From positions 62,001 through 126,000 of the forward strand of contig NZ_QEKI01000004.1 of assembly GCF_003096355.1 (NCBI RefSeq): a DNA stretch of 64,000 nucleotides, in the 5' to 3' direction. Positions 1-64,000 of the stretch are shown piece after piece; the stretch's first letter is position 1, and every line of letters starts with the position of its first letter. Made by a program: the position numbers and the translations under genes. Source of the stretch: Pontibacter virosus (lineage in GTDB: Bacteria > Bacteroidota > Bacteroidia > Cytophagales > Hymenobacteraceae). The notes under the pieces are model-generated. The model made no database searches. It was not told the DNA's origin and worked only from the letters and a program-made list of their open reading frames with translations.

Positions 1-3000
1 GGCCGTGGCCCTCACCGTCACCGTGGCAGTGACAGCCGTTGTTCCTGTATTCTTGGCTGTGTAGGCACCTATATTACCTGTACCGCTCGTGCCAAAGCCT
101 ACGTCTGCCGTGGAAGTCCAAGCGTACTCGGCTCCACTCACTGAGCCGCCGAAAGTAATGGACGTGCCAGCATCTGAATTACAGTGCACCCTGTTGGTGA
201 TAGAATTGACTGTTGGCGTTGGGTTTACTGTCACGGTAAAGGTTCTTACGGAGCTTTCACAATCATTAGCCGTAGTAGCCCACACGCTCACGGTTGCAGT
301 CACAGCGGTTGCGCCAGTGTTTTTGGCTGTATAGGCCAAGATATTACCTGTGCCTCCCGTACCGAAGCCTACATCTACTGTAGATGTCCACCTATAAGTA
401 GATCCAGTCACAGAGCTACCGAAATTGATCGCCGTACCAGATTCAGTATTGCAGTGCGTTCTGTTGGCAATGGCATCCACTGTAGGGGTTGGGAAGACTA
501 TCACTGATTTTGTAGCTGTGTTTGTGCAGCCACTGCTATTTGTGTAGGTATAGATAATGGTATACGAACCTGCACCTAACGTTGAGGGATTGAAGGATGT
601 AGCAGTCACGCCGTTCACCGTGAAGCTACCTCCTGTAGGATTGCCTGTAAGTGGAATTGATCCTTGAGCTGTACAATAGCTATCATTCACCGGACTTGTT
701 ATACTTACTACCGGAAGAGCATTAACAGTCAGTGTCGTTTCACTAGTTGCAGATGGAGTACAGCCAGGCGTTTGATCGCTAGCTGCAGTCAGGCGGATTG
801 TTACTGCACCCGTACCAGTTACGGTTACAGTTGGTGACATCGTATTTGCATTGGCTATAGTAGCTGTTGCGCCATTTGTACCACTAACAAATGCCCATGT
901 AGGTGTACCATTACTAATGCTGCCCCCTGTTAAATTGAAGACTGTCTGGTTTCCGGCACCTACACATTGTGCTCCATAGGTTCCTGCGCTTGCTGTAGGT
1001 AATGGATTTACAGTGATAGTGTTGGTAGCTGATCTAGTGCAACCATTTTCACTGTAAGTATAGGTGATGGTATGTGGCCCCACCCCTGCCGCTGCGGGGT
1101 TAAATTGTCCGTTGCTCACACCTGTACCGCTATAAGTACCCCCTGCAGGCATGCCACCTGTTAATGCGAACGCCGTAGCGTTTACACAGACATTGTTAAA
1201 AGCTGCCAATGTGACGACCGGAGTAGGTGTTACTTCAATCGTATTCGTTGCAGTTTTTGTACAGCCATTTTCGGTATAAGAGTAAGTAATGGTATGTACA
1301 CCAACACCCGCAGTAGCTGGATTAAACACACCATTTGTTACACCTGTCCCGCTGTAAGTACCACCTGTCGGAGAGCCACCAGTAAGCGTCAGAGGACCAG
1401 CATCGATACAGCGATCCGCAAAGGCTGCTAGCGTAACAACAGGAACAGCCTTAACTTGTATGGTTTGACTTGCTGAAGCTGAGCAGTTATTACCATCTGT
1501 GTAGGTATATACAATGGTATGGTTCCCTACAGTAAATGATGCAGGATTAAATTCCGTAACTACTACTCCATTTATGGTATAGGTACCACCCGCTGGTAAT
1601 CCCCCTGAAAGTGTAAAGGCTTCTTGGTCCTTACAAACCGGCTCGAAAGCAGCTAGAGTTACCTCAGGTAGCGGGTTCACTTTGACAGCAGTAACTGGTG
1701 ATGTTATGGAGCAACCACTACTGTTGGTTACAGTTACGGAGTAATCTCCGCTTATACTTACTGTAATAACACGTGTGGTCGCGCCAGTGCTCCAGAGATA
1801 GCTGCTTCCTTCACTGGCAGTAAGCGTGATAGAGTTACCAGCGCAGAACTCAGTATCACTACTAGGAGTGATTGTAGCTATTGGAATCGGATTCACAGTA
1901 AGACTAATGCTACTGTTTGCAGGAGCGCAGGAAGCGGCTGGATTGGTAGTCCGAAGATTTATAGTAGAGCTTATTGTGCTTGTTAATACGCCAGAGACTG
2001 TTACCGTAATAGTAGAGGTAGTTATACCTGTTGAAGAATTCAGCACGTCATTTCTGCCACTGATCACGAAACTAGAGTTGCTGGATGTCCAAGCAGCTTC
2101 GCCTCCTGAGAATGTCCCACTAACTGTAAAAGTTGTTACCCCATCAGTGTCCTGACAAACAGTACGTGCACTTTCTGCAGGCGCAGTTATACTAGCAGTT
2201 GGTTGAGGCAGCACAGTAACGGAAATAATATCCGAAGTTTTATCACAGCCTTGTGCGCTAACCACTACATAGTATTCCCCTGTAGCCTCTGCTATGTAGG
2301 TACTACTGTTAGTACCCACCGTTTCATTACCTCTGTACCATTGGTAAGCATAGGCAGTCTGTCCGGAAGGTGCTTTTACTGCATCTAATCTAACAGAACC
2401 TCCCTCACAAAAAGTGGTTGCCCCTGTAACAGAAACAGTAGCGACTGTCAGCTGGTCCACTTTAACAGCGATTGGGCTCGATGTAGCAGAACAACCTGCT
2501 TGAGTAGTAATTCTAACCGTGTAACTACCTGTAACACTAGCTTCATAAGTCTGATCTGTACCAATAACCTGAGAGCCATTGTTTATGAACCACTCATAGC
2601 TATATGTTTGTCCAACAGGTGCTTCTGTAGCTTCAAGCACTACATATTCGCCTTCGCAAAAAGTAGTAGGTCCTGTAGGCACAATAGATGCAACAGGTAG
2701 CGGATTCACCGTTAGCGTTATTTCACTGCTTGCATCATTACAGGAAGCATTGGCGTTGCTAGTGGTAAGTTTAATAGTTGAACTGCCAGTGCCGGTAGCT
2801 ACTACAGTTGCTGTAGCAATACCTGTTGTAGTATTATAGCTGGGATTTTGAATTGAGAAACTCGAATTAGAAGAAGTCCATTGGGCATTGCCATTCGCAA
2901 ACGTGCCGCTTACTGTAAAACTAGTGCTGTTGTTTGCACCAATACACTTAGCTTGATTCCCTCCGCTTACACTTGCCGTTGGCTGCGGAAGCACTGTTAC

Positions 3001-5415
3001 TGTTACTTGGTTTGAAGGAGCACTTACACACCCTCCTACATTGGTTGAGACAACTACTGTGTAATCACCAGTTTCAGTTGCTGTGAAAGTTGCATTGGTT
3101 GCACCTGTACTAGTTATGTTAATTCCATTTTTTCTCCATTGGTAGGTATAGTTGCCTTGTTCAGGAGTAGCAGGAGACACCTGTGCTGATAGCATAACGG
3201 AGCCCCCTACACAGAAAGTAGTTGGAGTGGTGGTAGTGGCAGTAACTGTAGGAGGAGTGATTACTGTTGCGGTAACAGCCGTGCGCGTGGTACTTTCGCA
3301 ACCAGTCTCAGTATTGTAGCTGCTTACATAAAATGTGGTGGTAGCGCTTACATTGGTAGGTGCATAAGTCAAACCTGTAAACAATAGTGTGCCTCCATTG
3401 GCAGCAGAATACCATCTAGCGGAGTTAGCATTTGTACCTTCCGTGGCAGTCATACTGACAGGGCCAGCGCCGCAACGCGCTTCGGGTGTAGACACGGTCG
3501 CTGCACCCGGAATTGGGTTCACAACAGCTGTCACAGCCGTGCGTGTAGCGCTCTCGCAACCTTCCGCGCTTATTGAAGACACGTAATAAGTCGTGGTGAC
3601 ACTAATTGTAGGAGTCGTGTAGGTGCTACTTTCAGCACCCGCTATGGCTGTAGCACCTGTCTCACTTGTATACCATTGGTAGCGTCCTCCCGTGGGTGTC
3701 CCAGAAACTGACAATTGGGTGGTTCCACTACCGCAAATTTCATTTGGTGTATTAGCTAGAGTAGGAGCATTGGGCGTCTGGTTCACCACAACAGCCACAG
3801 GCTTGATATCAAAGCAGCCTTCAGGAGTGGTACCTTTAATATAATAGGTGCCGCTCGTAGAAACCTGATCAGGGTTCAACAGTATCAGGGTTGCTCCTGC
3901 ATCTCGCCAGTAGGTATAGGTCAAGCCACTAGTGCTTCCTGCTGTAACTGTTGCAGCCTGCAGATTCACCGTACTTGGGGTGCAAACTGCCTCCGGGTTT
4001 GTAATTTGTACTGTAGGCACAGGATTGACGGTGGCTATTACAGCAGTTCTCGGGCCTTCACAATCAGCTGCACTTACAGCAGACACATAATAAGTCGTGG
4101 TTTCCGTAACATTTGGGGAATAGGTGGCGCCAGTGGCACCAGTTATGGCGGTACCACCGTTGGCTAAGGTGTACCAACGGTAACTGCCTCCGCTTGGTGT
4201 ACCGGAGGCGGATAATGTTACAGTACCAGCTCCACAGCGGTCATCTGAGGTTGTGCTAGGTGCCAAGGGCACTTCATTGACAGTCGCCGTAACGGCAGTC
4301 CGACTCGTGCTCTCACAGCCAGCAGCACTTACCACGCTTACCCAGTAAGTTGTAGTAGTTGTTAAATTTGGAGAATAGGTGGGTCCTGTAACATTGCTGA
4401 TCGCTGTTCCACCACTAGATACGGTATACCAACGATAGCTTACATTGCTTAGTGGACTGGAGGCAGAAAGTTCCACGATACCGGCACCACAACGACTATT
4501 GGAAGTGGTAGTAGGAGCATCAGGTATCGCATTAATCGTTGCTACAACTTCTGTTCTTGACACACTTTCGCAGCCAGCAGCACTAACTGTGCTGACCCAA
4601 TAAGATGTAGTTGTACTGATACTAGGTGTTGTATAAGTAGCCGCCGTAGCACCGCTTATCACAGTACCTCCAGACGTATACCAGCGGTAACTTCCATCGG
4701 TTGGCGCCCCTGAAGCTGATAACTGTACTATACCTGTACCGCATCGGGAGTTAGATGTTGTTGTAGGGGCAGTGGGAAGTGGGTTAACTGTAACGCTTAA
4801 GGTTGAAGTTGTTCCTAATGTTCCGCATGCATTTCGGGCTGCTACGGTTACTGTACCAGATGAAGCATTGGTGCCAAAGTTTACGGTAATTTGATTAGTC
4901 GTTGCCCCAGACACTATAGTTGCACCACTCGGAACTGTCCAAGAATAGCTTTGTGCACCAGCCACTGCAGCGATGGAATAAATTACACCTTGGCTGCCTT
5001 CACAAACATTAGTTTGACTAGTTGTAATTGAACCTGCATTTGTTCGTGGCGCCACTAATAAGTTTCTACTTGATGAAGTATTGCCTTTGGTTACTCTTAC
5101 TTCATAATTTCCTGCCGTTGCAATAAGAGTGGCAGGAATCTGAGCTGTAATAACTGTATTATTACTACTTACTGTGAAACTTACTGTTGTTCCATTAAAT
5201 GTTACTATTGGGTTTCCATTGAAATCAGAACCATTTATTGTTAATACAAAGTCTCCCTCACCAGCAGTTTTACAGGTAGGGCTTATAGAACTTACCGTCT
5301 GCCCTACCGCCGTCTGCGAGACGAGCATCAGAAACAGCAAAAGCAACCCCACTATCTGAGGTCGCCATTTTATCGAATTTACTTTCGTAATCAATTGTGT
5401 AAAATTCTTTCTCAT
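1..5415 (-). CDS. giant secreted Ig-like-repeat protein (3' end outside window)
   Basis: The frame is open for 1,805 codons from an ATG at 5415 to the left edge, so the C-terminus is missing. The protein starts MRKNFTQLI, followed by a hydrophobic segment and an A-V-G-Q signal-peptidase site near residue 39. Next comes an IPT/TIG-like domain (about residues 40-120), then many 75-100 aa Ig-like modules. One class carries RCGxG near its start, RWYT in the middle and a conserved SAxGCES Cys. A second class has the pattern TLAAF-x-x-V/R-C, LTGG, GGTY and HTITY. Proteins of this build in Bacteroidota are surface adhesins exported by the T9SS and usually end in a CHU_C/type B or type A sorting domain, which would lie beyond the edge. 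Thr, Ser and Val are very abundant. No frameshift was seen. Its function is inferred from architecture only; ligand unknown. Confidence 0.85.
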   Translation of the reverse strand, partial: MRKNFTQLITKVNSIKWRPQIVGLLLLFLMLVSQTAVGQTVSSISPTCKTAGEGDFVLTINGSDFNGNPIVTFNGTTVSFTVSSNNTVITAQIPATLIATAGNYEVRVTKGNTSSSRNLLVAPRTNAGSITTSQTNVCEGSQGVIYSIAAVAGAQSYSWTVPSGATIVSGATTNQITVNFGTNASSGTVTVAARNACGTLGTTSTLSVTVNPLPTAPTTTSNSRCGTGIVQLSASGAPTDGSYRWYTSGGTVISGATAATYTTPSISTTTSYWVSTVSAAGCESVSRTEVVATINAIPDAPTTTSNSRCGAGIVELSASSPLSNVSYRWYTVSSGGTAISNVTGPTYSPNLTTTTTYWVSVVSAAGCESTSRTAVTATVNEVPLAPSTTSDDRCGAGTVTLSASGTPSGGSYRWYTLANGGTAITGATGATYSPNVTETTTYYVSAVSAADCEGPRTAVIATVNPVPTVQITNPEAVCTPSTVNLQAATVTAGSTSGLTYTYWRDAGATLILLNPDQVSTSGTYYIKGTTPEGCFDIKPVAVVVNQTPNAPTLANTPNEICGSGTTQLSVSGTPTGGRYQWYTSETGATAIAGAESSTYTTPTISVTTTYYVSSISAEGCESATRTAVTAVVNPIPGAATVSTPEARCGAGPVSMTATEGTNANSARWYSAANGGTLLFTGLTYAPTNVSATTTFYVSSYNTETGCESTTRTAVTATVITPPTVTATTTTPTTFCVGGSVMLSAQVSPATPEQGNYTYQWRKNGINITSTGATNATFTATETGDYTVVVSTNVGGCVSAPSNQVTVTVLPQPTASVSGGNQAKCIGANNSTSFTVSGTFANGNAQWTSSNSSFSIQNPSYNTTTGIATATVVATGTGSSTIKLTTSNANASCNDASSEITLTVNPLPVASIVPTGPTTFCEGEYVVLEATEAPVGQTYSYEWFINNGSQVIGTDQTYEASVTGSYTVRITTQAGCSATSSPIAVKVDQLTVATVSVTGATTFCEGGSVRLDAVKAPSGQTAYAYQWYRGNETVGTNSSTYIAEATGEYYVVVSAQGCDKTSDIISVTVLPQPTASITAPAESARTVCQDTDGVTTFTVSGTFSGGEAAWTSSNSSFVISGRNDVLNSSTGITTSTITVTVSGVLTSTISSTINLRTTNPAASCAPANSSISLTVNPIPIATITPSSDTEFCAGNSITLTASEGSSYLWSTGATTRVITVSISGDYSVTVTNSSGCSITSPVTAVKVNPLPEVTLAAFEPVCKDQEAFTLSGGLPAGGTYTINGVVVTEFNPASFTVGNHTIVYTYTDGNNCSASASQTIQVKAVPVVTLAAFADRCIDAGPLTLTGGSPTGGTYSGTGVTNGVFNPATAGVGVHTITYSYTENGCTKTATNTIEVTPTPVVTLAAFNNVCVNATAFALTGGMPAGGTYSGTGVSNGQFNPAAAGVGPHTITYTYSENGCTRSATNTITVNPLPTASAGTYGAQCVGAGNQTVFNLTGGSISNGTPTWAFVSGTNGATATIANANTMSPTVTVTGTGAVTIRLTAASDQTPGCTPSATSETTLTVNALPVVSITSPVNDSYCTAQGSIPLTGNPTGGSFTVNGVTATSFNPSTLGAGSYTIIYTYTNSSGCTNTATKSVIVFPTPTVDAIANRTHCNTESGTAINFGSSVTGSTYRWTSTVDVGFGTGGTGNILAYTAKNTGATAVTATVSVWATTANDCESSVRTFTVTVNPTPTVNSITNRVHCNSDAGTSITFGGSVSGAEYAWTSTADVGFGTSGTGNIGAYTAKNTGTTAVTATVTVRATA

Positions 5416-5499
5416 ATACTCAAAGGTTAAGGTGAGCGAAGAGCACGCTATTAGGGTTTCGGTGCTTGTTTTCGGTTACAAAAGACAATAGGGATCATG

Positions 5500-5700
5500 C
5501 GAAGCCTCAAAACGAGCTTCGGAAGGAGGATTAGGCTTCTCTGAAAGAGTTACCTGGTATTAAAAAAGGCTTTTGCTGACCCAGCAGGCGCAGTTAGCCG
5601 GGCTTTGTCATTGTGGTGGGGGGATGAAGGGCACTGATGAGCCAGGTATTACTGACTCGCATAGACCAACTGTTTTGAACAGGCTTGGTCCTGGCAAACT
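5500..5700 (-). promoter_or_regulatory. candidate structured 5' leader of the giant Ig-like gene
   Basis: Read on the minus strand, this leader has an outer stem GCCAGG/CCUGGC (5690-5695 with 5641-5646). It encloses a second stem, ACCAA-gc-CUGUU with AACAG-UUGGU (5678-5689 with 5665-5674). Further down GCCCGGC pairs with GCUGGGU (5597-5603 with 5579-5585). An alternative pairing, GGC/GCC around a GCUG-ggu-CAGC hairpin, runs straight into a six-U run (5562-5567) and would look like an intrinsic terminator. It shares bases with the previous stem, so the two exclude each other. A last hairpin CGAAGC/GCUUCG is at 5500-5521. The pairings are seen in the sequence; a switch function is inferred. I could not assign a known riboswitch class. 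Confidence 0.4.
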
Positions 5701-6125
5701 TTCGGCTAAATTACTCACAGGCTTTACTAGTTAGGGTAGCGTATTTAGCTATGATACCTTTATTAAATGTAAAAGTTTCATACTTAAGGTATAATTATAA
5801 TAAAAATAAATTAAAAAAATTAAAAATTATAATAGTATAGTTTTATAAATTGTACTCTAGTTCACCTCTTGTTAAATATTCTACAACTGAAGGCATTAAT
5901 AAAAAAAGCCCCTGTTAATACAACAAGCCTAAATATGAATACATATATATACCTTAGTACTATTTATAAATTGCACTGCTTTTCCTGGTCTTGACAAGAC
6001 AGACTTATAACCAACTCACTGTTAAAAGTTTATGCAAACTCAGCTAGATGATTGTATCTTGACATAAGCTGCGCTTGTAAGAAGCATTTTCATGCTGTAT
6101 ATTGATAGCTGGCACAAATTACTTT
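5701..6125. other. AT-rich gene-free spacer between divergent genes
   Basis: This stretch separates the minus-strand giant gene from the plus-strand PepSY gene. It is very AT-rich from about 5760 to 6000, with A/T runs, and holds no credible reading frame. Promoters for both directions presumably lie here, but I found no clear TTTG/TAnnTTTG pair. Confidence 0.6.
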
Positions 6126-6929
6126 ATGAAAAGAACGACCCATCTTCGCATCCGCAAAACACACCGCTATCTGGGCCTGATTACAGGTATACAGTTTGTT
6201 ATGTGGACCATCGGCGGTATCTATTTTAGCTTCAGCGACCTCGACGAGATCCACGGCGACCATCAGCGAAAGCCTGGCGGCATGGTTTTAGAAAGCGATG
6301 TGGAGTTAGCATCCCCTACGGCGGTAATGGCACAGCTGCCGGGTGCTGCCATGATTACATCCCTCAAACTGATCGACATCATGGGTACACCGCATTACCA
6401 AATCGCCTACAATGTGCCTGACGAACAGGCTTCACACATGGCTGGCCACGATCATGGACAGGCAGCGACACATACACAGCTTGCTGTTGCAGCCACCGGC
6501 GAATTACGCCCTGCACTAAACGAGCGGGAGGCTATCATGCTCGCCCGCCAAAGCTTTGTGGACTCCGTCGCTGTGGCTAAGGTGGCGTATATCACACAAG
6601 AGAACATGACTGGCCACCACGAATACCGGGGCAGCGCCCTCCCAGCCTGGGCCATTACGATGGAGCATCCGAGCCAGACCACCGTCTATGTAGCCGCCGA
6701 ACAGGGTGTGGTTACGAAGTTCCGAAATGATAAATGGCGCGTGTTCGACTTCCTCTGGATGCTGCATACCATGGACTACCAGGGTCGCGATAACTTCGGG
6801 AACATGCTACTGCGTGTGTTTTCCATCGCAGGCATCGTGACGATCTTGTCTGGTTTTGTCCTTTACTATGCCAGTTCGCAGACGGTACGCCGCATCACCA
6901 GGCCATCCCGCCATCTACTGAAAAAATAA
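6126..6929 (+). CDS. PepSY-associated transmembrane protein
   Basis: The product is 267 aa, starting at the ATG at 6126 (MKRTTHLRIRKTHRYLG); an upstream TTG at 6102 would add eight residues that do not fit the family. An N-terminal transmembrane helix (about residues 18-38, with the W-T-I-G-G-I-Y pattern of PepSY_TM proteins) precedes a periplasmic PepSY-like region. A second helix lies near residues 230-252, after a W-M-L-H-T-M-D-Y motif typical of the family. A His-rich stretch, HMAGHDHGQAATH, near residue 108 could bind metal. Family members occur in iron or copper reduction and uptake, or modulate periplasmic proteases; the exact role here is not shown. The gene is followed by a secreted protein, a barrel and a two-component system on the same strand, which suggests a shared envelope function. 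Confidence 0.8.
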   Translation: MKRTTHLRIRKTHRYLGLITGIQFVMWTIGGIYFSFSDLDEIHGDHQRKPGGMVLESDVELASPTAVMAQLPGAAMITSLKLIDIMGTPHYQIAYNVPDEQASHMAGHDHGQAATHTQLAVAATGELRPALNEREAIMLARQSFVDSVAVAKVAYITQENMTGHHEYRGSALPAWAITMEHPSQTTVYVAAEQGVVTKFRNDKWRVFDFLWMLHTMDYQGRDNFGNMLLRVFSIAGIVTILSGFVLYYASSQTVRRITRPSRHLLKK

Positions 6930-7017
6930 TTTTTAGATAATACGGTTTCTTCATCTTGGCTTCATGTTGCTGTATGAAATTTGAGCCATAGATTCAACCA
7001 TGCTAACAGAAAGATTC

Positions 7018-7593
7018 ATGAAAAATGTATTACTCATAGCAGTCTGTGGATTTTTTGCCACCACTGCATTTGCCCAGACAGAAGAAGCCCAAAAAGAAAC
7101 GCAAGGCGAGACTGTCAGCACTGTATCACAGACCACACCCGGCTCAGTTGAGAAGGGCCAGCTAGTTTCGGAGGTTGCCAAAGCAAAGGTTGTCAACGGC
7201 CAAGAGCAGTCAGCCAAAGCAAAAGCCGAAAAAGGCCAGGAGCAAAAATCCAAGGGTAAGTCTGAAAACACAAGAGAAACTAAGCCTGCTGAGGCAGCTG
7301 CTGCTGTTCCTGGCGCTCATAGCCAGGAAGTGAAGCCGACTGCCCAAACAGAGCAGGAAGTTGCCAAAGGACAGGCAGTAAAAGAAGTGGCTACCAGCAA
7401 AGCCCAGGCAAAGCCAGAAAAAGTAGGAGCTGCCTCTAAGCCCAGGAGCGCCGGCAAACCTGCCACTGTCGGTAGACCAGCAGGTGCCGGGCGTCCAACA
7501 GATGCAGTACGCCCGGCTGGTGCAGGCAGACCAACTGGCGCTGGCAGGCCAACAGGTGTCGGACGTCCTACCGGTGCTGGCAGAGGCCAATAG
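7018..7593 (+). CDS. secreted basic low-complexity protein with GRP repeats
   Basis: The product is 191 aa. I prefer the ATG at 7018, because MKNVLLIAVCGFFATTAFAQ is a clean signal peptide; an in-frame ATG at 7000 adds six residues. After cleavage the first 125 residues are rich in Lys, Glu, Gln and Ala, with recurring AKA, EKGQEQ and QEV words. The last 50 residues are a Pro/Gly/Arg tail built from PTGAGR/PAGAGR hexapeptides. The mature protein has few hydrophobic residues and is probably disordered in the periplasm or outside the cell. I do not recognise a family. It sits between a PepSY protein and an outer-membrane barrel and is closed by a strong terminator. Similar repeat tails may interact with anionic polymers, but that is only a guess. 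Confidence 0.65.
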   Translation: MKNVLLIAVCGFFATTAFAQTEEAQKETQGETVSTVSQTTPGSVEKGQLVSEVAKAKVVNGQEQSAKAKAEKGQEQKSKGKSENTRETKPAEAAAAVPGAHSQEVKPTAQTEQEVAKGQAVKEVATSKAQAKPEKVGAASKPRSAGKPATVGRPAGAGRPTDAVRPAGAGRPTGAGRPTGVGRPTGAGRGQ

Positions 7594-7612
7594 CAATCAA
7601 ACCGCTTTTCAT

Positions 7613-7652
7613 CTTTACCTGTTCCCGACCGGGCACAGGTAAAGATTTTTTA
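7613..7652 (+). terminator. intrinsic terminator
   Basis: Perfect 10-bp arms CTTTACCTGT and ACAGGTAAAG enclose an inner CCCG/CGGG stem and are followed by ATTTTTT. It ends the unit of the GRP-repeat gene, so the barrel gene downstream needs its own promoter or read-through. Confidence 0.9.
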
Positions 7653-7683
7653 GTTTATGCATAGACCTGTTTTCGTCTACACC

Positions 7684-8610
7684 ATGCTGCAACGCATTGT
7701 TTTTCCTGTGAGAGCATTGTGCCTGTCACCTCTGGCGCTGCTGTTCATCTCATTTGCCACCTGGGCCAAACCGGTTGCAAGCGGTTTGGCCATTTCTGAC
7801 ACTACTGCCGCCACAGCAGATTCAGCTGTTGTGCAAAAAAACAAACTGGTACTTACTGCCACCTTAGGCAATCGCATGTCTTTTCTGGGCAGAACCAGCG
7901 CCGCCAAAACTCCCTTTGTTTTTACAGACCTCACCTATAAAACCAAACAAGGGCTATGGCTTGCGGCGGCTACTTACCAGGTATTCGGCTCTGGCAGCAC
8001 CATCGACCAGGCAGAGTTGGCAGCTGGGGTTGACTTTACAGTTGCCAAAAAAGTCACAAACTCCCTGAACTACACCAAGTTCTTCTTCGCCTCTGACAGT
8101 GTACTGGTAAATGCCTCTACCTCCAACATGCTGAGCGCCAGCAGCTCCCTAGACTGGCAGTACGTTTACTCCTCCCTAACTTATGGGTATATTTTTGGGC
8201 AGTCCAACGACCATCTCCTGATATTATCGAATTCCCGTTGCATGCCCCTGACTGCACTGCTTCCGTCTATCAAGGGCTTGTATATAGAGCCGAAAGTCAG
8301 TATAGCGGCAGGAACACAGCATTTTGCCACCACTTATAGTCAGACAGTAAACAACCCGGTTAAAGGAGGCGCAGGCCCCGGGAAGAAGCCTCCCATCGGG
8401 GGAGGCGGCACTACGACCAAGACGACAACTACAACCAGCAGCACAGGCCTGCAGATTATGAACTACGAATTCAATCTGGCATTGCTATACCTGCGGGGCA
8501 GGTTCACTTTTGAGCCTTATGCTCGGTATGCGGTTCCCGTGAACCTCCTGCCTGATGATACATCAAAAGCAAGCCCTTTTTTTGGCTCTCACCTTTACTA
8601 CACGTTCTAA
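7684..8610 (+). CDS. predicted outer-membrane beta-barrel protein
   Basis: The product is 308 aa if started at the ATG at 7684 (MLQRIVFPV). An in-frame ATG at 7657 lies only five bases after the terminator's U-run and adds nine residues. A signal peptide ends near ATWA. The mature part has alternating amphipathic strands, for example LVLTATLGNRMSF, GLWLAAATYQVF and YVYSSLTYGYIF, and ends SHLYYTF with a terminal Phe, as outer-membrane barrels do. About residues 225-262 form a striking Gly/Pro/Thr loop (GPGKKPPIGGGG followed by a Thr run), probably surface exposed. It is not a family I can name. It lies 32 bp before the response regulator and is likely co-transcribed with it, so it may be a sensor accessory or a regulated porin-like protein. 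Confidence 0.65.
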   Translation: MLQRIVFPVRALCLSPLALLFISFATWAKPVASGLAISDTTAATADSAVVQKNKLVLTATLGNRMSFLGRTSAAKTPFVFTDLTYKTKQGLWLAAATYQVFGSGSTIDQAELAAGVDFTVAKKVTNSLNYTKFFFASDSVLVNASTSNMLSASSSLDWQYVYSSLTYGYIFGQSNDHLLILSNSRCMPLTALLPSIKGLYIEPKVSIAAGTQHFATTYSQTVNNPVKGGAGPGKKPPIGGGGTTTKTTTTTSSTGLQIMNYEFNLALLYLRGRFTFEPYARYAVPVNLLPDDTSKASPFFGSHLYYTF

Positions 8611-8642
8611 TAACATAACTTGTAGGATAACTCAGCATTCCC

Positions 8643-9320
8643 ATGAATATACTTGTAGTTGAAGATGAATTGAGTCTGGCTGAAGAACTGAGGCACTTCC
8701 TGGAGAAGGAGCACTACTTATGCGAAGTGGCCAACACGGGTAGCGATGCTTCTGAGAAGATGGCCGTCACACCCTACGACTTTATCCTGCTGGACCTGGG
8801 TTTGCCCGATTATGATGGGCTCGATCTGTTGCAAGAGGCCAGGCAGGATTTAAATGCTGATGCAAGCGTGATCATACTAAGTGCCAGAGGTGCGGTGGAA
8901 GATCGTGTGAACGGTCTGAACCTGGGTGCAGATGATTACCTGCCAAAGCCCTTTTCACTGCTGGAACTGCACTCCCGCATGCAAGCCATCATACGGCGAA
9001 AGTTTGGGGTGAGAAGTCAGGTGGTGCCCTTGCACGACTTTGAAGTGGACATCCAAAACAGGGAGGTCCGACACAAGGGGCAGGTGGTGTCCCTCACGAA
9101 AAAGGAGTTTGACCTGCTTACCTATCTGCTGCTCCACAAGAACAGGGTGCTTACCCGTTTGCAGCTCAGTGAGCACATTTGGGGCAACATACTCGAAGAT
9201 GACTACGACTCCAATTATATAGACGTGCATATCAAGAACATCCGAAAAAAACTGGCTGCGCATAAGCTTACCGACTGGCTGGAGACAGTGCGCGGTGTTG
9301 GGTACCGTATAAGCCTCTAA
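8643..9320 (+). CDS. OmpR/PhoB-family response regulator
   Basis: The product is 225 aa, the usual length for the family. The receiver domain (residues 1-120) shows the acidic pair E7-D8, phospho-acceptor D51 in LLDLGLPD, switch residue S80 and K102 in YLPKPFS. The winged-helix DNA-binding domain (about 128-225) has LTKKEFDLLTYLL, the recognition-helix region YDSNYIDVHIKNIRKKL and the terminal RGVGYRI. The next gene, nine bases downstream, encodes the sensor kinase, so the two form a two-component pair. The pair is QseB/PhoP-like in layout. The target genes probably include the neighbouring envelope genes; that is inference from position. Confidence 0.95.
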   Translation: MNILVVEDELSLAEELRHFLEKEHYLCEVANTGSDASEKMAVTPYDFILLDLGLPDYDGLDLLQEARQDLNADASVIILSARGAVEDRVNGLNLGADDYLPKPFSLLELHSRMQAIIRRKFGVRSQVVPLHDFEVDIQNREVRHKGQVVSLTKKEFDLLTYLLLHKNRVLTRLQLSEHIWGNILEDDYDSNYIDVHIKNIRKKLAAHKLTDWLETVRGVGYRISL

Positions 9321-9329
9321 TTCAGCATA

Positions 9330-10643
9330 ATGAAGCTAAGCACAAAACTGGCCCTGTTCAATGCAGGCTCTAAAATTGCTATTCTGCTGCTATTTGCGCT
9401 TTTGCTGCCCTGGCTGGTGCGCCACTTCGCTATCACCAGTACCGATGAGCGCCTGCAACGACAGCAGGAGACAGTATTGACTATTATTGCTGAGCAAGGC
9501 ATTGGGAGCTTCCTTCAGGAAGGCGATGAGGGTGGCTATGGCAGTTACAATATCTTAAAGGAGGAGTTCATCTCGCTGGAACAGATAGAGCCGGAGGAAA
9601 CGGTACATAGTATAGAGGACGCACAACGGGCTGTGGAAGGCGAGGTGGTGGACTACAGGGTGCTGAGCTATACCTTCACCATAGACGAAGAGTACTACCT
9701 GTTGGAGATTGGCCGCAGCACGACTACCATTGCAGAGATTAGCCGCACTTTGCAGCGCTTCTCCTTCTACCTAATGTTTGTAGTCATCCTAGTTACCTTT
9801 ATCACCGACTCTGCCTTCGCGCAGGCGTTACTAAAACCACTCAAAAAGATTATCAAGACCAAACTGCAGCACATCCAGTACCCTACTTCACCACCCTACC
9901 CGGTCATCAAAACCAGCACCACCGACTTTCAACTGCTCGATAGCAGCATCAACCAGATGATGACGCAGATTGACTCGGCTTTCCGGAAAGAGCGGGAGTT
10001 CATCAGTAATGTATCGCACGAGCTGCTTACGCCGGTATCGGTGATGCAGCACCGGCTTGAGAACATTCTGCAGGAGAAAAACCTGAGCCAGGAAAGCATG
10101 CGCAAGATAGTGGAGTCGCAAAAGACCCTCAACCGCCTGAAGAACATCATCAACTCCCTGCTGTTCATCTCCAAGATTGAGAACGAGCAATATGGCCGGG
10201 AAGAAGCGGTATCGGTAAGAGAACTGGTGCAGGAAGTAGTAGAAGAGGCCATTGACCGGGCTGAGGCCAAAGAATTGCGGCTTTGTGTGCAGTTGGAAGA
10301 AGACTATGTACAGAACCACGCAAACAAAGCGCTGCTTTTTACTATGCTTTTCAACATTGTGAACAATGCCATCAAGTACAGTCCTCCAGGCGGTGCCATC
10401 GCCATCAAAGGCCGGCCACTGGAGAAGGGGTATCAATTGCAGGTGCTGGACAAGGGTGAGGGCATCTCAGAACAAAAGCTGGAGCGAATTTTCAACAGAT
10501 TCGAGCGCTTCCATAAGCCCGACGGCGAAAGTTATGGCCTGGGCCTTTCCATTGTCAAAATCATCGCCGACTTCCACCACCTGTCACTGCAAGTAAGCTC
10601 CCAAGAGGATGAAGGCACAACCTTCAGCATTGATTTCAATTGA
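9330..10643 (+). CDS. sensor histidine kinase
   Basis: The product is 437 aa. Two transmembrane helices (about residues 16-33 and 145-165) flank a periplasmic sensing region of about 110 residues that is rich in Glu and has no recognisable PAS or Cache signature. A short linker follows, then the dimerisation/H-box FISNVSHELLTP with phospho-acceptor H230. The HATPase domain has N-box NIVNNAIKYS, G1 DKGEGIS and G2 GLGLSIVK. It autophosphorylates and passes the phosphate to the response regulator encoded nine bases upstream. The acidic periplasmic segment would suit sensing of metal cations or cationic peptides, but nothing in the sequence proves the signal. Confidence 0.93.
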   Translation: MKLSTKLALFNAGSKIAILLLFALLLPWLVRHFAITSTDERLQRQQETVLTIIAEQGIGSFLQEGDEGGYGSYNILKEEFISLEQIEPEETVHSIEDAQRAVEGEVVDYRVLSYTFTIDEEYYLLEIGRSTTTIAEISRTLQRFSFYLMFVVILVTFITDSAFAQALLKPLKKIIKTKLQHIQYPTSPPYPVIKTSTTDFQLLDSSINQMMTQIDSAFRKEREFISNVSHELLTPVSVMQHRLENILQEKNLSQESMRKIVESQKTLNRLKNIINSLLFISKIENEQYGREEAVSVRELVQEVVEEAIDRAEAKELRLCVQLEEDYVQNHANKALLFTMLFNIVNNAIKYSPPGGAIAIKGRPLEKGYQLQVLDKGEGISEQKLERIFNRFERFHKPDGESYGLGLSIVKIIADFHHLSLQVSSQEDEGTTFSIDFN

Positions 10644-10767
10644 TCATTTCCTTTTTACCGCACCAAAACATCATCTGTTCTGTCGTTCTATCCTATGCTG
10701 CCTATGCGACTCTTTTCAGTGCCGGCGGAGGTTGCATTGATTTTCATTCGCCAACAATCCAAGCCTT

Positions 10768-10794
10768 GCCCTCACCGGTAGGGCTTTTATTTTT
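10768..10794 (+). terminator. intrinsic terminator after the two-component operon
   Basis: A short hairpin GCCCT-caccggt-AGGGC is followed by TTTTATTTTT. It lies 125 bp after the kinase stop and 75 bp before the M14 peptidase start. Confidence 0.65.
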
Positions 10795-10867
10795 GGAAAA
10801 GGCGAAGCAAAAAGGGAAATTGCATACCTAACCTTATTTCACGATCACCCTTAAAACCACCTTACAC

Positions 10868-13450
10868 ATGAGAAAAATTTATGCGCTCGCCACAGCGGCA
10901 CTGGTCTTCTTAAGCCAGTGGACCATGGCGCAGGCAGATCTCTCCTATTACCTCCCGCAGGATGTAACCTACAACAAAGAGTTTCCGACACCCAAAGACA
11001 TACTGGGCTACAACGTAGGCGAATGGCATGTAAGCCACGACCAGCTGGCGATGTACATGCGGCAAATGGCAGAGCTATCCGATCGCATCACCATTGAGGA
11101 GTATGCGCGCACGCACGAAAACCGCCCGCTATACCTGCTCACCATCACCTCCCCCGAGAACCACAAAAATATTCAGCGCATAAAGGAGCAGCACCGCCAG
11201 CTGACCGACCCGAATGCATCGGGTAAGCTCGACATCAAGCATATGCCGGGCGTGGTGTGGATGGGCTACAGTGTGCACGGCAACGAACCAAGCGGCAGCA
11301 ATGCCTCTTTGCTGGCCGTATACTACCTGGCCGCCGCGCAGGGCCCTGAAATTGACAAGCTGCTGAGCGAAACGGTTATCTTGATCGACCCTTCCATCAA
11401 CCCGGACGGGCTGAATCGCTTCGCCAGCTGGGTGAACACGCACCGTGGTAAAAACCTGGTGACTGACCCGAACAGCGAGGAGTTTGCCGAGGCCTGGCCA
11501 CGTGGTCGCACCAACCACTACTGGTTTGACCTGAACCGCGACTGGTTGCCGCTCCAGCACCCGGAGTCGAGAGGCAGACTGGTGAAGTTCCACGAGTGGA
11601 AGCCGAACGTGCTGACTGACCACCACGAAATGGGCACCAACTCCACTTTCTTTTTCCAACCAGGTATACCTAGCCGCAACCACCCGCTCACACCGGCCCG
11701 CAATTACGACCTGACCAAAAAGATAGCCGGCTTCCATGCCAAGGCCCTCGACAAGATTGGGTCGTTCTACTATACCGAAGAAAGCTTCGATGACTTTTAC
11801 TACGGCAAAGGCTCCACCTACCCGGATGTGAATGGTGCCATCGGCATCTTGTTTGAGCAGGCGAGCTCCAGAGGGCATGCGCAGGAGAGCGTGAACGGTG
11901 TGCTCACTTTCCCTTTCACCATCCGCAACCAGTTCACGACTACCCTTTCGACTTTAGAGGCGGTGCAGAACATGCGCGAAGAGCTGCTCAGCCACCAACG
12001 TGACTTTTACCGTGATGCCTTGAAAGAATCTGCCAAGGCTCCGTTTGGCGGCTATGTGTTCAGTGCCGAAAAAGACCCGGCCCGCGCTTATCACCTGGCC
12101 GAGATCATCCACCAGCACCAGATCGACATCTACCGTCCGCAGGAAAAATTCACGGTTAACAATGTGACGTATACCCCGGAGAACAGCTACATCGTGCCTA
12201 CCAACCAGCCACAGTACAAACTAATCGAAGGTATGTTCGAGCGCCGCACCTCGTTTCAGGACAGTTTGTTTTACGACGTATCAGCCTGGACGCTGCCACT
12301 TGCTTTTAACCTGGAGCACGCCAACCTGACTGCACGCCAGTTCAAACGCAATATGCTGGGCCAGAAACTCTCTTCTGTCGACTTTCCGGCAGGCCAGATA
12401 GTGGGTGGCAACAGCGCTTATGCCTACGCTTTTGAGTGGCACGGCTACTATGCCCCAAGAGCCCTCAACACGCTCTTCAACCATGGTTTGCAAGCCAGAG
12501 TGGCTACGAATAAGTTTACAGGCGATGGCAAGCAGTTCGACTACGGCACCATCCTGATTCCGGTAGTAGGCCAGCCACACAGTGCCGAGCGCATACACGA
12601 GCTGATGGCTCAGATCGCAAAAGACAACGGCATTACAGTTCACGCCATGACCACTGGGTTTACAGAAGGCATCAACCTAGGTAGCCCGGGCATCTATACC
12701 TTGCAGCAACCGAAGCTGGCCATGCTAATCGGGGACGGCGTGAACAGCAACGATGCCGGCGAAGCCTGGCACCTGCTCGACCATCGCTTCGATATCAACA
12801 CTAGCCTCGTCAACGCCGAGTCTGTGAACCGCATTGACCTGAGCCGCTACAATGTGATCGTGATGGCAGATGGATCTTATGGCAGCATTTCGGAGATGGG
12901 CAAAACGAGACTGCGCACCTGGGTGCAGCAGGGCGGCACGCTGATAGGCATGGGCAATGCCACGCGCTGGCTTGCGGATAACAAGATCGGCAACTTCAGC
13001 TTTAAGCAGGGTGAGAAATCTGACACTACCCGCCTGCCATACGCCAGCATGAGCAACACGACCGGTGCACAGGTGATAGGCGGTGCTATCTTCGAAACCA
13101 ACCTCGACCTGACGCATCCGCTAGGCTATGGCTACTACAACAGCAAACTACCCGTGTTCCGCGACAACCGCTTGTTCATGGAGCCTTCCAAAAGCCCTTA
13201 TGCCAACCCGGTGGTATATACCGCCAAGCCGCTGATGAGCGGTTATATCTCAAAGCCAAACCTGAAGCAACTTGGCAATACAGCTGCCATTTCAGTGTCA
13301 GCTTTAGGCGGTGGCAAAGTGATCGGCATGACGGACAACCCGAACTTCCGCGCCTTCTGGTTCGGCACCAACAAGTTGTTCCTCAACAGCATCTTCTTCG
13401 GCCAGATCATTAGCGGAGGCTCCGCCCGTGCTGAAGAAGCAGCCCATTAA
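10868..13450 (+). CDS. secreted M14-family zinc carboxypeptidase
   Basis: The product is 860 aa. A signal peptide (MRKIYALATAALVFLSQWTMAQA) is followed by an M14 catalytic domain. It shows the zinc motif H137-G-N-E140 in VHGNEPSG, the SINPDGLNRF and DLNRDWLPLQHPES signatures, and the third zinc His in TDHHEMGTN (residue 252 or 253). The catalytic Glu is probably in GILFEQASS. The C-terminal third contains a GATase-like fold segment (about 590-720, LAMLIGDGVNSNDAGEAWHLLDH), as is common in long Bacteroidota M14 proteins. It should hydrolyse peptides in the periplasm or outside the cell. It has its own terminator and is a single-gene unit. No sorting domain was recognised at the C-terminus. Confidence 0.9.
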   Translation: MRKIYALATAALVFLSQWTMAQADLSYYLPQDVTYNKEFPTPKDILGYNVGEWHVSHDQLAMYMRQMAELSDRITIEEYARTHENRPLYLLTITSPENHKNIQRIKEQHRQLTDPNASGKLDIKHMPGVVWMGYSVHGNEPSGSNASLLAVYYLAAAQGPEIDKLLSETVILIDPSINPDGLNRFASWVNTHRGKNLVTDPNSEEFAEAWPRGRTNHYWFDLNRDWLPLQHPESRGRLVKFHEWKPNVLTDHHEMGTNSTFFFQPGIPSRNHPLTPARNYDLTKKIAGFHAKALDKIGSFYYTEESFDDFYYGKGSTYPDVNGAIGILFEQASSRGHAQESVNGVLTFPFTIRNQFTTTLSTLEAVQNMREELLSHQRDFYRDALKESAKAPFGGYVFSAEKDPARAYHLAEIIHQHQIDIYRPQEKFTVNNVTYTPENSYIVPTNQPQYKLIEGMFERRTSFQDSLFYDVSAWTLPLAFNLEHANLTARQFKRNMLGQKLSSVDFPAGQIVGGNSAYAYAFEWHGYYAPRALNTLFNHGLQARVATNKFTGDGKQFDYGTILIPVVGQPHSAERIHELMAQIAKDNGITVHAMTTGFTEGINLGSPGIYTLQQPKLAMLIGDGVNSNDAGEAWHLLDHRFDINTSLVNAESVNRIDLSRYNVIVMADGSYGSISEMGKTRLRTWVQQGGTLIGMGNATRWLADNKIGNFSFKQGEKSDTTRLPYASMSNTTGAQVIGGAIFETNLDLTHPLGYGYYNSKLPVFRDNRLFMEPSKSPYANPVVYTAKPLMSGYISKPNLKQLGNTAAISVSALGGGKVIGMTDNPNFRAFWFGTNKLFLNSIFFGQIISGGSARAEEAAH

Positions 13451-13470
13451 CAAGGTATAGCCTATTCATG

Positions 13471-13508
13471 AAAGGAAGGCCTGTGCATGTGCATCGGCCT
13501 TTTTTATT
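13471..13508 (+). terminator. intrinsic terminator after the M14 peptidase
   Basis: AAGGCC pairs with GGCCTT around an inner GCATGTGC palindrome and runs into TTTTTT. Confidence 0.85.
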
Positions 13509-13644
13509 GGACTAACAAGAGGAAATGCTCGACCCTTCACTCAGCTAAGGAGAACATTTCCGCTGATGATATTTTTCATGTATAGCTGCGTAGTTTCAGT
13601 CAGTGCTCTAGTACATTTAAATATACCCCTGCCCCTCTAAAGAG

Positions 13645-13784
13645 CAGGGCCGTTTCATTCTACTTTTTTGTCATCCTGGAAGGATCTTGGTAGCAAATAG
13701 TATTGGCTTAACCTCCCTTTAACCAAGTTTCTTAACAGAATGACAGTAAATCTGAGCGTGTTTTCTTAGAATGAAACGACCCTG
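13645..13784. repeat. nested inverted repeat, MITE-like
   Basis: The outer arms are CAGGGCCGTTTCATTCTA at 13645-13662 and its near-perfect complement at 13767-13784. Inside lie inner arms TGTCATCCTG…ATCTTGG (from 13669) and CCAAG…CAGAATGACA (13723-13745), which pair with a few mismatches. There is no reading frame inside. The size of about 140 bp, the palindromic build and the gene-free setting suit a small non-autonomous element or a large structured intergenic repeat. Copy number elsewhere in the genome is unknown. Confidence 0.6.
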
Positions 13785-13985
13785 CCCCCTTTAAAGGGGG
13801 ACTCTAAGCCATTGCCATAGTCAGGTATAAGCGCTGTAGGATTTGACACATACCTCACGCGCCGCTGGCAGGTATAGTAAGGCTAACTTGCACGTCTACT
13901 ACGAAGCAGAAAGCTGCGCACGGTGCACAAAACGACTACCCACTGTTCGAGCGGTCAGCGAGTTTGGGGAGTCTTGACTTTTTTG

Positions 13986-14015
13986 CCTACTTTTTGTGTC
14001 AAGACAAAAAGTAGG
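13986..14015. repeat. perfect 12-bp inverted repeat
   Basis: CCTACTTTTTGT and ACAAAAAGTAGG pair perfectly around a six-base loop. There is no gene within 150 bp on either side that it would terminate, so it is more likely part of an intergenic repeat than a terminator. Confidence 0.6.
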
Positions 14016-14170
14016 TCCCGGCCGGACAGGCCAAGCTATAAAACAACCTAGTGCAAGGTATAGCTAGACAGCAGCTATACCACCTGTCTGCCGCAAAAAC
14101 GTAACAATAGTACAACATAGGTTACTAGCAGCAGATATTATTTGCTTCAAAACAGGATAGGCCATGCATC

Positions 14171-14247
14171 AAGTCCATAAACTATTCCTTAAAGCAGAAA
14201 GGCCAGCGCAAATGCGCTGGCCTTTCTGCTTTGTGAACGATGGACTT
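14171..14247. terminator. large bidirectional-type terminator of the sprF unit
   Basis: Perfect 19-bp arms (14191-14209 and 14214-14232, with GGCCAGCGC at the tip) have a four-base AAAT loop. An extra outer pair AAGTCCAT/ATGGACTT at 14171-14178 and 14240-14247 extends it. It lies just after the stop of the minus-strand sprF-like gene and ends in an A/T-rich flank on that strand. Confidence 0.85.
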
Positions 14248-14252
14248 GGATC

Positions 14253-15206
14253 TTATTTGAAGCGGTAACCTAGAACGATTTCGTGTGAACCGGCACTTTG
14301 GTGGCGCATGCGCGACACGGTGATATCGTAGGTATAGCTCAGCTGGAACTGCTCCTGAAACTGCACTCCGACCAGTCCCACGATGGCATCCTGCGTGCGG
14401 TAAGAAACGCCTGCCCATACCTGATCGTCATACACTGATTTCTGGCGGCGCTTGCTCATGTGGTAGGCGGCCTTCAGGTTAAAATCGGCCTGAGCCGGTG
14501 CGCCCTGCACATACTTCAGCAAAGCAGAAGGCATCAGTCGTATCTTGTCGTGCACATCAAAGTTGTACCCACCAGACACAAACCAGTGGCGGGACAGGCG
14601 GCTCACTTCCTCTCCCCCATCCACTTCGTGTATCTTGTTGCCAAGCACCTGAAAAAGGGAAATCCCAAAGTAAAAGTCTTCTGAATGCATGAAAGTGCCC
14701 AGCGTCAGGTCTGGCATAAAGGCATCCACGCGGCCGTGGTTCGTTACAGGATCACGCTCGTTGGAGCCGTCTGCCAAACGCACTTTGGCCGGGTCGAAGC
14801 GGAACTGCTGGAAGCCGGCAGAGAAGCCAGACGACAGGAAGATGCTCCGGTTCAAAGGCACGTGGTAAGCGTAGGAAGCCAGCGCACCGGTACGGGTGGT
14901 TGGACCCGTCTGGTCAGTATAGACCATACCGCCTGCCCCATGGTAGCCTTGCGCCTTGCGGCTGCGTTTCAGGTGCTTGTTAAATAAGGCACCTTCTCCG
15001 CTCAGGTAAAAGGTTTTGGGAGCCCCCTCGAAGCCAACCCATTGATTGCGGTAGCCCATTTTGATGCTTACATCTTTCTCAAACCCGGCTACTGCCGGGT
15101 TGAGAATGAAGTAATTGGTCATGTACTGGGAGTAAAGGGCTTTCTGCTGGGCCGAAGCAGTGAAGGCGATCAGCAGAAAGAAGAGTATTAATATATTATT
15201 TTTCAT
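14253..15206 (-). CDS. sprF: PorP/SprF family T9SS outer-membrane protein
   Basis: The product is 317 aa. A signal peptide MKNNILILFFLLIAFTASAQ is followed by QKALYSQYMTNYFILNPAVAG and a GYRNQWVGFEGAPKT stretch, the hallmark start of PorP/SprF proteins. The rest alternates in beta-barrel fashion and ends EIVLGYRFK. In Flavobacterium johnsoniae SprF is needed to deliver the giant adhesin SprB to the surface and is encoded directly downstream of it. Here the gene starts 27 bp after the stop of a SprB-like giant gene, so the two form the same kind of adhesin/partner operon. The large hairpin after its stop ends the unit. The family is certain; naming it sprF rests on the context. Confidence 0.92.
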   Translation of the reverse strand: MKNNILILFFLLIAFTASAQQKALYSQYMTNYFILNPAVAGFEKDVSIKMGYRNQWVGFEGAPKTFYLSGEGALFNKHLKRSRKAQGYHGAGGMVYTDQTGPTTRTGALASYAYHVPLNRSIFLSSGFSAGFQQFRFDPAKVRLADGSNERDPVTNHGRVDAFMPDLTLGTFMHSEDFYFGISLFQVLGNKIHEVDGGEEVSRLSRHWFVSGGYNFDVHDKIRLMPSALLKYVQGAPAQADFNLKAAYHMSKRRQKSVYDDQVWAGVSYRTQDAIVGLVGVQFQEQFQLSYTYDITVSRMRHQSAGSHEIVLGYRFK

Positions 15207-15233
15207 AACGGTCTCTTTCTAAAATGGCGAAAC

Positions 15234-18200
15234 TTAACGCATGATGGTCACTGAAGTCTTGACAGCCGGCGTATCGTCACCGAACTCGATGATGGCGTAG
15301 TAGGTACCATCTGGCAGTCGCTTGCCGTTGTGGGTACCGTCCCACTCTTTGCCATATCCTCTCGACTCGAATACCGGGCTACCCCAGCGGTTGTAAACCG
15401 TTACTCTGCAGTTAGGGTAAGTTTCCGGCAGGTTGCGAAGCACCCAGGTGTCGTTGATGCCGTCGCCGTTTGGTGTGAAACCATTCGGGATGTCCAACTC
15501 GCCTAAGCTTGTTACATCAAACTCAACCTCTGTGATACAGCCACTCGCATCGCGCACTTTCAGGTAGTGCTTGCCACCGCGCAGGTTCGGGAACTCCGAC
15601 TCGGTTACAAACTCTCCTCCGTTCAGTGAGTAGACGTATGGCGCCGTACCTCCGCTGATCGCACTCACTTTAGCGCTGCCGGAGTTAGGCTTGCCTGGCA
15701 CACCATCGTTCACTGCCATCTCTACTTGTAGTGGAGTTGGCTCTTTTATCTCCACGGCACCCAATGTAATGGTGCAGGTAGAAGAGAATCGCGTGAGCAC
15801 CTGGTAAGTGCCTTTGGCCAGTCCCGTGAACTCTGGATTTTTCTGGAAGGTTTTGCCGTTGTCGATGCTGTACTCTGTGTTCGCATCGCCTCCGGTCGCC
15901 TCGATCAGGATTACCCCATTCTTGTCGCCGTAGCAGCTGATGTGGCTTACGTTCGCTACTTTGCTTGATAGACCAGCAACTGTTACCGGCACTGAGAAGG
16001 TACAGCCCTTGGCGTCTTTCACGATCAGGGTATAGCTTCCGGCCGCTACGTTGGCCAGTGTGGCTGAAGCAGAGAAGTTAGTACCATCCAGTGAGTAGGT
16101 ATAAGGCGCTGTGCCTCCCGTTACATCCGTTACTGTCACCTCTCCGGCTTTATCGCCACATGTGGCAGCTGATACTGTGAATTTCGCATCGGTCAGCATT
16201 GGGCTGTTCTGTAGCGTTACCGTTTCTGTCAGCATACAGCCGCTGGCGTCTTTCACATACACGGTGTACTCGCCTTCGGCCAAACCGGTGAAGCTTGCTT
16301 CAGTCACGAAGTTGGTTCCGTCGATGCTGTAGGTATAAGGCGCGGTACCACCCACGATCTCGCTGATGGCGATGCGGCCGTTGCGCTCACCGCAACTGGC
16401 ATCGGTGCCAGTCGCCGCGAAGCTTTCCACGCCACCGCTCGTTGTCACCGACTGCTCAACCGTAATGGCACAGCCTTCGGCGTCTTTGATCGTGATAGTA
16501 TAAGCACCTGCTGACAGGTTAGCGAAAGTAGCCGAGGCTTGGAAGCTACCTCCGTTCAGGCTGTAGGTATAAGGGGCTGTGCCCCCGTTTACAGCCGTTA
16601 CCATGATCGAACCGTTTGCTTCGCCACAGGCCGCTTGTTGAGCAGTTATTGTCGCTTCCTTCGGACCTTTCTGGTCCACCGTTACAGTCGTTACCACGCT
16701 GCAACCGTTGGCATCCTTCACCATCACCTCGTACTCACCCGGAGCCAGCGATGCAAATGCAGCTGAAGCCTGGAAAGTAGTCCCGTTGATAGAGTAGGTA
16801 TAAGGTGCTACACCGCCAGTTACCTGGCCTACCGTGATCGCTCCGTCATTTGCGTCGCAAGATGCAGCAGTTGCAGTTGCAGTCAGGGCCGAAGGACCCG
16901 CTACGTTGTCCACTACTACTTTCTTCTCGATCGTACAGCCGTTGGCATCGCGCACGGTAATGGTATGCTCGCCAGCCGCTACCGAAACAAATGCCGCTTC
17001 GCTCTGGAAGGCACCGCCGTTCAGGCTGTAGGTATAAGGAGCTGTTCCGCCTTTCACGCCGCTTGCCACAATGCCGCCGTTGGCTTCGCCGCAGGTTGCT
17101 GTAGAGGTAGTCAGCGCAAATTCAGTCGGACCGGCAATGTTCTCAATGACTACTGCTTTGCTGAAGGTACAGCCGTTGGCGTCTTTGATGTACACCGTGT
17201 GGTTACCTGCCGCCATACCTGTCAGTTCAGCCGAAGTCTGGAAGTCAGATCCGTCTTTGCTGTAGGTATAAGGGGCTTGGCCTCCGGTTACCGCACCTAT
17301 TGTCACGCTGCCGTTGCTGGCACCGCAGGTAGAGGCTTTGGTTGTGGTTGCAAAACCTTCAGGACCGTCGGTGTTCGTTACCGTCACCGCTTTCGCGAAA
17401 GTACAACCGTTAGCATCCTTCACCGTCACCTGATACTCGCCAGCGGCCAAGCCTGTAAAGCTGGCTGATGTCTGGAAGTTGGTGCCGTTGATGCTGTAGG
17501 TATAAGGGGCCGTGCCGCCTGTCACGTTGCTCACGCTGATCTGTCCGTTGCTGTTGCCGCAAGTGGTGTTCTGGGCAGAGGCAGTGAGATCAGATGGACC
17601 GGCCACGTTGTTGATCGTGATGGTTTCGGTGTGCGTACAGTTGTTGGCGTCTTTTACTGTTACAGTGTATGCCCCTGCCATCAGACCTGAGAAGCTGGCT
17701 GCGCTTTGGAAGGCGCCTCCGTTCAGGCTGTAGGTATAAGGAGCCACGCCGCCCTCTACGGAAGTAATACGGATGCTGCCATTGTCGCTACCGCAGGTCG
17801 AGTAGCTGGTTGAGGCAACAAAGCTGCCCGGTCCGTCTTTCTCAACTTTTACTGTCGTGGTTGTTTCGCAGCCGTTGACGTCGCGTACCGTCAGGGTATA
17901 CTCTCCGGAAGCCAGTGCTGTGAAAGCTGTGCTAGTCTGGAAGGCACCACCGTTCAGGCTGTAGGTATAAGGGGCCGTGCCGCCTGTCACCGTGCCCACT
18001 GTCACGCGGCCGTCGTTGTCGGCACAGGTTGCCGCTTGCGCACTCGCCGCTACCGCAGAAGGACCTGCGATATCCGTTACCGTGAAGGCTTTGGCAAACG
18101 TACAGCCGTTGGCGTCTTTCACCGTGATGGTGTGGCTTCCAGCAAGCAGACCTGTGAAGGTAGCCGCGGCTTGGAAGTTCGTACCGTCAATCGAGTAGCT

Positions 18201-21200
18201 GTAAGGAGCGGTTCCACCTGAAACATTCGTCAGGGTCAGTTCACCGTTCGCCGCACCGCAAGTAGAAGCTTTGGCTGAAGCAGTCAAGTCGGATGGTCCA
18301 GCGATGTCATTCACCACGATCTCCTTGCTGAAAGTACAGCCGTTGGCATCCTTCACGGTCACCGTATAAGTTCCAGCCAGCACCGCCTCGAAGGTTGTTA
18401 AAGCTTGGAAGCTGTTACCGTTGATCGAGTAGGTATAGCCGGCTGTGCCGCCTGTCACACCTGTTACGGTAATAGTACCGTTAGCGCTGCCGCAGGTAGA
18501 CGAAGTGCTGGTTAGCGTCATGTTGCTTGGACCGGCCACATCTTCTATCGTCACTACTTGCGAGATCACACAACCGTTGGCGTCTTTTACCGTGATGGTA
18601 TGCTCACCGGCTATTAGTCCTGTCAGCGTGGCTGAAGACTGGAAGTTGGTACCATCGGTGCTGAAGGTATAAGGTGCTGTACCTTCTTCTACTGAAGCCA
18701 CGGTAATGGAACCATTCGCACGACCGCAGCTCGAAGACTGGGCAGTGGCTACGAAGTCAGACGGACCCGGGATGTTCTCCAGCGTTACCGCCTGTGTATA
18801 GGTACAGCCGTTGGCGTCTTTCACCGTCACCTGATAGGAGCCTGCAGCCAGCGCAGCAAAAGTAGTCGCGCTCTGGAAGTTGGCACCGTCGATGCTGTAG
18901 GTATAAGGCGCTGTGCCCCCCGTCACCCCATTAATACTGAATGAAGCGTTCGAATCGCCGCAGGTGCTCGCTTTCGGAGCAATCGCCAGTTCAGACGGAC
19001 CTGCAATGTCGCTCACCTGCACCTGTGCTGCGTAGGTACAGCCTTTGGCGTCCTTCACCGTGATGGTGTGCGTTCCGGCCACAAAGCCAGTCAGCATAGC
19101 GGAAGCCTGGAAGGTCGTGCCGTCCTTGCTGTAGGTATAAGGAGCAAATCCGCCGGTTACTTCACCCACTGTGATCGTGCCGTTGTTGCTTCCGCAAGTG
19201 GTGGCGGTGGTTGTTGTGGCAAAGTTGGTTGGGATGTTCTTGTTGATCGTTACGGCTCTGGTTACTGTACAGCCGTTGGCGTCACGCACCGTCAAAGTAT
19301 AACTTCCGGAGGCGAGGCCATTAAAGGCTGTTGCGCTCTGGAAAGTAGTACCGTTGATGCTATACTGATAAGGAGCAGTTCCGCCGGTTACCGTACCTGC
19401 CGTGATCGAGCCGTCATTGTCGGCGCAACTCGCTGCCCCTGACGTAGCCGCCACCGCAGTAGGTCCGCCGATGTTGGTGACATCAAATGCCTTCTCGAAA
19501 ATACAGCCGTTGGCGTCGCGCACGGTGATGGTGTGCGAACCTGCTGCAAAACTAGTAAGTGTCAGTTCAGACTGGAAGTTCACACCGTCTTTGCTGTACT
19601 GGTAAGGCGCTGTTCCGCCAGTTGTACCGGTGATGGTCAGTTCGCCGTTTGCCGCGCCACAAGTAGCCGCTTTGGCAGTGGCTGCCAGATCAGAAGGACC
19701 TGCGATGTCCGTCACGGTGATCTCTCTGCTCAGGGTACAGCCGTTGGCGTCCTTTACCGTCACTGTATACTTTCCAGCCAGCATTGACTCAAAGCTAGTT
19801 CCGGCCTGGAAAGTAGTGCCGTTGATGGAGTAGGTATAAGGAGCTGTTCCGCCCATCACGCCATTCACGGATACCACACCGTTGGCGCTGCCGCAGGTAG
19901 AGGCTGTGCTGGCCAGGGTCAGTTCGCTTGGTCCCGGGATGTCGGTTACCTCGATGGTCTTGGCGATCAAACAGCCGTTGACGTCCTTCACCGTGATCGT
20001 GTACTCCCCTGCCGCCAGCGAACCGAAGTTGGCTGAGGTCTGAAAGGTAGATCCGTCCTTGCTGTAGGTATACGGCGCTGTGCCACCCACCACATTGCTC
20101 ACGCTGATGCTCGCATTGCTGCTTCCGCAAGTAGAAGAAGCACCAACCAGCGTAAAGTCAGCTGGTCCGGCAATGTCCTGTACTATAACCTTTACCGTGC
20201 CGATACAGCCATTGGCATCCTTCACCGACACTGCGTACTCCCCTGCCTTTACATTGGCAAAAGTAGTCGTGCTCTGGAAAGTGGTGCCGTCGATGCTGTA
20301 GGTATATGGAGCCACACCGCCAGTTACTGCGCCTACCGAAATGTTGCCGTTGCTGGCACCGCAGGTACTGGCTTTTGTCGAGGCTGTGAACTGTGGACCT
20401 GCCACATTTTCCAGCGTAACTGATTTGGTGAATGTACAGCCTTTCGCATCGCGTACTGTGATGCGGTGAGCGCCTGCTGCCAGTCCAGTGAAAGTGGTGC
20501 CCGTCTGGAAGCTGCCGTTGTTGATGCTATAGGTATAGGTACCCGTACCACCTGTAACCGTGCCCACCGTGATGCTGCCGTCGCTGCGACCGCAGGTAGA
20601 TGGCACTGTCGTGTGTGCAAAGTTAGTTGGCACGTTCTCGCCTACTGTCACCGTGCGTGTCACGATACAGCCGTTGGCATCCTTCGCCGACAAGGTATAG
20701 CTTCCGGAAGCCAGTCCTGTAAAAGCTGTTGTGCTCTGGAAGTTGGTGCCGTTGATGCTGTAGGTATAAGGAGCTGTGCCACCCGTTACCGCACCGGCTG
20801 TGATCGAGCCGTCGTTGTCGTTACAGCTGGCTGGAGTTGTCGAAGCCGCCACTGCCGTTGGTCCGCCAATGTTGGCTACTGTAACTGACTTAGTGAAAGT
20901 ACAGCCGTTAGCATCGCGCACGGTGATTGTATGAGTGCCTGCTGCAAAACCTGTCAGGGTCGTTTCAGCCTGGAAGTTCACACCGTCTTTGCTGTAGATA
21001 TAGCCGGTTGCTCCGCCTGTCACACCAGTTACTGTAATCTCACCATTGCTGGTGCCGCAGGTAGTCGCTTTGGTTGTGGCAGTCAGGTCAGTTGGACCGG
21101 CGATATCTTCTACTACAATCGCTTTGCTGAACGTACAGCCGTTGGCGTCTTTCACCGTGATGGTATAAGTACCCGCCAGCACCGTTCCGAAAGAAGCTGT

Positions 21201-24200
21201 AGCCTGGAAGTTGGTACCGTCTATACTATAAGTATAAGGAGCCGTACCGTCTGCCACATTATTTACAGAAACAGAACCGTTCGCGCTGCCGCAGGTAGAG
21301 GCTTTCGAAGCGAGTGTCAGGTCTGATGGACCGGCGATATCGGTCACTTCCACCTCGCGGGTAGCTGTACAGCCGTTGGCGTCTTTCACTGCAATCGTGT
21401 AAGTGCCAGCCGCCAGATTTGTGAAGCTTGTGCCACTCTGGAAAGTACCACCGTTGATGCTGTAGGTATAAGGTGTCGTACCGCCGTTTACCTCGCTCAC
21501 GCTGATGCGTCCGTTGCTGGCGCCACAGGTAGAGGCCTGCGCCGTAGCTGTAAAGTTCGGACCGGCAATGTTACTCACCGCCACGTCTTTGGCAAAGGTA
21601 CAGCCGTTGGCATCGCGCACCGAAATGCTGTACGTACCTTCCGCCAGGCCCGTGAAGGTAGCCGAGGTCTGGAAAGTGCCGCCGTTGATACTGTAGGTAT
21701 AAGGCTCCACGCCACCGCTTACATTCGTCACCGTCAGCTGACCGTTCGGATTACCGCAAGTCGAGGAAGTGGCAGAGGCAGTCAGGTTAGATGGTCCGGC
21801 CACATCGCTTACTGCGATCTGGCGGGCGATGGTACAGCCTTTGGCATCCTTCACCGTGATGGTGTGCGTTCCGGCCACAAAGCCAGTCAGCGTAGATGCC
21901 GTCTGGAAGTTCACACCGTCCTTGCTGTAGGTATAAGGAGCGAAACCTCCCGTTATTGCACCTACCGTGATCGAGCCATTGTTGCTTCCGCAAGTAGAGG
22001 CTTTAGTCGTAGAGGCAAAGTTGATTGGGATGTTCTTGGTTACATTGACTGTTCTGGTTACCGTACACCCGTTGGCGTCTTTCGCCGTCAAGGTATAGTT
22101 ACCAGAAGCCAGGCCTGTGAAAGCCGTTTCGCTCTGGAAGGTCGTACCGTTAATTGAGTAGATATAAGGAGAAGTGCCGCCTGTAACTGCACCGGCCGTA
22201 ATAGAACCATCGCTATTGGCGCAGCTCGCCGCAGCTGAAGTAGCCGCCACTGCCGTAGGGCCAGCCACATTGGTCAGCGTAAACGACTTGGCGAACGTAC
22301 AGCCATTCGCATCCTTCACCGTAATGCTGTGGGCGCCTGCCGTCAAACCTGTGAAGGTAGCCGAAGTCTGGAAGTTTACACCGTCTTTGCTGTAGGTATA
22401 GCTCGTGGTGTTGCCCGTCACGCCAGTTACTGTGATTTCACCGTTCGCCGCGCCGCAAGTAGTCGCTTTCAGCGTAGCCGTGAAATCCGTAGGGCCGGCA
22501 ATGTTGGTAACAGCTATCTGTTTTGCAACAGTACAGCCGTTTTTGTCTTTTACTGTGATGGTGTACGTGCCTTCTGCCAAAGCTTCGAAAGTAGCAGAGA
22601 CCTGGAAGTTGGTGCCGTCCTTGCTATAGGTATAGCCGGATGTGCCACCTGTTACCGCACCTACTACGATGGAGCCATTGCTGCCACCACAAGTAGCGGT
22701 ATTAGCTGTCAGCACAAAATCTGTTGGTCCGGCTACGTCTTCTACCACCACATTTTTCGCGAAAGTACAACCCTTCGCATCCTTCACGGCGATATTGTAA
22801 GTACCCGCTCTCAGCGTTCCGAAGTTGTTAGACGTCTGGAACGTTCCGCCGTTGATGCTGTAGGTATAACCTGACGTACCGCCCGCAACAGCTGTTACCC
22901 GGATACTGCCGTTGTTGCGACCGCAAGAGGTTGTAGTCACAGAAGCCGTAAAATCAGAAGGGCCCGCCACATCCGACACTACCACCGCTTCGGTGTAAGT
23001 ACAGCCATTGGCGTCTTTCACCGTTACGTTGTAGGTTCTGGCAGTCAGTGTCGTGAATGTAGCCGAAGCTTGGAAGTTGGTACCATCTATACTATAGGTA
23101 TAGTCTTCTGTTCCACCCGTCACACCTGTTACCGTAAGCGCACCATTCGGATTACCGCAGCTCGATGCTGTAGCCGTGGCTACCAGATCAGAAGGACCTG
23201 CTACGTTGCTTACCGCTATCTGACGCGATACCACACAGCCTTTTGAGTCTTTCACCCAAACAGTATGCGTAGTGGCGGAGAAGCCGGTTAGTGTCGGGCT
23301 TGTCTGATAGGTTACGTTGTCTTTACTATAGGTATAGGTACCTGAACCGCCTGTTACCGTACCCACCGAAATCGTACCGTTGCTGTTGCCGCAGGTAGAT
23401 GGATTGGTGGTGAAGGCAAAGTTTGTTGGCACGTTCGTACCCACCGTCACCGACCTGGTCACGGTACAGCCATTGGCATCCTTCGCTGTTACGGTATAAG
23501 GTCCTGCAGCAAGTCCGCTAAACACCTTACCAGCCTGGAAAGTAGTGCCGTTAATGGAGTAAGTCATGGTGCCGGTACCACCTGTCACGGTTCCTACCGT
23601 GATGGTACCGTCGTTGTTTTGGCAGCTGGCCGCCTGTGTTGTAGCCGTTACCGCGGTTGGACCGGCCACGTTCGTAAGCGTGAAGGTTCTGGAGAAGCGG
23701 CAGTTGTTGACGTCTTTTACAGTAATGGTATGGTTGCCTACCGCCAGACCAGAGAAAACAGCTGAGTTCTGGAAGTTCACACCGTCTTTGCTGTAGGTAT
23801 AGGTGCCCGTTCCGCCTGTCACACCGGTTACCGTGATCTGTCCATTCGTAGCACCACAGGTGGTGTTGTCCACGGTGGCGGCAAAGTTGCTAGGACCAGC
23901 CACGTCGCCCACTGTTACTTCTTTTGTGAACGTACAGCCGTTAGCATCTTTTACAGTGATGCTATACTTATCGGCACGCAAACCAGAGAAGATATTGGAG
24001 TTCTGGAAGCTACCGCCGTTAATGGCGTAGGTCTTCGTGCCCGTTCCGCCTGTTACAGTTCCTACTGTAATGCTACCGTTGGTGCCGCCGCAGGTAGAGG
24101 ATGCCGCAGTGAAAGCAAAATCAGATGGGCCTGGCACGTTGGTGATGCTCACCGTTTTTGAGATGGTACAGCCGCGGGCATCCTGCACCGTGATGGTGTA

Positions 24201-26990
24201 AGTGCCTTCTGCAAAGCCAGTCAGTATCGCATCGTCCTGGAACGTGGTGCCGTTCTTACTATACTTATAAGGAGAAACACCTCCTACAATGTTGCTCACC
24301 TGCACAGTGCCGTTCGGGTTGCCGCAGGTGGCTGCAGTCGGAGTCAGCGTGAAGTCTGTCGGCATCACCTGCTCTACTCTCACTGAAGTAGTGGTCGTAC
24401 AGCCATTGGCATCTTTCACCGTCAAGGTATAGTTTCCGGAAGCCAGGCCTGTAAAGGTGGTGTTTTCCTGGAAATTGGTGCCGTTGATAGAATAGGTCTT
24501 TGTACCCGTGCCGCCTGTTACCGCTCCTGCCGTAATGGTACCGTCGTTGTTGCGGCAGCTGGCAGAAGTGGAAGTAGCTGCTACTGCTGTAGGGCCGGCT
24601 ACATTCGTCAGCGTAACAGACTTTGAGTAAGTACAGCCGTTGGCATCCTGTACCGACACATTATAAGTACCCGCAGCCAAGCCTGTAAAAGTAGCGGATG
24701 ACTGGTAAGCTCCACCGTTGATAGAATAAGTGAAGGTTTTGTTTCCGCTGGAAACCACGTTGCTTACCACGATCTGCCCGTTGCTGTTGCCACAAGTAGA
24801 AGAAGTTGGCGTAGCGGTGAAGTTGGTCGGGCCTGGCACGTTCTGCACAGTCACTGATTTGCTCAGTACGCAGCCTTTCGAATCTCTCACCCAAACCGTG
24901 TGCGTACCGGCAGCAAAGCCGGTGAGGAGCGTAGATAACTGGTAGGTTTGGCCATTCTTACTGTACTCCAGTGCGCCTACGCCTCCTACTACACCGGAGA
25001 TCGTTACAGTACCGTTCGGATTGCCGCAGGTAGAGGAAGCTGGTGTAGCTGTAAAGTTGGTGATGGAAGCCTGCGCCACTGTTACCGAAGTGGTAACGGT
25101 ACAGCCATTGGCATCCTTTGCCGTCAGGGTATAGTCACCGGAAGCGAGGCCTGTGAAGGTGGTACCTGCCTGGAAATTGGTGCCGTTGATGGAGTAGGTT
25201 TTGGTTCCTGTGCCACCCGTTACATCACCCGCTGTAATGGTGCCGTCGTTGTTAAGACAGCTGGCAGGATTTGACGTGGCCGCAACTGCAGTCGGACCAG
25301 GTGTATTGGTCAGCGTGAAGGATTTGGCAAAGATACAGCCGTTTTTGTCACGCACCGTGATGGTGTGGTTGCCCACTGCAAGTCCTGTAAAGGTATTGCT
25401 CGTCTGGAAGTTCGTTCCGTCCTTGCTGTAGGTATAGTTGGCCGTTCCGCCTGTCACATTATTGACAACAATCTGCCCGTTGGCATTGCCACAAGTAGTG
25501 TTGGTTGGTGTGGCTGTGAAGTCAGCCGGGCCATTTACCTGCGTCACTGTAAACGACTGTGTAATAGCACAGCCTTTTTCGTCAGTTACAGTCACTGAGT
25601 AAGAACCGGCAGATAATCCATTGATTGAAGCTGTAGTAGCACCATTACTCCACAAATAACTTAAAGCACCTTCAGTACCTGTCACATTAGCTGTAATCGT
25701 ACCCTTCGTGCCGTTACAAATAACAGGAGTGCCATCTAGTGTCACCACCATGCTATAAAAGGTGATCAGTACTTCGTCACTCACAGGAGAACAGCTGCCA
25801 TTGCCGGTAGAAGTCAGGGTGAGTTGCACAGAACCCGCGCTGATATCTGCTGCCGAAGGCGTGTAAATCGCGTTCAGATCGTCTCTGTTGGAGAAAGTAC
25901 CGCTACCGCTTGTGCTCCAACGACCACCTAAGGCCGCTGTTACGGTTCCGGCCAATTGCACCGTGCCTGAAGAACAGACCAGTTGATCTGCACCGGCGTT
26001 CGCAGTAAGGTTGGTCACGACTTCTACGGTGGCCGAGAACTCTTTACAGTTGATGTTATTAGTGTTTTTTGGGACCGCTGCGAATTTGTAGATGCCAATG
26101 GCATTTGCTGTGTATGTAATATTATTGCTAACAACGCTTCCATCAGGACCATACCAGAAGTAGTCAAAACCAGCTGCCTGATCACCACCTGTTACGCTAC
26201 CTGTAAGCTGCACACTGCTTCCTCCCGGACAGATAATGGCTGGTTCTGGACCAACGGTGACAACGGGTTCGGGATAAAAGTATACTCTAATCTCATCGTA
26301 GTGAGAAGAAGTAGTAGCGCACTCACTTGGCATAACTGAGCCACTAACTCTATAATCTACATACTCCGGGGCTGTTTCATCTGGTGTAACTATTGGATTT
26401 AGGATATTTACATCACTCAAAAACTTTTCGAACCCACGTCCAGAAATATCTTGCCAAACAATTTTGTCATCATCCAGAAAAGTGGCTGGCGCCCTAAGTT
26501 GTGCAGAACAACCACCTACTACAGATATATCACCCTGTGGTTCAAAAGCAGCTAGCGATGTAATGGAGTAAACATTGGCATTGCCACCAGGTTTACATAT
26601 GGTTAGCGTCAAATATTTACTGTTTGTCCTTGGGATACACATTGCCACCCCAACAGGGAACACCTGCGTGCCGCAATCAACTGTATAACCCATCGAACCA
26701 CCAGACTCCGCTCCTGAAACCACATCCAGTTCTACCTGAGCAGCGTCCTTGTCTAAGATGATGATAAACTGTATACATTCACCTTTATCAACATTACAAG
26801 CGATGCCATTTCTTTTAACCTCAGGTGACTGCCAATACCCATTAGGCTTACCTGTCAGGTCAATGGTATAGGTGGGCACCTGATTATTATTCCCTTGCGC
26901 AAACACATCAGGGGATGCTACCAGCTGTAACATCCCTAAGAGTAAAATCGCAAGAAGGTGGGAAATTTTTTGAGTAAAGTTTATTTCCAT
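15234..26990 (-). CDS. sprB: giant SprB-like repeat adhesin with type B sorting domain
   Basis: The product is 3,918 aa. A signal peptide (MEINFTQKI…DVFAQG) is followed by about 450 residues of unique and PKD/Ig-like sequence. From residue 485 to about 3825 there are roughly 41 clear SprB repeats of about 78 aa and two degenerate ones. Each has a TCG-x-x-NG start, a GGTAPYTYS core, FQ near the middle, and a closing VKDANGC. The last 87 residues (LDIPNGFTPNGDGIND … PDGTYYAI) are the gliding-motility-associated CHU_C/type B sorting domain that directs T9SS export. SprB proteins are mobile surface adhesins in gliding Bacteroidota. The next gene downstream is its sprF-like partner. The frame is intact over 11.7 kb despite the repeats. 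Whether the organism glides cannot be told from here; SprB is the closest functional relative, not a proven orthologue. Confidence 0.9.
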   Translation of the reverse strand: MEINFTQKISHLLAILLLGMLQLVASPDVFAQGNNNQVPTYTIDLTGKPNGYWQSPEVKRNGIACNVDKGECIQFIIILDKDAAQVELDVVSGAESGGSMGYTVDCGTQVFPVGVAMCIPRTNSKYLTLTICKPGGNANVYSITSLAAFEPQGDISVVGGCSAQLRAPATFLDDDKIVWQDISGRGFEKFLSDVNILNPIVTPDETAPEYVDYRVSGSVMPSECATTSSHYDEIRVYFYPEPVVTVGPEPAIICPGGSSVQLTGSVTGGDQAAGFDYFWYGPDGSVVSNNITYTANAIGIYKFAAVPKNTNNINCKEFSATVEVVTNLTANAGADQLVCSSGTVQLAGTVTAALGGRWSTSGSGTFSNRDDLNAIYTPSAADISAGSVQLTLTSTGNGSCSPVSDEVLITFYSMVVTLDGTPVICNGTKGTITANVTGTEGALSYLWSNGATTASINGLSAGSYSVTVTDEKGCAITQSFTVTQVNGPADFTATPTNTTCGNANGQIVVNNVTGGTANYTYSKDGTNFQTSNTFTGLAVGNHTITVRDKNGCIFAKSFTLTNTPGPTAVAATSNPASCLNNDGTITAGDVTGGTGTKTYSINGTNFQAGTTFTGLASGDYTLTAKDANGCTVTTSVTVAQASITNFTATPASSTCGNPNGTVTISGVVGGVGALEYSKNGQTYQLSTLLTGFAAGTHTVWVRDSKGCVLSKSVTVQNVPGPTNFTATPTSSTCGNSNGQIVVSNVVSSGNKTFTYSINGGAYQSSATFTGLAAGTYNVSVQDANGCTYSKSVTLTNVAGPTAVAATSTSASCRNNDGTITAGAVTGGTGTKTYSINGTNFQENTTFTGLASGNYTLTVKDANGCTTTTSVRVEQVMPTDFTLTPTAATCGNPNGTVQVSNIVGGVSPYKYSKNGTTFQDDAILTGFAEGTYTITVQDARGCTISKTVSITNVPGPSDFAFTAASSTCGGTNGSITVGTVTGGTGTKTYAINGGSFQNSNIFSGLRADKYSITVKDANGCTFTKEVTVGDVAGPSNFAATVDNTTCGATNGQITVTGVTGGTGTYTYSKDGVNFQNSAVFSGLAVGNHTITVKDVNNCRFSRTFTLTNVAGPTAVTATTQAASCQNNDGTITVGTVTGGTGTMTYSINGTTFQAGKVFSGLAAGPYTVTAKDANGCTVTRSVTVGTNVPTNFAFTTNPSTCGNSNGTISVGTVTGGSGTYTYSKDNVTYQTSPTLTGFSATTHTVWVKDSKGCVVSRQIAVSNVAGPSDLVATATASSCGNPNGALTVTGVTGGTEDYTYSIDGTNFQASATFTTLTARTYNVTVKDANGCTYTEAVVVSDVAGPSDFTASVTTTSCGRNNGSIRVTAVAGGTSGYTYSINGGTFQTSNNFGTLRAGTYNIAVKDAKGCTFAKNVVVEDVAGPTDFVLTANTATCGGSNGSIVVGAVTGGTSGYTYSKDGTNFQVSATFEALAEGTYTITVKDKNGCTVAKQIAVTNIAGPTDFTATLKATTCGAANGEITVTGVTGNTTSYTYSKDGVNFQTSATFTGLTAGAHSITVKDANGCTFAKSFTLTNVAGPTAVAATSAAASCANSDGSITAGAVTGGTSPYIYSINGTTFQSETAFTGLASGNYTLTAKDANGCTVTRTVNVTKNIPINFASTTKASTCGSNNGSITVGAITGGFAPYTYSKDGVNFQTASTLTGFVAGTHTITVKDAKGCTIARQIAVSDVAGPSNLTASATSSTCGNPNGQLTVTNVSGGVEPYTYSINGGTFQTSATFTGLAEGTYSISVRDANGCTFAKDVAVSNIAGPNFTATAQASTCGASNGRISVSEVNGGTTPYTYSINGGTFQSGTSFTNLAAGTYTIAVKDANGCTATREVEVTDIAGPSDLTLASKASTCGSANGSVSVNNVADGTAPYTYSIDGTNFQATASFGTVLAGTYTITVKDANGCTFSKAIVVEDIAGPTDLTATTKATTCGTSNGEITVTGVTGGATGYIYSKDGVNFQAETTLTGFAAGTHTITVRDANGCTFTKSVTVANIGGPTAVAASTTPASCNDNDGSITAGAVTGGTAPYTYSINGTNFQSTTAFTGLASGSYTLSAKDANGCIVTRTVTVGENVPTNFAHTTVPSTCGRSDGSITVGTVTGGTGTYTYSINNGSFQTGTTFTGLAAGAHRITVRDAKGCTFTKSVTLENVAGPQFTASTKASTCGASNGNISVGAVTGGVAPYTYSIDGTTFQSTTTFANVKAGEYAVSVKDANGCIGTVKVIVQDIAGPADFTLVGASSTCGSSNASISVSNVVGGTAPYTYSKDGSTFQTSANFGSLAAGEYTITVKDVNGCLIAKTIEVTDIPGPSELTLASTASTCGSANGVVSVNGVMGGTAPYTYSINGTTFQAGTSFESMLAGKYTVTVKDANGCTLSREITVTDIAGPSDLAATAKAATCGAANGELTITGTTGGTAPYQYSKDGVNFQSELTLTSFAAGSHTITVRDANGCIFEKAFDVTNIGGPTAVAATSGAASCADNDGSITAGTVTGGTAPYQYSINGTTFQSATAFNGLASGSYTLTVRDANGCTVTRAVTINKNIPTNFATTTTATTCGSNNGTITVGEVTGGFAPYTYSKDGTTFQASAMLTGFVAGTHTITVKDAKGCTYAAQVQVSDIAGPSELAIAPKASTCGDSNASFSINGVTGGTAPYTYSIDGANFQSATTFAALAAGSYQVTVKDANGCTYTQAVTLENIPGPSDFVATAQSSSCGRANGSITVASVEEGTAPYTFSTDGTNFQSSATLTGLIAGEHTITVKDANGCVISQVVTIEDVAGPSNMTLTSTSSTCGSANGTITVTGVTGGTAGYTYSINGNSFQALTTFEAVLAGTYTVTVKDANGCTFSKEIVVNDIAGPSDLTASAKASTCGAANGELTLTNVSGGTAPYSYSIDGTNFQAAATFTGLLAGSHTITVKDANGCTFAKAFTVTDIAGPSAVAASAQAATCADNDGRVTVGTVTGGTAPYTYSLNGGAFQTSTAFTALASGEYTLTVRDVNGCETTTTVKVEKDGPGSFVASTSYSTCGSDNGSIRITSVEGGVAPYTYSLNGGAFQSAASFSGLMAGAYTVTVKDANNCTHTETITINNVAGPSDLTASAQNTTCGNSNGQISVSNVTGGTAPYTYSINGTNFQTSASFTGLAAGEYQVTVKDANGCTFAKAVTVTNTDGPEGFATTTKASTCGASNGSVTIGAVTGGQAPYTYSKDGSDFQTSAELTGMAAGNHTVYIKDANGCTFSKAVVIENIAGPTEFALTTSTATCGEANGGIVASGVKGGTAPYTYSLNGGAFQSEAAFVSVAAGEHTITVRDANGCTIEKKVVVDNVAGPSALTATATAASCDANDGAITVGQVTGGVAPYTYSINGTTFQASAAFASLAPGEYEVMVKDANGCSVVTTVTVDQKGPKEATITAQQAACGEANGSIMVTAVNGGTAPYTYSLNGGSFQASATFANLSAGAYTITIKDAEGCAITVEQSVTTSGGVESFAATGTDASCGERNGRIAISEIVGGTAPYTYSIDGTNFVTEASFTGLAEGEYTVYVKDASGCMLTETVTLQNSPMLTDAKFTVSAATCGDKAGEVTVTDVTGGTAPYTYSLDGTNFSASATLANVAAGSYTLIVKDAKGCTFSVPVTVAGLSSKVANVSHISCYGDKNGVILIEATGGDANTEYSIDNGKTFQKNPEFTGLAKGTYQVLTRFSSTCTITLGAVEIKEPTPLQVEMAVNDGVPGKPNSGSAKVSAISGGTAPYVYSLNGGEFVTESEFPNLRGGKHYLKVRDASGCITEVEFDVTSLGELDIPNGFTPNGDGINDTWVLRNLPETYPNCRVTVYNRWGSPVFESRGYGKEWDGTHNGKRLPDGTYYAIIEFGDDTPAVKTSVTIMR
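15516..25538 (-). repeat. about 43 tandem SprB repeats (about 230 bp each)
   Basis: This is the coding repeat array of the SprB-like gene. Each unit carries one Cys near its start and one near its end. At DNA level the units have drifted, so identity is clearer in protein than in nucleotides. A variant unit with SC-x-x-NDG occurs at units 2, 5, 9, 15, 21, 27, 33 and 38, giving a six-unit higher-order period in the middle of the array. Confidence 0.85.
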
Positions 26991-27458
26991 ATAGGCAGGG
27001 TTAATGTTTCAACTGATTTAAGGGTCTTCATATTTTGGGAAATTGGCTTAAACTAAATAAAGTAACACGCACTTAGGATCATCCTTTAAATGTTAAATAT
27101 TACTTTATCAGTATACATTTTAAATAAAAATGAACTAATTAAATTTTATAGAGAATAAATCAAAGTCAACTGGTCATAAATAACACAATGCAGCAAGCAA
27201 ATAACCTCTTGATCTAGATGCCCATATTGGCGCATTCCGCTTATCTACCACATGTTTATGCCTCAACAAGACCTACTATGAGAATATTAGCTTGTCAAAA
27301 CTATGCAAATTTTATTTAACAGAAAGGATTAAACAAATAAAAGGTAACTATACTTTTTCAAAGTTCATACTAAAATATAGACCTATCACGATACATTAAT
27401 CCATTCTATGTATTTTCACAGTTTATTAAATGTTATGAGCGTAGCAGAAAAAGTATAC
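26991..27458. other. AT-rich spacer between divergent genes
   Basis: The stretch carries the 5' ends of the SprB-like gene (-) and the acidic-protein gene (+). No reading frame is credible. No clear promoter for the giant gene was found; the one for the plus strand is listed separately. Confidence 0.6.
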
Positions 27459-27491
27459 TTTAGAAAAACCTGTCACAAAATATTACCTTTG
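27459..27491 (+). promoter_or_regulatory. Bacteroidota-type promoter
   Basis: The -7 element TACCTTTG (27484-27491) matches TAnnTTTG. TTTA at 27459-27462 stands 21 bases upstream as a -33 element. The start codon is 28 bases downstream. Confidence 0.6.
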
Positions 27492-27519
27492 TCCATCTCT
27501 CACTTAAGATAGATTCTAT

Positions 27520-28056
27520 ATGAGCGCCAAGAGCTTTGAGCTATTACTCCAGACTGCCTTTGCACCAGAAAAGCCGCAGGTATTTGAGGAGCCTTCCACG
27601 GTTGTATACCAGCAGTTGGAGCAGGCTCTGAGGAACTCACGTGCCCAGGGAGGGAAAGTGGCAGAAGAGGTGGGCTTCCGGTTTGAACGCCTGCGCCTGG
27701 GTGTGGCCATTGCCCTGATCAAGGCTTATGCCCGCCTGGCCGACAACGAAGGAGCCAAAGATGTACTTGGCTTGCTTCAGGAGGCTGTGAAGGCCAAAAA
27801 TACGCGCGAAATCGATAAGATCATCCAGAAGAAGATCGGGTTATTTGACAACCTGTACCACGAAATATTTGTGAACGAGCAGCGTGAGCACCTGCTGGCC
27901 CTTTTTGAGCAAATCCTGGACGCTACGTCTAAAGAAGAGTTAGATGAACTGATACTGGAAGGTCTGGAAGCACTGCAGGAAATCGACTTTGACGCCCCAC
28001 AACCCGACGACGATGACGAGCCTCTCGACGAAGACTTCCTGAAAAGCATTCAGTAA
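27520..28056 (+). CDS. conserved-looking acidic protein of unknown function
   Basis: The product is 178 aa, cytoplasmic (no signal or membrane segment), and mostly helical by composition. It has two long amphipathic helical stretches (FRFERLRLGVAIALIKAYARL and REHLLALFEQILDATSKEEL) and a strongly acidic end (QPDDDDEPLDEDF). I do not recognise a family. It has its own TAnnTTTG promoter and is followed after 21 bp by a DUF2721 membrane protein, so the two may be co-transcribed. Good codon pattern and a clean start argue that it is real. Confidence 0.75.
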   Translation: MSAKSFELLLQTAFAPEKPQVFEEPSTVVYQQLEQALRNSRAQGGKVAEEVGFRFERLRLGVAIALIKAYARLADNEGAKDVLGLLQEAVKAKNTREIDKIIQKKIGLFDNLYHEIFVNEQREHLLALFEQILDATSKEELDELILEGLEALQEIDFDAPQPDDDDEPLDEDFLKSIQ

Positions 28057-28077
28057 ATTCATGCCTCCTTCGGGTCT

Positions 28078-28479
28078 ATGGAAATCACCCTTACCACCCC
28101 TGCCCTTCTGTTTCCGGCTATCTCGCTTTTGCTACTGGCATATACCAACCGTTTTATGGCGCTTGCCAATTTGATTCGCAGCCTGAAAACCCGGTATGCC
28201 TCCACACAGAGCCGACTGGTATACGGACAGATTGAAAACCTGCGCATTCGATTGGTCTTGATTCGGAACATGCAGGCGTTCGGCATTGCCAGTATGTTCG
28301 GCTGCGTGTTTTGCATGTTTATCCTTTTTGCAGGGTATAGCACTGTTGGTAAGTATACTTTCGGCCTGAGCCTTTTGCTATTGATGATTTCGCTGGCACT
28401 GGCTCTGCGTGAAATCCAAATATCGGTAAAGGCGCTGGAGTTGGAGCTGGATGATTTAGAAGAGACGACGGCACAGTAA
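28078..28479 (+). CDS. DUF2721 family membrane protein
   Basis: The product is 133 aa with three hydrophobic segments (about residues 6-26, 66-86 and 92-112). The N-terminal pattern ALLFPAISLLLLAYTNRF followed by LANLIR is that of DUF2721. A charged stretch rich in Arg lies between the first two helices (residues 28-64), and the C-terminus is acidic. The biochemical role of the family is unknown. It starts 21 bp after an unrecognised acidic protein. Confidence 0.8.
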   Translation: MEITLTTPALLFPAISLLLLAYTNRFMALANLIRSLKTRYASTQSRLVYGQIENLRIRLVLIRNMQAFGIASMFGCVFCMFILFAGYSTVGKYTFGLSLLLLMISLALALREIQISVKALELELDDLEETTAQ

Positions 28480-28629
28480 ACTCCTCACGTCTCAATCAAT
28501 CCCCAGGAAATTTCTCTGAAAGGCAGCTATACCGCTGTTACTTCATGCCTATCGTGGCCCAGTTGTTATACCTCCTGCATACTGATAAGGTATATACCTT
28601 AAAGCAAAGCGTTTTTTTCCCGGATTGAG

Positions 28630-28637
28630 TACCTTTG
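28630..28637 (+). promoter_or_regulatory. -7 element of the queA promoter
   Basis: TACCTTTG fits TAnnTTTG. No convincing TTTG -33 element was found at 19-21 bases. It lies 92 bases before the queA start codon and just upstream of a long hairpin. Confidence 0.5.
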
Positions 28638-28648
28638 CCCTTCATTAG

Positions 28649-28710
28649 TTAAAAGTTAGGAAAATCAAAAGACCAAGTGCACATCCACTTGCTTAGGTCC
28701 TAACTTTAAA
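28649..28710 (+). promoter_or_regulatory. long hairpin in the queA leader
   Basis: AAAGTTAGGA (28652-28661) pairs with TCCTAACTTT (28698-28707). Inside it CCAAGTG/CACTTG forms a second stem near the tip, with GACC/GGTC as a further inner pair. It lies between the promoter and the start codon, 19 bases before the ATG. It has no U-run, so it is not a plain terminator. It does not match the preQ1 riboswitch consensus I know. Confidence 0.5.
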
Positions 28711-28728
28711 AGCTTAACTCGATTTTAA

Positions 28729-29943
28729 ATGCATACCAACCCGAAACATCTGGCTATAAAGGATTTTGTGTACGAGCTGCCAGATGAGCGCATTGCTAAA
28801 TTTCCGCTGCCGGAGCGCGACCAGTCTAAGCTACTCTATTATAAAAGCCACCATATAGCCGATCACACCTTCACGGATCTGCCGGACCTTTTGCCAGCGG
28901 GCAGTTTGCTGGTGTTCAATAACACCAAAGTGGTGCAGGCCAGATTGATTTTCCGCAAACCGACTGGTGGTGCAGTGGAAATATTTTGTCTGGAGCCAGT
29001 GAAACCGCACCGCGAAGTGCAGTTGGCAATGCAGCAGACGCGCAGTTGCACGTGGAAATGCTTGGTTGGCAACAACAAGCGCTGGAAAGAGGGTTCGCTG
29101 AAGATATTTTTTGAGGGTGGCGTGGTAACAGCAGAGCGCGAGGCACAGCAGGACGGGCACTTCCTCATTCGCTTTACCTGGACACCTGCCGAACTGACTT
29201 TTGCCGAAGTGCTGGAGCGCTGCGGACGGCTCCCCCTGCCCCCCTACCTGAACCGGGAGCTTACCCCCGAGGACCGAACCCGCTACCAGACCATCTATGC
29301 ACGCAACGAAGGTGCCGTGGCTGCCCCCACCGCCGGACTGCATTTCACGGACAAGGTGATGAAGCAGCTGCAGGCCAAAGGTATAGAAAGCAACTACCTT
29401 ACCCTACACGTGGGCGCTGGCACATTCAAACCGGTAAAGGCCGACACCATGGAGACCCATGAAATGCACGCCGAGCAATTAATGGTATCGAAGCAGGTCG
29501 TAAAACAGCTTTTGCAGCATTACGGCCGGCCGCTAATACCTGTCGGCACCACCTCCATGCGCAGTCTGGAAAGCCTGTTTTGGTTGGGGACGTTGCTTTT
29601 GCAGCAGCCAGATTTAAGACCCGAGGAACTGCACGTAACGCAGTGGCTGCCCTACGAAACCAGCACACCTCCAGCCGCTGCAGAAGCTCTTCAAACCTTG
29701 CTCGATTACATGGAACGGCACCAGACCGAACACCTGCATACCAGCACGCAGATCATTATTGCGCCGGGCTATACCTTCCGGGTTTGCAGCGGATTGGTGA
29801 CTAACTTCCATCAGCCAGAAAGTACGCTCTTGTTACTGGTTGCCGCTTTGATAGGTGAAGATTGGAAACAGGTTTACCGTCACGCTCTAAGCAATGGCTA
29901 TCGTTTCCTGAGCTACGGCGACAGCTCGCTCTTGCTGCCTTAA
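28729..29943 (+). CDS. queA: S-adenosylmethionine:tRNA ribosyltransferase-isomerase
   Basis: The product is 404 aa. The protein opens DFVYELPDERIAKFPLPERDQSKLL, the typical QueA start, and contains LLVFNNTKVVQARL, GRLPLPPYL, YARNEGAVAAPTAGLHFT and HVGAGTFKPV, all hallmark blocks. QueA transfers and isomerises the ribose of S-adenosylmethionine onto preQ1 in tRNA, giving epoxyqueuosine in the queuosine pathway. It is about 50 residues longer than the E. coli enzyme, as in other Bacteroidota. It has its own promoter and a structured leader, and ends at a bidirectional terminator. No other queuosine gene is near. Confidence 0.96.
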   Translation: MHTNPKHLAIKDFVYELPDERIAKFPLPERDQSKLLYYKSHHIADHTFTDLPDLLPAGSLLVFNNTKVVQARLIFRKPTGGAVEIFCLEPVKPHREVQLAMQQTRSCTWKCLVGNNKRWKEGSLKIFFEGGVVTAEREAQQDGHFLIRFTWTPAELTFAEVLERCGRLPLPPYLNRELTPEDRTRYQTIYARNEGAVAAPTAGLHFTDKVMKQLQAKGIESNYLTLHVGAGTFKPVKADTMETHEMHAEQLMVSKQVVKQLLQHYGRPLIPVGTTSMRSLESLFWLGTLLLQQPDLRPEELHVTQWLPYETSTPPAAAEALQTLLDYMERHQTEHLHTSTQIIIAPGYTFRVCSGLVTNFHQPESTLLLLVAALIGEDWKQVYRHALSNGYRFLSYGDSSLLLP

Positions 29944-30003
29944 TATTGCATCGTCCTCACAGTACCGGGACAGGCTTCCATAGCTGTGATCGTCTTACTA
30001 AAC

Positions 30004-30044
30004 AAAAAAGCCAGCTCTATTCAGATATAGAGCTGGCTTTTTAA
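30004..30044. terminator. bidirectional terminator
   Basis: AAAAAGCCAGCTCTAT and ATAGAGCTGGCTTTTT pair around a short loop, with A and T tracts on both sides. It serves queA (+) and the M28 peptidase (-). Confidence 0.92.
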
Positions 30045-30058
30045 TTGGCAATCAAAAA

Positions 30059-31489
30059 TTACTTTCCGGCCTTAGCGCTGCCGCCATTCAGACCGTGCTC
30101 CGAAATCAGGTATACCAATGCGGCCATACCTGCCGAACCGAGCTGCATCTCGCGTCGGTTCACTGTCTCAAAAGTATCGATGTGCGTGTGGTGGTAATCG
30201 AAGTAGCGCTGTGAGTCAGGGCGCAGGCCGATCAGCACAACATTGTTCTGGCCTTTGAGCGGACCAATGTCAGCGCCACCGCCGCCACGGTTCAGTTCGT
30301 GCAGACCGTAAGGAGCCAGCAAAGGTTGCCACGTTAGAATCTGCGCATATTGCTGGTCGTTCGCATCAAAACCGAAGCCACGTGGGGTAAAGCCTCCTGC
30401 ATCCGACTCGATGGCCGCTACGTGCTTTTCGTTTTTGGCTTTGGCTTCCTCGGCATACTTACGACCGCCGCGCAGACCGTTCTCTTCGTTCATGAACATC
30501 ACGGCACGGATGGTGCGCTTCGGCTTTATACCTTGCGCTTTAAGCAAACGCAGCACCTCTATGGACTGCACACAGCCGGTACCGTCGTCATGTGCACCCT
30601 CGCCTACATCCCAGGAGTCCAGGTGACCACCTACTACAATGATCTCTTCTGGCTTCTCAGAGCCTTTGATCTCACCGATTACGTTGTAAGACAGTACATC
30701 CGGACGGGTTTCGCAGGTCATGCGCATGTAGAATTTCAAGTTCGCGTCGTTTTTCAGCATGGCGCTCAACTCATCCGCTCCTTTTGTGCTGATGGCAGCC
30801 GCCGGAATTTTCTCCACGCCATCTTCGTAACGCATGTTGCCGGTATGGGCTACATCCTGAATGTCGTTGGTCATGGAGCGCACCAGCACGCCTACAGCAC
30901 CGAGTTTTGCAGCTGCTACCGCGCCGCCTCCACGTTGATCGACAGCACCGCCATAGGCAGCGCCTGTTACGACATGCCTGTTATCGAACGGACGGTTGAA
31001 GAAGACGATTTTGCCTTTTACTTTCTTCTTGCCCAGTTTCTCAAGTTCTTCGAAGTTCTGCACTTCCACTACTTCAGCGCTCAAGCCCTGTGTGCCGGTG
31101 CCTACTGAACTACCCAAGGCTAGAATATTTACTTCCTGGCTGCCATTGCGACCACTCAGGATACGGCCGATTTCTTTGTCGCCGCGCACCCAGTAAGGCA
31201 CCATTACCTCCTGCAGGTAAACGCGGTCGAGGCCCATCTCCTCCATCACCTGTCGGCTCCACTCCACGGCGGCGGCGGCTTGTGGCGAACCGCTCAGGCG
31301 GGCACCGATGTTCTTGGTGAGGAAGCGCAGGTTCTCGTAGCTCTCGTAGCTGGTGAGGGCATCGTCGTAAAACTTGCGGATGACGGTCGAGTCGGACTTG
31401 TAGGTGTTTTGCTGCGCCATGGCAGGTATAGCAGCCAACATTGCTGCTCCCGCCACCAAAGCGCGTAATTTGTGTTTAAGTAACATCAT
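30059..31489 (-). CDS. secreted M28-family aminopeptidase
   Basis: The product is 476 aa, with a signal peptide ending in IPAMAQ. The start could be either of two adjacent ATGs. A PA-domain region (about residues 125-220) is inserted before the catalytic core. The zinc-site residues are all visible: His-Asp in GGHLDSWDVGEG, Asp in HDDGTG, the Glu pair in MNEENGLRGG, Asp in IESDAGG and the last His in HHTHIDT. The enzyme should release N-terminal residues from peptides in the periplasm or outside. It is followed on the same strand by no other gene, and the DUF1028 gene upstream is transcribed in the same direction with 102 bp between them. Confidence 0.92.
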   Translation of the reverse strand: MMLLKHKLRALVAGAAMLAAIPAMAQQNTYKSDSTVIRKFYDDALTSYESYENLRFLTKNIGARLSGSPQAAAAVEWSRQVMEEMGLDRVYLQEVMVPYWVRGDKEIGRILSGRNGSQEVNILALGSSVGTGTQGLSAEVVEVQNFEELEKLGKKKVKGKIVFFNRPFDNRHVVTGAAYGGAVDQRGGGAVAAAKLGAVGVLVRSMTNDIQDVAHTGNMRYEDGVEKIPAAAISTKGADELSAMLKNDANLKFYMRMTCETRPDVLSYNVIGEIKGSEKPEEIIVVGGHLDSWDVGEGAHDDGTGCVQSIEVLRLLKAQGIKPKRTIRAVMFMNEENGLRGGRKYAEEAKAKNEKHVAAIESDAGGFTPRGFGFDANDQQYAQILTWQPLLAPYGLHELNRGGGGADIGPLKGQNNVVLIGLRPDSQRYFDYHHTHIDTFETVNRREMQLGSAGMAALVYLISEHGLNGGSAKAGK

Positions 31490-31591
31490 CAGGTGAATAA
31501 TGCTTGAAAGGTTCGTTTAGATTAGTTTGCGGCTTTAATATAAGCAATCTATTTTAAGTATAGACAACAATTGCCACAGTTTCCGCTATAC

Positions 31592-32587
31592 CTACTTCAC
31601 CTGCAAAAGCTTTTGCAGGTCCTGCGGACTCAGGGTAAGTAAGCCTACCTCAGGCAGACGTTCGGTCAGTTCTTTCCAGTTCTTGTCTTTTTTGTATACC
31701 TCTTTCAGGAGTTTGCTCGCTCCGTTTACGTCGCCGTTGTTAGCTAATGTGATGGCGTGCCAGTACTTCATTTCGAGGTTGTTCGGGAACATGGCTTCTG
31801 CTTTGCCATATTCTTCCATGGCCTTCTCCATTTGTCCTTTCTCCACGGCCAGGTCGCCATTGTTCATGTGCTCGTAGGCGCGGTATACTTTGAGCAGGCG
31901 CTCCAGTTCGTCCAGTGGTTTCTCGTGATCATCTACCCGTAAGTCGATGGACTTGTCATCCCAAGGCTGACCGGTAACCTCACCGCGCACCACCACTAGT
32001 GCCGCCGATTGCTTGCCCCGGATGTCGCCACCTTCGCGCTCAGCCGCCTGCATAGCGAGCAACACCCGTTCGGCCAATGGCTTGCCGGCGCTCGTCTCAA
32101 AAGCCTTGGCCATGGCCGGCCATACCTTGTCGGTAAGCATCATATTGGCCTGCACCGAGAAATTGGCACCCACGGTGTGCCCCGCATAGCGAATACACTG
32201 CTTACCGGTATGCGTCGCCACCCGGCCCTGCGCATCCAGTATCGACACCTGCCTAACCTCGCGGCCCTCGTCCTCGGCCAGCAGAATATCCAGTGCTTCT
32301 TGCGGCGACTTGCCCTCTTTCAGTAAAGCAAGCCCGCGCAAGCCAAACGACTTGTTCACAAACGACTGGGTAGCCACCACACCTACGCCTGCCTCTACCC
32401 AAGGCACGGCGGTGCCTACTGAGAACCAATGGCTTTGCACACCCACGGCCATCTCGCCGGTCTTCGCGTCACGGGCTACAATCGAATAGGTATGGGCCAG
32501 GGGCTCTTCACTTTTAAACACCTGCGCCTGTGCTGAAAAATGTGTCACGGTAAGAAGGAGGGTTAGTATGGAGAATAGTTTTTTCAT
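31592..32587 (-). CDS. DUF1028 Ntn-hydrolase-like protein with TPR-type tail
   Basis: The product is 331 aa. A signal peptide (MKKLFSILTLLLTVTHFSAQAQ) precedes the DUF1028 domain (about 28-225), recognisable by HTYSIVARDAKTGEMAVGVQSH, VATQSFVN and ANFSVQANMM. DUF1028 proteins have a fold like Ntn hydrolases, and their activity is not established. Residues 230-330 look like two TPR-type helical hairpins (NNGDLAVEKGQMEKAMEEYGKAE). It is transcribed toward an M28 peptidase gene, and together they may handle peptides in the periplasm; that link is only positional. Confidence 0.88.
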   Translation of the reverse strand: MKKLFSILTLLLTVTHFSAQAQVFKSEEPLAHTYSIVARDAKTGEMAVGVQSHWFSVGTAVPWVEAGVGVVATQSFVNKSFGLRGLALLKEGKSPQEALDILLAEDEGREVRQVSILDAQGRVATHTGKQCIRYAGHTVGANFSVQANMMLTDKVWPAMAKAFETSAGKPLAERVLLAMQAAEREGGDIRGKQSAALVVVRGEVTGQPWDDKSIDLRVDDHEKPLDELERLLKVYRAYEHMNNGDLAVEKGQMEKAMEEYGKAEAMFPNNLEMKYWHAITLANNGDVNGASKLLKEVYKKDKNWKELTERLPEVGLLTLSPQDLQKLLQVK

Positions 32588-32693
32588 GGTGAGTTGTACA
32601 GGGTTTAACAGGAATCAGTTTCTAATTGCTCCGATAGAGTTTAGAAAATAAGCATATATTACTATCTAGGTATTAATGTTTTATACTCAAAAT

Positions 32694-33428
32694 TTACACA
32701 GCATTTTGTACGACATTTAGTTGTTGAATCCAACCCTTCCTTTCATGATAGACAAAGATTCTGTCATAACAGTTTTCTAATCTAATTAAGATTTCATCGT
32801 CGGCTACTCCAGCGTAGTTTGAATAAAATGTCCCTGCAATAGTCATCAAAAGCCAATTTTCATTTAAAAATCTATGTTGTTTTGGTGCTCCTTGTCTTGC
32901 TTTATTTAGCTTATTGATTTTACCCTCAATAACAGATTCTATTCTACTGCTTCGTAATGGACCGTATAAATTACTTCTTGAATCAAATGTTATAATTATT
33001 CCCTTTTCTACTGTCCTAAATGCAACAATCTTTTTTATACCAGGTAAAGGATTCTTTGATAATTCAGTTCTGCGAAATCCAATCTGATTTAAATTTACTG
33101 TACATGCATTAACAATAGCTTTAGCACACTTCTCCCTCTGTAACCTTATATTCTTTTCTGGCTCAATTCTTATAACTAAGTTATCTATACCTGATTCGTT
33201 TAATAATTCTTTAGCTCTAGAGAATATTAAATTAAAATTAGATTCAAGGATTAATTGTGACTTACTACTATGAATTGATGTCACTTCTATTCCAATTAAC
33301 TTATCACCGATTTGAGCAACAACATCTGGAGGGTCATTCTCAGGTTCAATTAGTTCGTACTGTGCAAGCCCTTTACTTTTCAGAAAAGCATCAGTCACTC
33401 TTTTCTCTAATTCAAATTTATTCGACAT
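32694..33428 (-). CDS. AT-rich orphan protein, possible PD-(D/E)XK-like fold
   Basis: The product is 244 aa with no signal peptide and is rich in Lys, Asn and Ile. Residues 30-52 read NDPPDVVAQIGDKLIGIEVTS. An Asp, a strand, and then E-V-T on the next strand recall the D…ExK core of the PD-(D/E)XK nuclease fold, but with Thr where Lys is usual. The gene is clearly more AT-rich than the genes on both sides (roughly one third GC in sampled stretches), and its spacers are AT-rich too, which suggests recent transfer. It has no partner gene that would make it a recognisable restriction or toxin system. I cannot name a family; the nuclease idea is weak. Confidence 0.6.
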   Translation of the reverse strand: MSNKFELEKRVTDAFLKSKGLAQYELIEPENDPPDVVAQIGDKLIGIEVTSIHSSKSQLILESNFNLIFSRAKELLNESGIDNLVIRIEPEKNIRLQREKCAKAIVNACTVNLNQIGFRRTELSKNPLPGIKKIVAFRTVEKGIIITFDSRSNLYGPLRSSRIESVIEGKINKLNKARQGAPKQHRFLNENWLLMTIAGTFYSNYAGVADDEILIRLENCYDRIFVYHERKGWIQQLNVVQNAV

Positions 33429-33704
33429 CGATTAGTAGTGTATAGTCAACACAAAACGTTTAAAACCAACTCAGTCAAAATCGGGTGTTCAGATAGTTCC
33501 TGCCTTAGTAAATATTTCTAAAACCCAAAGTAATCTCCCCTACCCCTATCCTTTTGATTTTAAAATCCTTAAATTACACCACAATATACTCAATCTCTCC
33601 TTATATAGGGAATTCCCTACCTTCTAACAACCCATCTACATTTCAGAAGTATAACAGAACAAATTCAGCGTTTAAGGGCAACAAGACCCGGCGCAAATCA
33701 TTAT

Positions 33705-34535
33705 ATGAGCAAACCCCTCCACGAGAAAAAACAACAGCGCATGGCCATGCTGATAGATGGCGATAACGCGCAACCTGCCCTTATTGTAAAAATACTGGCC
33801 GAGGCCGGCAAATACGGACAAACCACCATCCGCCGCATTTACGGCGACTGGACCACCCCGCAGATGAACGGCTGGAAAGACTGCCTGAACAACCACGCCA
33901 TACAGCCCATCCAGCAGTTCCGCTATACTGTCGGTAAAAACGCTACCGACAGCGCCATGATCATCGACGCGATGGACCTGCTGCACAGTCACCTGGTAGA
34001 CGGCTTCTGCATTGTGTCTTCAGACAGCGACTATACCCGACTGGCGACCCGCATACGCGAAGCGGGCATTTTTGTGATGGGCATCGGGCAGCGCAAAACG
34101 CCGAAGCCGTTTGTGAACGCCTGTAATATCTTTATCTATACCGAAAACCTGACCGACGATATTGGCGAGAAGCAGATAGCCGCAGCAGACAAAACCATGC
34201 CCAACGGAAAAGAAAATCCTCGTCCAAATCCGGTGCCGATGCTGAAAGAGGCATTTGAAATGGCGGTGGGCGAAGATGGCTGGGCGCATTTGGGAGGTAT
34301 AGGCACCAGCCTGCGCACCCTTGACCCGGCCTTCGACCCGCGTACCTTTGGGTATAGCCAGTTGATCCAGTTGATTAAGGCGCACAAAGACCTGTTCACC
34401 ATCCGCAAGGAAGACGACAAAGGTTCGTCGGCGGTGTATGTGAAGCGCCGCAGCGTAGCCAGAAGGCGAAAACCAGGGAAAGAGAAAGAATCTGCCCCAG
34501 TTCCGATAAGGGAAGAACGAAACGAACGCAGCTAA
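33705..34535 (+). CDS. NYN-domain protein with C-terminal OST-HTH/LOTUS-like domain
   Basis: The product is 276 aa. The N-terminal half is a NYN/LabA-type PIN-like nuclease domain, with Asp residues of the active site in MLIDGDNAQ, IYGDWT, NATDSAMIIDAMDLL and IVSSDSDYTRLATRIRE. The second half (about 170-245, MLKEAFEMAVGEDGWAHLGGIGTSLRTLDPAFDPRTFGY) resembles the OST-HTH/LOTUS RNA-binding module, followed by a basic tail. NYN-LOTUS proteins are thought to act on RNA. It stands alone, with a terminator after it. The residues after SLR fit the LOTUS pattern FDPRTFGYSQLIQLI. Confidence 0.85.
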   Translation: MSKPLHEKKQQRMAMLIDGDNAQPALIVKILAEAGKYGQTTIRRIYGDWTTPQMNGWKDCLNNHAIQPIQQFRYTVGKNATDSAMIIDAMDLLHSHLVDGFCIVSSDSDYTRLATRIREAGIFVMGIGQRKTPKPFVNACNIFIYTENLTDDIGEKQIAAADKTMPNGKENPRPNPVPMLKEAFEMAVGEDGWAHLGGIGTSLRTLDPAFDPRTFGYSQLIQLIKAHKDLFTIRKEDDKGSSAVYVKRRSVARRRKPGKEKESAPVPIREERNERS

Positions 34536-34555
34536 GCAATCAGCTATAGCTACGA

Positions 34556-34606
34556 AACACAAGATCCTGAAAGAGCACACTTCTGCTTTTTCAGGATCTT
34601 GTGTTT
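34556..34606 (+). terminator. intrinsic terminator after the NYN gene
   Basis: ACACAAGATCCTGAAA pairs with TTTCAGGATCTTGTGT and is followed by TTT. It sits 20 bases after the stop codon. Confidence 0.85.
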
Positions 34607-34734
34607 TGGGGGAACCCTATACCTTTTGTTTTGTGTCTGATGGGCTCATCAGATTGATCTAAGGAGACAAACAGGCGTTTAGGATCGAAAGCGGTTCACC
34701 TGCCTGTCATTTCAAATTTTGAATTCGCTCAGAG

Positions 34735-35334
34735 CTAAATACTGAAACCCACAGTCAGTGATACATTCCTGAACTTGCCGTCAGCTGCGTTCTCATTGAA
34801 CACACTGGTGAGGCCGTGGTTATACATCAGGTCCAGTTCTACCAGGCGGAGGAATCTGATGCCGATACCGCCGTGCAGCGCAAACTGGGCATTGCGCACA
34901 TCGCGACGGCGCACGTCCAGGTTATTGTCGCTCACCCCTATGTTGTAGGCAAAAGAGGGCCCCACCATCATCCGAAAAGGCATCGTACCGCCCCTGCGCT
35001 TTTTATAGGAGCTTTCAAAACCAAGCAGCACCGGCGCCCTGAAATAGCGGAAACGAACCTCATCGTTCTCGCCAGATCGCGGCTGCACCGTGCGTTGGAT
35101 GGTTAGCTTATTGTTCACAAAATCAATGCCCGGCTGCACATAAAAGCGGTCACCGATGCGGGCAAAAGCTCCTAATTCTGTTCCCACTCCCGCTGATTTT
35201 TCCACCAAAGTAGGATCTTTGCTGATGTTGGAGACATTAAAACCTATCTTAGCACCCAGATCGATGTTGGAGTCTTGTGCGGCGGCTGTAAAAGCAATGC
35301 TTAAAAAAAGCAATAGTAGTAGCGCGTTTTTCAT
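34735..35334 (-). CDS. PorT-like outer-membrane beta-barrel protein
   Basis: The product is 199 aa if started at the ATG at 35334 (MKNALLLLLFLSIAFTAAAQ); the ATG at 35340 adds two residues. The frame stays open further upstream, but that would overlap the divergent acetyltransferase gene and has no secretion signal, so I rejected it. The mature protein is a small eight-strand-type barrel, with LGAKIGFNVSNI at the start, GTELGAFARIGDRFYVQPGIDF, and an end in LTVGFSI. This is the outer-membrane beta-barrel family often called PorT-like. Its role is unknown. Confidence 0.82.
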   Translation of the reverse strand: MKNALLLLLFLSIAFTAAAQDSNIDLGAKIGFNVSNISKDPTLVEKSAGVGTELGAFARIGDRFYVQPGIDFVNNKLTIQRTVQPRSGENDEVRFRYFRAPVLLGFESSYKKRRGGTMPFRMMVGPSFAYNIGVSDNNLDVRRRDVRNAQFALHGGIGIRFLRLVELDLMYNHGLTSVFNENAADGKFRNVSLTVGFSI

Positions 35335-35463
35335 AGTCATGTGTAAAATAAATGCGTTCATAATAGATCGGCATAAACCGACCCTAATCCATTTAACTGA
35401 TTTTCCGGCTTGTATGTTTAACTCACCTATTTTCAGAACGTTACAGTAGCAGCTCCCTATAGC

Positions 35464-36060
35464 ATGAGATCTGCCCCAACAGCACAACCCCTGATCGTAG
35501 CACCAGGTATAACCCTGCACGAAGCCCAGGTAAGTGATGCCTCTGCCCTCTACCAGTTGATCGATAGCGGCCGGCCATACCTGCGGGAGTGGCTACCCTT
35601 TATCGACTTCAGTCAATCCGCCACTGACACCGAACTATACCTGCGCAGCGTCACCACGCCTGGCAACCTGCAGGACCAGGTATACACCATCCGGTTTCAG
35701 AACAGGGTGGCTGGCATCATTGGCTATAAAACCATAGACCGCTTGAACAGTAAGCTGGAAATCGGCTATTGGCTGGGCGAGGAATTTCAAAGGAAGGGCA
35801 TCATGATCCGATGCTGCGCCGCCTTAATTACACAGGCTTTTGAGCAGCTGAGCATGAACCGCATTCAGATAAAGGTAGGTGTGGGCAACAGCAAAAGCAG
35901 CCGCATTCCACAGCAGTTGGGTTTTAAACTGGAAGGTATAGAGCGTGATGGCGAATGGCTGCAAGGCCGGTTTATCGACCTGGAGGTATACAGTTTGCTG
36001 AAACGGGAATGGTCGGAGAGCCCTCCTAATTTTGACCCCGGCGAAAGCGGCCGATCTTAA
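35464..36060 (+). CDS. GNAT-family N-acetyltransferase (RimJ/RimL-like)
   Basis: The product is 198 aa. The GNAT fold shows LHEAQVSDASALYQLIDSGRPYLREWLPF at the start, IGYWLGEEFQRKGI (the acetyl-CoA loop region) and NSKSSRIPQQLGFKLEG, as in RimJ/RimL/SpeG-type enzymes. The likely substrate is an amino group of a protein or small molecule, which the sequence does not reveal. The gene overlaps the convergent AI-2E-family gene by 35 bp at the 3' ends. Confidence 0.9.
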   Translation: MRSAPTAQPLIVAPGITLHEAQVSDASALYQLIDSGRPYLREWLPFIDFSQSATDTELYLRSVTTPGNLQDQVYTIRFQNRVAGIIGYKTIDRLNSKLEIGYWLGEEFQRKGIMIRCCAALITQAFEQLSMNRIQIKVGVGNSKSSRIPQQLGFKLEGIERDGEWLQGRFIDLEVYSLLKREWSESPPNFDPGESGRS

Positions 36061-37129
36061 GCTTCGGTTTTGGTGCAGCCTTGGCAGATGACCTACCTGT
36101 GCCCAGCAGCAACGATACCGGCCGCAGTTCCTCGTGCTTGTCAGCAATCAGTTTCAGAATGGCGACAAAGGGCACGAACAAGATCATGCCGGATGCGCCC
36201 CAAAGGATGCCGCCCGCCACAATCGCCAGCAAGGTAAAGAGCATGTTCACTTGCAGCCGGAAACTCACCGCCAACGGAAAAATCAGGTTCGCCTCCAGGT
36301 ACTGCACCACCGAAAACACGAAGATCACCCCAACCGGGTACCAGACAGAGTCATACGTGATCCAGGCAACGGCCATTGGCAAAATTGCTCCGATGGAGAT
36401 GCCCACATAAGGTATAAAAGTGAGAATAGAAGCGACAATACCGAAGAAGACGGCATGCGGTATACCTAGCAGCAGGAGCCCGACACTATTCAGCAGACCT
36501 ACCACTGCATATACGATGATCATGCCTTTGATGAAATTGTAATAGGTCGTGATGGTTTCCCGCAGGATGCTATGGATCTTGCTGTGCTCCGTACTTGAGA
36601 ACATCGAGAAAAGCGCCCCTGCCAACTGTTCACGGTTGTAAAGGATAAGGGCCGCATAGAGCGGAATAAGCAGGAAAAGAACGACCGTTGTCACGGAAGC
36701 GTACAGCACGCCCTGCACCGCATTTAACACAGCCGAAGTCGCATCTTTTACGATCCCTTCCATCCAGTTGCTGCGCTGCACGTCGTCCACGCCAAACTGC
36801 CGCTCCAGGTATAGCCCGAACTGCTGCCAGGCCTGCAGCAGCTTTTCCTGCAGCATAGGCCACTCCTGCCCGAAACTGATCATTTGCCGCACCAGCAGCC
36901 AGCTCAGTGCGCCCACGACTATAAGCATCGTCAACAGGCACAGTAAAATCGCGCTCCAGCGGCTCCAGCCACGGTCTTCCATCCACTTCACCACGGGGTA
37001 AAGTATAAAGCTGATCAGGAGGGAAAAGCTTAGCGGAACAAAAAGCGTACGCCCAAAGTATAGCAAGGCTGCCACCAGCAAAACGTATTGCAGCAACTTT
37101 AGCCAGTTTACTTTGGAGCTCTTTTCCAT
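36026..37129 (-). CDS. AI-2E family transporter (permease)
   Basis: The product is 367 aa. It has about eight hydrophobic segments; the N-terminal FGRTLFVPLSFSLLISFILYPVVKWMEDRG and later IPYVGISIGAILPMAVAW and GGILWGASGMILFVPFVAILK are typical of the YdiK/TqsA/AI-2E family. Members move autoinducer-2, sodium or other solutes; the substrate here is open. The C-terminal 30 residues are basic. Its last 35 bp overlap the convergent acetyltransferase gene, so no terminator lies between the two genes. Confidence 0.92.
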   Translation of the reverse strand: MEKSSKVNWLKLLQYVLLVAALLYFGRTLFVPLSFSLLISFILYPVVKWMEDRGWSRWSAILLCLLTMLIVVGALSWLLVRQMISFGQEWPMLQEKLLQAWQQFGLYLERQFGVDDVQRSNWMEGIVKDATSAVLNAVQGVLYASVTTVVLFLLIPLYAALILYNREQLAGALFSMFSSTEHSKIHSILRETITTYYNFIKGMIIVYAVVGLLNSVGLLLLGIPHAVFFGIVASILTFIPYVGISIGAILPMAVAWITYDSVWYPVGVIFVFSVVQYLEANLIFPLAVSFRLQVNMLFTLLAIVAGGILWGASGMILFVPFVAILKLIADKHEELRPVSLLLGTGRSSAKAAPKPKLKIGRFRRGQN

Positions 37130-37241
37130 ATTTCGCTATATTGGGTTGCCGTTTCCGTACAACTACTTTTTGAGGCAACAGTTACCTCGACAATATTCCC
37201 AAAAAAACATCAATTTCCTAATCGTATACACCGCTATACCC

Positions 37242-38558
37242 ATGACACGCCAAAAGCTTTTTGCTACTGCCTTTTCTCTCTTACTCAGCGCTTCGCTTTC
37301 TGCCCAGGACCTCTCCGTTATCAACCAACAGGAGGCCACCCGCATGCTGCAAACCCTCAGCCACGACAACATGCAGGGCCGCGCCGCCTTCTCGACAGGT
37401 ATAGAAAAAGCAGCTGATTTTATCGAAGAAGAATTTCATGCGGCAGGTCTTTTACCGCTCAATGGCACCAGTTCAAGCCAGGTACCCTCCTACCGCCAGA
37501 CCTTTTATGTGCACCGTCTCACGCCTAACCAGACAGAGGTGACGCTGGGCAAAAAGAAAATTGCAACGGAGCACCTGTTTGTCAACACTGCCCACGAAGC
37601 ATTGAACTGGAAACAGAAAAACAAGCTAAACATTATCACCATACCGGAGGGCGAGAACTTCCGGAATGCTTTTGTGAAAGCCAACTCGCACGAAAAAGAT
37701 GCCATCGTGCTGATCCACCCAAGCCATGCCGAAGCTTTTGCCAACTACCGGGGCTATTTTGCCAAAGGTGGCGTGAAGAAGGAAGTAGGCACCGGCAGCA
37801 GCAAGGTATACGTGCTCACCGATCAGGCGGCGCCAAAGAAGTATGAAGTGAAATTTGCCAACAAAATTGAGAAACTGCCACTCTCTAACGTAGTAGGCAT
37901 GATCGAAGGCAAGCGCAAAGACGAGTTCGTGGTGTTCTCAGGTCACTATGACCACATCGGTTTTCACCACACCATCGACGGTGACAGCATTGCCAACGGT
38001 GCAGACGACGACGCCTCCGGCACCACCGCCATGATGATGCTGGCCCGCTACTACAAAGAGCAACCGCAACCGGAGCGCACCCTGATCTTCGCCGCCTTCA
38101 CAGCCGAGGAGATCGGTGGCCACGGCTCACGCTACTTCTCTGAGCAACTTAACCCCGACCAGATTGTGGCCATGTTCAACATCGAGATGGTAGGCAAGCC
38201 TTCAAAGTTCGGTCCAAACAGCGCCTACCTCACCGGTTACGAGAAGTCTGACTTAGGCAAAATGATGCAGAAGCGTCTGGAAGGCACCACCTACAGCATC
38301 CACCCCGACCCATACCCGGAGCAAAACCTATTTTACCGCTCCGACAATGCCACACTGGCCCGCCTGGGCGTACCAGCACATACCATTTCGTCGGTGCAGA
38401 TCGACCAGGACAAAACCTACCACACTGTAAAAGACGAGTTCGAACTGCTGGATATGCCACACTTCAACAGCATGATCCGCGCGATTGCGCTGGCCGCTCA
38501 AGGAGTTGTGTCGGGTGAGGATACGCCGATGCGGGTTGATAAGGCCTTGGTGAAATAG
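37242..38558 (+). CDS. secreted M28-family peptidase
   Basis: The product is 438 aa from the ATG at 37242 (MTRQKLFATAFSLLLSASLSAQ, a signal peptide); the longer frame from 37113 would overlap the divergent permease gene and lacks sense. A PA-like region comes first. The zinc ligands follow: His-Asp in SGHYDHIG, Asp in GADDDASG, the Glu pair in TAEEIGGHG, Glu in NIEMVG and the His in YHTVKDEF. It is shorter than the other M28 enzyme at 30-31 kb and distinct in sequence. It should act on peptides in the periplasm or outside. A shared terminator separates it from ald. Confidence 0.92.
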   Translation: MTRQKLFATAFSLLLSASLSAQDLSVINQQEATRMLQTLSHDNMQGRAAFSTGIEKAADFIEEEFHAAGLLPLNGTSSSQVPSYRQTFYVHRLTPNQTEVTLGKKKIATEHLFVNTAHEALNWKQKNKLNIITIPEGENFRNAFVKANSHEKDAIVLIHPSHAEAFANYRGYFAKGGVKKEVGTGSSKVYVLTDQAAPKKYEVKFANKIEKLPLSNVVGMIEGKRKDEFVVFSGHYDHIGFHHTIDGDSIANGADDDASGTTAMMMLARYYKEQPQPERTLIFAAFTAEEIGGHGSRYFSEQLNPDQIVAMFNIEMVGKPSKFGPNSAYLTGYEKSDLGKMMQKRLEGTTYSIHPDPYPEQNLFYRSDNATLARLGVPAHTISSVQIDQDKTYHTVKDEFELLDMPHFNSMIRAIALAAQGVVSGEDTPMRVDKALVK

Positions 38559-38573
38559 ACCAAGCACCTCAGA

Positions 38574-38616
38574 AAAGCAAAGGTCCCACTTTTAACTAAG
38601 TGGGACCTTTGCTTTT
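38574..38616. terminator. bidirectional terminator
   Basis: AAAGCAAAGGTCCCACTT pairs with AAGTGGGACCTTTGCTTT across a six-base loop. It serves the M28 gene (+) and ald (-). Confidence 0.92.
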
Positions 38617-38632
38617 ATACCTTGTCTACGCC

Positions 38633-39865
38633 TTAATTCCTTACTGCAATCATCAACCCCAGCTCCTTATACCGCATCCCAAATTTCTTCGCGATCTGCG
38701 AATTCGTCAGACTGCCTTTGTAGATGTACACGCCGCTACGGTAGTGCTCATTCATAAACAGCACCTCGTTGATGCCTCCGAACTTGGAAATCTCAGTAAA
38801 AATCGGTGTAAAGATATTGCTCAGCGCCGTGGATGCGGTGCGGGGCACACGCGAGGCGATGTTCGGTACACAGTAATGGATGATGTCGTATTTGCGGAAG
38901 ATCGGGCGGCTGTGTGAGGTCAGTTCAGAAGTCGCAAAACAGCCTCCCTGGTCAATACAGACGTCGATGATGATGGATCCCGGATTCATCTGGGCGACTA
39001 CCTCCTCCTCTACCATACAAGCCATGCGTCCTTCTTCCGCTACCAGAGCACCAATTACGACATCAGCATTTTTGAGTTCGTTGTGCAGGATGGTCTTGTC
39101 AAGCGTGGAAGTAAAAATCGGCTGACCTATGTTGTGCTTCAGGCGGCGCAGCTTGTAGATGTGGTTATCAAAAACTTTCACTTCTGCACCCAGCCCCAGG
39201 GCAGCGCGGGCGGCGTATTCGGCCACGGTACCGGCACCCATAATCACCACTTTAGACGGAGCCACACCGGTTATACCTCCCAGAATAATACCCTTGCCAT
39301 CGTTACTACTGCTCAAATACTCGGCCGCAATCAGCATCGATGAGCTGCCGGCAATCTCGCTCATGGCACGTACCACCGGCTTCGACTCCGACTTGTCGCG
39401 GATCAGCTCGAAGGAAATGGCGTTTATCTTTTTGCGTAGAAGGGCATTGATGTAGTCAGAAGTCAGGTTGCCGAAATGCAGGGCAGAAATCAGTGTCTGG
39501 CCAGGGCGCAGGTACTCGATCTCGTCGTAAGTGGGCGGTGCGATTTTAAGGATGATGCCGGCCTCGTATACCTCTTTGCAGGAATAGACAATGCGGGCAC
39601 CGGCTTCGGAATAATCGTTGTCGGAGTATTTGGACGGACCGCCGGCTCCGGTTTCAACCCAAATTTCGTGGCCTTGGTCAGTTAGCTGTTTAACGGCGTT
39701 CGGGGTGAGGCCAATGCGGTTTTCCTGAAACGACGACTCCTTCGGAAGCCCGATAAACAGGCTCTTGTATCGTTCCTCCACAGCCAGCATAGACTCCTTT
39801 GGGTAAAGGGCCTGACTGGCCGCCAGCTTTCCTAATTCAACGGCGAATCTCTCCGTCATGCTCAT
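38633..39865 (-). CDS. ald: alanine dehydrogenase
   Basis: The product is 410 aa. The family blocks are clear: GLPKESSFQENRIGLTP, GAGGPSKYSDNDY, ITGVAPSKVVIMGAGTVAEYAARAALGLGAEVKVFD (NAD-binding Rossmann fold) and IDQGGCFATS. It reversibly deaminates L-alanine to pyruvate with NAD. An N-terminal extension of about 35 residues over the classic enzyme is common in Bacteroidota. The start codon overlaps the end of tsaE by four bases, and the order porX-tsaE-ald is typical of the phylum, so translation is probably coupled. Confidence 0.93.
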   Translation of the reverse strand: MSMTERFAVELGKLAASQALYPKESMLAVEERYKSLFIGLPKESSFQENRIGLTPNAVKQLTDQGHEIWVETGAGGPSKYSDNDYSEAGARIVYSCKEVYEAGIILKIAPPTYDEIEYLRPGQTLISALHFGNLTSDYINALLRKKINAISFELIRDKSESKPVVRAMSEIAGSSSMLIAAEYLSSSNDGKGIILGGITGVAPSKVVIMGAGTVAEYAARAALGLGAEVKVFDNHIYKLRRLKHNIGQPIFTSTLDKTILHNELKNADVVIGALVAEEGRMACMVEEEVVAQMNPGSIIIDVCIDQGGCFATSELTSHSRPIFRKYDIIHYCVPNIASRVPRTASTALSNIFTPIFTEISKFGGINEVLFMNEHYRSGVYIYKGSLTNSQIAKKFGMRYKELGLMIAVRN

Positions 39866-40308
39866 ACTTGGTTTATGGTCATGGTGCGTTCCTCACCTTC
39901 AGCGGCGGGCTGCAGCTTTACCAGCAGGTAATGCTCCGGTAACAGGTTTGGGATCATAGACGGCCACTCGATCAGGCAGGTACGGCCAGAGTCAAAGTAC
40001 TCCAGCGCCCCAATGCCGAGCGCCTCACGCTCCTGGTTAATCCTATAAAAGTCAAAATGGTAAATTAGGTTCCCTTTAGCTGTTTCGTACTCGTTCACCA
40101 GCGCGAAGGTCGGGCTACTCACGTTCTCCTGCACGCCCATCTGGCGGCAGAGCTCTTTTATCAGCGTTGTCTTTCCGGCTCCCATCGGGCCTTCAAACAA
40201 AATAATGGGCTCCTCGCGGGCCTCCTCCAAAAGCACAGAAGCCGCCGCCGGCAGATCAGCCAACGACGACATCTTGATACTTGCCTTCTCCACTCCTGTG
40301 TTATGCAT
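39862..40308 (-). CDS. tsaE: tRNA t6A biosynthesis ATPase TsaE
   Basis: The product is 148 aa, the normal size. Walker A is GPMGAGKTTLIKEL. The family pattern continues with VSSPTFALVNEY, HFDFYRI and LIEWPSMIPNLLP. TsaE works with TsaB and TsaD to make threonylcarbamoyladenosine at position 37 of tRNAs that read ANN codons. The gene overlaps porX by eight bases upstream and ald by four bases downstream, so all three are one operon with coupled translation. Confidence 0.95.
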   Translation of the reverse strand: MHNTGVEKASIKMSSLADLPAAASVLLEEAREEPIILFEGPMGAGKTTLIKELCRQMGVQENVSSPTFALVNEYETAKGNLIYHFDFYRINQEREALGIGALEYFDSGRTCLIEWPSMIPNLLPEHYLLVKLQPAAEGEERTMTINQV

Positions 40309-41863
40309 TCTTAGGCGTCAGCGTAATAAAAGGTATAATACACTCTTCCAGCGACACCCCTCCATGCTGGAAGGTGTCTTTGTAGTAGTTCACGTAATAA
40401 TTATAGTTGTTCGGGTATGCGAAGAAGTAGTCTTCGATCGCAAATACAAACGTAGTGGAAACGTTGGCCTTTGGCAAGAAAAATCGTTCGGGCTTGCGCA
40501 CCGTGAACACATCTTTGTCAGTGTAACCGAGGTTCTTACCGTGCTTATACCTTAAGTTAGTGTTCGTCTGGCGGTCGCCGATGATCTTAAACGGTCGCTT
40601 CACCCGGATGGTGCCGTGGTCTGTTGTGATGATCAGGCGGGCCTTGCGGTCGGCGATCAGCTTCAGCATCTCGAACAAAGGTGAGTGGATGAACCATGAG
40701 CGCGTAATAGAGCGGTAGGCCGACTCGTCTGGTGCCAGTTCACGTACCATGTTGCTGTCCGTGCGGGCATGCGAGAGCATATCCACAAAGTTGTACACGA
40801 TCACGTTCAGTTTGTTGTTGTCGAGGTTGTTGAACTTGCCGTTCAGGTCCTTGCCTGCAGCCGGGTTCGTGATCTTATGGTAGCTGTGCTTATCGGTAAC
40901 GCGGTTTTGCTGCAGCTGAATTTCCAGAAAATCCTGTTCGTGCAGGTTCTTGCCTTCTTCTTCGTCATCGCTCACCCACAGGTTCGGGTACTTTTTGATG
41001 ATCTCAGTTGGCATCATCCCTGAGAAGATCGCATTACGGGCATAGGCTGTGGTCGTAGGCAGAATCGAGTAGAACATCTCCTCTGTGTCCACTGTGAAAT
41101 ACTCCGAGATAAGCGGCTCCAGCACTTTCCACTGGTCGTAGCGTAGGTTATCGATCAGCACAAAGTACACCGGCCTGTCTGACTCCTTCATCATTGGCAA
41201 AACCCGCTCGCGGAACAGCTGGTGCGACATAAGCGGCGCATCATCCGATTCCTTGTTGATCCAGTCTTCGTAATTGTCCATGATGAACTTGGCAAAGTTG
41301 GAGTTGGCCTCGTCCTTCTGCATGTTGATCACATCGGCCATGCTTTTGTTCTCGGTCTCGTCAATCTCCAGCTCCCAGTATACCAGTTTCTTGTAGATGT
41401 CAGCCCACTCTCCCGGGCTCAGGCGCTCGCCGAAGGCCATACCTAACTGGCGGAAGTCGCGCTGGTAGCTCATGTTGGTTTTTTCTGACACCAGACGCTT
41501 GTTCTCCAGCGTCTTTTTAACAGAAAGCAGGATCTGGCTTGGGTTGAGCGGCTTGATCAGGTAATCGGATATTTTAGAGCCAATGGCCTCCTCCATGATG
41601 TGCTCCTCCTCACTCTTGGTGATCATGATCACGGGCATGGCCGGACGGATGGTTTTGATCTCGTTCAGCGTCTCCAAACCGCTGATGCCGGGCATGTTTT
41701 CGTCGAGGAATACCACGTCGTAGGCTTGCTCCTGCACTTTTTCAATGGCGTCTGTGCCGCTGTTCACGGGGGTAATGTCGTAGCCTCTCTCTTCGAGGAA
41801 AAGAATGTGTGGCTTGAGTAGGTCGATTTCGTCATCGGCCCATAAAATCGTATATCTTTGCAT
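40301..41863 (-). CDS. porX: T9SS response regulator PorX (receiver + PglZ phosphodiesterase domain)
   Basis: The product is 520 aa. The receiver domain has D10-D11, phospho-acceptor D54 in VVFLDENMPG, T82 and K104. A helical linker follows, then a PglZ-type alkaline-phosphatase-like domain with FVLIDNLRYDQW, PTTTAYARNAIFSGMMP and TTDHGT, which carry the metal-binding and nucleophile positions. PorX, partnered by kinase PorY, controls expression of type IX secretion genes in Porphyromonas, and its PglZ domain has nucleotide phosphodiesterase activity. PorY is not in this window. The gene leads the operon with tsaE and ald. Its presence near SprB-like and SprF genes fits a T9SS-positive organism. 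Confidence 0.95.
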   Translation of the reverse strand: MQRYTILWADDEIDLLKPHILFLEERGYDITPVNSGTDAIEKVQEQAYDVVFLDENMPGISGLETLNEIKTIRPAMPVIMITKSEEEHIMEEAIGSKISDYLIKPLNPSQILLSVKKTLENKRLVSEKTNMSYQRDFRQLGMAFGERLSPGEWADIYKKLVYWELEIDETENKSMADVINMQKDEANSNFAKFIMDNYEDWINKESDDAPLMSHQLFRERVLPMMKESDRPVYFVLIDNLRYDQWKVLEPLISEYFTVDTEEMFYSILPTTTAYARNAIFSGMMPTEIIKKYPNLWVSDDEEEGKNLHEQDFLEIQLQQNRVTDKHSYHKITNPAAGKDLNGKFNNLDNNKLNVIVYNFVDMLSHARTDSNMVRELAPDESAYRSITRSWFIHSPLFEMLKLIADRKARLIITTDHGTIRVKRPFKIIGDRQTNTNLRYKHGKNLGYTDKDVFTVRKPERFFLPKANVSTTFVFAIEDYFFAYPNNYNYYVNYYKDTFQHGGVSLEECIIPFITLTPKNA

Positions 41864-42090
41864 AGTTTTATTTGTTGCGCGCTGTTACTAAATAGCTTGG
41901 TATTAATTGGTTACAAAACAACAAGCCTAAAAAGGTATAATTTGTTTACTATACCTGCACCCGAAAGTTACCGATTACCTGAACGTAAACATAGGCGTAC
42001 GGATGGCAGTTGATGCTCAGGGTAGGCCTGGCTCTTGCTTGAGCAACCGATTAATGATTAGCAATTTAACAATTAAAAACCTCGGTTTTT

Positions 42091-43323
42091 GTGAATAAGA
42101 AAAAAATATTAAACGACCCTGTATACGGTTTCATCACGGTGCCGTCCGAATTACTGTTCGACATCATCGACCACCCCTACTTTCAGCGTCTCCGCCGGAT
42201 CAAGCAGCTGGGGCTGACCGAGATGGTATACCCGGGCGCCTTGCATACCCGCTTTCACCACGCCCTGGGGGCCATGCACCTCATGAACCTGGCCCTGAGC
42301 ACGCTGCGCGGCAAGAACAACGAGATATCTGATGCCGAGATTGAGGCCTCCCTTATCGCCATTCTCTTGCACGACGTGGGCCACGGGCCTTTTTCGCATG
42401 CTTTGGAGACGGCCATCTTTCAGGAAGTGCACCACGAACATCTTTCGCTGCACATCATGCACTTGCTTAACGAAGAGTTCGGTGGCAGATTGAGCCTAGC
42501 CATTAAAATCTTCACAGATACCTACGAGCGTCGCTTTTTCCACCAGTTGGTATCAAGCCAGCTCGACGTGGACCGCCTCGACTACCTCAACCGCGACAGC
42601 TTCTATACTGGTGTATACGAAGGAAAGATCGGTGCCGACCGTCTGATCAAAATGCTGGACGTGGCCAACGACAAATTAGTGGTGGAAGAGAAAGCCATTT
42701 ACAGCATCGAGAATTTCCTGGTGAGCCGCCGCCTGATGTACTGGCAGGTATACTTGCACAAGACTGTGATCAGCGCCGAGCACATGGTGCTGCGAGCAGT
42801 GCAGCGTGCCCGCGAGCTCCTGCAGCAAGGTATAGACGTGCCAACCAGCCCCTGCCTCAAGTTCTTTCTGTCCTCCAACCTCAGCATGGAAGACTTCCAG
42901 CGAGACAACAGCATCCTAGAGCGCTTCATTTCGCTGGACGACCATGATGTATGGAGCGGCATCAAAGAGTGGGCTTCTCACCCTGACCCTGTTATCTCTT
43001 ATCTTTCTAAAAGCATCCTGAACCGCAGGCTGTTCAAGGTATATATTTCCAGTAAGCCGATTGACGAGGAAATGATGCTCGGTATAAGCGAACTGGTGCA
43101 GGACCGCTTCCAGGTGCATCCGGAAGATGTGAAATACCTGATGATCTCGGGACGCATCAGCAACAACGCCTACCAGGCCGAAGGGCAGTCGATTGATGTG
43201 CTGACCAAAACCGGCTATGTGGTGAATGCGGCCGACGCCTCAGACCTGCCCAACATACAAGCATTAAGCACCAAAGTGGAAAAATACTTTGTGTGTTACC
43301 CGAAAGAAGTAGCCGCTTTGTAG
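42091..43323 (+). CDS. HD-domain phosphohydrolase (dNTPase-like)
   Basis: The product is 410 aa, starting at a GTG at 42091 (MNKKKILNDPVYGFI). The protein matches the SAMHD1/YdhJ-like HD family: RLRRIKQLGLTEMVYPGALHTRFHHALGAMH, then the metal pair in LLHDVGHGPFSHALE (residues 94-95), and DVDRLDYLNRDSFYTGV. Relatives hydrolyse dNTPs or similar nucleotides. It is the first plus-strand gene after the divergent porX operon and lies 140 bp before lpxD, which has its own -7 box, so the two may not be one operon. Confidence 0.92.
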   Translation: MNKKKILNDPVYGFITVPSELLFDIIDHPYFQRLRRIKQLGLTEMVYPGALHTRFHHALGAMHLMNLALSTLRGKNNEISDAEIEASLIAILLHDVGHGPFSHALETAIFQEVHHEHLSLHIMHLLNEEFGGRLSLAIKIFTDTYERRFFHQLVSSQLDVDRLDYLNRDSFYTGVYEGKIGADRLIKMLDVANDKLVVEEKAIYSIENFLVSRRLMYWQVYLHKTVISAEHMVLRAVQRARELLQQGIDVPTSPCLKFFLSSNLSMEDFQRDNSILERFISLDDHDVWSGIKEWASHPDPVISYLSKSILNRRLFKVYISSKPIDEEMMLGISELVQDRFQVHPEDVKYLMISGRISNNAYQAEGQSIDVLTKTGYVVNAADASDLPNIQALSTKVEKYFVCYPKEVAAL

Positions 43324-43408
43324 AAACCGGCCATAGGATTTGCACGGGATTTGCTTGTCCTCTCCGGAATATGCGCACGAATGTGACGGCGCAGCGTAAA
43401 GTTTTTAG

Positions 43409-43416
43409 TAAGTTTG
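43409..43416 (+). promoter_or_regulatory. -7 element of the lpxD promoter
   Basis: TAAGTTTG fits TAnnTTTG and lies 47 bases before the lpxD start. No good -33 element is apparent. Confidence 0.5.
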
Positions 43417-43463
43417 CGCCCCCGATGGGTAGCACATTTTATTTTTTGCTCTAATTTTACAAG

Positions 43464-44486
43464 ATGGAATTCACTATTCAACAGATTGCGGACCTTTTGA
43501 AGGGAGAAGTTGAAGGAGACAATACAGTAAAGGTCAGCACATTAGCCAAAATCGAAGAAGCTCAAACAGGGGCTCTCGCTTTTTTGTCTAATCCAAAATA
43601 TGAACCATATCTTTATACAACCGGAGCAAGTGCGGTGATCGTGTCAGACAAACTGGAGCTAAAAAAGCCCGTTTCTGCTTCTCTTGTCCGCGTAACCGAT
43701 CCCTACTCCAGTTTTTCTACTTTATTAGCTTATTACCATCAGGCTGTTCTTGCCTCAAAAGTAGGTGTGGAAGAACCCTGCTTTATGGGTGCTGGCAGCG
43801 AAATAGGCGATGGCCACTACCGGGGTGCTTTTTCTTACATCGGCAACAATTGCAAAATCGGCCAGAATGTGCGCGTCTACCCGCAGGTATACATCGGCGA
43901 CAATGTGACCATTGGCGACAACACCACTATTTTCGCGGGCGTGAAGCTATACGCCAATACCGTGGTGGGTGCTAACTGCACCCTGCATGCTGGTGTAGTG
44001 CTGGGCAGCGACGGGTTCGGCTTTGCCCCTCAGCCGGATGGCACCTATAAGAATGTGCCGCAGATCGGCAACGTAGTACTGGAAGACGACGTGAACATCG
44101 GCGCCAACACTACCATTGACTGCGCTACCATGGGTTCCACCGTTATCCGTAAAGGCACCAAGATCGACAACCTCGTGCAGATCGCACACAATGTGGAAGT
44201 GGGTCAACACACCGTAATCGCCTCGCAGACAGGCATATCCGGATCTACCAAAATAGGCAACCAGTGCGTCATTGCCGGGCAGGTAGGCATCGTGGGTCAT
44301 ATCAGCATTGCTGACAAGACCACGATCGGTGCACAGTCAGGTGTATCCAAGACCGTGAAAGAATCAGGCACCATCATACAGGGCTCCCCAGCCTTCGACT
44401 ACAAGCAGAACCTCAAAGCCATCACCGTTTTCCGCAAATTGCCTGAAATACAGCGCGAACTAGAAGAGCTAAGAGAGAAAATCTAA
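43464..44486 (+). CDS. lpxD: UDP-3-O-(3-hydroxyacyl)glucosamine N-acyltransferase
   Basis: The product is 340 aa. The N-terminal uridine-binding domain ([29 protein letters not shown]) is followed by a left-handed beta-helix of hexapeptide repeats ([40 protein letters not shown]) and a C-terminal helix. The catalytic His is probably in IAHNVEVG. It adds the second acyl chain, N-linked, in lipid A synthesis. It leads the cluster lpxD, lpxC-fabZ, lpxA. Confidence 0.97.
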
Positions 44487-44524
44487 GTTTTTACCGCCTC
44501 CTATACCTGTGCCCTCAATTAAAA

Positions 44525-44555
44525 TTGGCAGGCAGTGTATAAAATCTTAAGTTTG
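44525..44555 (+). promoter_or_regulatory. promoter of lpxC-fabZ
   Basis: TTGG (44525-44528), a 19-base spacer and TAAGTTTG (44548-44555) match the Bacteroidota -33/-7 consensus. It implies that lpxC-fabZ-lpxA can be transcribed separately from lpxD. Confidence 0.6.
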
Positions 44556-44645
44556 CAGTCGCAATGCTCCCTCCACTGTAATTCCGCTCATACTCTGTGC
44601 GCTACGACTGGAAAAGCATCGCCAGCAGTAAATAACCATACATTA

Positions 44646-46040
44646 ATGAATTATAAGCAGCACACCATCAAAGGTCCGGTAACCGTATCGGGCATTGGAT
44701 TGCATACGGGTGTCGTGTCTAACATGACTTTCAAGCCGGCTTCTGCAAACCACGGCTACAAATTTCAGCGCATTGACCTTGAGGGTCAGCCGATCGTGAA
44801 CGTAGACGTGGACAATGTGGTGGACCTTTCGCGTGGCACGACCATCGAACAGAACGGTGCCCGCGTGAACACGGTGGAGCATACCCTGGCCGCACTGGTA
44901 GGCCTGCAGATCGACAACGTGCTGATAGAACTCGACGGTCCGGAACCTCCGATCATGGACGGCTCTTCCATCGAATTCGTGAAAGCCCTCTTGGAAGTAG
45001 GACTGCAAGAGCAAAATGCCCTGCGCAACTACTTTGAGATCACCGAAGGCATTAGCTACAAAGACGACAGCCGTGGCGTTGAGATCGCCGCCCTGCCCCT
45101 CGACGACTATCGCCTAACCGTAATGGTAGACTACAACTCGCCTGTTCTGGGCAGCCAGCACGCTTCCATTACGGACATGAGCCAGTTTGAAGGAGAGATC
45201 GCGCCTTGCCGCACGTTCTGTTTCCTGCACGAGCTGGAGGCACTCTACAAGCAGAACCTGATCAAAGGCGGTGACCTGGACAACGCCATTGTGATCGTGG
45301 ATCGCGTAGTGGAAGAGGGTGAACTATCTTACCTAGCCGATTTGCTGGGCAAGAAAAAAGTAACCGTAGAAGAAGAGGGCATCCTGAACAATACGGAGCT
45401 CCGCTTCAAAAACGAGATGGCCCGCCACAAGCTGCTGGACCTGATGGGCGACCTCGCCCTGATTGGCCGTCCGATAAAAGGGCAGATCCTGGCTGCAAGG
45501 CCTGGACACGCCGCTAACATCGCTTTTGCGCGCCGTGTCAAGAAACTGATTCAGGAAGCTTCGATCAAGACCGTACCAACGTACGATCCGAAGAAGCCAC
45601 CGGTGATGGACATCAACCAGATCGCGGCCACTTTGCCGCACCGTTACCCTTTCCTGCTTATCGATAAAATCATTCACCTAGACGAAACCACGGTAACGGG
45701 CGTTAAGAACGTGACCATGAACGAGCCATTCTTCCAGGGCCATTTCCCGGGCAATCCTGTGCTGCCGGGCGTGATCCAGATCGAGGCGATGGCCCAAACG
45801 GGCGGTATACTGGTGCTGAACACGGTAGAGAATCCGGAAGACTATTGGACTTATTTCCTGGGTATAGACCGCTGCCGCTTTAAGCGCAAGGTAATACCGG
45901 GCGATACCATCATATTTAAATGTGAATTGCTTGCCCCTGTGAAACGGGGTATTGCCAAGATGTCTGGTCAGGCCTTTGTGGGCGGCCAACTGGTAATGGA
46001 GGCAGAGATGTCGGCAAGTATAGTAAAGAAAGACGCATGA
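44646..46040 (+). CDS. lpxC-fabZ: bifunctional LpxC deacetylase / FabZ dehydratase
   Basis: The product is 464 aa from the ATG at 44646 (MNYKQHTIKGPVTVSGIGLHTG); the upstream extension in the same frame covers the promoter and is rejected. The LpxC part (about 1-300) has GIGLHTG, EHTLAAL, GPEPPIMDGSS, CRTFCFLHELE and MARHKLLDLMGDLALIG, carrying the zinc and catalytic residues. The FabZ part (about 320-464) has LPHRYPFLLIDKI with the active His and GHFPGNPVLPGVIQIEAMAQ with the active Glu. LpxC makes the committed step of lipid A synthesis; FabZ dehydrates 3-hydroxyacyl-ACP, so the fusion couples the two users of one substrate pool. It is typical of Bacteroidota. Its stop overlaps lpxA by four bases. 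Confidence 0.97.
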   Translation: MNYKQHTIKGPVTVSGIGLHTGVVSNMTFKPASANHGYKFQRIDLEGQPIVNVDVDNVVDLSRGTTIEQNGARVNTVEHTLAALVGLQIDNVLIELDGPEPPIMDGSSIEFVKALLEVGLQEQNALRNYFEITEGISYKDDSRGVEIAALPLDDYRLTVMVDYNSPVLGSQHASITDMSQFEGEIAPCRTFCFLHELEALYKQNLIKGGDLDNAIVIVDRVVEEGELSYLADLLGKKKVTVEEEGILNNTELRFKNEMARHKLLDLMGDLALIGRPIKGQILAARPGHAANIAFARRVKKLIQEASIKTVPTYDPKKPPVMDINQIAATLPHRYPFLLIDKIIHLDETTVTGVKNVTMNEPFFQGHFPGNPVLPGVIQIEAMAQTGGILVLNTVENPEDYWTYFLGIDRCRFKRKVIPGDTIIFKCELLAPVKRGIAKMSGQAFVGGQLVMEAEMSASIVKKDA

Positions 46041-46828
46041 ATCAGCCGTTAGCATACATCCACCCAGAGGCTAAGATTGCCCAGAATGTGGTCGTAGAGC
46101 CCTTTTCGACTATTTACAAGAACGTTGAGATCGGAGAAGGTACCTGGATTGGCCCCAACGTGACCATCATGGAAGGCGCCCGCATTGGCAAGAACTGTAA
46201 AATATACCCGGGCGCCGTTATCTCCTCTGTGCCACAGGACCTGAAGTTCGCTGGCGAAGAGACAACCGCCATCATCGGTGACAACACCGTAATCAGAGAG
46301 TGCGTGACCATCAGCCGCGGCACCATCGACAAGATGAAAACCGTGGTGGGCAGCAACTGCCTGATCATGTCCTACGCTCACATAGCGCACGACTGCATCG
46401 TGGGGAACAATTGCATTGTGGTGAACGCCGTGCAAATGGCCGGTCACGTCGAGATGGGCGACTATGCCATTATCGGAGGTTCGAGCGCCGTGCACCAGTT
46501 CGTGAAGATCGGTGCCCACGCCATGATTTCGGGTGGTTCGCTGGTTCGCAAGGACGTGCCTCCTTTTGTAAAGGCGGCGCGTGAGCCCCTTACCTATTCC
46601 GGTATCAACTCTATCGGTTTACGCCGCAGAGGCTTCAACAGCGAACAGATCAACGAGGTACAGCAAATTTACCGCATCCTGTTCATGAGCGGCTACAACA
46701 CAACCGAAGCACTGGACAAAATTGAACTGGAAATGGCCCCTAGCCGTGAGCGTGACGAGATCATCAATTTTGTGCGTGACTCCGGACGTGGAATTATAAA
46801 GAGCTACTTCTCTAAAGATGCAAATTAA
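46037..46828 (+). CDS. lpxA: acyl-ACP--UDP-N-acetylglucosamine O-acyltransferase
   Basis: The product is 263 aa. Hexapeptide repeats form the left-handed helix (IGEGTWIGPNVTIMEGARIGKNCKI), with ISSVPQDLKFAGEE, ECVTISRGT and the catalytic His region SYAHIAHDCIVGNN, followed by the C-terminal helical domain GLRRRGFNSEQI. It catalyses the first step of lipid A synthesis. Its ATG overlaps the lpxC-fabZ stop and its end overlaps the next ABC gene by 11 bases, so all three are translationally linked. Confidence 0.97.
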   Translation: MNQPLAYIHPEAKIAQNVVVEPFSTIYKNVEIGEGTWIGPNVTIMEGARIGKNCKIYPGAVISSVPQDLKFAGEETTAIIGDNTVIRECVTISRGTIDKMKTVVGSNCLIMSYAHIAHDCIVGNNCIVVNAVQMAGHVEMGDYAIIGGSSAVHQFVKIGAHAMISGGSLVRKDVPPFVKAAREPLTYSGINSIGLRRRGFNSEQINEVQQIYRILFMSGYNTTEALDKIELEMAPSRERDEIINFVRDSGRGIIKSYFSKDAN

Positions 46829-47465
46829 CCTAAGCAACTTAGGTAAACGTTACAATTACGAGTGGATTTTCCGGAACCTGACCTATACCCTGGAGTCAGG
46901 CACCTCATATGCTATACTGGGGCATAACGGGTCCGGCAAATCCACTCTTCTTACTGTTATAGCCGGTCATAACCTGCACTCCGAGGGCGAGATCACTTAC
47001 CTGATCGATGGTAAGGAAGTCGCGCCGGACAGGGCCTATCGTGAGCTATCGCTTACAGCGCCCTACCTTGAATTGGTAGAGGAATTTACGCTCCTCGAGA
47101 TGATCGCCTTCCATACCCGTTTTAAGCCGCTACGTAATAACCTTTCGCATGAAGAACTGGTAGAGCGTATGGGCCTCCAGAAGTCGCGCAACAAGTATGT
47201 AAAGGATTTCTCGTCAGGTATGAAACAGCGCCTGAAACTGGGGCTGGCTATTTACTCCGACACCAAACTGTTGGTGCTCGATGAGCCTACCACCAATCTC
47301 GACCAGGAAGGCGTGAGCTGGTACCAGGAGCATGTAGCGGCAAACAAGGAGGGCCGTTTGATCATTGTCGGTTCTAACATTGTGCACGAGTATAATTTCT
47401 GCGATCAGCACCTTTACATTACCGATTACCACGTACAGGCCAAACAGCCAAGATCAGCGAGGTAG
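46818..47465 (+). CDS. ABC transporter ATP-binding protein
   Basis: The product is 215 aa, a single nucleotide-binding domain: Walker A GHNGSGKSTLL, signature FSSGMKQRLKLGLAI and Walker B KLLVLDEPTTNLD. The Q-loop His/Gln region is less typical (LTAPYLELVEEFTLLEM). No permease gene is adjacent. It overlaps lpxA by 11 bases, so it is made together with lipid A enzymes and may serve an envelope exporter whose membrane subunit lies elsewhere. It is not convincing as LptB. The substrate is unknown. Confidence 0.9.
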   Translation: MQINLSNLGKRYNYEWIFRNLTYTLESGTSYAILGHNGSGKSTLLTVIAGHNLHSEGEITYLIDGKEVAPDRAYRELSLTAPYLELVEEFTLLEMIAFHTRFKPLRNNLSHEELVERMGLQKSRNKYVKDFSSGMKQRLKLGLAIYSDTKLLVLDEPTTNLDQEGVSWYQEHVAANKEGRLIIVGSNIVHEYNFCDQHLYITDYHVQAKQPRSAR

Positions 47466-47531
47466 TAATAGCTCGTTGACCGTTATTAGTTGTTCAAAAC
47501 GAAAATGTTACCAATTTACATTTTAGCTCCC

Positions 47532-47539
47532 TAAATTTG
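47532..47539 (+). promoter_or_regulatory. -7 element of the yebC promoter
   Basis: TAAATTTG fits TAnnTTTG and stands 25 bases before the start codon. The -33 element is unclear. Confidence 0.45.
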
Positions 47540-47564
47540 TAATAGAAATACGTAACCAGATACC

Positions 47565-48272
47565 ATGGGAAGAGCATTTGAATTTAGAAAGGCCCGTAAG
47601 TTTAAGCGTTGGGACAAGATGTCGAAGGCTTTTACGCGCCTCGGCAAAGAGATTGTGATGGCGGTGAAGGAAGCTGGCCCAAACCCGGAAACCAACTCCC
47701 GCCTGCGCACGGCCATCAATAACGCCAAGGGTGTGAACATGCCGAAAGACCGCGTAGAAGCGGCCATCAAGCGTGCCTCCTCCAAAGAAGAAAAAGATTA
47801 CGAAGAAGTAGTATACGAGGGCTACGGTCCGCACGGCATCGCCATTCTGGTAGAAACCGCCACAGACAACCTCAACCGTACCATTGCCAACATGCGCGTA
47901 TACTTTTCGCGTGCAGGTGGCGCCGTAGGCAAAACAGGTTCTCTGGATTTTATTTTCACCCGCAAAGGTATTTTTAAGATCGCCGCTGAGGGTCTCGACA
48001 TCGAAGAACTGGAACTGGAACTGATCGATGCCGGTGCAGAAGACATCTACGAGCACGAGGGTGAGATCATCGTGGAGACCGCCTTTACCGATTTTGGTGC
48101 CATGCAGAAAGCACTGGAGGAGAAAGGTTTGAACGTGGTCAGCGCCGAGCTGCAGCGTGTGCCGAATACCCGCATGGAACTGACAGACGAGCAGGCCGAG
48201 GAGATCGAAAACCTGGTAGAGAAAATTGAAGAAGACGACGACGTGCAGGCGGTTTACCACAACATGGCATAA
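47565..48272 (+). CDS. yebC: YebC/PmpR family DNA-binding/translation factor
   Basis: The product is 235 aa. MGRAFEFRKARKFKRWDKMSKAFTRLGKEI at the start, then MPKDRVEAAIKRAS, YEGYGPHGIAILVE and FTDFGAMQKALEEKGL, are the TACO1/YebC blocks. The family is described both as DNA-binding regulators and, more recently, as ribosome-associated factors that relieve stalling. The first residues (GRAFEFRKARKFKR instead of GHSKWANIKHRK) are the Bacteroidota form. It is monocistronic, with its own -7 box and terminator. Confidence 0.94.
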   Translation: MGRAFEFRKARKFKRWDKMSKAFTRLGKEIVMAVKEAGPNPETNSRLRTAINNAKGVNMPKDRVEAAIKRASSKEEKDYEEVVYEGYGPHGIAILVETATDNLNRTIANMRVYFSRAGGAVGKTGSLDFIFTRKGIFKIAAEGLDIEELELELIDAGAEDIYEHEGEIIVETAFTDFGAMQKALEEKGLNVVSAELQRVPNTRMELTDEQAEEIENLVEKIEEDDDVQAVYHNMA

Positions 48273-48300
48273 CCCCTCGCCTCGCATTAAAGTATAGTGG

Positions 48301-48337
48301 AAGGCTGTCTGGCATTGTATAGACAGCCTTTCTTTTT
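48301..48337 (+). terminator. intrinsic terminator after yebC
   Basis: AAGGCTGTCT pairs with AGACAGCCTT around a ten-base loop and is followed by TCTTTTT. Confidence 0.88.
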
Positions 48338-48358
48338 GTGACACACCCTTACCCGCCT

Positions 48359-49321
48359 ATGCTGCTATACATACTGTTCATACTTGGTTTTGCGCTTCTG
48401 ATAAAAGGGGCTGACATGTTGGTATCCGGCGCCTCTTCCATTGCGAAGCGTTTCAACATATCTGACATGGTGGTTGGTCTGACGATCGTTTCGTTTGGAA
48501 CCTCTCTGCCTGAACTCATCATCAACATTATGTCGAGTATGCAGGGGCAGTCAGAATTGGCGATAGGCAATGTGTTTGGCAGTAATGTGGCCAACTTGCT
48601 CTTAATTATAGGTATAGCAGCCATCATCTGCCCGCTTCCCATCAAGCGCAACACCATCCTCACCGAGATTCCCTTTTCGCTGATTGCTACTTTACTCGTT
48701 GGTTTTCTGGCCAATGCGGTGCTGTTCGGCGACAAAACGTCTCTTTACATCAGCCGTGTTGATGGGGGTATTCTGCTGTTCTTCTTCGTGCTGTTTATGG
48801 CTTACATCTGGAACATCGCCAAAACAAACAAGGATGAAGTAATTGAGGAAATGGAAGAACCGATGATGACGATTCCGAAATCGGTGCTGTACATTGTATT
48901 GGGTGGCGCAGGCTTATTCCTGGGCGGTAAATGGGTGGTAGACGGAGCCGTAGCCATTGCACAATCGTTCGGTCTGAGCGAGTCTTTTATCGGCCTGACC
49001 GTAGTGGCTATCGGAACTTCACTACCCGAGCTGGTTACCTCCGCCATGGCCGCCTTCCGTAAGAACATCGACATTGCCATCGGTAACGTGATCGGCTCTA
49101 ATATCTTCAACCTGCTCTGGATACTAGGTATAAGCGCGCTCATCAACCCGCTGCCCTTCAACGTGGTGAGCAACTCCGACATTGTTATGATGATCTTCGC
49201 CAGCACGCTGTTGATCATCGTTATACCTATCGGGAAGAAGAACACCATCGATCGCTGGAACGGCATCCTCTTTCTGGCTATTTATGTTGCCTACATTGTA
49301 TTTCTGGTGCAGAGAGGATAG
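48359..49321 (+). CDS. CaCA-family sodium/calcium exchanger
   Basis: The product is 320 aa from the ATG at 48359 (MLLYILFILGFALLIKGADMLVSG). A GTG at 48338 would add seven residues but lies inside the tail of the yebC terminator. About ten membrane helices are present. The two alpha repeats are evident: GLTIVSFGTSLPELIINI with GNVFGSNVANLLLIIG, and GLTVVAIGTSLPELVTSA with GNVIGSNIFNLLWILG. Between them is a short acidic cytoplasmic loop (KDEVIEEMEEP). It exchanges cations, probably Na+ or H+ for Ca2+ (YrbG-like). Confidence 0.94.
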   Translation: MLLYILFILGFALLIKGADMLVSGASSIAKRFNISDMVVGLTIVSFGTSLPELIINIMSSMQGQSELAIGNVFGSNVANLLLIIGIAAIICPLPIKRNTILTEIPFSLIATLLVGFLANAVLFGDKTSLYISRVDGGILLFFFVLFMAYIWNIAKTNKDEVIEEMEEPMMTIPKSVLYIVLGGAGLFLGGKWVVDGAVAIAQSFGLSESFIGLTVVAIGTSLPELVTSAMAAFRKNIDIAIGNVIGSNIFNLLWILGISALINPLPFNVVSNSDIVMMIFASTLLIIVIPIGKKNTIDRWNGILFLAIYVAYIVFLVQRG

Positions 49322-49336
49322 TAAAGTAAAACCTTG

Positions 49337-49386
49337 CCATATAAAAGAGAGGCCCGCTGCTAGCAGCGGGCCTCTCTTTTATATGG
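49337..49386. terminator. 50-nt perfect palindrome, terminator of the exchanger gene
   Basis: The two 25-base halves (CCATATAAAAGAGAGGCC… and its exact complement) meet at 49361/49362 with no spacer. The GC-rich core next to TCTCTTTTAT on both sides gives a terminator that works in either direction. It starts 15 bases after the stop codon. Confidence 0.85.
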
Positions 49387-49857
49387 TAAAGTACAATTCT
49401 GCTTATACCTCTTATAAATCCATCATCTCGAATGGATAATCATTTTCATAAAAATGCCCACCTGGTTTTTTCATTTTGATAAAGTGCTTTCCTTTTCTAC
49501 CCTGTTTTTTACGAATTCAGCATGAAGATCCTCTCCGCTTTCTTTTACAAAAACTCCTTTAGAAGCGCCTCTTACATCACACTTATACCTATAAATCAAC
49601 AACTTGCCAACATATTTTAAAATTGACGTAGTTTTGACGTAGTCGAAAAGCAGCCATGTAGTGGCTACTTTTTATGACTTCGTGACTAAGTTGTTTAAAA
49701 TTATAACACCATGTAGCCGAAGTATAATACATGGGTTTCGCTCTTCATCCAGACCACGTCAATCCAACGTTCGACCCGGATCTTGTAGCGATAGGTTAAA
49801 TGCAATTACCATTTCTCACCTATATAAATTGAGTTTAATTATTTAACCAAATAATTT
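49387..49857 (+). other. leader and control region of the PUL
   Basis: About 470 bp lack a credible gene. The stretch holds the direct repeat at 49623-49643, a small hairpin AGCCA/TGGCT at 49652-49666 followed by CTTTTTA, and a dyad CCATGTA/TACATGG at 49709-49734. These lie upstream of susC and may form the control region. No strict TAnnTTTG promoter was found. Confidence 0.5.
49623..49643 (+). promoter_or_regulatory. tandem operator-like repeat TTGACGTAGT
   Basis: Two perfect copies of TTGACGTAGT (49623-49632 and 49634-49643) stand 11 bp apart, one helical turn, about 215 bp before the susC start. This is the spacing expected for two protein subunits bound on one face of DNA. Assignment to a regulator is inference. 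Confidence 0.4.
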
Positions 49858-52800
49858 ATGAGAAAGTATCTATACACCTCTGTGGTTTGTCTCACCATGG
49901 CTACCTGCATACCTTATGCAACCTATGCAGAAAAAGCAGGTATGGTAAGGCTGAACAAAGAGCGGTTCTATGCCAAAACGATAACTGGCACGGTAACCTC
50001 AGACGCAGGCGAGCCCCTGATCGGTGCTAGTGTTTCCTTAAAAGGCACGACCACAGGTGCCGTGACCGATATAAACGGCAGTTTCTCTATTACCGTGCCT
50101 GACGAGGGAGGTGTGTTGGTGGTAACTTACATTGGCTTTTTGCAGCAGGAAGTACCGATAAATGACCGCACTACTGTCAATATAGTTTTGCAGACAGATG
50201 CCAAGGCGCTGGAGGAAGTGGTTGTGATCGGATACGGAGTGCAGAAGAAAAGCGTGGTGACGGGCGCCATTTCCAGTGTACGCGCTACAGACCTTGAAAA
50301 CCAGCAGATTACCCGGGTAGAGCAAGCTATACAAGGACGAACCTCAGGTGTAACCGTGGCCTCTAACTCAGGTGCACCGGGTGCAGCGTCTACAGTAAGG
50401 GTTCGCGGTATCACAACCCTGAACAGCAACGAACCGCTTTATGTAGTGGACGGTGTTGTAGTAAGTGGCGGCATCGATTACCTGAATCAATCTGACATTG
50501 AATCCATCGAACTATTGAAAGACGCCGCCTCGGCGGCAATTTACGGTACACGCGGTGCGGCAGGTGTTATTCTGGTAACAACCAAAAAAGGTCGTCAGGG
50601 AAGTGTCAGGATTAACTACAATGCCTATATCGGCACGCAGGCACCTGTCAGAAAGCTGGACCTCTTGAATGCGACGCAGTATGCGACACTTCGTAACGAG
50701 GCCTATTCAGCAGGCTGGCAGCCGGGCCAGCCTTTTGCGCTGCCTTACCCTGATCCTCAGGCCTTAGGCGAAGGCACTGATTGGCAGTCAACCGTTTTTA
50801 ACGACAATGCGCTTATTCAGAACCACGACTTCGCCTTGAGCGGCGGCAACGACAAGTCTACTTTTTATGCCTCATATGGCTATCTGAACCAGGAAGGTAT
50901 CGTGACCACGGCTATATCAAGCTTTGAGCGCCACAACGTTCGCCTTAACTCTACCCATAAGGCGACCAAATGGCTGACTATTGGACAGACCCTGGGTTAT
51001 TCGCACATTAAAAGCAAAGGAGGACTTAACCCGAACACAGAGTTTGGCGGTCCGCTCAGCTCAGCGATTAACCTCGATCCTACTACACCAGTGATCATCA
51101 CAGATCCTGAGATTCTCAACAATCCTGAAAGCGTATACAACAGACAGCCTGTTGTAAGAAACGCCCAGGGCTTCCCTTACGGTATCTCCAATACGGTGCA
51201 GCAGGAAATGACCAACCCGCTTGCCTATGTGCAGACACAACTTGGTAACTATGGCTGGTCCGATAACATTGTAGGCAATGCTTTTGTAGAGGTTGAGCCT
51301 GTGACAGGATTGCGTGTACGCTCTAGCCTGGGCGGTAAGCTAGCCTACTGGGGCGGCGAGAGTTTCAGACCAATCTACTACCTCAATGCTTCTACTGTGA
51401 GCCCTCAAACTGCCAGAAGCCGCGACAGAAACATGGTGCTGGATTACAACATTGAAAATACCATCTCTTATGCGCGTGCCATCAATGGCCACAACTTTTC
51501 TGTTATGCTGGGGCAAGGCGCTTACAAAGACGGCGAGGTTGACGGATTGGGTGTGTCGTACAACGCTATACCTGCCACCAACTTTGGCGATGCTTCATTC
51601 AACCTGCAAGTGCCTACGGCCAACATCACGGCGTACGGCTACGACAATATTGCGCACACGATCAGCTCGCTGTTCAGCCGTGTGACTTATGACTACAAGG
51701 AGAAGTACCTCCTGACTGGCATTATCAGACGAGACGGGTCCTCCCGATTCGGTGATAATAACAAGTATGGTTACTTCCCTTCTATCTCACTGGGCTGGGT
51801 AGCCTCCAACGAAACTTTCTGGCCTACCAATCCGGTGGTTGACTTTCTGAAAGTGCGTGGTTCTTATGGTGTAGTGGGTAACGACAACACCGGCAACTTC
51901 GCTTTCGTGTCGACAGTAGGCGCTGGCAGAAACTATACCTTCGGCAACGAAGGCTATACCATCGGTTACAGCCCGAACGCCCCGGCAAACCCTGACCTGC
52001 GCTGGGAAGAAACTGCCCAGACAAACATCGGCTTCGAAACGACCCTCTTCAATGCCATCAACCTGACCATCGACTGGTATAACAAAAAGACATCCGGCAT
52101 TCTGAGACCTTTGGAGATACCAGGCTATGTTGGTTCAACGGGCTTCCCGGTGGCAAACATTGCAGACATGCAGAACCGTGGCATCGAACTGGAGTTGGGC
52201 TACAACCGCCAGGTAGGTGATTTCAGCTTTGGCTTAACTGGCAATGCTTCTTACGTGAAGAATAAAATCCTCTCACTGGAGGGTGGCAAAGAGTTCACGG
52301 AAGACGGCGCTGCCTCTATCCATACCTTCAACGGTCGCCTGAACCGCATGATCGTAGACCACCCTTACGGCACATTCTACGGCTACAAGACAAACGGTAT
52401 TTTCCAGACTGTAGAAGATGTGGCCAGCTATGTAAACTCAGCCGGCCAGGTGATCCAGCCAAACGCCCGCCCAGGCGACTTCCGTTGGGTAGACCTGAAC
52501 GATGACGGTGTAATTGATGCCGACGACCGCATGGTGCTCGGCAAGCCGCTTCCAGACTGGACCTTTGGTGTGACTTTCAACGCGGCCTGGAAAAACTTCG
52601 ACCTGATGGTATTCGGACAGGGCGTGACTGGTAACCAGATCTTCCAGGGTCTGCGCAGACTGGACGTGGCAAACGCCAACTGGCAGACAAGAGCATTGGG
52701 CCGCTGGACGGGCGAAGGCACTTCCAATGACTATCCGCGCCTTTCAACAAGCGACCCGAACAACAACTTCTCCAACCCATCAGACTTTTACTTAGAAGAC

Positions 52801-53031
52801 GGCGACTACTTTAGAATCAAGACATTCCAGATCGGCTATACCTTGCCGAGCGTCTTGACTGATAAGATCTCATTGCAGAAAGCCAGGTTCTATGTAAGCG
52901 CTAACAACTTGCTCACTTTCACCAACTACACAGGTTACGACCCTGAGATCGGTGGCAATATCATGGGTGTTGACCGCGCATTTTACCCACAGGCCCGAAC
53001 CCTGATGGCTGGCATTAACATTGGTTTTTAA
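49858..53031 (+). CDS. susC: SusC/RagA-family TonB-dependent outer-membrane receptor
   Basis: The product is 1,057 aa. After a signal peptide (MRKYLYTSVVCLTMATC…YA) comes a carboxypeptidase-regulatory-like domain (about 42-115, ITGTVTSDAGEPLIGASVSLKGTTTGAV). It is followed by a TonB-box-like EEVVVIGYG and the plug with TGAISSV, GAPGAASTVRVRGI and LYVVDGVVV. SIELLKDAASAAIYGTRGAAGVILVTTKKG, the SusC signature, precedes the 22-strand barrel ending LMAGINIGF. It imports oligosaccharides with the SusD partner encoded 27 bp downstream. The neighbouring glycoside hydrolases suggest beta-glucan oligosaccharides as cargo. Confidence 0.97.
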   Translation: MRKYLYTSVVCLTMATCIPYATYAEKAGMVRLNKERFYAKTITGTVTSDAGEPLIGASVSLKGTTTGAVTDINGSFSITVPDEGGVLVVTYIGFLQQEVPINDRTTVNIVLQTDAKALEEVVVIGYGVQKKSVVTGAISSVRATDLENQQITRVEQAIQGRTSGVTVASNSGAPGAASTVRVRGITTLNSNEPLYVVDGVVVSGGIDYLNQSDIESIELLKDAASAAIYGTRGAAGVILVTTKKGRQGSVRINYNAYIGTQAPVRKLDLLNATQYATLRNEAYSAGWQPGQPFALPYPDPQALGEGTDWQSTVFNDNALIQNHDFALSGGNDKSTFYASYGYLNQEGIVTTAISSFERHNVRLNSTHKATKWLTIGQTLGYSHIKSKGGLNPNTEFGGPLSSAINLDPTTPVIITDPEILNNPESVYNRQPVVRNAQGFPYGISNTVQQEMTNPLAYVQTQLGNYGWSDNIVGNAFVEVEPVTGLRVRSSLGGKLAYWGGESFRPIYYLNASTVSPQTARSRDRNMVLDYNIENTISYARAINGHNFSVMLGQGAYKDGEVDGLGVSYNAIPATNFGDASFNLQVPTANITAYGYDNIAHTISSLFSRVTYDYKEKYLLTGIIRRDGSSRFGDNNKYGYFPSISLGWVASNETFWPTNPVVDFLKVRGSYGVVGNDNTGNFAFVSTVGAGRNYTFGNEGYTIGYSPNAPANPDLRWEETAQTNIGFETTLFNAINLTIDWYNKKTSGILRPLEIPGYVGSTGFPVANIADMQNRGIELELGYNRQVGDFSFGLTGNASYVKNKILSLEGGKEFTEDGAASIHTFNGRLNRMIVDHPYGTFYGYKTNGIFQTVEDVASYVNSAGQVIQPNARPGDFRWVDLNDDGVIDADDRMVLGKPLPDWTFGVTFNAAWKNFDLMVFGQGVTGNQIFQGLRRLDVANANWQTRALGRWTGEGTSNDYPRLSTSDPNNNFSNPSDFYLEDGDYFRIKTFQIGYTLPSVLTDKISLQKARFYVSANNLLTFTNYTGYDPEIGGNIMGVDRAFYPQARTLMAGINIGF

Positions 53032-53058
53032 TCTGACTGAATTTAGAAGCATAGCAAT

Positions 53059-54558
53059 ATGAAAAAGAGATATCTCACTTACATGGCATGCCTCGTACTG
53101 GGTTTGCCCCTATTGAGCTCCTGCGAAGACGACTTTCTGGATGTAGACCCGAAGGGCACCATACTGGAGTCTAACTACTATAAGAACCCGGAAGAAGCCT
53201 ATGCTGGTCTGGTGGCTGCTTACGATCCGCTTGGCTGGCAGGCTAGTAACACTTACCACAACTTCGGGGCAGTAAATGCTGCATCAGACGACGCTCACGC
53301 CGGCGGTGGCGGTCCATCGGACATGAACACATGGCAGGTATGGAACAGATTCACGCTGAACCCGGCCATTGGCCCACAGGAAGAGTACTGGAACCGAAAC
53401 TTCAGAGGCGTGTCACGCGCCAATACGATCCTATCTAAAGTGGAGGCCGGTGTGCCAGGTATGTCGGAAGCCATGACGGCACGGTTTATTGCGGAGGCAA
53501 AATTCCTGCGTGCTTATTATTACTTCGACTTAGTACGCCTGTTCCGCGACGTGCCTTTGTTTACGGCTCCACTAGAAACAGCAGAACTATTTAACCAGGT
53601 ACAGTCTACGCCAGAGCAGGTATACGCTCAAATTGAAAAAGACCTGACAGAGGCTATCCCGAACTTACCGAACACAGTGCCTGCCTCGACAGAAGGTGGT
53701 CGTGTAACGCAGGGTGCTGGCAAGGCGCTTTTGGGCAAAGTATACCTCTATCAGAAAAAATGGGCCGACGCCGCCACGCAGTTGGCTGATGTAAACGGCA
53801 CGCCAGGGGGCACCAGCATGTATGGCTACAGACTGCTGCAAGATTACGGCGCCATTTTCAGCCCAGCCAACAAATTCAACAGCGAAAATATTTTTGAGAT
53901 CGTGCATACCTCACTGGGCAATGCAGGCTGGGGAACCTGGCCGAACTTCGATGGCAACATTGCGGTGCTTATGTTCGGACCACGCGGCTACTCTGGCCCA
54001 ACTTACGAGGCAGGCTGGGGCTTTAACCCACTCACCACAGACCTGGTGAACGCCCTGACAGGTGACCCGCGCTACGAGCACACCGTGCTGGACATCAAGA
54101 GCATACCTGGCGCCACGTACGAGCCAAGCTTCGACGACACTGGCTATTTTGTAAAGAAGTATGCTCCAACAACCGAATGGCTGAGCACCGGAGGCGGCGA
54201 CATCATCCTGAACTACCCGAACAACTACATCGAGATCCGCCTGGCGGACACCTACCTGATGGAAGCCGAGGCGCTGGTACAGGCTGGTGGCAATAGCACC
54301 AGAGCAGGTGAATTGCTCAATGCAGTTCGTGCCCGTGTGGGACTTGCCGCTGTAGCCCCTACGCTGGAGAACATCTACCGGGAGCGCCGTCTGGAACTGG
54401 CTACCGAAGGCCACCGCTTCTACGACCTGGTGCGCACAGGCAGAGCGGCCACTGTTTTAGGACCAATGGGCTTTGTGGCGGGTAAGCACGAGGTGTTGCC
54501 GATTCCGCAGAACGAGTTGATCAACACCAAGCTGGTGCAGAACCCCGAGTATAGATAA
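53059..54558 (+). CDS. susD: SusD/RagB-family outer-membrane lipoprotein
   Basis: The product is 499 aa. The lipobox is LLSSCEDD with Cys22. Then come DDFLDVDPKGTI and the TPR-like helical core (RFIAEAKFLRAYYYFDLVRLFRDVPLFT, AGKALLGKVYLYQKKWADAA). The C-terminal block has ADTYLMEAEALVQAGG, ERRLELATEGHRFYDLVRTG and IPQNELINTKLVQNPEY, which are SusD hallmarks. It captures glycans at the surface and acts as a lid on SusC, encoded immediately upstream. Confidence 0.97.
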   Translation: MKKRYLTYMACLVLGLPLLSSCEDDFLDVDPKGTILESNYYKNPEEAYAGLVAAYDPLGWQASNTYHNFGAVNAASDDAHAGGGGPSDMNTWQVWNRFTLNPAIGPQEEYWNRNFRGVSRANTILSKVEAGVPGMSEAMTARFIAEAKFLRAYYYFDLVRLFRDVPLFTAPLETAELFNQVQSTPEQVYAQIEKDLTEAIPNLPNTVPASTEGGRVTQGAGKALLGKVYLYQKKWADAATQLADVNGTPGGTSMYGYRLLQDYGAIFSPANKFNSENIFEIVHTSLGNAGWGTWPNFDGNIAVLMFGPRGYSGPTYEAGWGFNPLTTDLVNALTGDPRYEHTVLDIKSIPGATYEPSFDDTGYFVKKYAPTTEWLSTGGGDIILNYPNNYIEIRLADTYLMEAEALVQAGGNSTRAGELLNAVRARVGLAAVAPTLENIYRERRLELATEGHRFYDLVRTGRAATVLGPMGFVAGKHEVLPIPQNELINTKLVQNPEYR

Positions 54559-54585
54559 TAGTCAGCTACTAAAAAGCAAAACATC

Positions 54586-56019
54586 ATGAAATATACGAAG
54601 ATCATAACAGGCCTTTGCTTTTACCTGGCAATTGCACTGACGGCGGTAAGCCATACGGCCTGTACGCCAGATGAAATAGAAGGTGGTCTGGCACCGGCAC
54701 CAAAATCAGAGATGGTGCAGTTCACCGCCACCCCGACAGCAGACAACCCGAACATCATTACGTTTACGAACACTACTCCCGGTGCTTTCAGATCGATTTG
54801 GGATTTTGGCAACGGCAGCTCAGCGGAAGGTAATCAGGTAAGCGGGTCGTTCCCTGTGGAAGGCAGCTATACCGTAAAGCTGACGATTATCACGAATGGT
54901 GGCTTTGCATCCAACACACAAACCATCAACATCGCCCAGACTAACGTGAGCATGCTAGACCGCGAGGACTACAATACGCTGACAGGTGGAGGAGCCTCCA
55001 ATGCCGATGGCAAAACCTGGGTGATCGACCGTACCCAACCGGGGCACATGGGGGTAGGACCTGCTGAGGAAACCTCTCCTATCTGGTGGTCAGCGCCGCC
55101 GAACGACAAAGCATCTGAGGGTCTGTATGACGACGAGATGACCTTTAACCTGAATGGCTTTGCCTATACCTACCAAAACAATGGCAACACCTTTGTGAAC
55201 GGTGCAAACGCCGCAGGGCTGGGTGGCGCTGTGCAGGGTGCCGACTATACCTTGTCGCATACCCCGCCGGCCAACATGACCTGGAGCATTTCAGATGAAG
55301 GCGGCAAGAAATTCCTGGTGCTTTCGAACAATGGCTTCATCGGTTACTACACCGGCGTGTCGCGTTACGAAATTTTGAAACTCACCGAGAACGAGCTATA
55401 CCTAAAAGCTGGTGACGGCGCCAATGCTGCCAATGCCTGGTGGTTGCGCCTGGTGCCAAAAGGCTACGAGCATCCGGTAAAGCCACGCGAGCTTAAGATG
55501 GAGAATATGTTCGACAGCTTTGACGGGAATGGCAATATGGTCTGGAAGAAAGATCAGCTGACCTTTAACGAGAGCTACGACAACCCGGCCCCGCTCCCGA
55601 TCAACACCTCCCCTAAGGTAGCCATGTACATCAAGCAGGAAGGAGAGCCTTATGCATTTGCCAACCTGTTTGCAGACTATGCCTACAACTTTGACCTGAC
55701 GACACGCAATGTATTTAAGCTGAAAGTATTCATGCCAGGCTACAACGACTTCACCACAATGGCTGGGTATGACTGGGCGATCAAGACTATGCTGAAGCAG
55801 GTATCAGTGAAGTTGCAGGACGGCACTTTGGGTGCACCTTGGGAAACGCAGGTAGAGATCAAAAAGGAAGTAACCCAGCTGGATAAGTGGGTGGAGTTGA
55901 CTTTTGACTTCTCGCCATACGCTAACAGAAAAGACCTGAACAGGATCGTGATACAGATTGGCGGTGAGGGCCACTTCATACCAGGCATCTTCTTCATTGA
56001 TGACTTTAGGTTAGAATAG
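54586..56019 (+). CDS. PKD-domain surface lipoprotein of the PUL (SusE/SusF position)
   Basis: The product is 477 aa. An N-terminal lipoprotein signal has its Cys in SHTACTPDE. A PKD domain (about 40-125, with FTNTTPGAFRSIWDFGNGSSAEG) leads. A middle region is rich in Trp and Gly (WVIDRTQPGHMGVG, PIWWSAPPND). The last 160 residues look like a beta-sandwich carbohydrate-binding module (MENMFDSFDGNGN … HFIPGIFFIDDFRLE). It lies 27 bp after susD and before a terminator, the place of SusE/SusF-type glycan-binding proteins. It probably binds beta-glucan; no catalytic motif was seen. Confidence 0.85.
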   Translation: MKYTKIITGLCFYLAIALTAVSHTACTPDEIEGGLAPAPKSEMVQFTATPTADNPNIITFTNTTPGAFRSIWDFGNGSSAEGNQVSGSFPVEGSYTVKLTIITNGGFASNTQTINIAQTNVSMLDREDYNTLTGGGASNADGKTWVIDRTQPGHMGVGPAEETSPIWWSAPPNDKASEGLYDDEMTFNLNGFAYTYQNNGNTFVNGANAAGLGGAVQGADYTLSHTPPANMTWSISDEGGKKFLVLSNNGFIGYYTGVSRYEILKLTENELYLKAGDGANAANAWWLRLVPKGYEHPVKPRELKMENMFDSFDGNGNMVWKKDQLTFNESYDNPAPLPINTSPKVAMYIKQEGEPYAFANLFADYAYNFDLTTRNVFKLKVFMPGYNDFTTMAGYDWAIKTMLKQVSVKLQDGTLGAPWETQVEIKKEVTQLDKWVELTFDFSPYANRKDLNRIVIQIGGEGHFIPGIFFIDDFRLE

Positions 56020-56033
56020 TAGTAGTGATGTTT

Positions 56034-56072
56034 AAAAGCAGCCAGTGATCGCTGTTTCACTGGCTGACTTTT
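56034..56072 (+). terminator. terminator between the SusCD unit and the enzymes
   Basis: CAGCCAGTGA (56039-56048) pairs exactly with TCACTGGCTG (56057-56066), flanked by AAAA and CTTTTAA. It splits the PUL into transporter and enzyme parts, perhaps tuning their ratio. Confidence 0.75.
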
Positions 56073-56161
56073 AACACTACGCCCCTAACCGCATCCTACC
56101 TACCCCATGCATTGGCCTCCCTGGGAGCAGCCAAATACTTTACACTTACACTATTATACCC

Positions 56162-57016
56162 ATGCATGCATTAATAGCAGCCATTGCCTGCTTCCTTTCT
56201 TTTACGATGTGCTCGTGCTCATCCTCCAAAGAGGAACCGCAGCCATTTATTTCGCAACCCAAAGCACCCCAGGACCTGAACTGGCAATTTGAAAGCACTC
56301 CTGTCTGGTCCGATGAGTTTGACTATACAGGCAAGCCTAACCCAGAAAAGTGGGGCTATGATATAGGCGGTACAGGTTGGGGCAATAACGAACTACAGTA
56401 CTATACCGACCGCCTCAGCAATGCAAGTGTTGAAAATGGCATTTTAAAAATCACGGCCCTAAAAGAGACCACAGAAAACCGGGAGTACTCCTCTGCCCGA
56501 CTGGTTACCAAAAACAAAGGCGACTTTCTGTACGGCAGGTTCGAGTTCAAGGCCAAGCTCCCGACCGGACGAGGTACCTGGCCTGCCATCTGGATGCTGC
56601 CAACGGACTGGGCTTATGGCGGCTGGCCAAAATCCGGTGAGATAGACGTGATGGAGCACGTGGGATACGACCAGAACAATGTGCACATTACCGTTCACAC
56701 AGAGGCTTACAACCACAGCAAAAACACCCAGAAAGGGAAAAGCAAAATAATAGAAACAGCCAGTACAGACTTTCACCTTTACCGTGTGGACTGGACGCCT
56801 TACGCTATCAGAGGCTACATTGACAACATACCTGTGTTTGAGTTCATCAATGAGGGCAAGGGCGCTGATTACTGGCCATTTGACAAGCGCTTCCACCTGC
56901 TTATGAACATAGCCGTGGGCGGTAACTGGGGCGGTGCACAGGGCGTGGACCCAAGTGTATACCCACAGACCATGGAAGTAGACTATGTACGTGTTTACAA
57001 GATGATCACGAAATAA
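56162..57016 (+). CDS. GH16 family endo-beta-glucanase lipoprotein (laminarinase-like)
   Basis: The product is 284 aa. A short lipoprotein signal ends at FTMCSCSSSK. The catalytic motif GEIDVMEH gives nucleophile E160 and acid/base E165 with D162 between. The family frame is clear: VWSDEFDYTGKPNPEKW, NNELQYYT, LPTGRGTWPAIWMLP, and at the end NIAVGGNWGG and VDYVRVYK. GH16 enzymes of this type cut beta-1,3 or mixed beta-1,3/1,4-glucans inside the chain. It is first of the three glycosidases after the SusCD unit and 79 bp before the GH30 gene. Confidence 0.95.
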   Translation: MHALIAAIACFLSFTMCSCSSSKEEPQPFISQPKAPQDLNWQFESTPVWSDEFDYTGKPNPEKWGYDIGGTGWGNNELQYYTDRLSNASVENGILKITALKETTENREYSSARLVTKNKGDFLYGRFEFKAKLPTGRGTWPAIWMLPTDWAYGGWPKSGEIDVMEHVGYDQNNVHITVHTEAYNHSKNTQKGKSKIIETASTDFHLYRVDWTPYAIRGYIDNIPVFEFINEGKGADYWPFDKRFHLLMNIAVGGNWGGAQGVDPSVYPQTMEVDYVRVYKMITK

Positions 57017-57095
57017 ACGACTAGTCATCTATACCTGCAGCTTGCATTCAAAAGATCCGGCTATACCTGCAAGACAACAAATCAACGCTTTGTTC

Positions 57096-58541
57096 ATGAA
57101 ACACTTTGCCATAAAAAGCTTCCTGCTCATGTTGCTTATGCCCCTGCTGGTCTCCTGCAAAAAGGAAGTAGCACAGGCGGAACATGAAGGCGATTTAGCA
57201 GAAAAAACCGAAGCCGGCAAAGTTGATTTGTGGCTAACAGACCCTGCCAATGCGGTACTGTTCAAGCAACAGAGCACGCAGCTTATTTTCGGAGAAACGG
57301 CTAATCAGCACCCTAACATTACGGTGGATACCTCAGAGACTTTCCAGACAATGGATGGCTTTGGCTATACCTTGACCGGTGGCAGCGCCATGTTGCTGAA
57401 CAGGATGTCGGCCGCAGACAGAACCAAGCTACTCCAGGAGCTCTTTTCGACGGAGGGTACTGGTATTGGCGTGAACTACCTGCGGCTCAGTATCGGCGCT
57501 TCTGACCTGAGCAATTCTGTATTCTCTTACAATGATCTGCCTGCCGGACAAACTGACCCCAACATGAACAAGTTTGACCTGGGCCCGGACCGTGCCGACC
57601 TTATACCTGTGCTGAAGGAAATTCTGGCGATCAACCCCGATATTAAGCTGATGGGCTCCCCCTGGTCCCCCCCTACCTGGATGAAGACCAACAACGGCTC
57701 CATTGGCGGTAGTCTGAAGCCGGAGTTTTACGATGCGTATGCCAGGTATTTTGTCAGGTATGTGCAGGAGATGGCTGCTGAAGGCATTCGGATTGACGCC
57801 ATCACAATACAAAATGAGCCGCTGCACCCCGGCAACAACCCGAGTTTGCTGATGCTGGCACCTGAGCAGGCGCAATTTATCAAGCAAAGCCTCGGCCCTG
57901 CTTTCAGGACTGCTGGAATCAACACGAAGATCATCATTTACGACCACAATGCCGACCGTGTCGACTACCCGATCAGCATCCTCAACGACCCGGAGGCCAG
58001 GCAGTACATTGACGGATCGGCCTTCCACCTGTATGGCGGCAGCATCGATGCGCTGAGCCAGGTATACGAGGCACACCCTGACAAAAACCTGTACTTCACA
58101 GAGCAGTGGGTGGGTGCACCGGGCAACCTGGCCGGCGACCTACACTGGCATACCAAAAACCTAATCATAGGCGCGACACGCAACTGGTGCAAAACGGTGT
58201 TGGAGTGGAATCTGGCAGCTGATGCAAATCAGGATCCGCATACCGAAGGTGGCTGCACTGAATGCCTCGGTGCCATCACCATTGACAACAAAGGTATAAC
58301 CCGCAACCCAGCTTACTACGTGGTGGCGCATGCAGCTAAGTTTGTGCGGGATGGTTCTGTGCGTGTCGCCTCCAACTTACCTTCCGCTTTGCCTAATGTA
58401 GCTTTCAGAAGTCCAAGTGGTCAAAAGGTACTTATCGTGCTGAACGATGGTCAAACCACTATGACTTTCAACATCCAGTTCAACGGAAAATCAGTTACCA
58501 CCAGCCTCGCAAGAGGGGCAGTAGGCACTTATGTATGGTAA
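57096..58541 (+). CDS. GH30 family glycoside hydrolase lipoprotein (beta-1,6-glucanase-like)
   Basis: The product is 481 aa from the ATG at 57096 (MKHFAIKSFLLMLLMPLLVSC, lipobox Cys21); the longer frame from a TTG at 57042 is rejected. Acid/base E241 lies in ITIQNEPLHPGNN and nucleophile E336 in LYFTEQWVG. FQTMDGFGYTLTGGSAMLL, LRLSIGASDLS and GSPWSPPTWMKTNN are typical GH30 blocks. The family includes glucosylceramidases and beta-1,6-glucanases. With GH16 and GH3 beside it, removal of beta-1,6 branches from laminarin-type glucan is the likely role. Confidence 0.94.
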   Translation: MKHFAIKSFLLMLLMPLLVSCKKEVAQAEHEGDLAEKTEAGKVDLWLTDPANAVLFKQQSTQLIFGETANQHPNITVDTSETFQTMDGFGYTLTGGSAMLLNRMSAADRTKLLQELFSTEGTGIGVNYLRLSIGASDLSNSVFSYNDLPAGQTDPNMNKFDLGPDRADLIPVLKEILAINPDIKLMGSPWSPPTWMKTNNGSIGGSLKPEFYDAYARYFVRYVQEMAAEGIRIDAITIQNEPLHPGNNPSLLMLAPEQAQFIKQSLGPAFRTAGINTKIIIYDHNADRVDYPISILNDPEARQYIDGSAFHLYGGSIDALSQVYEAHPDKNLYFTEQWVGAPGNLAGDLHWHTKNLIIGATRNWCKTVLEWNLAADANQDPHTEGGCTECLGAITIDNKGITRNPAYYVVAHAAKFVRDGSVRVASNLPSALPNVAFRSPSGQKVLIVLNDGQTTMTFNIQFNGKSVTTSLARGAVGTYVW

Positions 58542-58769
58542 AGCATCGCTCAAAAACAGTCCGGAATTGGAAACCCGCCAGCACGAACAAAACGAATCAC
58601 TTTTGCTCTTTCCCGCAAGGGTCCAAAGTGAAATCTAAATCGCCGAAACGAGTTGAATTACAGCCCAACCAAAAGTTAGAGGAAGAAACAGCACCAATCG
58701 CATAGCCTGAGTACAAGCCGTGCGACAAACCCAAACGTCCATTAAAATACGCTTACAAAAAGACACAGC

Positions 58770-61148
58770 ATGAAAGTAAAGAACATGACACTGACAGCTT
58801 TTGCAGCTTGCTTGCTGCTGGCTTGCCAGACACCAAAGCCAGCCGCTGAGTCCGCTGAGACCACGACCACAAGCGTGCAGGCAGCTCCGCCGCTATCCGA
58901 GACAGACCGGAAGATCGAAGACATGCTCAGTAAGATGACACTGGAGGAGAAAGTAGGTCAGATGGCCCAGATTACGCTGGATGTGGTGGGCAAAGGAGAA
59001 AACAGGTTCAGCAGTTTCGAGCCGTTTGAGCTGGATATGGCAGAGCTGCGCAAAGCATTGGTTGACTACAAAATAGGCTCGATCCTGAACACGGCCAACA
59101 ACCGCGCCCGCACGCCGGAGCAGTGGTATGCTGTCATCAGCCAGATACAGGACATGGCCATCAATCAGACCCGCATGAAGATTCCGGTGATCTACGGGGT
59201 GGATCAGATCCATGGGGCAACCTACACAGCGGGCGGCACCATGTTCCCGCAACAGATCGGACAGGCAGCAAGCCGCAACCGCGAACTCGTGCGTCGTGGT
59301 GCTGAGATAACTGCTTACGAAACACGTGCCAGTTCCATTCCCTGGAACTTCTCCCCTGTGCTGGACCTTGGCCCCGACCCACGCTTCTCTCGCCAGTTCG
59401 AGACCTTTGGCGAAGATCCTTACCTGATCACTGAACTCGGTCTGGAAATGATCAAAGGCTACGAAGGTGAGCATAACGATATCGGGCACCACGAGCATGT
59501 GGCCTCTTGTATGAAGCACTTCCTGGGCTATCAGGTACCGACTTCCGGCAAAGACCGCACCCCGACTTATATATCTGAGGAGGCACTGCGTGAATACCAC
59601 CTACCGCCATTCAAGGCTGCGATTGAAGCAGGTTCCCAAACGATCATGATCAACTCAGGCATTATCAACGGCGTGCCCGTGCACTCCAATCCCGACATCC
59701 TGACGAAGCTGCTGAAAGAAGAACTTGGCTTTAAAGGGTTAGTAGTTACAGACTGGGGCGATATTGAGTACCTGCATACCCGCGACAAAGTAGCCCCGAC
59801 TATGAAGGATGCTATCGCAATGGCCATCAATGCCGGTGTGGATATGTCGATGATCGCCTACCAGTATGAGCCGTTCTGCGAGGGCTTGGTAGAACTTGTG
59901 AAAGAAGGTAGAGTAAAGCAGGAGCGCATAGATGATGCCGTGCGCCGCATTCTGCGTGTGAAGCACAACCTGAACCTGTTCGAAAAACCGACCACCAACC
60001 CGAAGGATTATCCGAAATTCGGCAGCAAGGAGTTTGAAGAAGCCGCTTACCAAATGGCTGCTGAGTCAATTACTTTGCTCAAGAACGAGAACAACGTGCT
60101 GCCGCTTCGCAAGAACATGAAAGTGTTTGTCACGGGTCCGAACGCCAACAGTATGCGCACCCTGAACGGCGCCTGGACTTATTCGTGGCAGGGCGAAAAA
60201 GTGGAAGAGTTTGCCGGCAGGTATAACACCATTGTGGAAGCGCTGCAAAACGAAGTCGGGAAAGCCAATGTGACCTTTGTACCGGGCGTGAGCTATAAAA
60301 TGGATGGCTTCTACTACGAAGAATATGCTGACAAAATGGAGCAGGCTGTTGCCGCCGCCAAAAAGGCTGACGTGATTATTCTAGCCCTTGGTGAAAACAC
60401 CTCTACCGAAACGCCAGGCAACATCAACGATATCTACATTTCAGAAATACAAACTGAGTTAGCCAAGAAGATGGCCCAGACAGGCAAGCCGGTGATCCTG
60501 GTGCTGAACGAAGGTCGTCCACGTGTAATCAGCAAATTTGAGCAGCAAATGCAGGGCATCGTACAAATCTACCAGCCAGGCAATTTCGGTGGCGACGCCC
60601 TAGCCGATGTGCTGTTTGGTGACGTGAACCCTTCGGGCAAGTTGCCATACAACTACCCACGCTACCCCAATGCACTGGTGCCTTACATCCATAAGCCATC
60701 GGCGGAGCAGCGCAAGGCAGAAGGTGTGTACAACTACGAAGCCGATTACAACCCACAGTATGAATTTGGTCATGGCTTGAGCTATACCACTTTTAAGTAT
60801 GAGAGCCTGACGCTGAAAGAGAGCATCAAGATAGGCGAGCCGATTGAGGTAAGCATCAAAGTGACCAATACAGGCAAACGCGAAGGAAAAGAATCAGTGC
60901 ACCTCTATACCTCCGACCTGTATGCTTCAGGTATAACGCCAGACGTGAAACGCCTGCGCCGCTTCGAGAAAATCAATTTGAAGCCACAGGAGAGCAAAAC
61001 CCTCACCTTTACGCTCACCGCTGACGACCTAAGCTACACCAACCGGGACGGAAAAAAGGTAACGGAAGCCGGCGAGTTTGAGGTGCGTATCGGCGATCTG
61101 GTGAAGAAGTTTACGCTATTGGATCCCGATGCCAGAGTATCCAACTAA
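58770..61148 (+). CDS. bglX: GH3 family beta-glucosidase lipoprotein
   Basis: The product is 792 aa, with lipobox LLLAC (Cys19). The N-terminal TIM-barrel domain has IPVIYGVDQIHG, GPDPRFSRQFETFGEDP, CMKHFLGY and nucleophile D328 in GLVVTDWG. The second domain has ESITLLKNENNVLPL and ILALGENTSTETPGN, and a fibronectin-type III domain closes the protein (YEFGHGLSYTTF … FEVRIGD). It releases glucose from beta-linked oligosaccharides, probably in the periplasm or at the outer-membrane inner face. The gene is last in the locus and ends at a terminator. Naming it bglX is by resemblance. Confidence 0.94.
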   Translation: MKVKNMTLTAFAACLLLACQTPKPAAESAETTTTSVQAAPPLSETDRKIEDMLSKMTLEEKVGQMAQITLDVVGKGENRFSSFEPFELDMAELRKALVDYKIGSILNTANNRARTPEQWYAVISQIQDMAINQTRMKIPVIYGVDQIHGATYTAGGTMFPQQIGQAASRNRELVRRGAEITAYETRASSIPWNFSPVLDLGPDPRFSRQFETFGEDPYLITELGLEMIKGYEGEHNDIGHHEHVASCMKHFLGYQVPTSGKDRTPTYISEEALREYHLPPFKAAIEAGSQTIMINSGIINGVPVHSNPDILTKLLKEELGFKGLVVTDWGDIEYLHTRDKVAPTMKDAIAMAINAGVDMSMIAYQYEPFCEGLVELVKEGRVKQERIDDAVRRILRVKHNLNLFEKPTTNPKDYPKFGSKEFEEAAYQMAAESITLLKNENNVLPLRKNMKVFVTGPNANSMRTLNGAWTYSWQGEKVEEFAGRYNTIVEALQNEVGKANVTFVPGVSYKMDGFYYEEYADKMEQAVAAAKKADVIILALGENTSTETPGNINDIYISEIQTELAKKMAQTGKPVILVLNEGRPRVISKFEQQMQGIVQIYQPGNFGGDALADVLFGDVNPSGKLPYNYPRYPNALVPYIHKPSAEQRKAEGVYNYEADYNPQYEFGHGLSYTTFKYESLTLKESIKIGEPIEVSIKVTNTGKREGKESVHLYTSDLYASGITPDVKRLRRFEKINLKPQESKTLTFTLTADDLSYTNRDGKKVTEAGEFEVRIGDLVKKFTLLDPDARVSN

Positions 61149-61196
61149 GGCTAACACGCTAAAGATATAGATTAATTTTAGTGAGTATATTGATAA

Positions 61197-61233
61197 AAGA
61201 AAGCGCCTGGTTCTGCCGGGCGCTCTCTTTTTT
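61197..61233 (+). terminator. terminator at the end of the PUL
   Basis: AGCGCC pairs with GGCGCT (with weaker AAAG/CTTT flanks) and is followed by TCTTTTTT. It lies 50 bases after the GH3 stop. Confidence 0.8.
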
Positions 61234-61414
61234 GTATAGGTATACTGTTTGCTGAATTAAGAATACCTTCTCGTTTTGAACATACTTAAGACATGAATCG
61301 AAAATCGTAGCGCTGGGAATTCTGAATTAGCGTAAGAGCTACCTTTAATCCAGATTCCTCATTGCGATCAAAATGAAAGTAAGAGTTCAATCTTTTTAGG
61401 TATAAAACTGCCGC

Positions 61415-64000
61415 CTAATAGCGCATAATCACATCTGTCAGGTTCTCCTCCTGCTCGAGGTTCATCTTCTTCCGGATTCTATACCTGCTGGTTTCTACCC
61501 CTCTTAGAGACAGCTTAAGCAGCGAGGCAATGTCTTTGCTGGACAGGTTAAGCCTGAGGTAGGCGCACATTTTCAGGTCTTTGTGGGTAAGTTCCGGGTA
61601 GTCAATGCTGAGGCGCTTGAGGAAATCCTGGTGCACCTGGTTGAAGTGGCTCTCAAACTGCTCCCAGTTATTTTCGATCTTGATTTCCTCCTCCACAGCC
61701 CGCAGGATTTTACGTAGCTGCAGTCGTGTTTCTTTCTCATTCACCTCGTCCATCAGGCGCTGCAATTGCTCTTTCACTTTATGCACCGCCTCCATGTTTT
61801 GCATTACGTGTAAGGCTGAGGAGGTCAATTCCTGGGTTTTATGATTAAGTTCGCTCTCCAGTTTTTCGTTGTTGAGTCGGATAATCTCTTTCTCAGCTTT
61901 CAACACTTCCTCAGTATGCTGCGCCTCTTGTAATCGTAGTGCCTTTTCCTGTTCCTGTTGAAGCTTTATTTTGGCCAGGTGCACCCGACGGTCCATTATC
62001 TTCCAAATAAAGTACGCTAGAAGTAACCCCAACAGTAAATAGATCGCGTATGCCCAGACTGACCTGTACCATGGTGGGGCAACTGTAAATGTATAAGCCG
62101 CCTCTTCGCTTTCCTGGTTATACACATTCCGAGCCTTTACGCGGAAGGTATAAGTGCCCTCCCTTAAATTGGTATACTCCTTTTGCAAAGTGCCGCCCCA
62201 AGACGACCAATCGGCATCAAAACCTTCTAAAAAGTAGCGGTACTGCACGTCATCAATTCCCTCGTATAGGATGGCCCCGAACGTGAATTTCAAAGAGTTG
62301 AGCGCATATGGCAAAGTAGGGATGCTATGGACAAGCTGCGTGTTATCGATTAGGCTGTTATTAACAAACGAACCGCCGTAGATCAGGGAGTCGGAGGCCT
62401 GTTTACGGACTTCTACCTGTCGGATCAAGGTATAGAACTTCTCCTGCAAGCTGTTTTTCTGCAGAAAGTTCGGTTGGTACTGCACAAAGCCTTCGTCTAT
62501 TCCGATGAGCACGTTCTGGTTATTGTAGTAGGCTATATGCTCAAAGCCCCCAACCAGTTTCCCTTCCAGCTTGTTGAACACATTTTTGATGACTTCGTAG
62601 CTGCCATTGCTCAACTTCCGGATCAGGCCCATCTCATCGCCTGCCGAGAACCAGATATTGCCCTCTTTGTCTTCGACCAGTTTACGGACCTGTACATTGG
62701 GGCTGAAAAGCTTGTTTAGTTCCTCGTAGAGCTCAAAGCGGTCGGTTCTGTTGTTGTATACGTATACCCCATGCAGCCCCGTAAAGACAAGCTTGCCGTT
62801 TATTTTATATACATTGATGCCCAGGTTAGAAGGCAGTCCGTCCTTTTCGCCATAAAAAGTAGCCTGTGCCACCTTCTGCAGGTCCTCAGACAGCTTTAGC
62901 TTGAATAGCCCGATGTAGCCGTGCGCCACCCATATATTGCCCTCACTGTCTTCTTCCATCACCCGCGACGACTCGTCGAAACCTGCTAGCCTGTTTTGAA
63001 AAACCAGCTTACCCGCTATCATCTTGTAAAGCATCAGGCCGTGGTAGGTACCACAGATATAATAGCCCGGCCGTGACTTCAGCGGAAGGAAAAGCCAAGC
63101 CCCCCTGTGTTCCGCCAGTCTGACTGCTTTATTGTCAACCAGTTCAAAAGGACCATTGTGATGAGAGAGAATAATTTTGCCACCTATCTCCTGTAGGTTG
63201 TATACCTGTCCCTCTGTGTTATCGACCCGTTTAAGCGGCAGGGGGTTCAGTGGGTTTTCGTCATCGTCAATGGGTTTGTAAAATAAGCCGTCACTGGTGC
63301 CCAGATAGAGCGTCGATTGGTTCACCAGGGACGCATAACCAGTTCCCGGCAGACCCAATCGTCCGTTGAAAACTTTGAAAGGTGAGTTGACCTCCACATA
63401 GTCGATGCCGTAATTGAGTGCCAGCCAAAGGTTTTCTTTGTGATCCTGGTAGATGCTTCGGACAGTACTGTTTTGCAGACCTTTGCTGCTATTCAGGTGC
63501 TGCGTCGGCCGACCGTCCATATCAATAACCACAAGGCCGTTCAAGAGTGTCCCGATGGCATAACCTTCTGTCAGGGCGGTGGCCGTATTAACTTTGTTTC
63601 TGATCAGGAATTCTTCTACAGGCCAATGGCTCTGGCTAAAGCCGTTATACCCGTCATAAATATAAACACCTCTCTCTTCTGTCAGGATCAGCGCTTTTCC
63701 GCCGGGATAAGGCAGGATAGATGCGATGTTATACGCTGAAATTTGTTCGCTCCCCGGTATACGCACCAGTCGCCTATCTTTAAGTTCGTAAATCCCCTGC
63801 CCCAGTACAGGTACCAGCAATCTGCCCTGCACATAGAAAGGAAAGCCTGTCGGTTCGTAAGGCGTCTTGTATACTTCTACACTGTCTCCATCGAAATGGT
63901 AAACACCAGAAACGGTACAGAAAAAAACCTCGTCATCTTTGGTAAAGATATTCCAGACATCGGCAAAAGACTTATCATCGCTGTTGATAAGGGGCTTAAG
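61415..64000 (-). CDS. membrane-spanning propeller/Y_Y_Y sensor with LuxR-type HTH (5' end outside window)
   Basis: At least 861 residues are visible; the frame is open to the right edge, so the start is missing and the Met at 63832 is internal. The visible part begins inside a two-component-type beta-propeller (repeats such as EGNIWVAHGYIGLF and EDKEGNIWFSAGDE). It then has the Y_Y_Y domain (about 570-640, YRYFLEGFDADWSSWGG), one membrane helix (about 647-667), a coiled coil rich in Glu, Gln and Lys, and a C-terminal LuxR/GerE-like helix-turn-helix (LTHKDLKMCAYLRLNLSSKDIASLLKLS, VETSRYRIRKKM). There is no histidine kinase or receiver domain. It should sense glycans in the periplasm and bind DNA from the membrane. 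It faces the PUL and is the probable regulator of it. Confidence 0.92.
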   Translation of the reverse strand, partial: LKPLINSDDKSFADVWNIFTKDDEVFFCTVSGVYHFDGDSVEVYKTPYEPTGFPFYVQGRLLVPVLGQGIYELKDRRLVRIPGSEQISAYNIASILPYPGGKALILTEERGVYIYDGYNGFSQSHWPVEEFLIRNKVNTATALTEGYAIGTLLNGLVVIDMDGRPTQHLNSSKGLQNSTVRSIYQDHKENLWLALNYGIDYVEVNSPFKVFNGRLGLPGTGYASLVNQSTLYLGTSDGLFYKPIDDDENPLNPLPLKRVDNTEGQVYNLQEIGGKIILSHHNGPFELVDNKAVRLAEHRGAWLFLPLKSRPGYYICGTYHGLMLYKMIAGKLVFQNRLAGFDESSRVMEEDSEGNIWVAHGYIGLFKLKLSEDLQKVAQATFYGEKDGLPSNLGINVYKINGKLVFTGLHGVYVYNNRTDRFELYEELNKLFSPNVQVRKLVEDKEGNIWFSAGDEMGLIRKLSNGSYEVIKNVFNKLEGKLVGGFEHIAYYNNQNVLIGIDEGFVQYQPNFLQKNSLQEKFYTLIRQVEVRKQASDSLIYGGSFVNNSLIDNTQLVHSIPTLPYALNSLKFTFGAILYEGIDDVQYRYFLEGFDADWSSWGGTLQKEYTNLREGTYTFRVKARNVYNQESEEAAYTFTVAPPWYRSVWAYAIYLLLGLLLAYFIWKIMDRRVHLAKIKLQQEQEKALRLQEAQHTEEVLKAEKEIIRLNNEKLESELNHKTQELTSSALHVMQNMEAVHKVKEQLQRLMDEVNEKETRLQLRKILRAVEEEIKIENNWEQFESHFNQVHQDFLKRLSIDYPELTHKDLKMCAYLRLNLSSKDIASLLKLSLRGVETSRYRIRKKMNLEQEENLTDVIMRY

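Follow-up and report, generated by a model that had tools for sequence, protein, structure and literature searches.

The window, i.e., the whole stretch of 64,000 nucleotides from Pontibacter virosus that was analyzed, contains on its reverse strand an open reading frame for a protein of 3918 aa (26990-15234), which holds the whole repeat array considered here. The predicted protein consists of an N-terminal head, a long stalk of SprB repeats (PF13573; 643.8 bits in 27 stretches, Pfam), and a C-terminal type B sorting domain of the type IX secretion system (T9SS), which was recognized both by NCBIfam (TIGR04131; 63.9 bits vs a cut-off of 35, residues 3833-3917) and by Pfam (CHU_C; 89 bits vs a cut-off of 27). 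Directly downstream, and on the same strand (15206-14253), lies the gene for a carrier of the PorP/SprF family (279.6 bits vs a cut-off of 90.55; NCBIfam). With repeats, sorting domain, and adjoining carrier all present, the protein belongs to the SprB-repeat proteins secreted by T9SS type B signals; its nearest named orthologues are those of P. indicus LP100 (84%) and Pontibacter sp. HSC-36F09 (87%). For the other genes in the vicinity, a two-component pair, two peptidases (M14 and M28), and a queuosine gene, no connection to the array was visible (Table 1). A second giant protein, of at least 1805 aa and with Ig_7 (CHU_C-associated) and PKD-like domains, is encoded at 1-5415 and extends past the edge of the window. 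Elsewhere in the genome, contig C9 (158804-166651) contains a 1241-aa frame with a sub-cut-off match to the SprB repeat (24.7 bits), located near two PorP/SprF paralogues, one of which ends in an ICPQWVW tail.

Table 1. Features of the adhesin locus (positions within the window).
Feature	Position	Strand	Remark
Adhesin gene (head, stalk of SprB repeats, C-terminal domain of T9SS type B)	15234..26990	-	
N-terminal head, aa 1-406	25773..26990	-	
Degenerate unit 0	25539..25772	-	
Regular array, units 1-43	15507..25538	-	
In-phase six-unit super-repeat, units 8-34	17607..23903	-	kind 5, then 012345 four times, then 01
Kind-0 unit 2	25071..25304	-	off the six-step; its partner is unit 5, at lag 3
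Kind-0 unit 5	24369..24602	-	off the six-step
Kind-0 unit 9	23436..23669	-	AV header, DG
Kind-0 unit 15	22035..22268	-	
Kind-0 unit 21	20637..20870	-	
Kind-0 unit 27	19239..19472	-	
Kind-0 unit 33	17838..18071	-	
Kind-0-like unit 38	16671..16904	-	off the six-step
CHU_C / TIGR04131 type B T9SS sorting domain, aa 3833-3911	15258..15494	-	
PorP/SprF-family outer-membrane carrier, 317 aa	14253..15206	-	without cysteine; Pfam match to residue 314, no C-terminal tail
Two-component pair	8643-10643		array neighbour
M14 peptidase	10868-13450		array neighbour
Queuosine gene	28729-29943		array neighbour
M28 peptidase	31489-30059		array neighbour

The array was cut into units by conserved anchors, which resulted in a degenerate unit 0 followed by units 1-43, nearly all of which are 77-78 aa long. 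A first-pass annotation, made from the DNA of the window, had described variant units within this array, and under the same numbering they were recovered at positions 2, 5, 9, 15, 21, 27, 33, and 38; that units 2, 5, and 38 carry the variant off the six-unit spacing was confirmed by the unit positions. The motifs proposed for the variant, SC-x-x-NDG and the header GP[TS]AVAA, apply in general but are slightly too strict, as unit 15 contains SCANSDG and unit 33 TCADNDG, and the headers of units 9 and 38 are GPTAVTA and GPSALTA, respectively. The units after the variants were said to be headed by N-[IV]-P-x-NF or similar, which corresponds to NVPTNF, NIPINF, NVPTNF, and NIPTNF in units 10, 16, 22, and 28 and to DGPGSF in unit 34.

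A period of six was evident from the identities between units. Within units 9-38, mean protein identity was 0.619 at lag 6, 0.583 at lag 12, and 0.572 at lag 18, compared with 0.49-0.52 at every other lag up to 20. When the unit order was shuffled, lag-6 identity was never as high (z = 7.7; 0/20000), which was also the case when the eight variant units were held out (units 1-41; z = 6.4; 0/20000). For 18.2 of the 27 units between 8 and 34 (ties shared), the best partner was found at a multiple of six, whereas 3.9 were expected. The unit tree that had been proposed as a check, in which unit i should pair with unit i+6, gave the same picture, the six phases of units 8-34 requiring 9 changes on it (shuffled mean 18.0; 0/200 as low). 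In this tree, phase 0 formed a single clade (support 99/98) which also took in the ungrouped units 2, 5, and 38. The clustering of the other phases was unequal: the number of shuffles as low, out of 500, was 1 for phase 5, 5 for phase 4, 10 for phase 1, 59 for phase 2, and 500 for phase 3. The period is carried by kinds 0, 1, 4, and 5; kind 2 is weak, and the signal of kind 3 is lost. The super-repeat, which had been assigned to the middle 24 units, is real, but its extent is nearer to units 8-34 (unit 8 being kind 5 by its likeness to unit 14, not by the position-specific kind score), and two of its phases have little or no tree signal. Growth of the array by a six-unit block of ∼1.4 kb, with the flanks not following, is supported. 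Tandem Repeats Finder reported no repeats between 10000 and 30000, and the DNA of the array must therefore be strongly diverged; the longest exact repeat within it is 45 bp, at lag 12.

The same order of units was found in other species. Among 37 Pontibacter genomes (including that of P. virosus), 22 contained a near full-length homologue of the head (E < 1e-100), and the arrays were taken from those. Lag 6 was best, or tied best to two decimals, in 17 of 21 Pontibacter arrays; lag 12 was best in G010 and G026 and lag 11 in G001 and G025. A position-specific score for the six kinds was trained on three genomes (G000, G017, and G009) and applied to the remaining species, and units without a confident kind were omitted from the order counts. 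Among the 13 species that lie outside the nearest clade, neighbouring units of confident kind obeyed the order 0-1-2-3-4-5-0 in 99 of 121 cases (mean of the shuffles 21.2, highest 35), and confident units at a distance of +6 were of one kind in 86 of 104 pairs (mean of the shuffles 18.0, highest 31); the five nearer species outside the training set gave 107/112. The period is also present in a second genus of the family, where lag 6 was best in each of three arrays (L111, L112, and L113; 0/500 local shuffles as high in each). One of these, L112, has eight consecutive AV-header units six apart, and a stricter header rule recovers six of the seven gaps between them. When the kinds were compared across the two genera, a kind was nearest to its own counterpart in four of the six rows; of the other two rows, one was a tie, and one placed the counterpart second, by 0.003. 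Of the 102 spacings between AV headers in 26 arrays, 70 were six, 76 were multiples of six, and 91 were multiples of three. Six- and five-unit steps are mixed in the Pontibacter arrays L114, L052 (G001), L048 (G025), and L085, with lag 11 best or tied best. Mis-assembly is possible for repeats, and some of the motif calls were loose; that the period results from it, from chance, or from the way the units were split can nevertheless be practically dismissed, given that the observed lag-6 identity is beyond the reach of the shuffles and that the order recurs in independent genomes, including assemblies of one or two contigs (G022, G020, and G021).

The cysteines of the units were a separate observation. 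In 26 of 26 arrays from Pontibacter and the second genus, the last unit (here 15507-15737) has the second of the conserved cysteines but not the first. In other families, loss of the first cysteine is far more frequent than loss of the second. Co-loss of the two conserved cysteines did not discriminate between pairing within a unit and pairing between neighbouring units.

The joint at which kind 0 meets kind 1 is special. In 44 exact six-blocks from 18 arrays, kind 0 invariably lacks the last unit column (44/44), and kind 1 invariably lacks the glycine at column 3, which belongs to the Gly-Pro header (44/44); an exception exists in P. virosus itself, where unit 34, following kind-0 unit 33, retains Gly-Pro. 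Phase information per column was highest in the linker/header, A strand, AB loop, and G strand, a signal that is partly circular because kind 0 was chosen by its AV header; that of the AB loop decreased from 0.41 to 0.07 when kind 0 was omitted. The hypothesis that the joints distinguish all kinds was rejected, as without kinds 0 and 1 the phase information is spread over the domain. Thus, only the joint between kinds 0 and 1 is claimed as special, and the other kinds differ across the whole domain. AlphaFold, provided with 72 in-register blocks, modelled units 14-21 as all-beta domains with a mean pLDDT of 92.3 and a pTM of 0.47, the latter meaning that the model informs about the fold of the domains, not about chain geometry or inter-domain twist. 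Together with Foldseek, the model points to a predicted tandem stalk of Ig-like domains, a feature of GhpA-type proteins.

The silent sites indicate that the duplication is old. In units 7-38, four-fold degenerate sites agreed at 0.41 (n = 759) at lag 6, compared with 0.409 expected from the same columns, and a small excess was observed at lag 12 (0.458 vs 0.414). The array of G017 is colinear with that of P. virosus (44:44 units, 43/44 reciprocal best, 91% identical), and four-fold identity of the orthologous units is 0.69. As lag-6 pairs are at background while these orthologues are not, the pairs must be far older than the split of the two species. The block duplication put forward in the first-pass annotation is supported, but it was not recent, which the conservation of the order in 13 distant congeners and in a second genus also indicates. 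Saturation of the silent sites is a measure of age and does not in itself demonstrate selection. Recent concerted evolution as the sole cause was rejected for this array, because lag 6 has no silent-site excess; some exchange is still visible, both in the excess at lag 12 and in units 16 and 28, which share 81% DNA identity.

How the arrays change in length was assessed from alignments of 47 of 210 species pairs, those with an aligned-unit identity of at least 0.68; neither the pairs nor the arrays are independent. The gaps were of 6 units in 29 cases, 12 in 2, 11 in 5, 5 in 4, 17 in 1, and 1 in 10, and six, with 17 to 38 cases, remained the commonest length whichever of the seven gap costs was applied. 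Gaps of three units were absent at the four settings with a gap opening of at least 0.3 and appeared 1, 2, and 15 times at 0.2, 0.1, and 0.02, respectively; the 15 at the lowest cost were accompanied by 2- and 4-unit gaps, beside 32 of six, and the low-cost alignment of G016 has the same three-, 2-, and 4-unit types. The array of G015 lacks exactly units 12-17, the switch of register falling within the kind-2 unit or at its end. Expressed as array length divided by 77.75, the number of units in the regular array is divisible by six for 14 of the 26 arrays. This applies to 12 of the 21 Pontibacter sets (54, 48, 42 in four, 36 in three, and 30 in three); another six have 6k+1 units, and three have 41, 39, and 35. 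The further counts are 54 (L112), 66 (L113), 58 (L111), 46 (L114), and 23 (L085). On the rpoB tree, unit number changed 14 times; seven changes were multiples of six, ties having been broken in favour of sixes, and the other seven were +1, -1, -1, -3, -7, -17, and -19. Between the arrays of different species, six units is the commonest difference.

Copying between units is apparent at a smaller scale as well. High-identity self-patches lay at lags divisible by three in 101 of 112 cases and at lags divisible by six in 65 (expected, 32% and 15%), part of which is protein likeness of same-kind units; the longest spans 3.7 units and thus never a whole six-block. Four-fold identity was at least 0.75 in 25 unit pairs, 10 of them at multiples of six, 9 at odd multiples of three, and 6 elsewhere. 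The most recent-looking in-phase exchange among the arrays compared is that of the one-contig genome G022 (L053), where units 7-9 and 19-21, twelve units apart, share 706 bp at 98.4% identity, including an exact run of 606 bp. Units 9 and 15 of G012 share 304 bp at 97%. The self-patches probably reflect in-phase exchange, both by copy-and-paste and by unequal exchange, with recombination as the presumed agent. It had been suggested that diversification at the DNA level would limit slippage; limited it may be, but the six-block differences and the in-phase patches, exact over up to 606 bp, indicate that it was not stopped.

Arrays of other families were compared with respect to the step. A search of 241 genomes, 138 of which have PF13573, was the source of 17 such arrays from other families of the order, which were hand-picked as long frames among the best matches listed and are not a random sample. 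A four-unit period was clear in L099, L103, and L109 (0/500 local shuffles as high in each) and was also observed in L104 (6/500). A significant six was found in none of the 17; in L095 and L096, lag 6 did rank first, yet shuffling equalled it in 222 and 91 of 500 trials, respectively, and the remaining 11 arrays had at least 21 of 500 shuffles as high. The other-family proteins L086-L093, which derived from the head search, had been dropped from the comparison of periods, the offset scan having yielded steps of 89 or 84 residues or none.

Homology alone may explain the six, the longest exact runs lying between units of the same kind. An alternative is that selection keeps the six-step because of stalk geometry, be it a turn, a bend at the joint between kinds 0 and 1, or the spacing of binding sites, arrays off the step working less well. 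Exact runs of at least 30 bp are two thirds as frequent at lags of 3 mod 6 (31/101) as at 0 mod 6 (45/101), and copying at lag 3 is apparent from AV spacings of 3 followed by 9 in G026 and G010; yet length differences of three units are rare and missing at the higher gap costs, which leans weakly toward selection. The unit numbers divisible by six (14/26 arrays) speak for it as well. Against it, three-unit gaps do arise at low gap cost, and G001 has 39 units; six is not general among SprB-repeat arrays, where, among the 17 of other families, four is clear in three; totals of 6k+1 and five-unit steps speak for tolerance; and the independent block events are few. On balance, selection on the step is an unlikely explanation. 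A more far-reaching version, in which the stalk is a six-domain ruler whose joints would set twist or bend, so that 6k domains would orient the head alike or the fibre would bend at intervals, with six-quanta selected and heads exchanged, has to be rated lower still. If it were true, the stalk would be a bacterial counterpart of the titin super-repeats.

The two ends of the protein differ in conservation. Across 20 orthologues, identity over the N-terminal 484 aa is 50-87%. In G009 and G005, the heads are only 55 and 56% identical to that of P. virosus, whereas the regions after the last unit are 95 and 93%, the carriers 95 and 96%, and rpoB 99 and 98% identical; the array of G009 is 89% identical. 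In these genomes (L054 and L055, compared with 25539-26990 here), the heads are far more variable than stalk and carrier, as though swapped on a conserved stalk. A head varying this freely suggests a role at the tip.

A PorP/SprF homologue is present at 25 of 25 orthologous loci. In F. johnsoniae, the C-terminal Cys-X-Cys of SprF, which links to GldK, is required for gliding (PMC12635249). No Cys-X-Cys was found in the carrier of the window, nor in those of the 25/25 orthologous loci, the carrier ending at the barrel; of the eight family members in the genome, three other PorP paralogues (L115, L117, and L121) possess a cysteine near the C-terminus. The best match in the genome to GldJ (TIGR03524) reached 146.1 bits, compared with a cut-off of 458.2, in three pieces within a 412-aa frame. 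P. coccineus BT731 and P. amylolyticus 9-2 were scored negative for gliding and P. virosus positive (PMC12281811), and gliding varies within Pontibacter (PMC4511580). The loci of BT731 (L061) and of P. amylolyticus CGMCC 1.12749 (L062) hold an in-phase array, both cut by the end of the locus; L061 has the same accession stem as given in PMC12281811, whereas L062 is from strain CGMCC 1.12749 and the scored strain is named 9-2. The designation "SprB-like" in the first-pass annotation is appropriate with regard to repeats and secretion signal, but a link to the motor is doubtful because the Cys-X-Cys tail is absent from the carrier. An alternative, namely a functional gliding adhesin of the SprB type that is coupled to the motor and whose super-repeat matters for traction, would be in accordance with the SprB repeats, the type B C-terminal domain, the adjoining PorP/SprF gene, the variable gliding in the genus, and the positive score of P. 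virosus. We regard it as improbable, since the carriers lack the tail that SprF of F. johnsoniae needs, and since species scored as non-gliding appear, within the strain correspondence given above, to carry the in-phase array. For the same two reasons, an adhesin driven by the motor is less likely than a static, fibrillar one, and motor coupling would probably be lacking.

GhpA-type grappling hooks are multimeric filaments that bear hooks. GhpA of Aureispira sp. CCB-QB1 was the only PDB match to the stalk protein, both by profile at E ≤ 1 (E 1.3e-24) and by phmmer at E ≤ 0.1, and its C-terminal domains align with those of the adhesin. Four GhpA fragments (9flp, 9fly, 9flw, and 9flv) occupied ranks 1-4 in Foldseek (9flp, E 2.0e-25, TM 0.47), at 15-21% identity to the stalk; the likeness is one of fold and sequence matches. 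SprB of F. johnsoniae has tandem PF13573 repeats, a type B signal, and a neighbouring SprF gene. The P. virosus protein shares with it the long tandem of PF13573, the type B T9SS signal, and the adjoining PorP/SprF carrier (PMC12635249), but differs in that its carrier has no Cys-X-Cys tail, on which gliding depends. No six-unit super-repeat is described for F. johnsoniae SprB in titles and the beginnings of abstracts, which sets the two apart by description, not by sequence; a higher-order period was not found for any SprB-repeat protein in these titles and abstract beginnings, which leave the subscription literature largely uncovered. The A-band super-repeats of titin offer an analogy: tandem Ig/FnIII domains in fixed order with position-specific conserved residues (PMC10665226). 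Titin is an unrelated eukaryotic protein whose order is tied to partners in the thick filament, and the parallel is one of analogy only. A similar higher-order periodicity exists in other families of the order (L099, L109, and L103), but with four units instead of six.

Periodicity, its age, its sharing between species, the block-sized differences, and the domain families were computed directly. With them, the protein is probably best described as a T9SS type B stalk adhesin with an ancient six-domain super-repeat that evolves by in-phase recombination, and more likely static than motor-driven. Its stalk would be a chain of Ig-like domains arranged as a super-repeat of kinds 0-5, which would have originated before Pontibacter split from the second genus of the family. 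Blocks of six would be added or removed by recombination between units of one and the same kind, and short patches copied in phase would preserve the succession of kinds even as the DNA drifts. The lack of clustering of kind 3 in the unit tree, and the weak clustering of kind 2, are evidence against such a block scheme, as are the seven changes of unit number on the rpoB tree that are no multiples of six and the best lags of 11 or 12 in four arrays. The adhesin, with its variable head, would be exported by the T9SS and anchored by the adjoining PorP/SprF-like carrier; its surface position and adhesive function, like recombination as the agent and the missing motor coupling, are what the sequences suggest.

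It is easy to mistake SprB-repeat stalks for uniform chains of domains. In the present case, the order of kinds is old and common to genera, and a tandem repeat has retained its higher-order period after its silent sites were randomized. Length changes are often those of whole blocks, which bears on whether giant bacterial stalks act as spacers or possess a position-specific geometry. The cysteine tail of the carrier is suggested as a sequence test by which motor-linked SprB-repeat proteins might be told from others.
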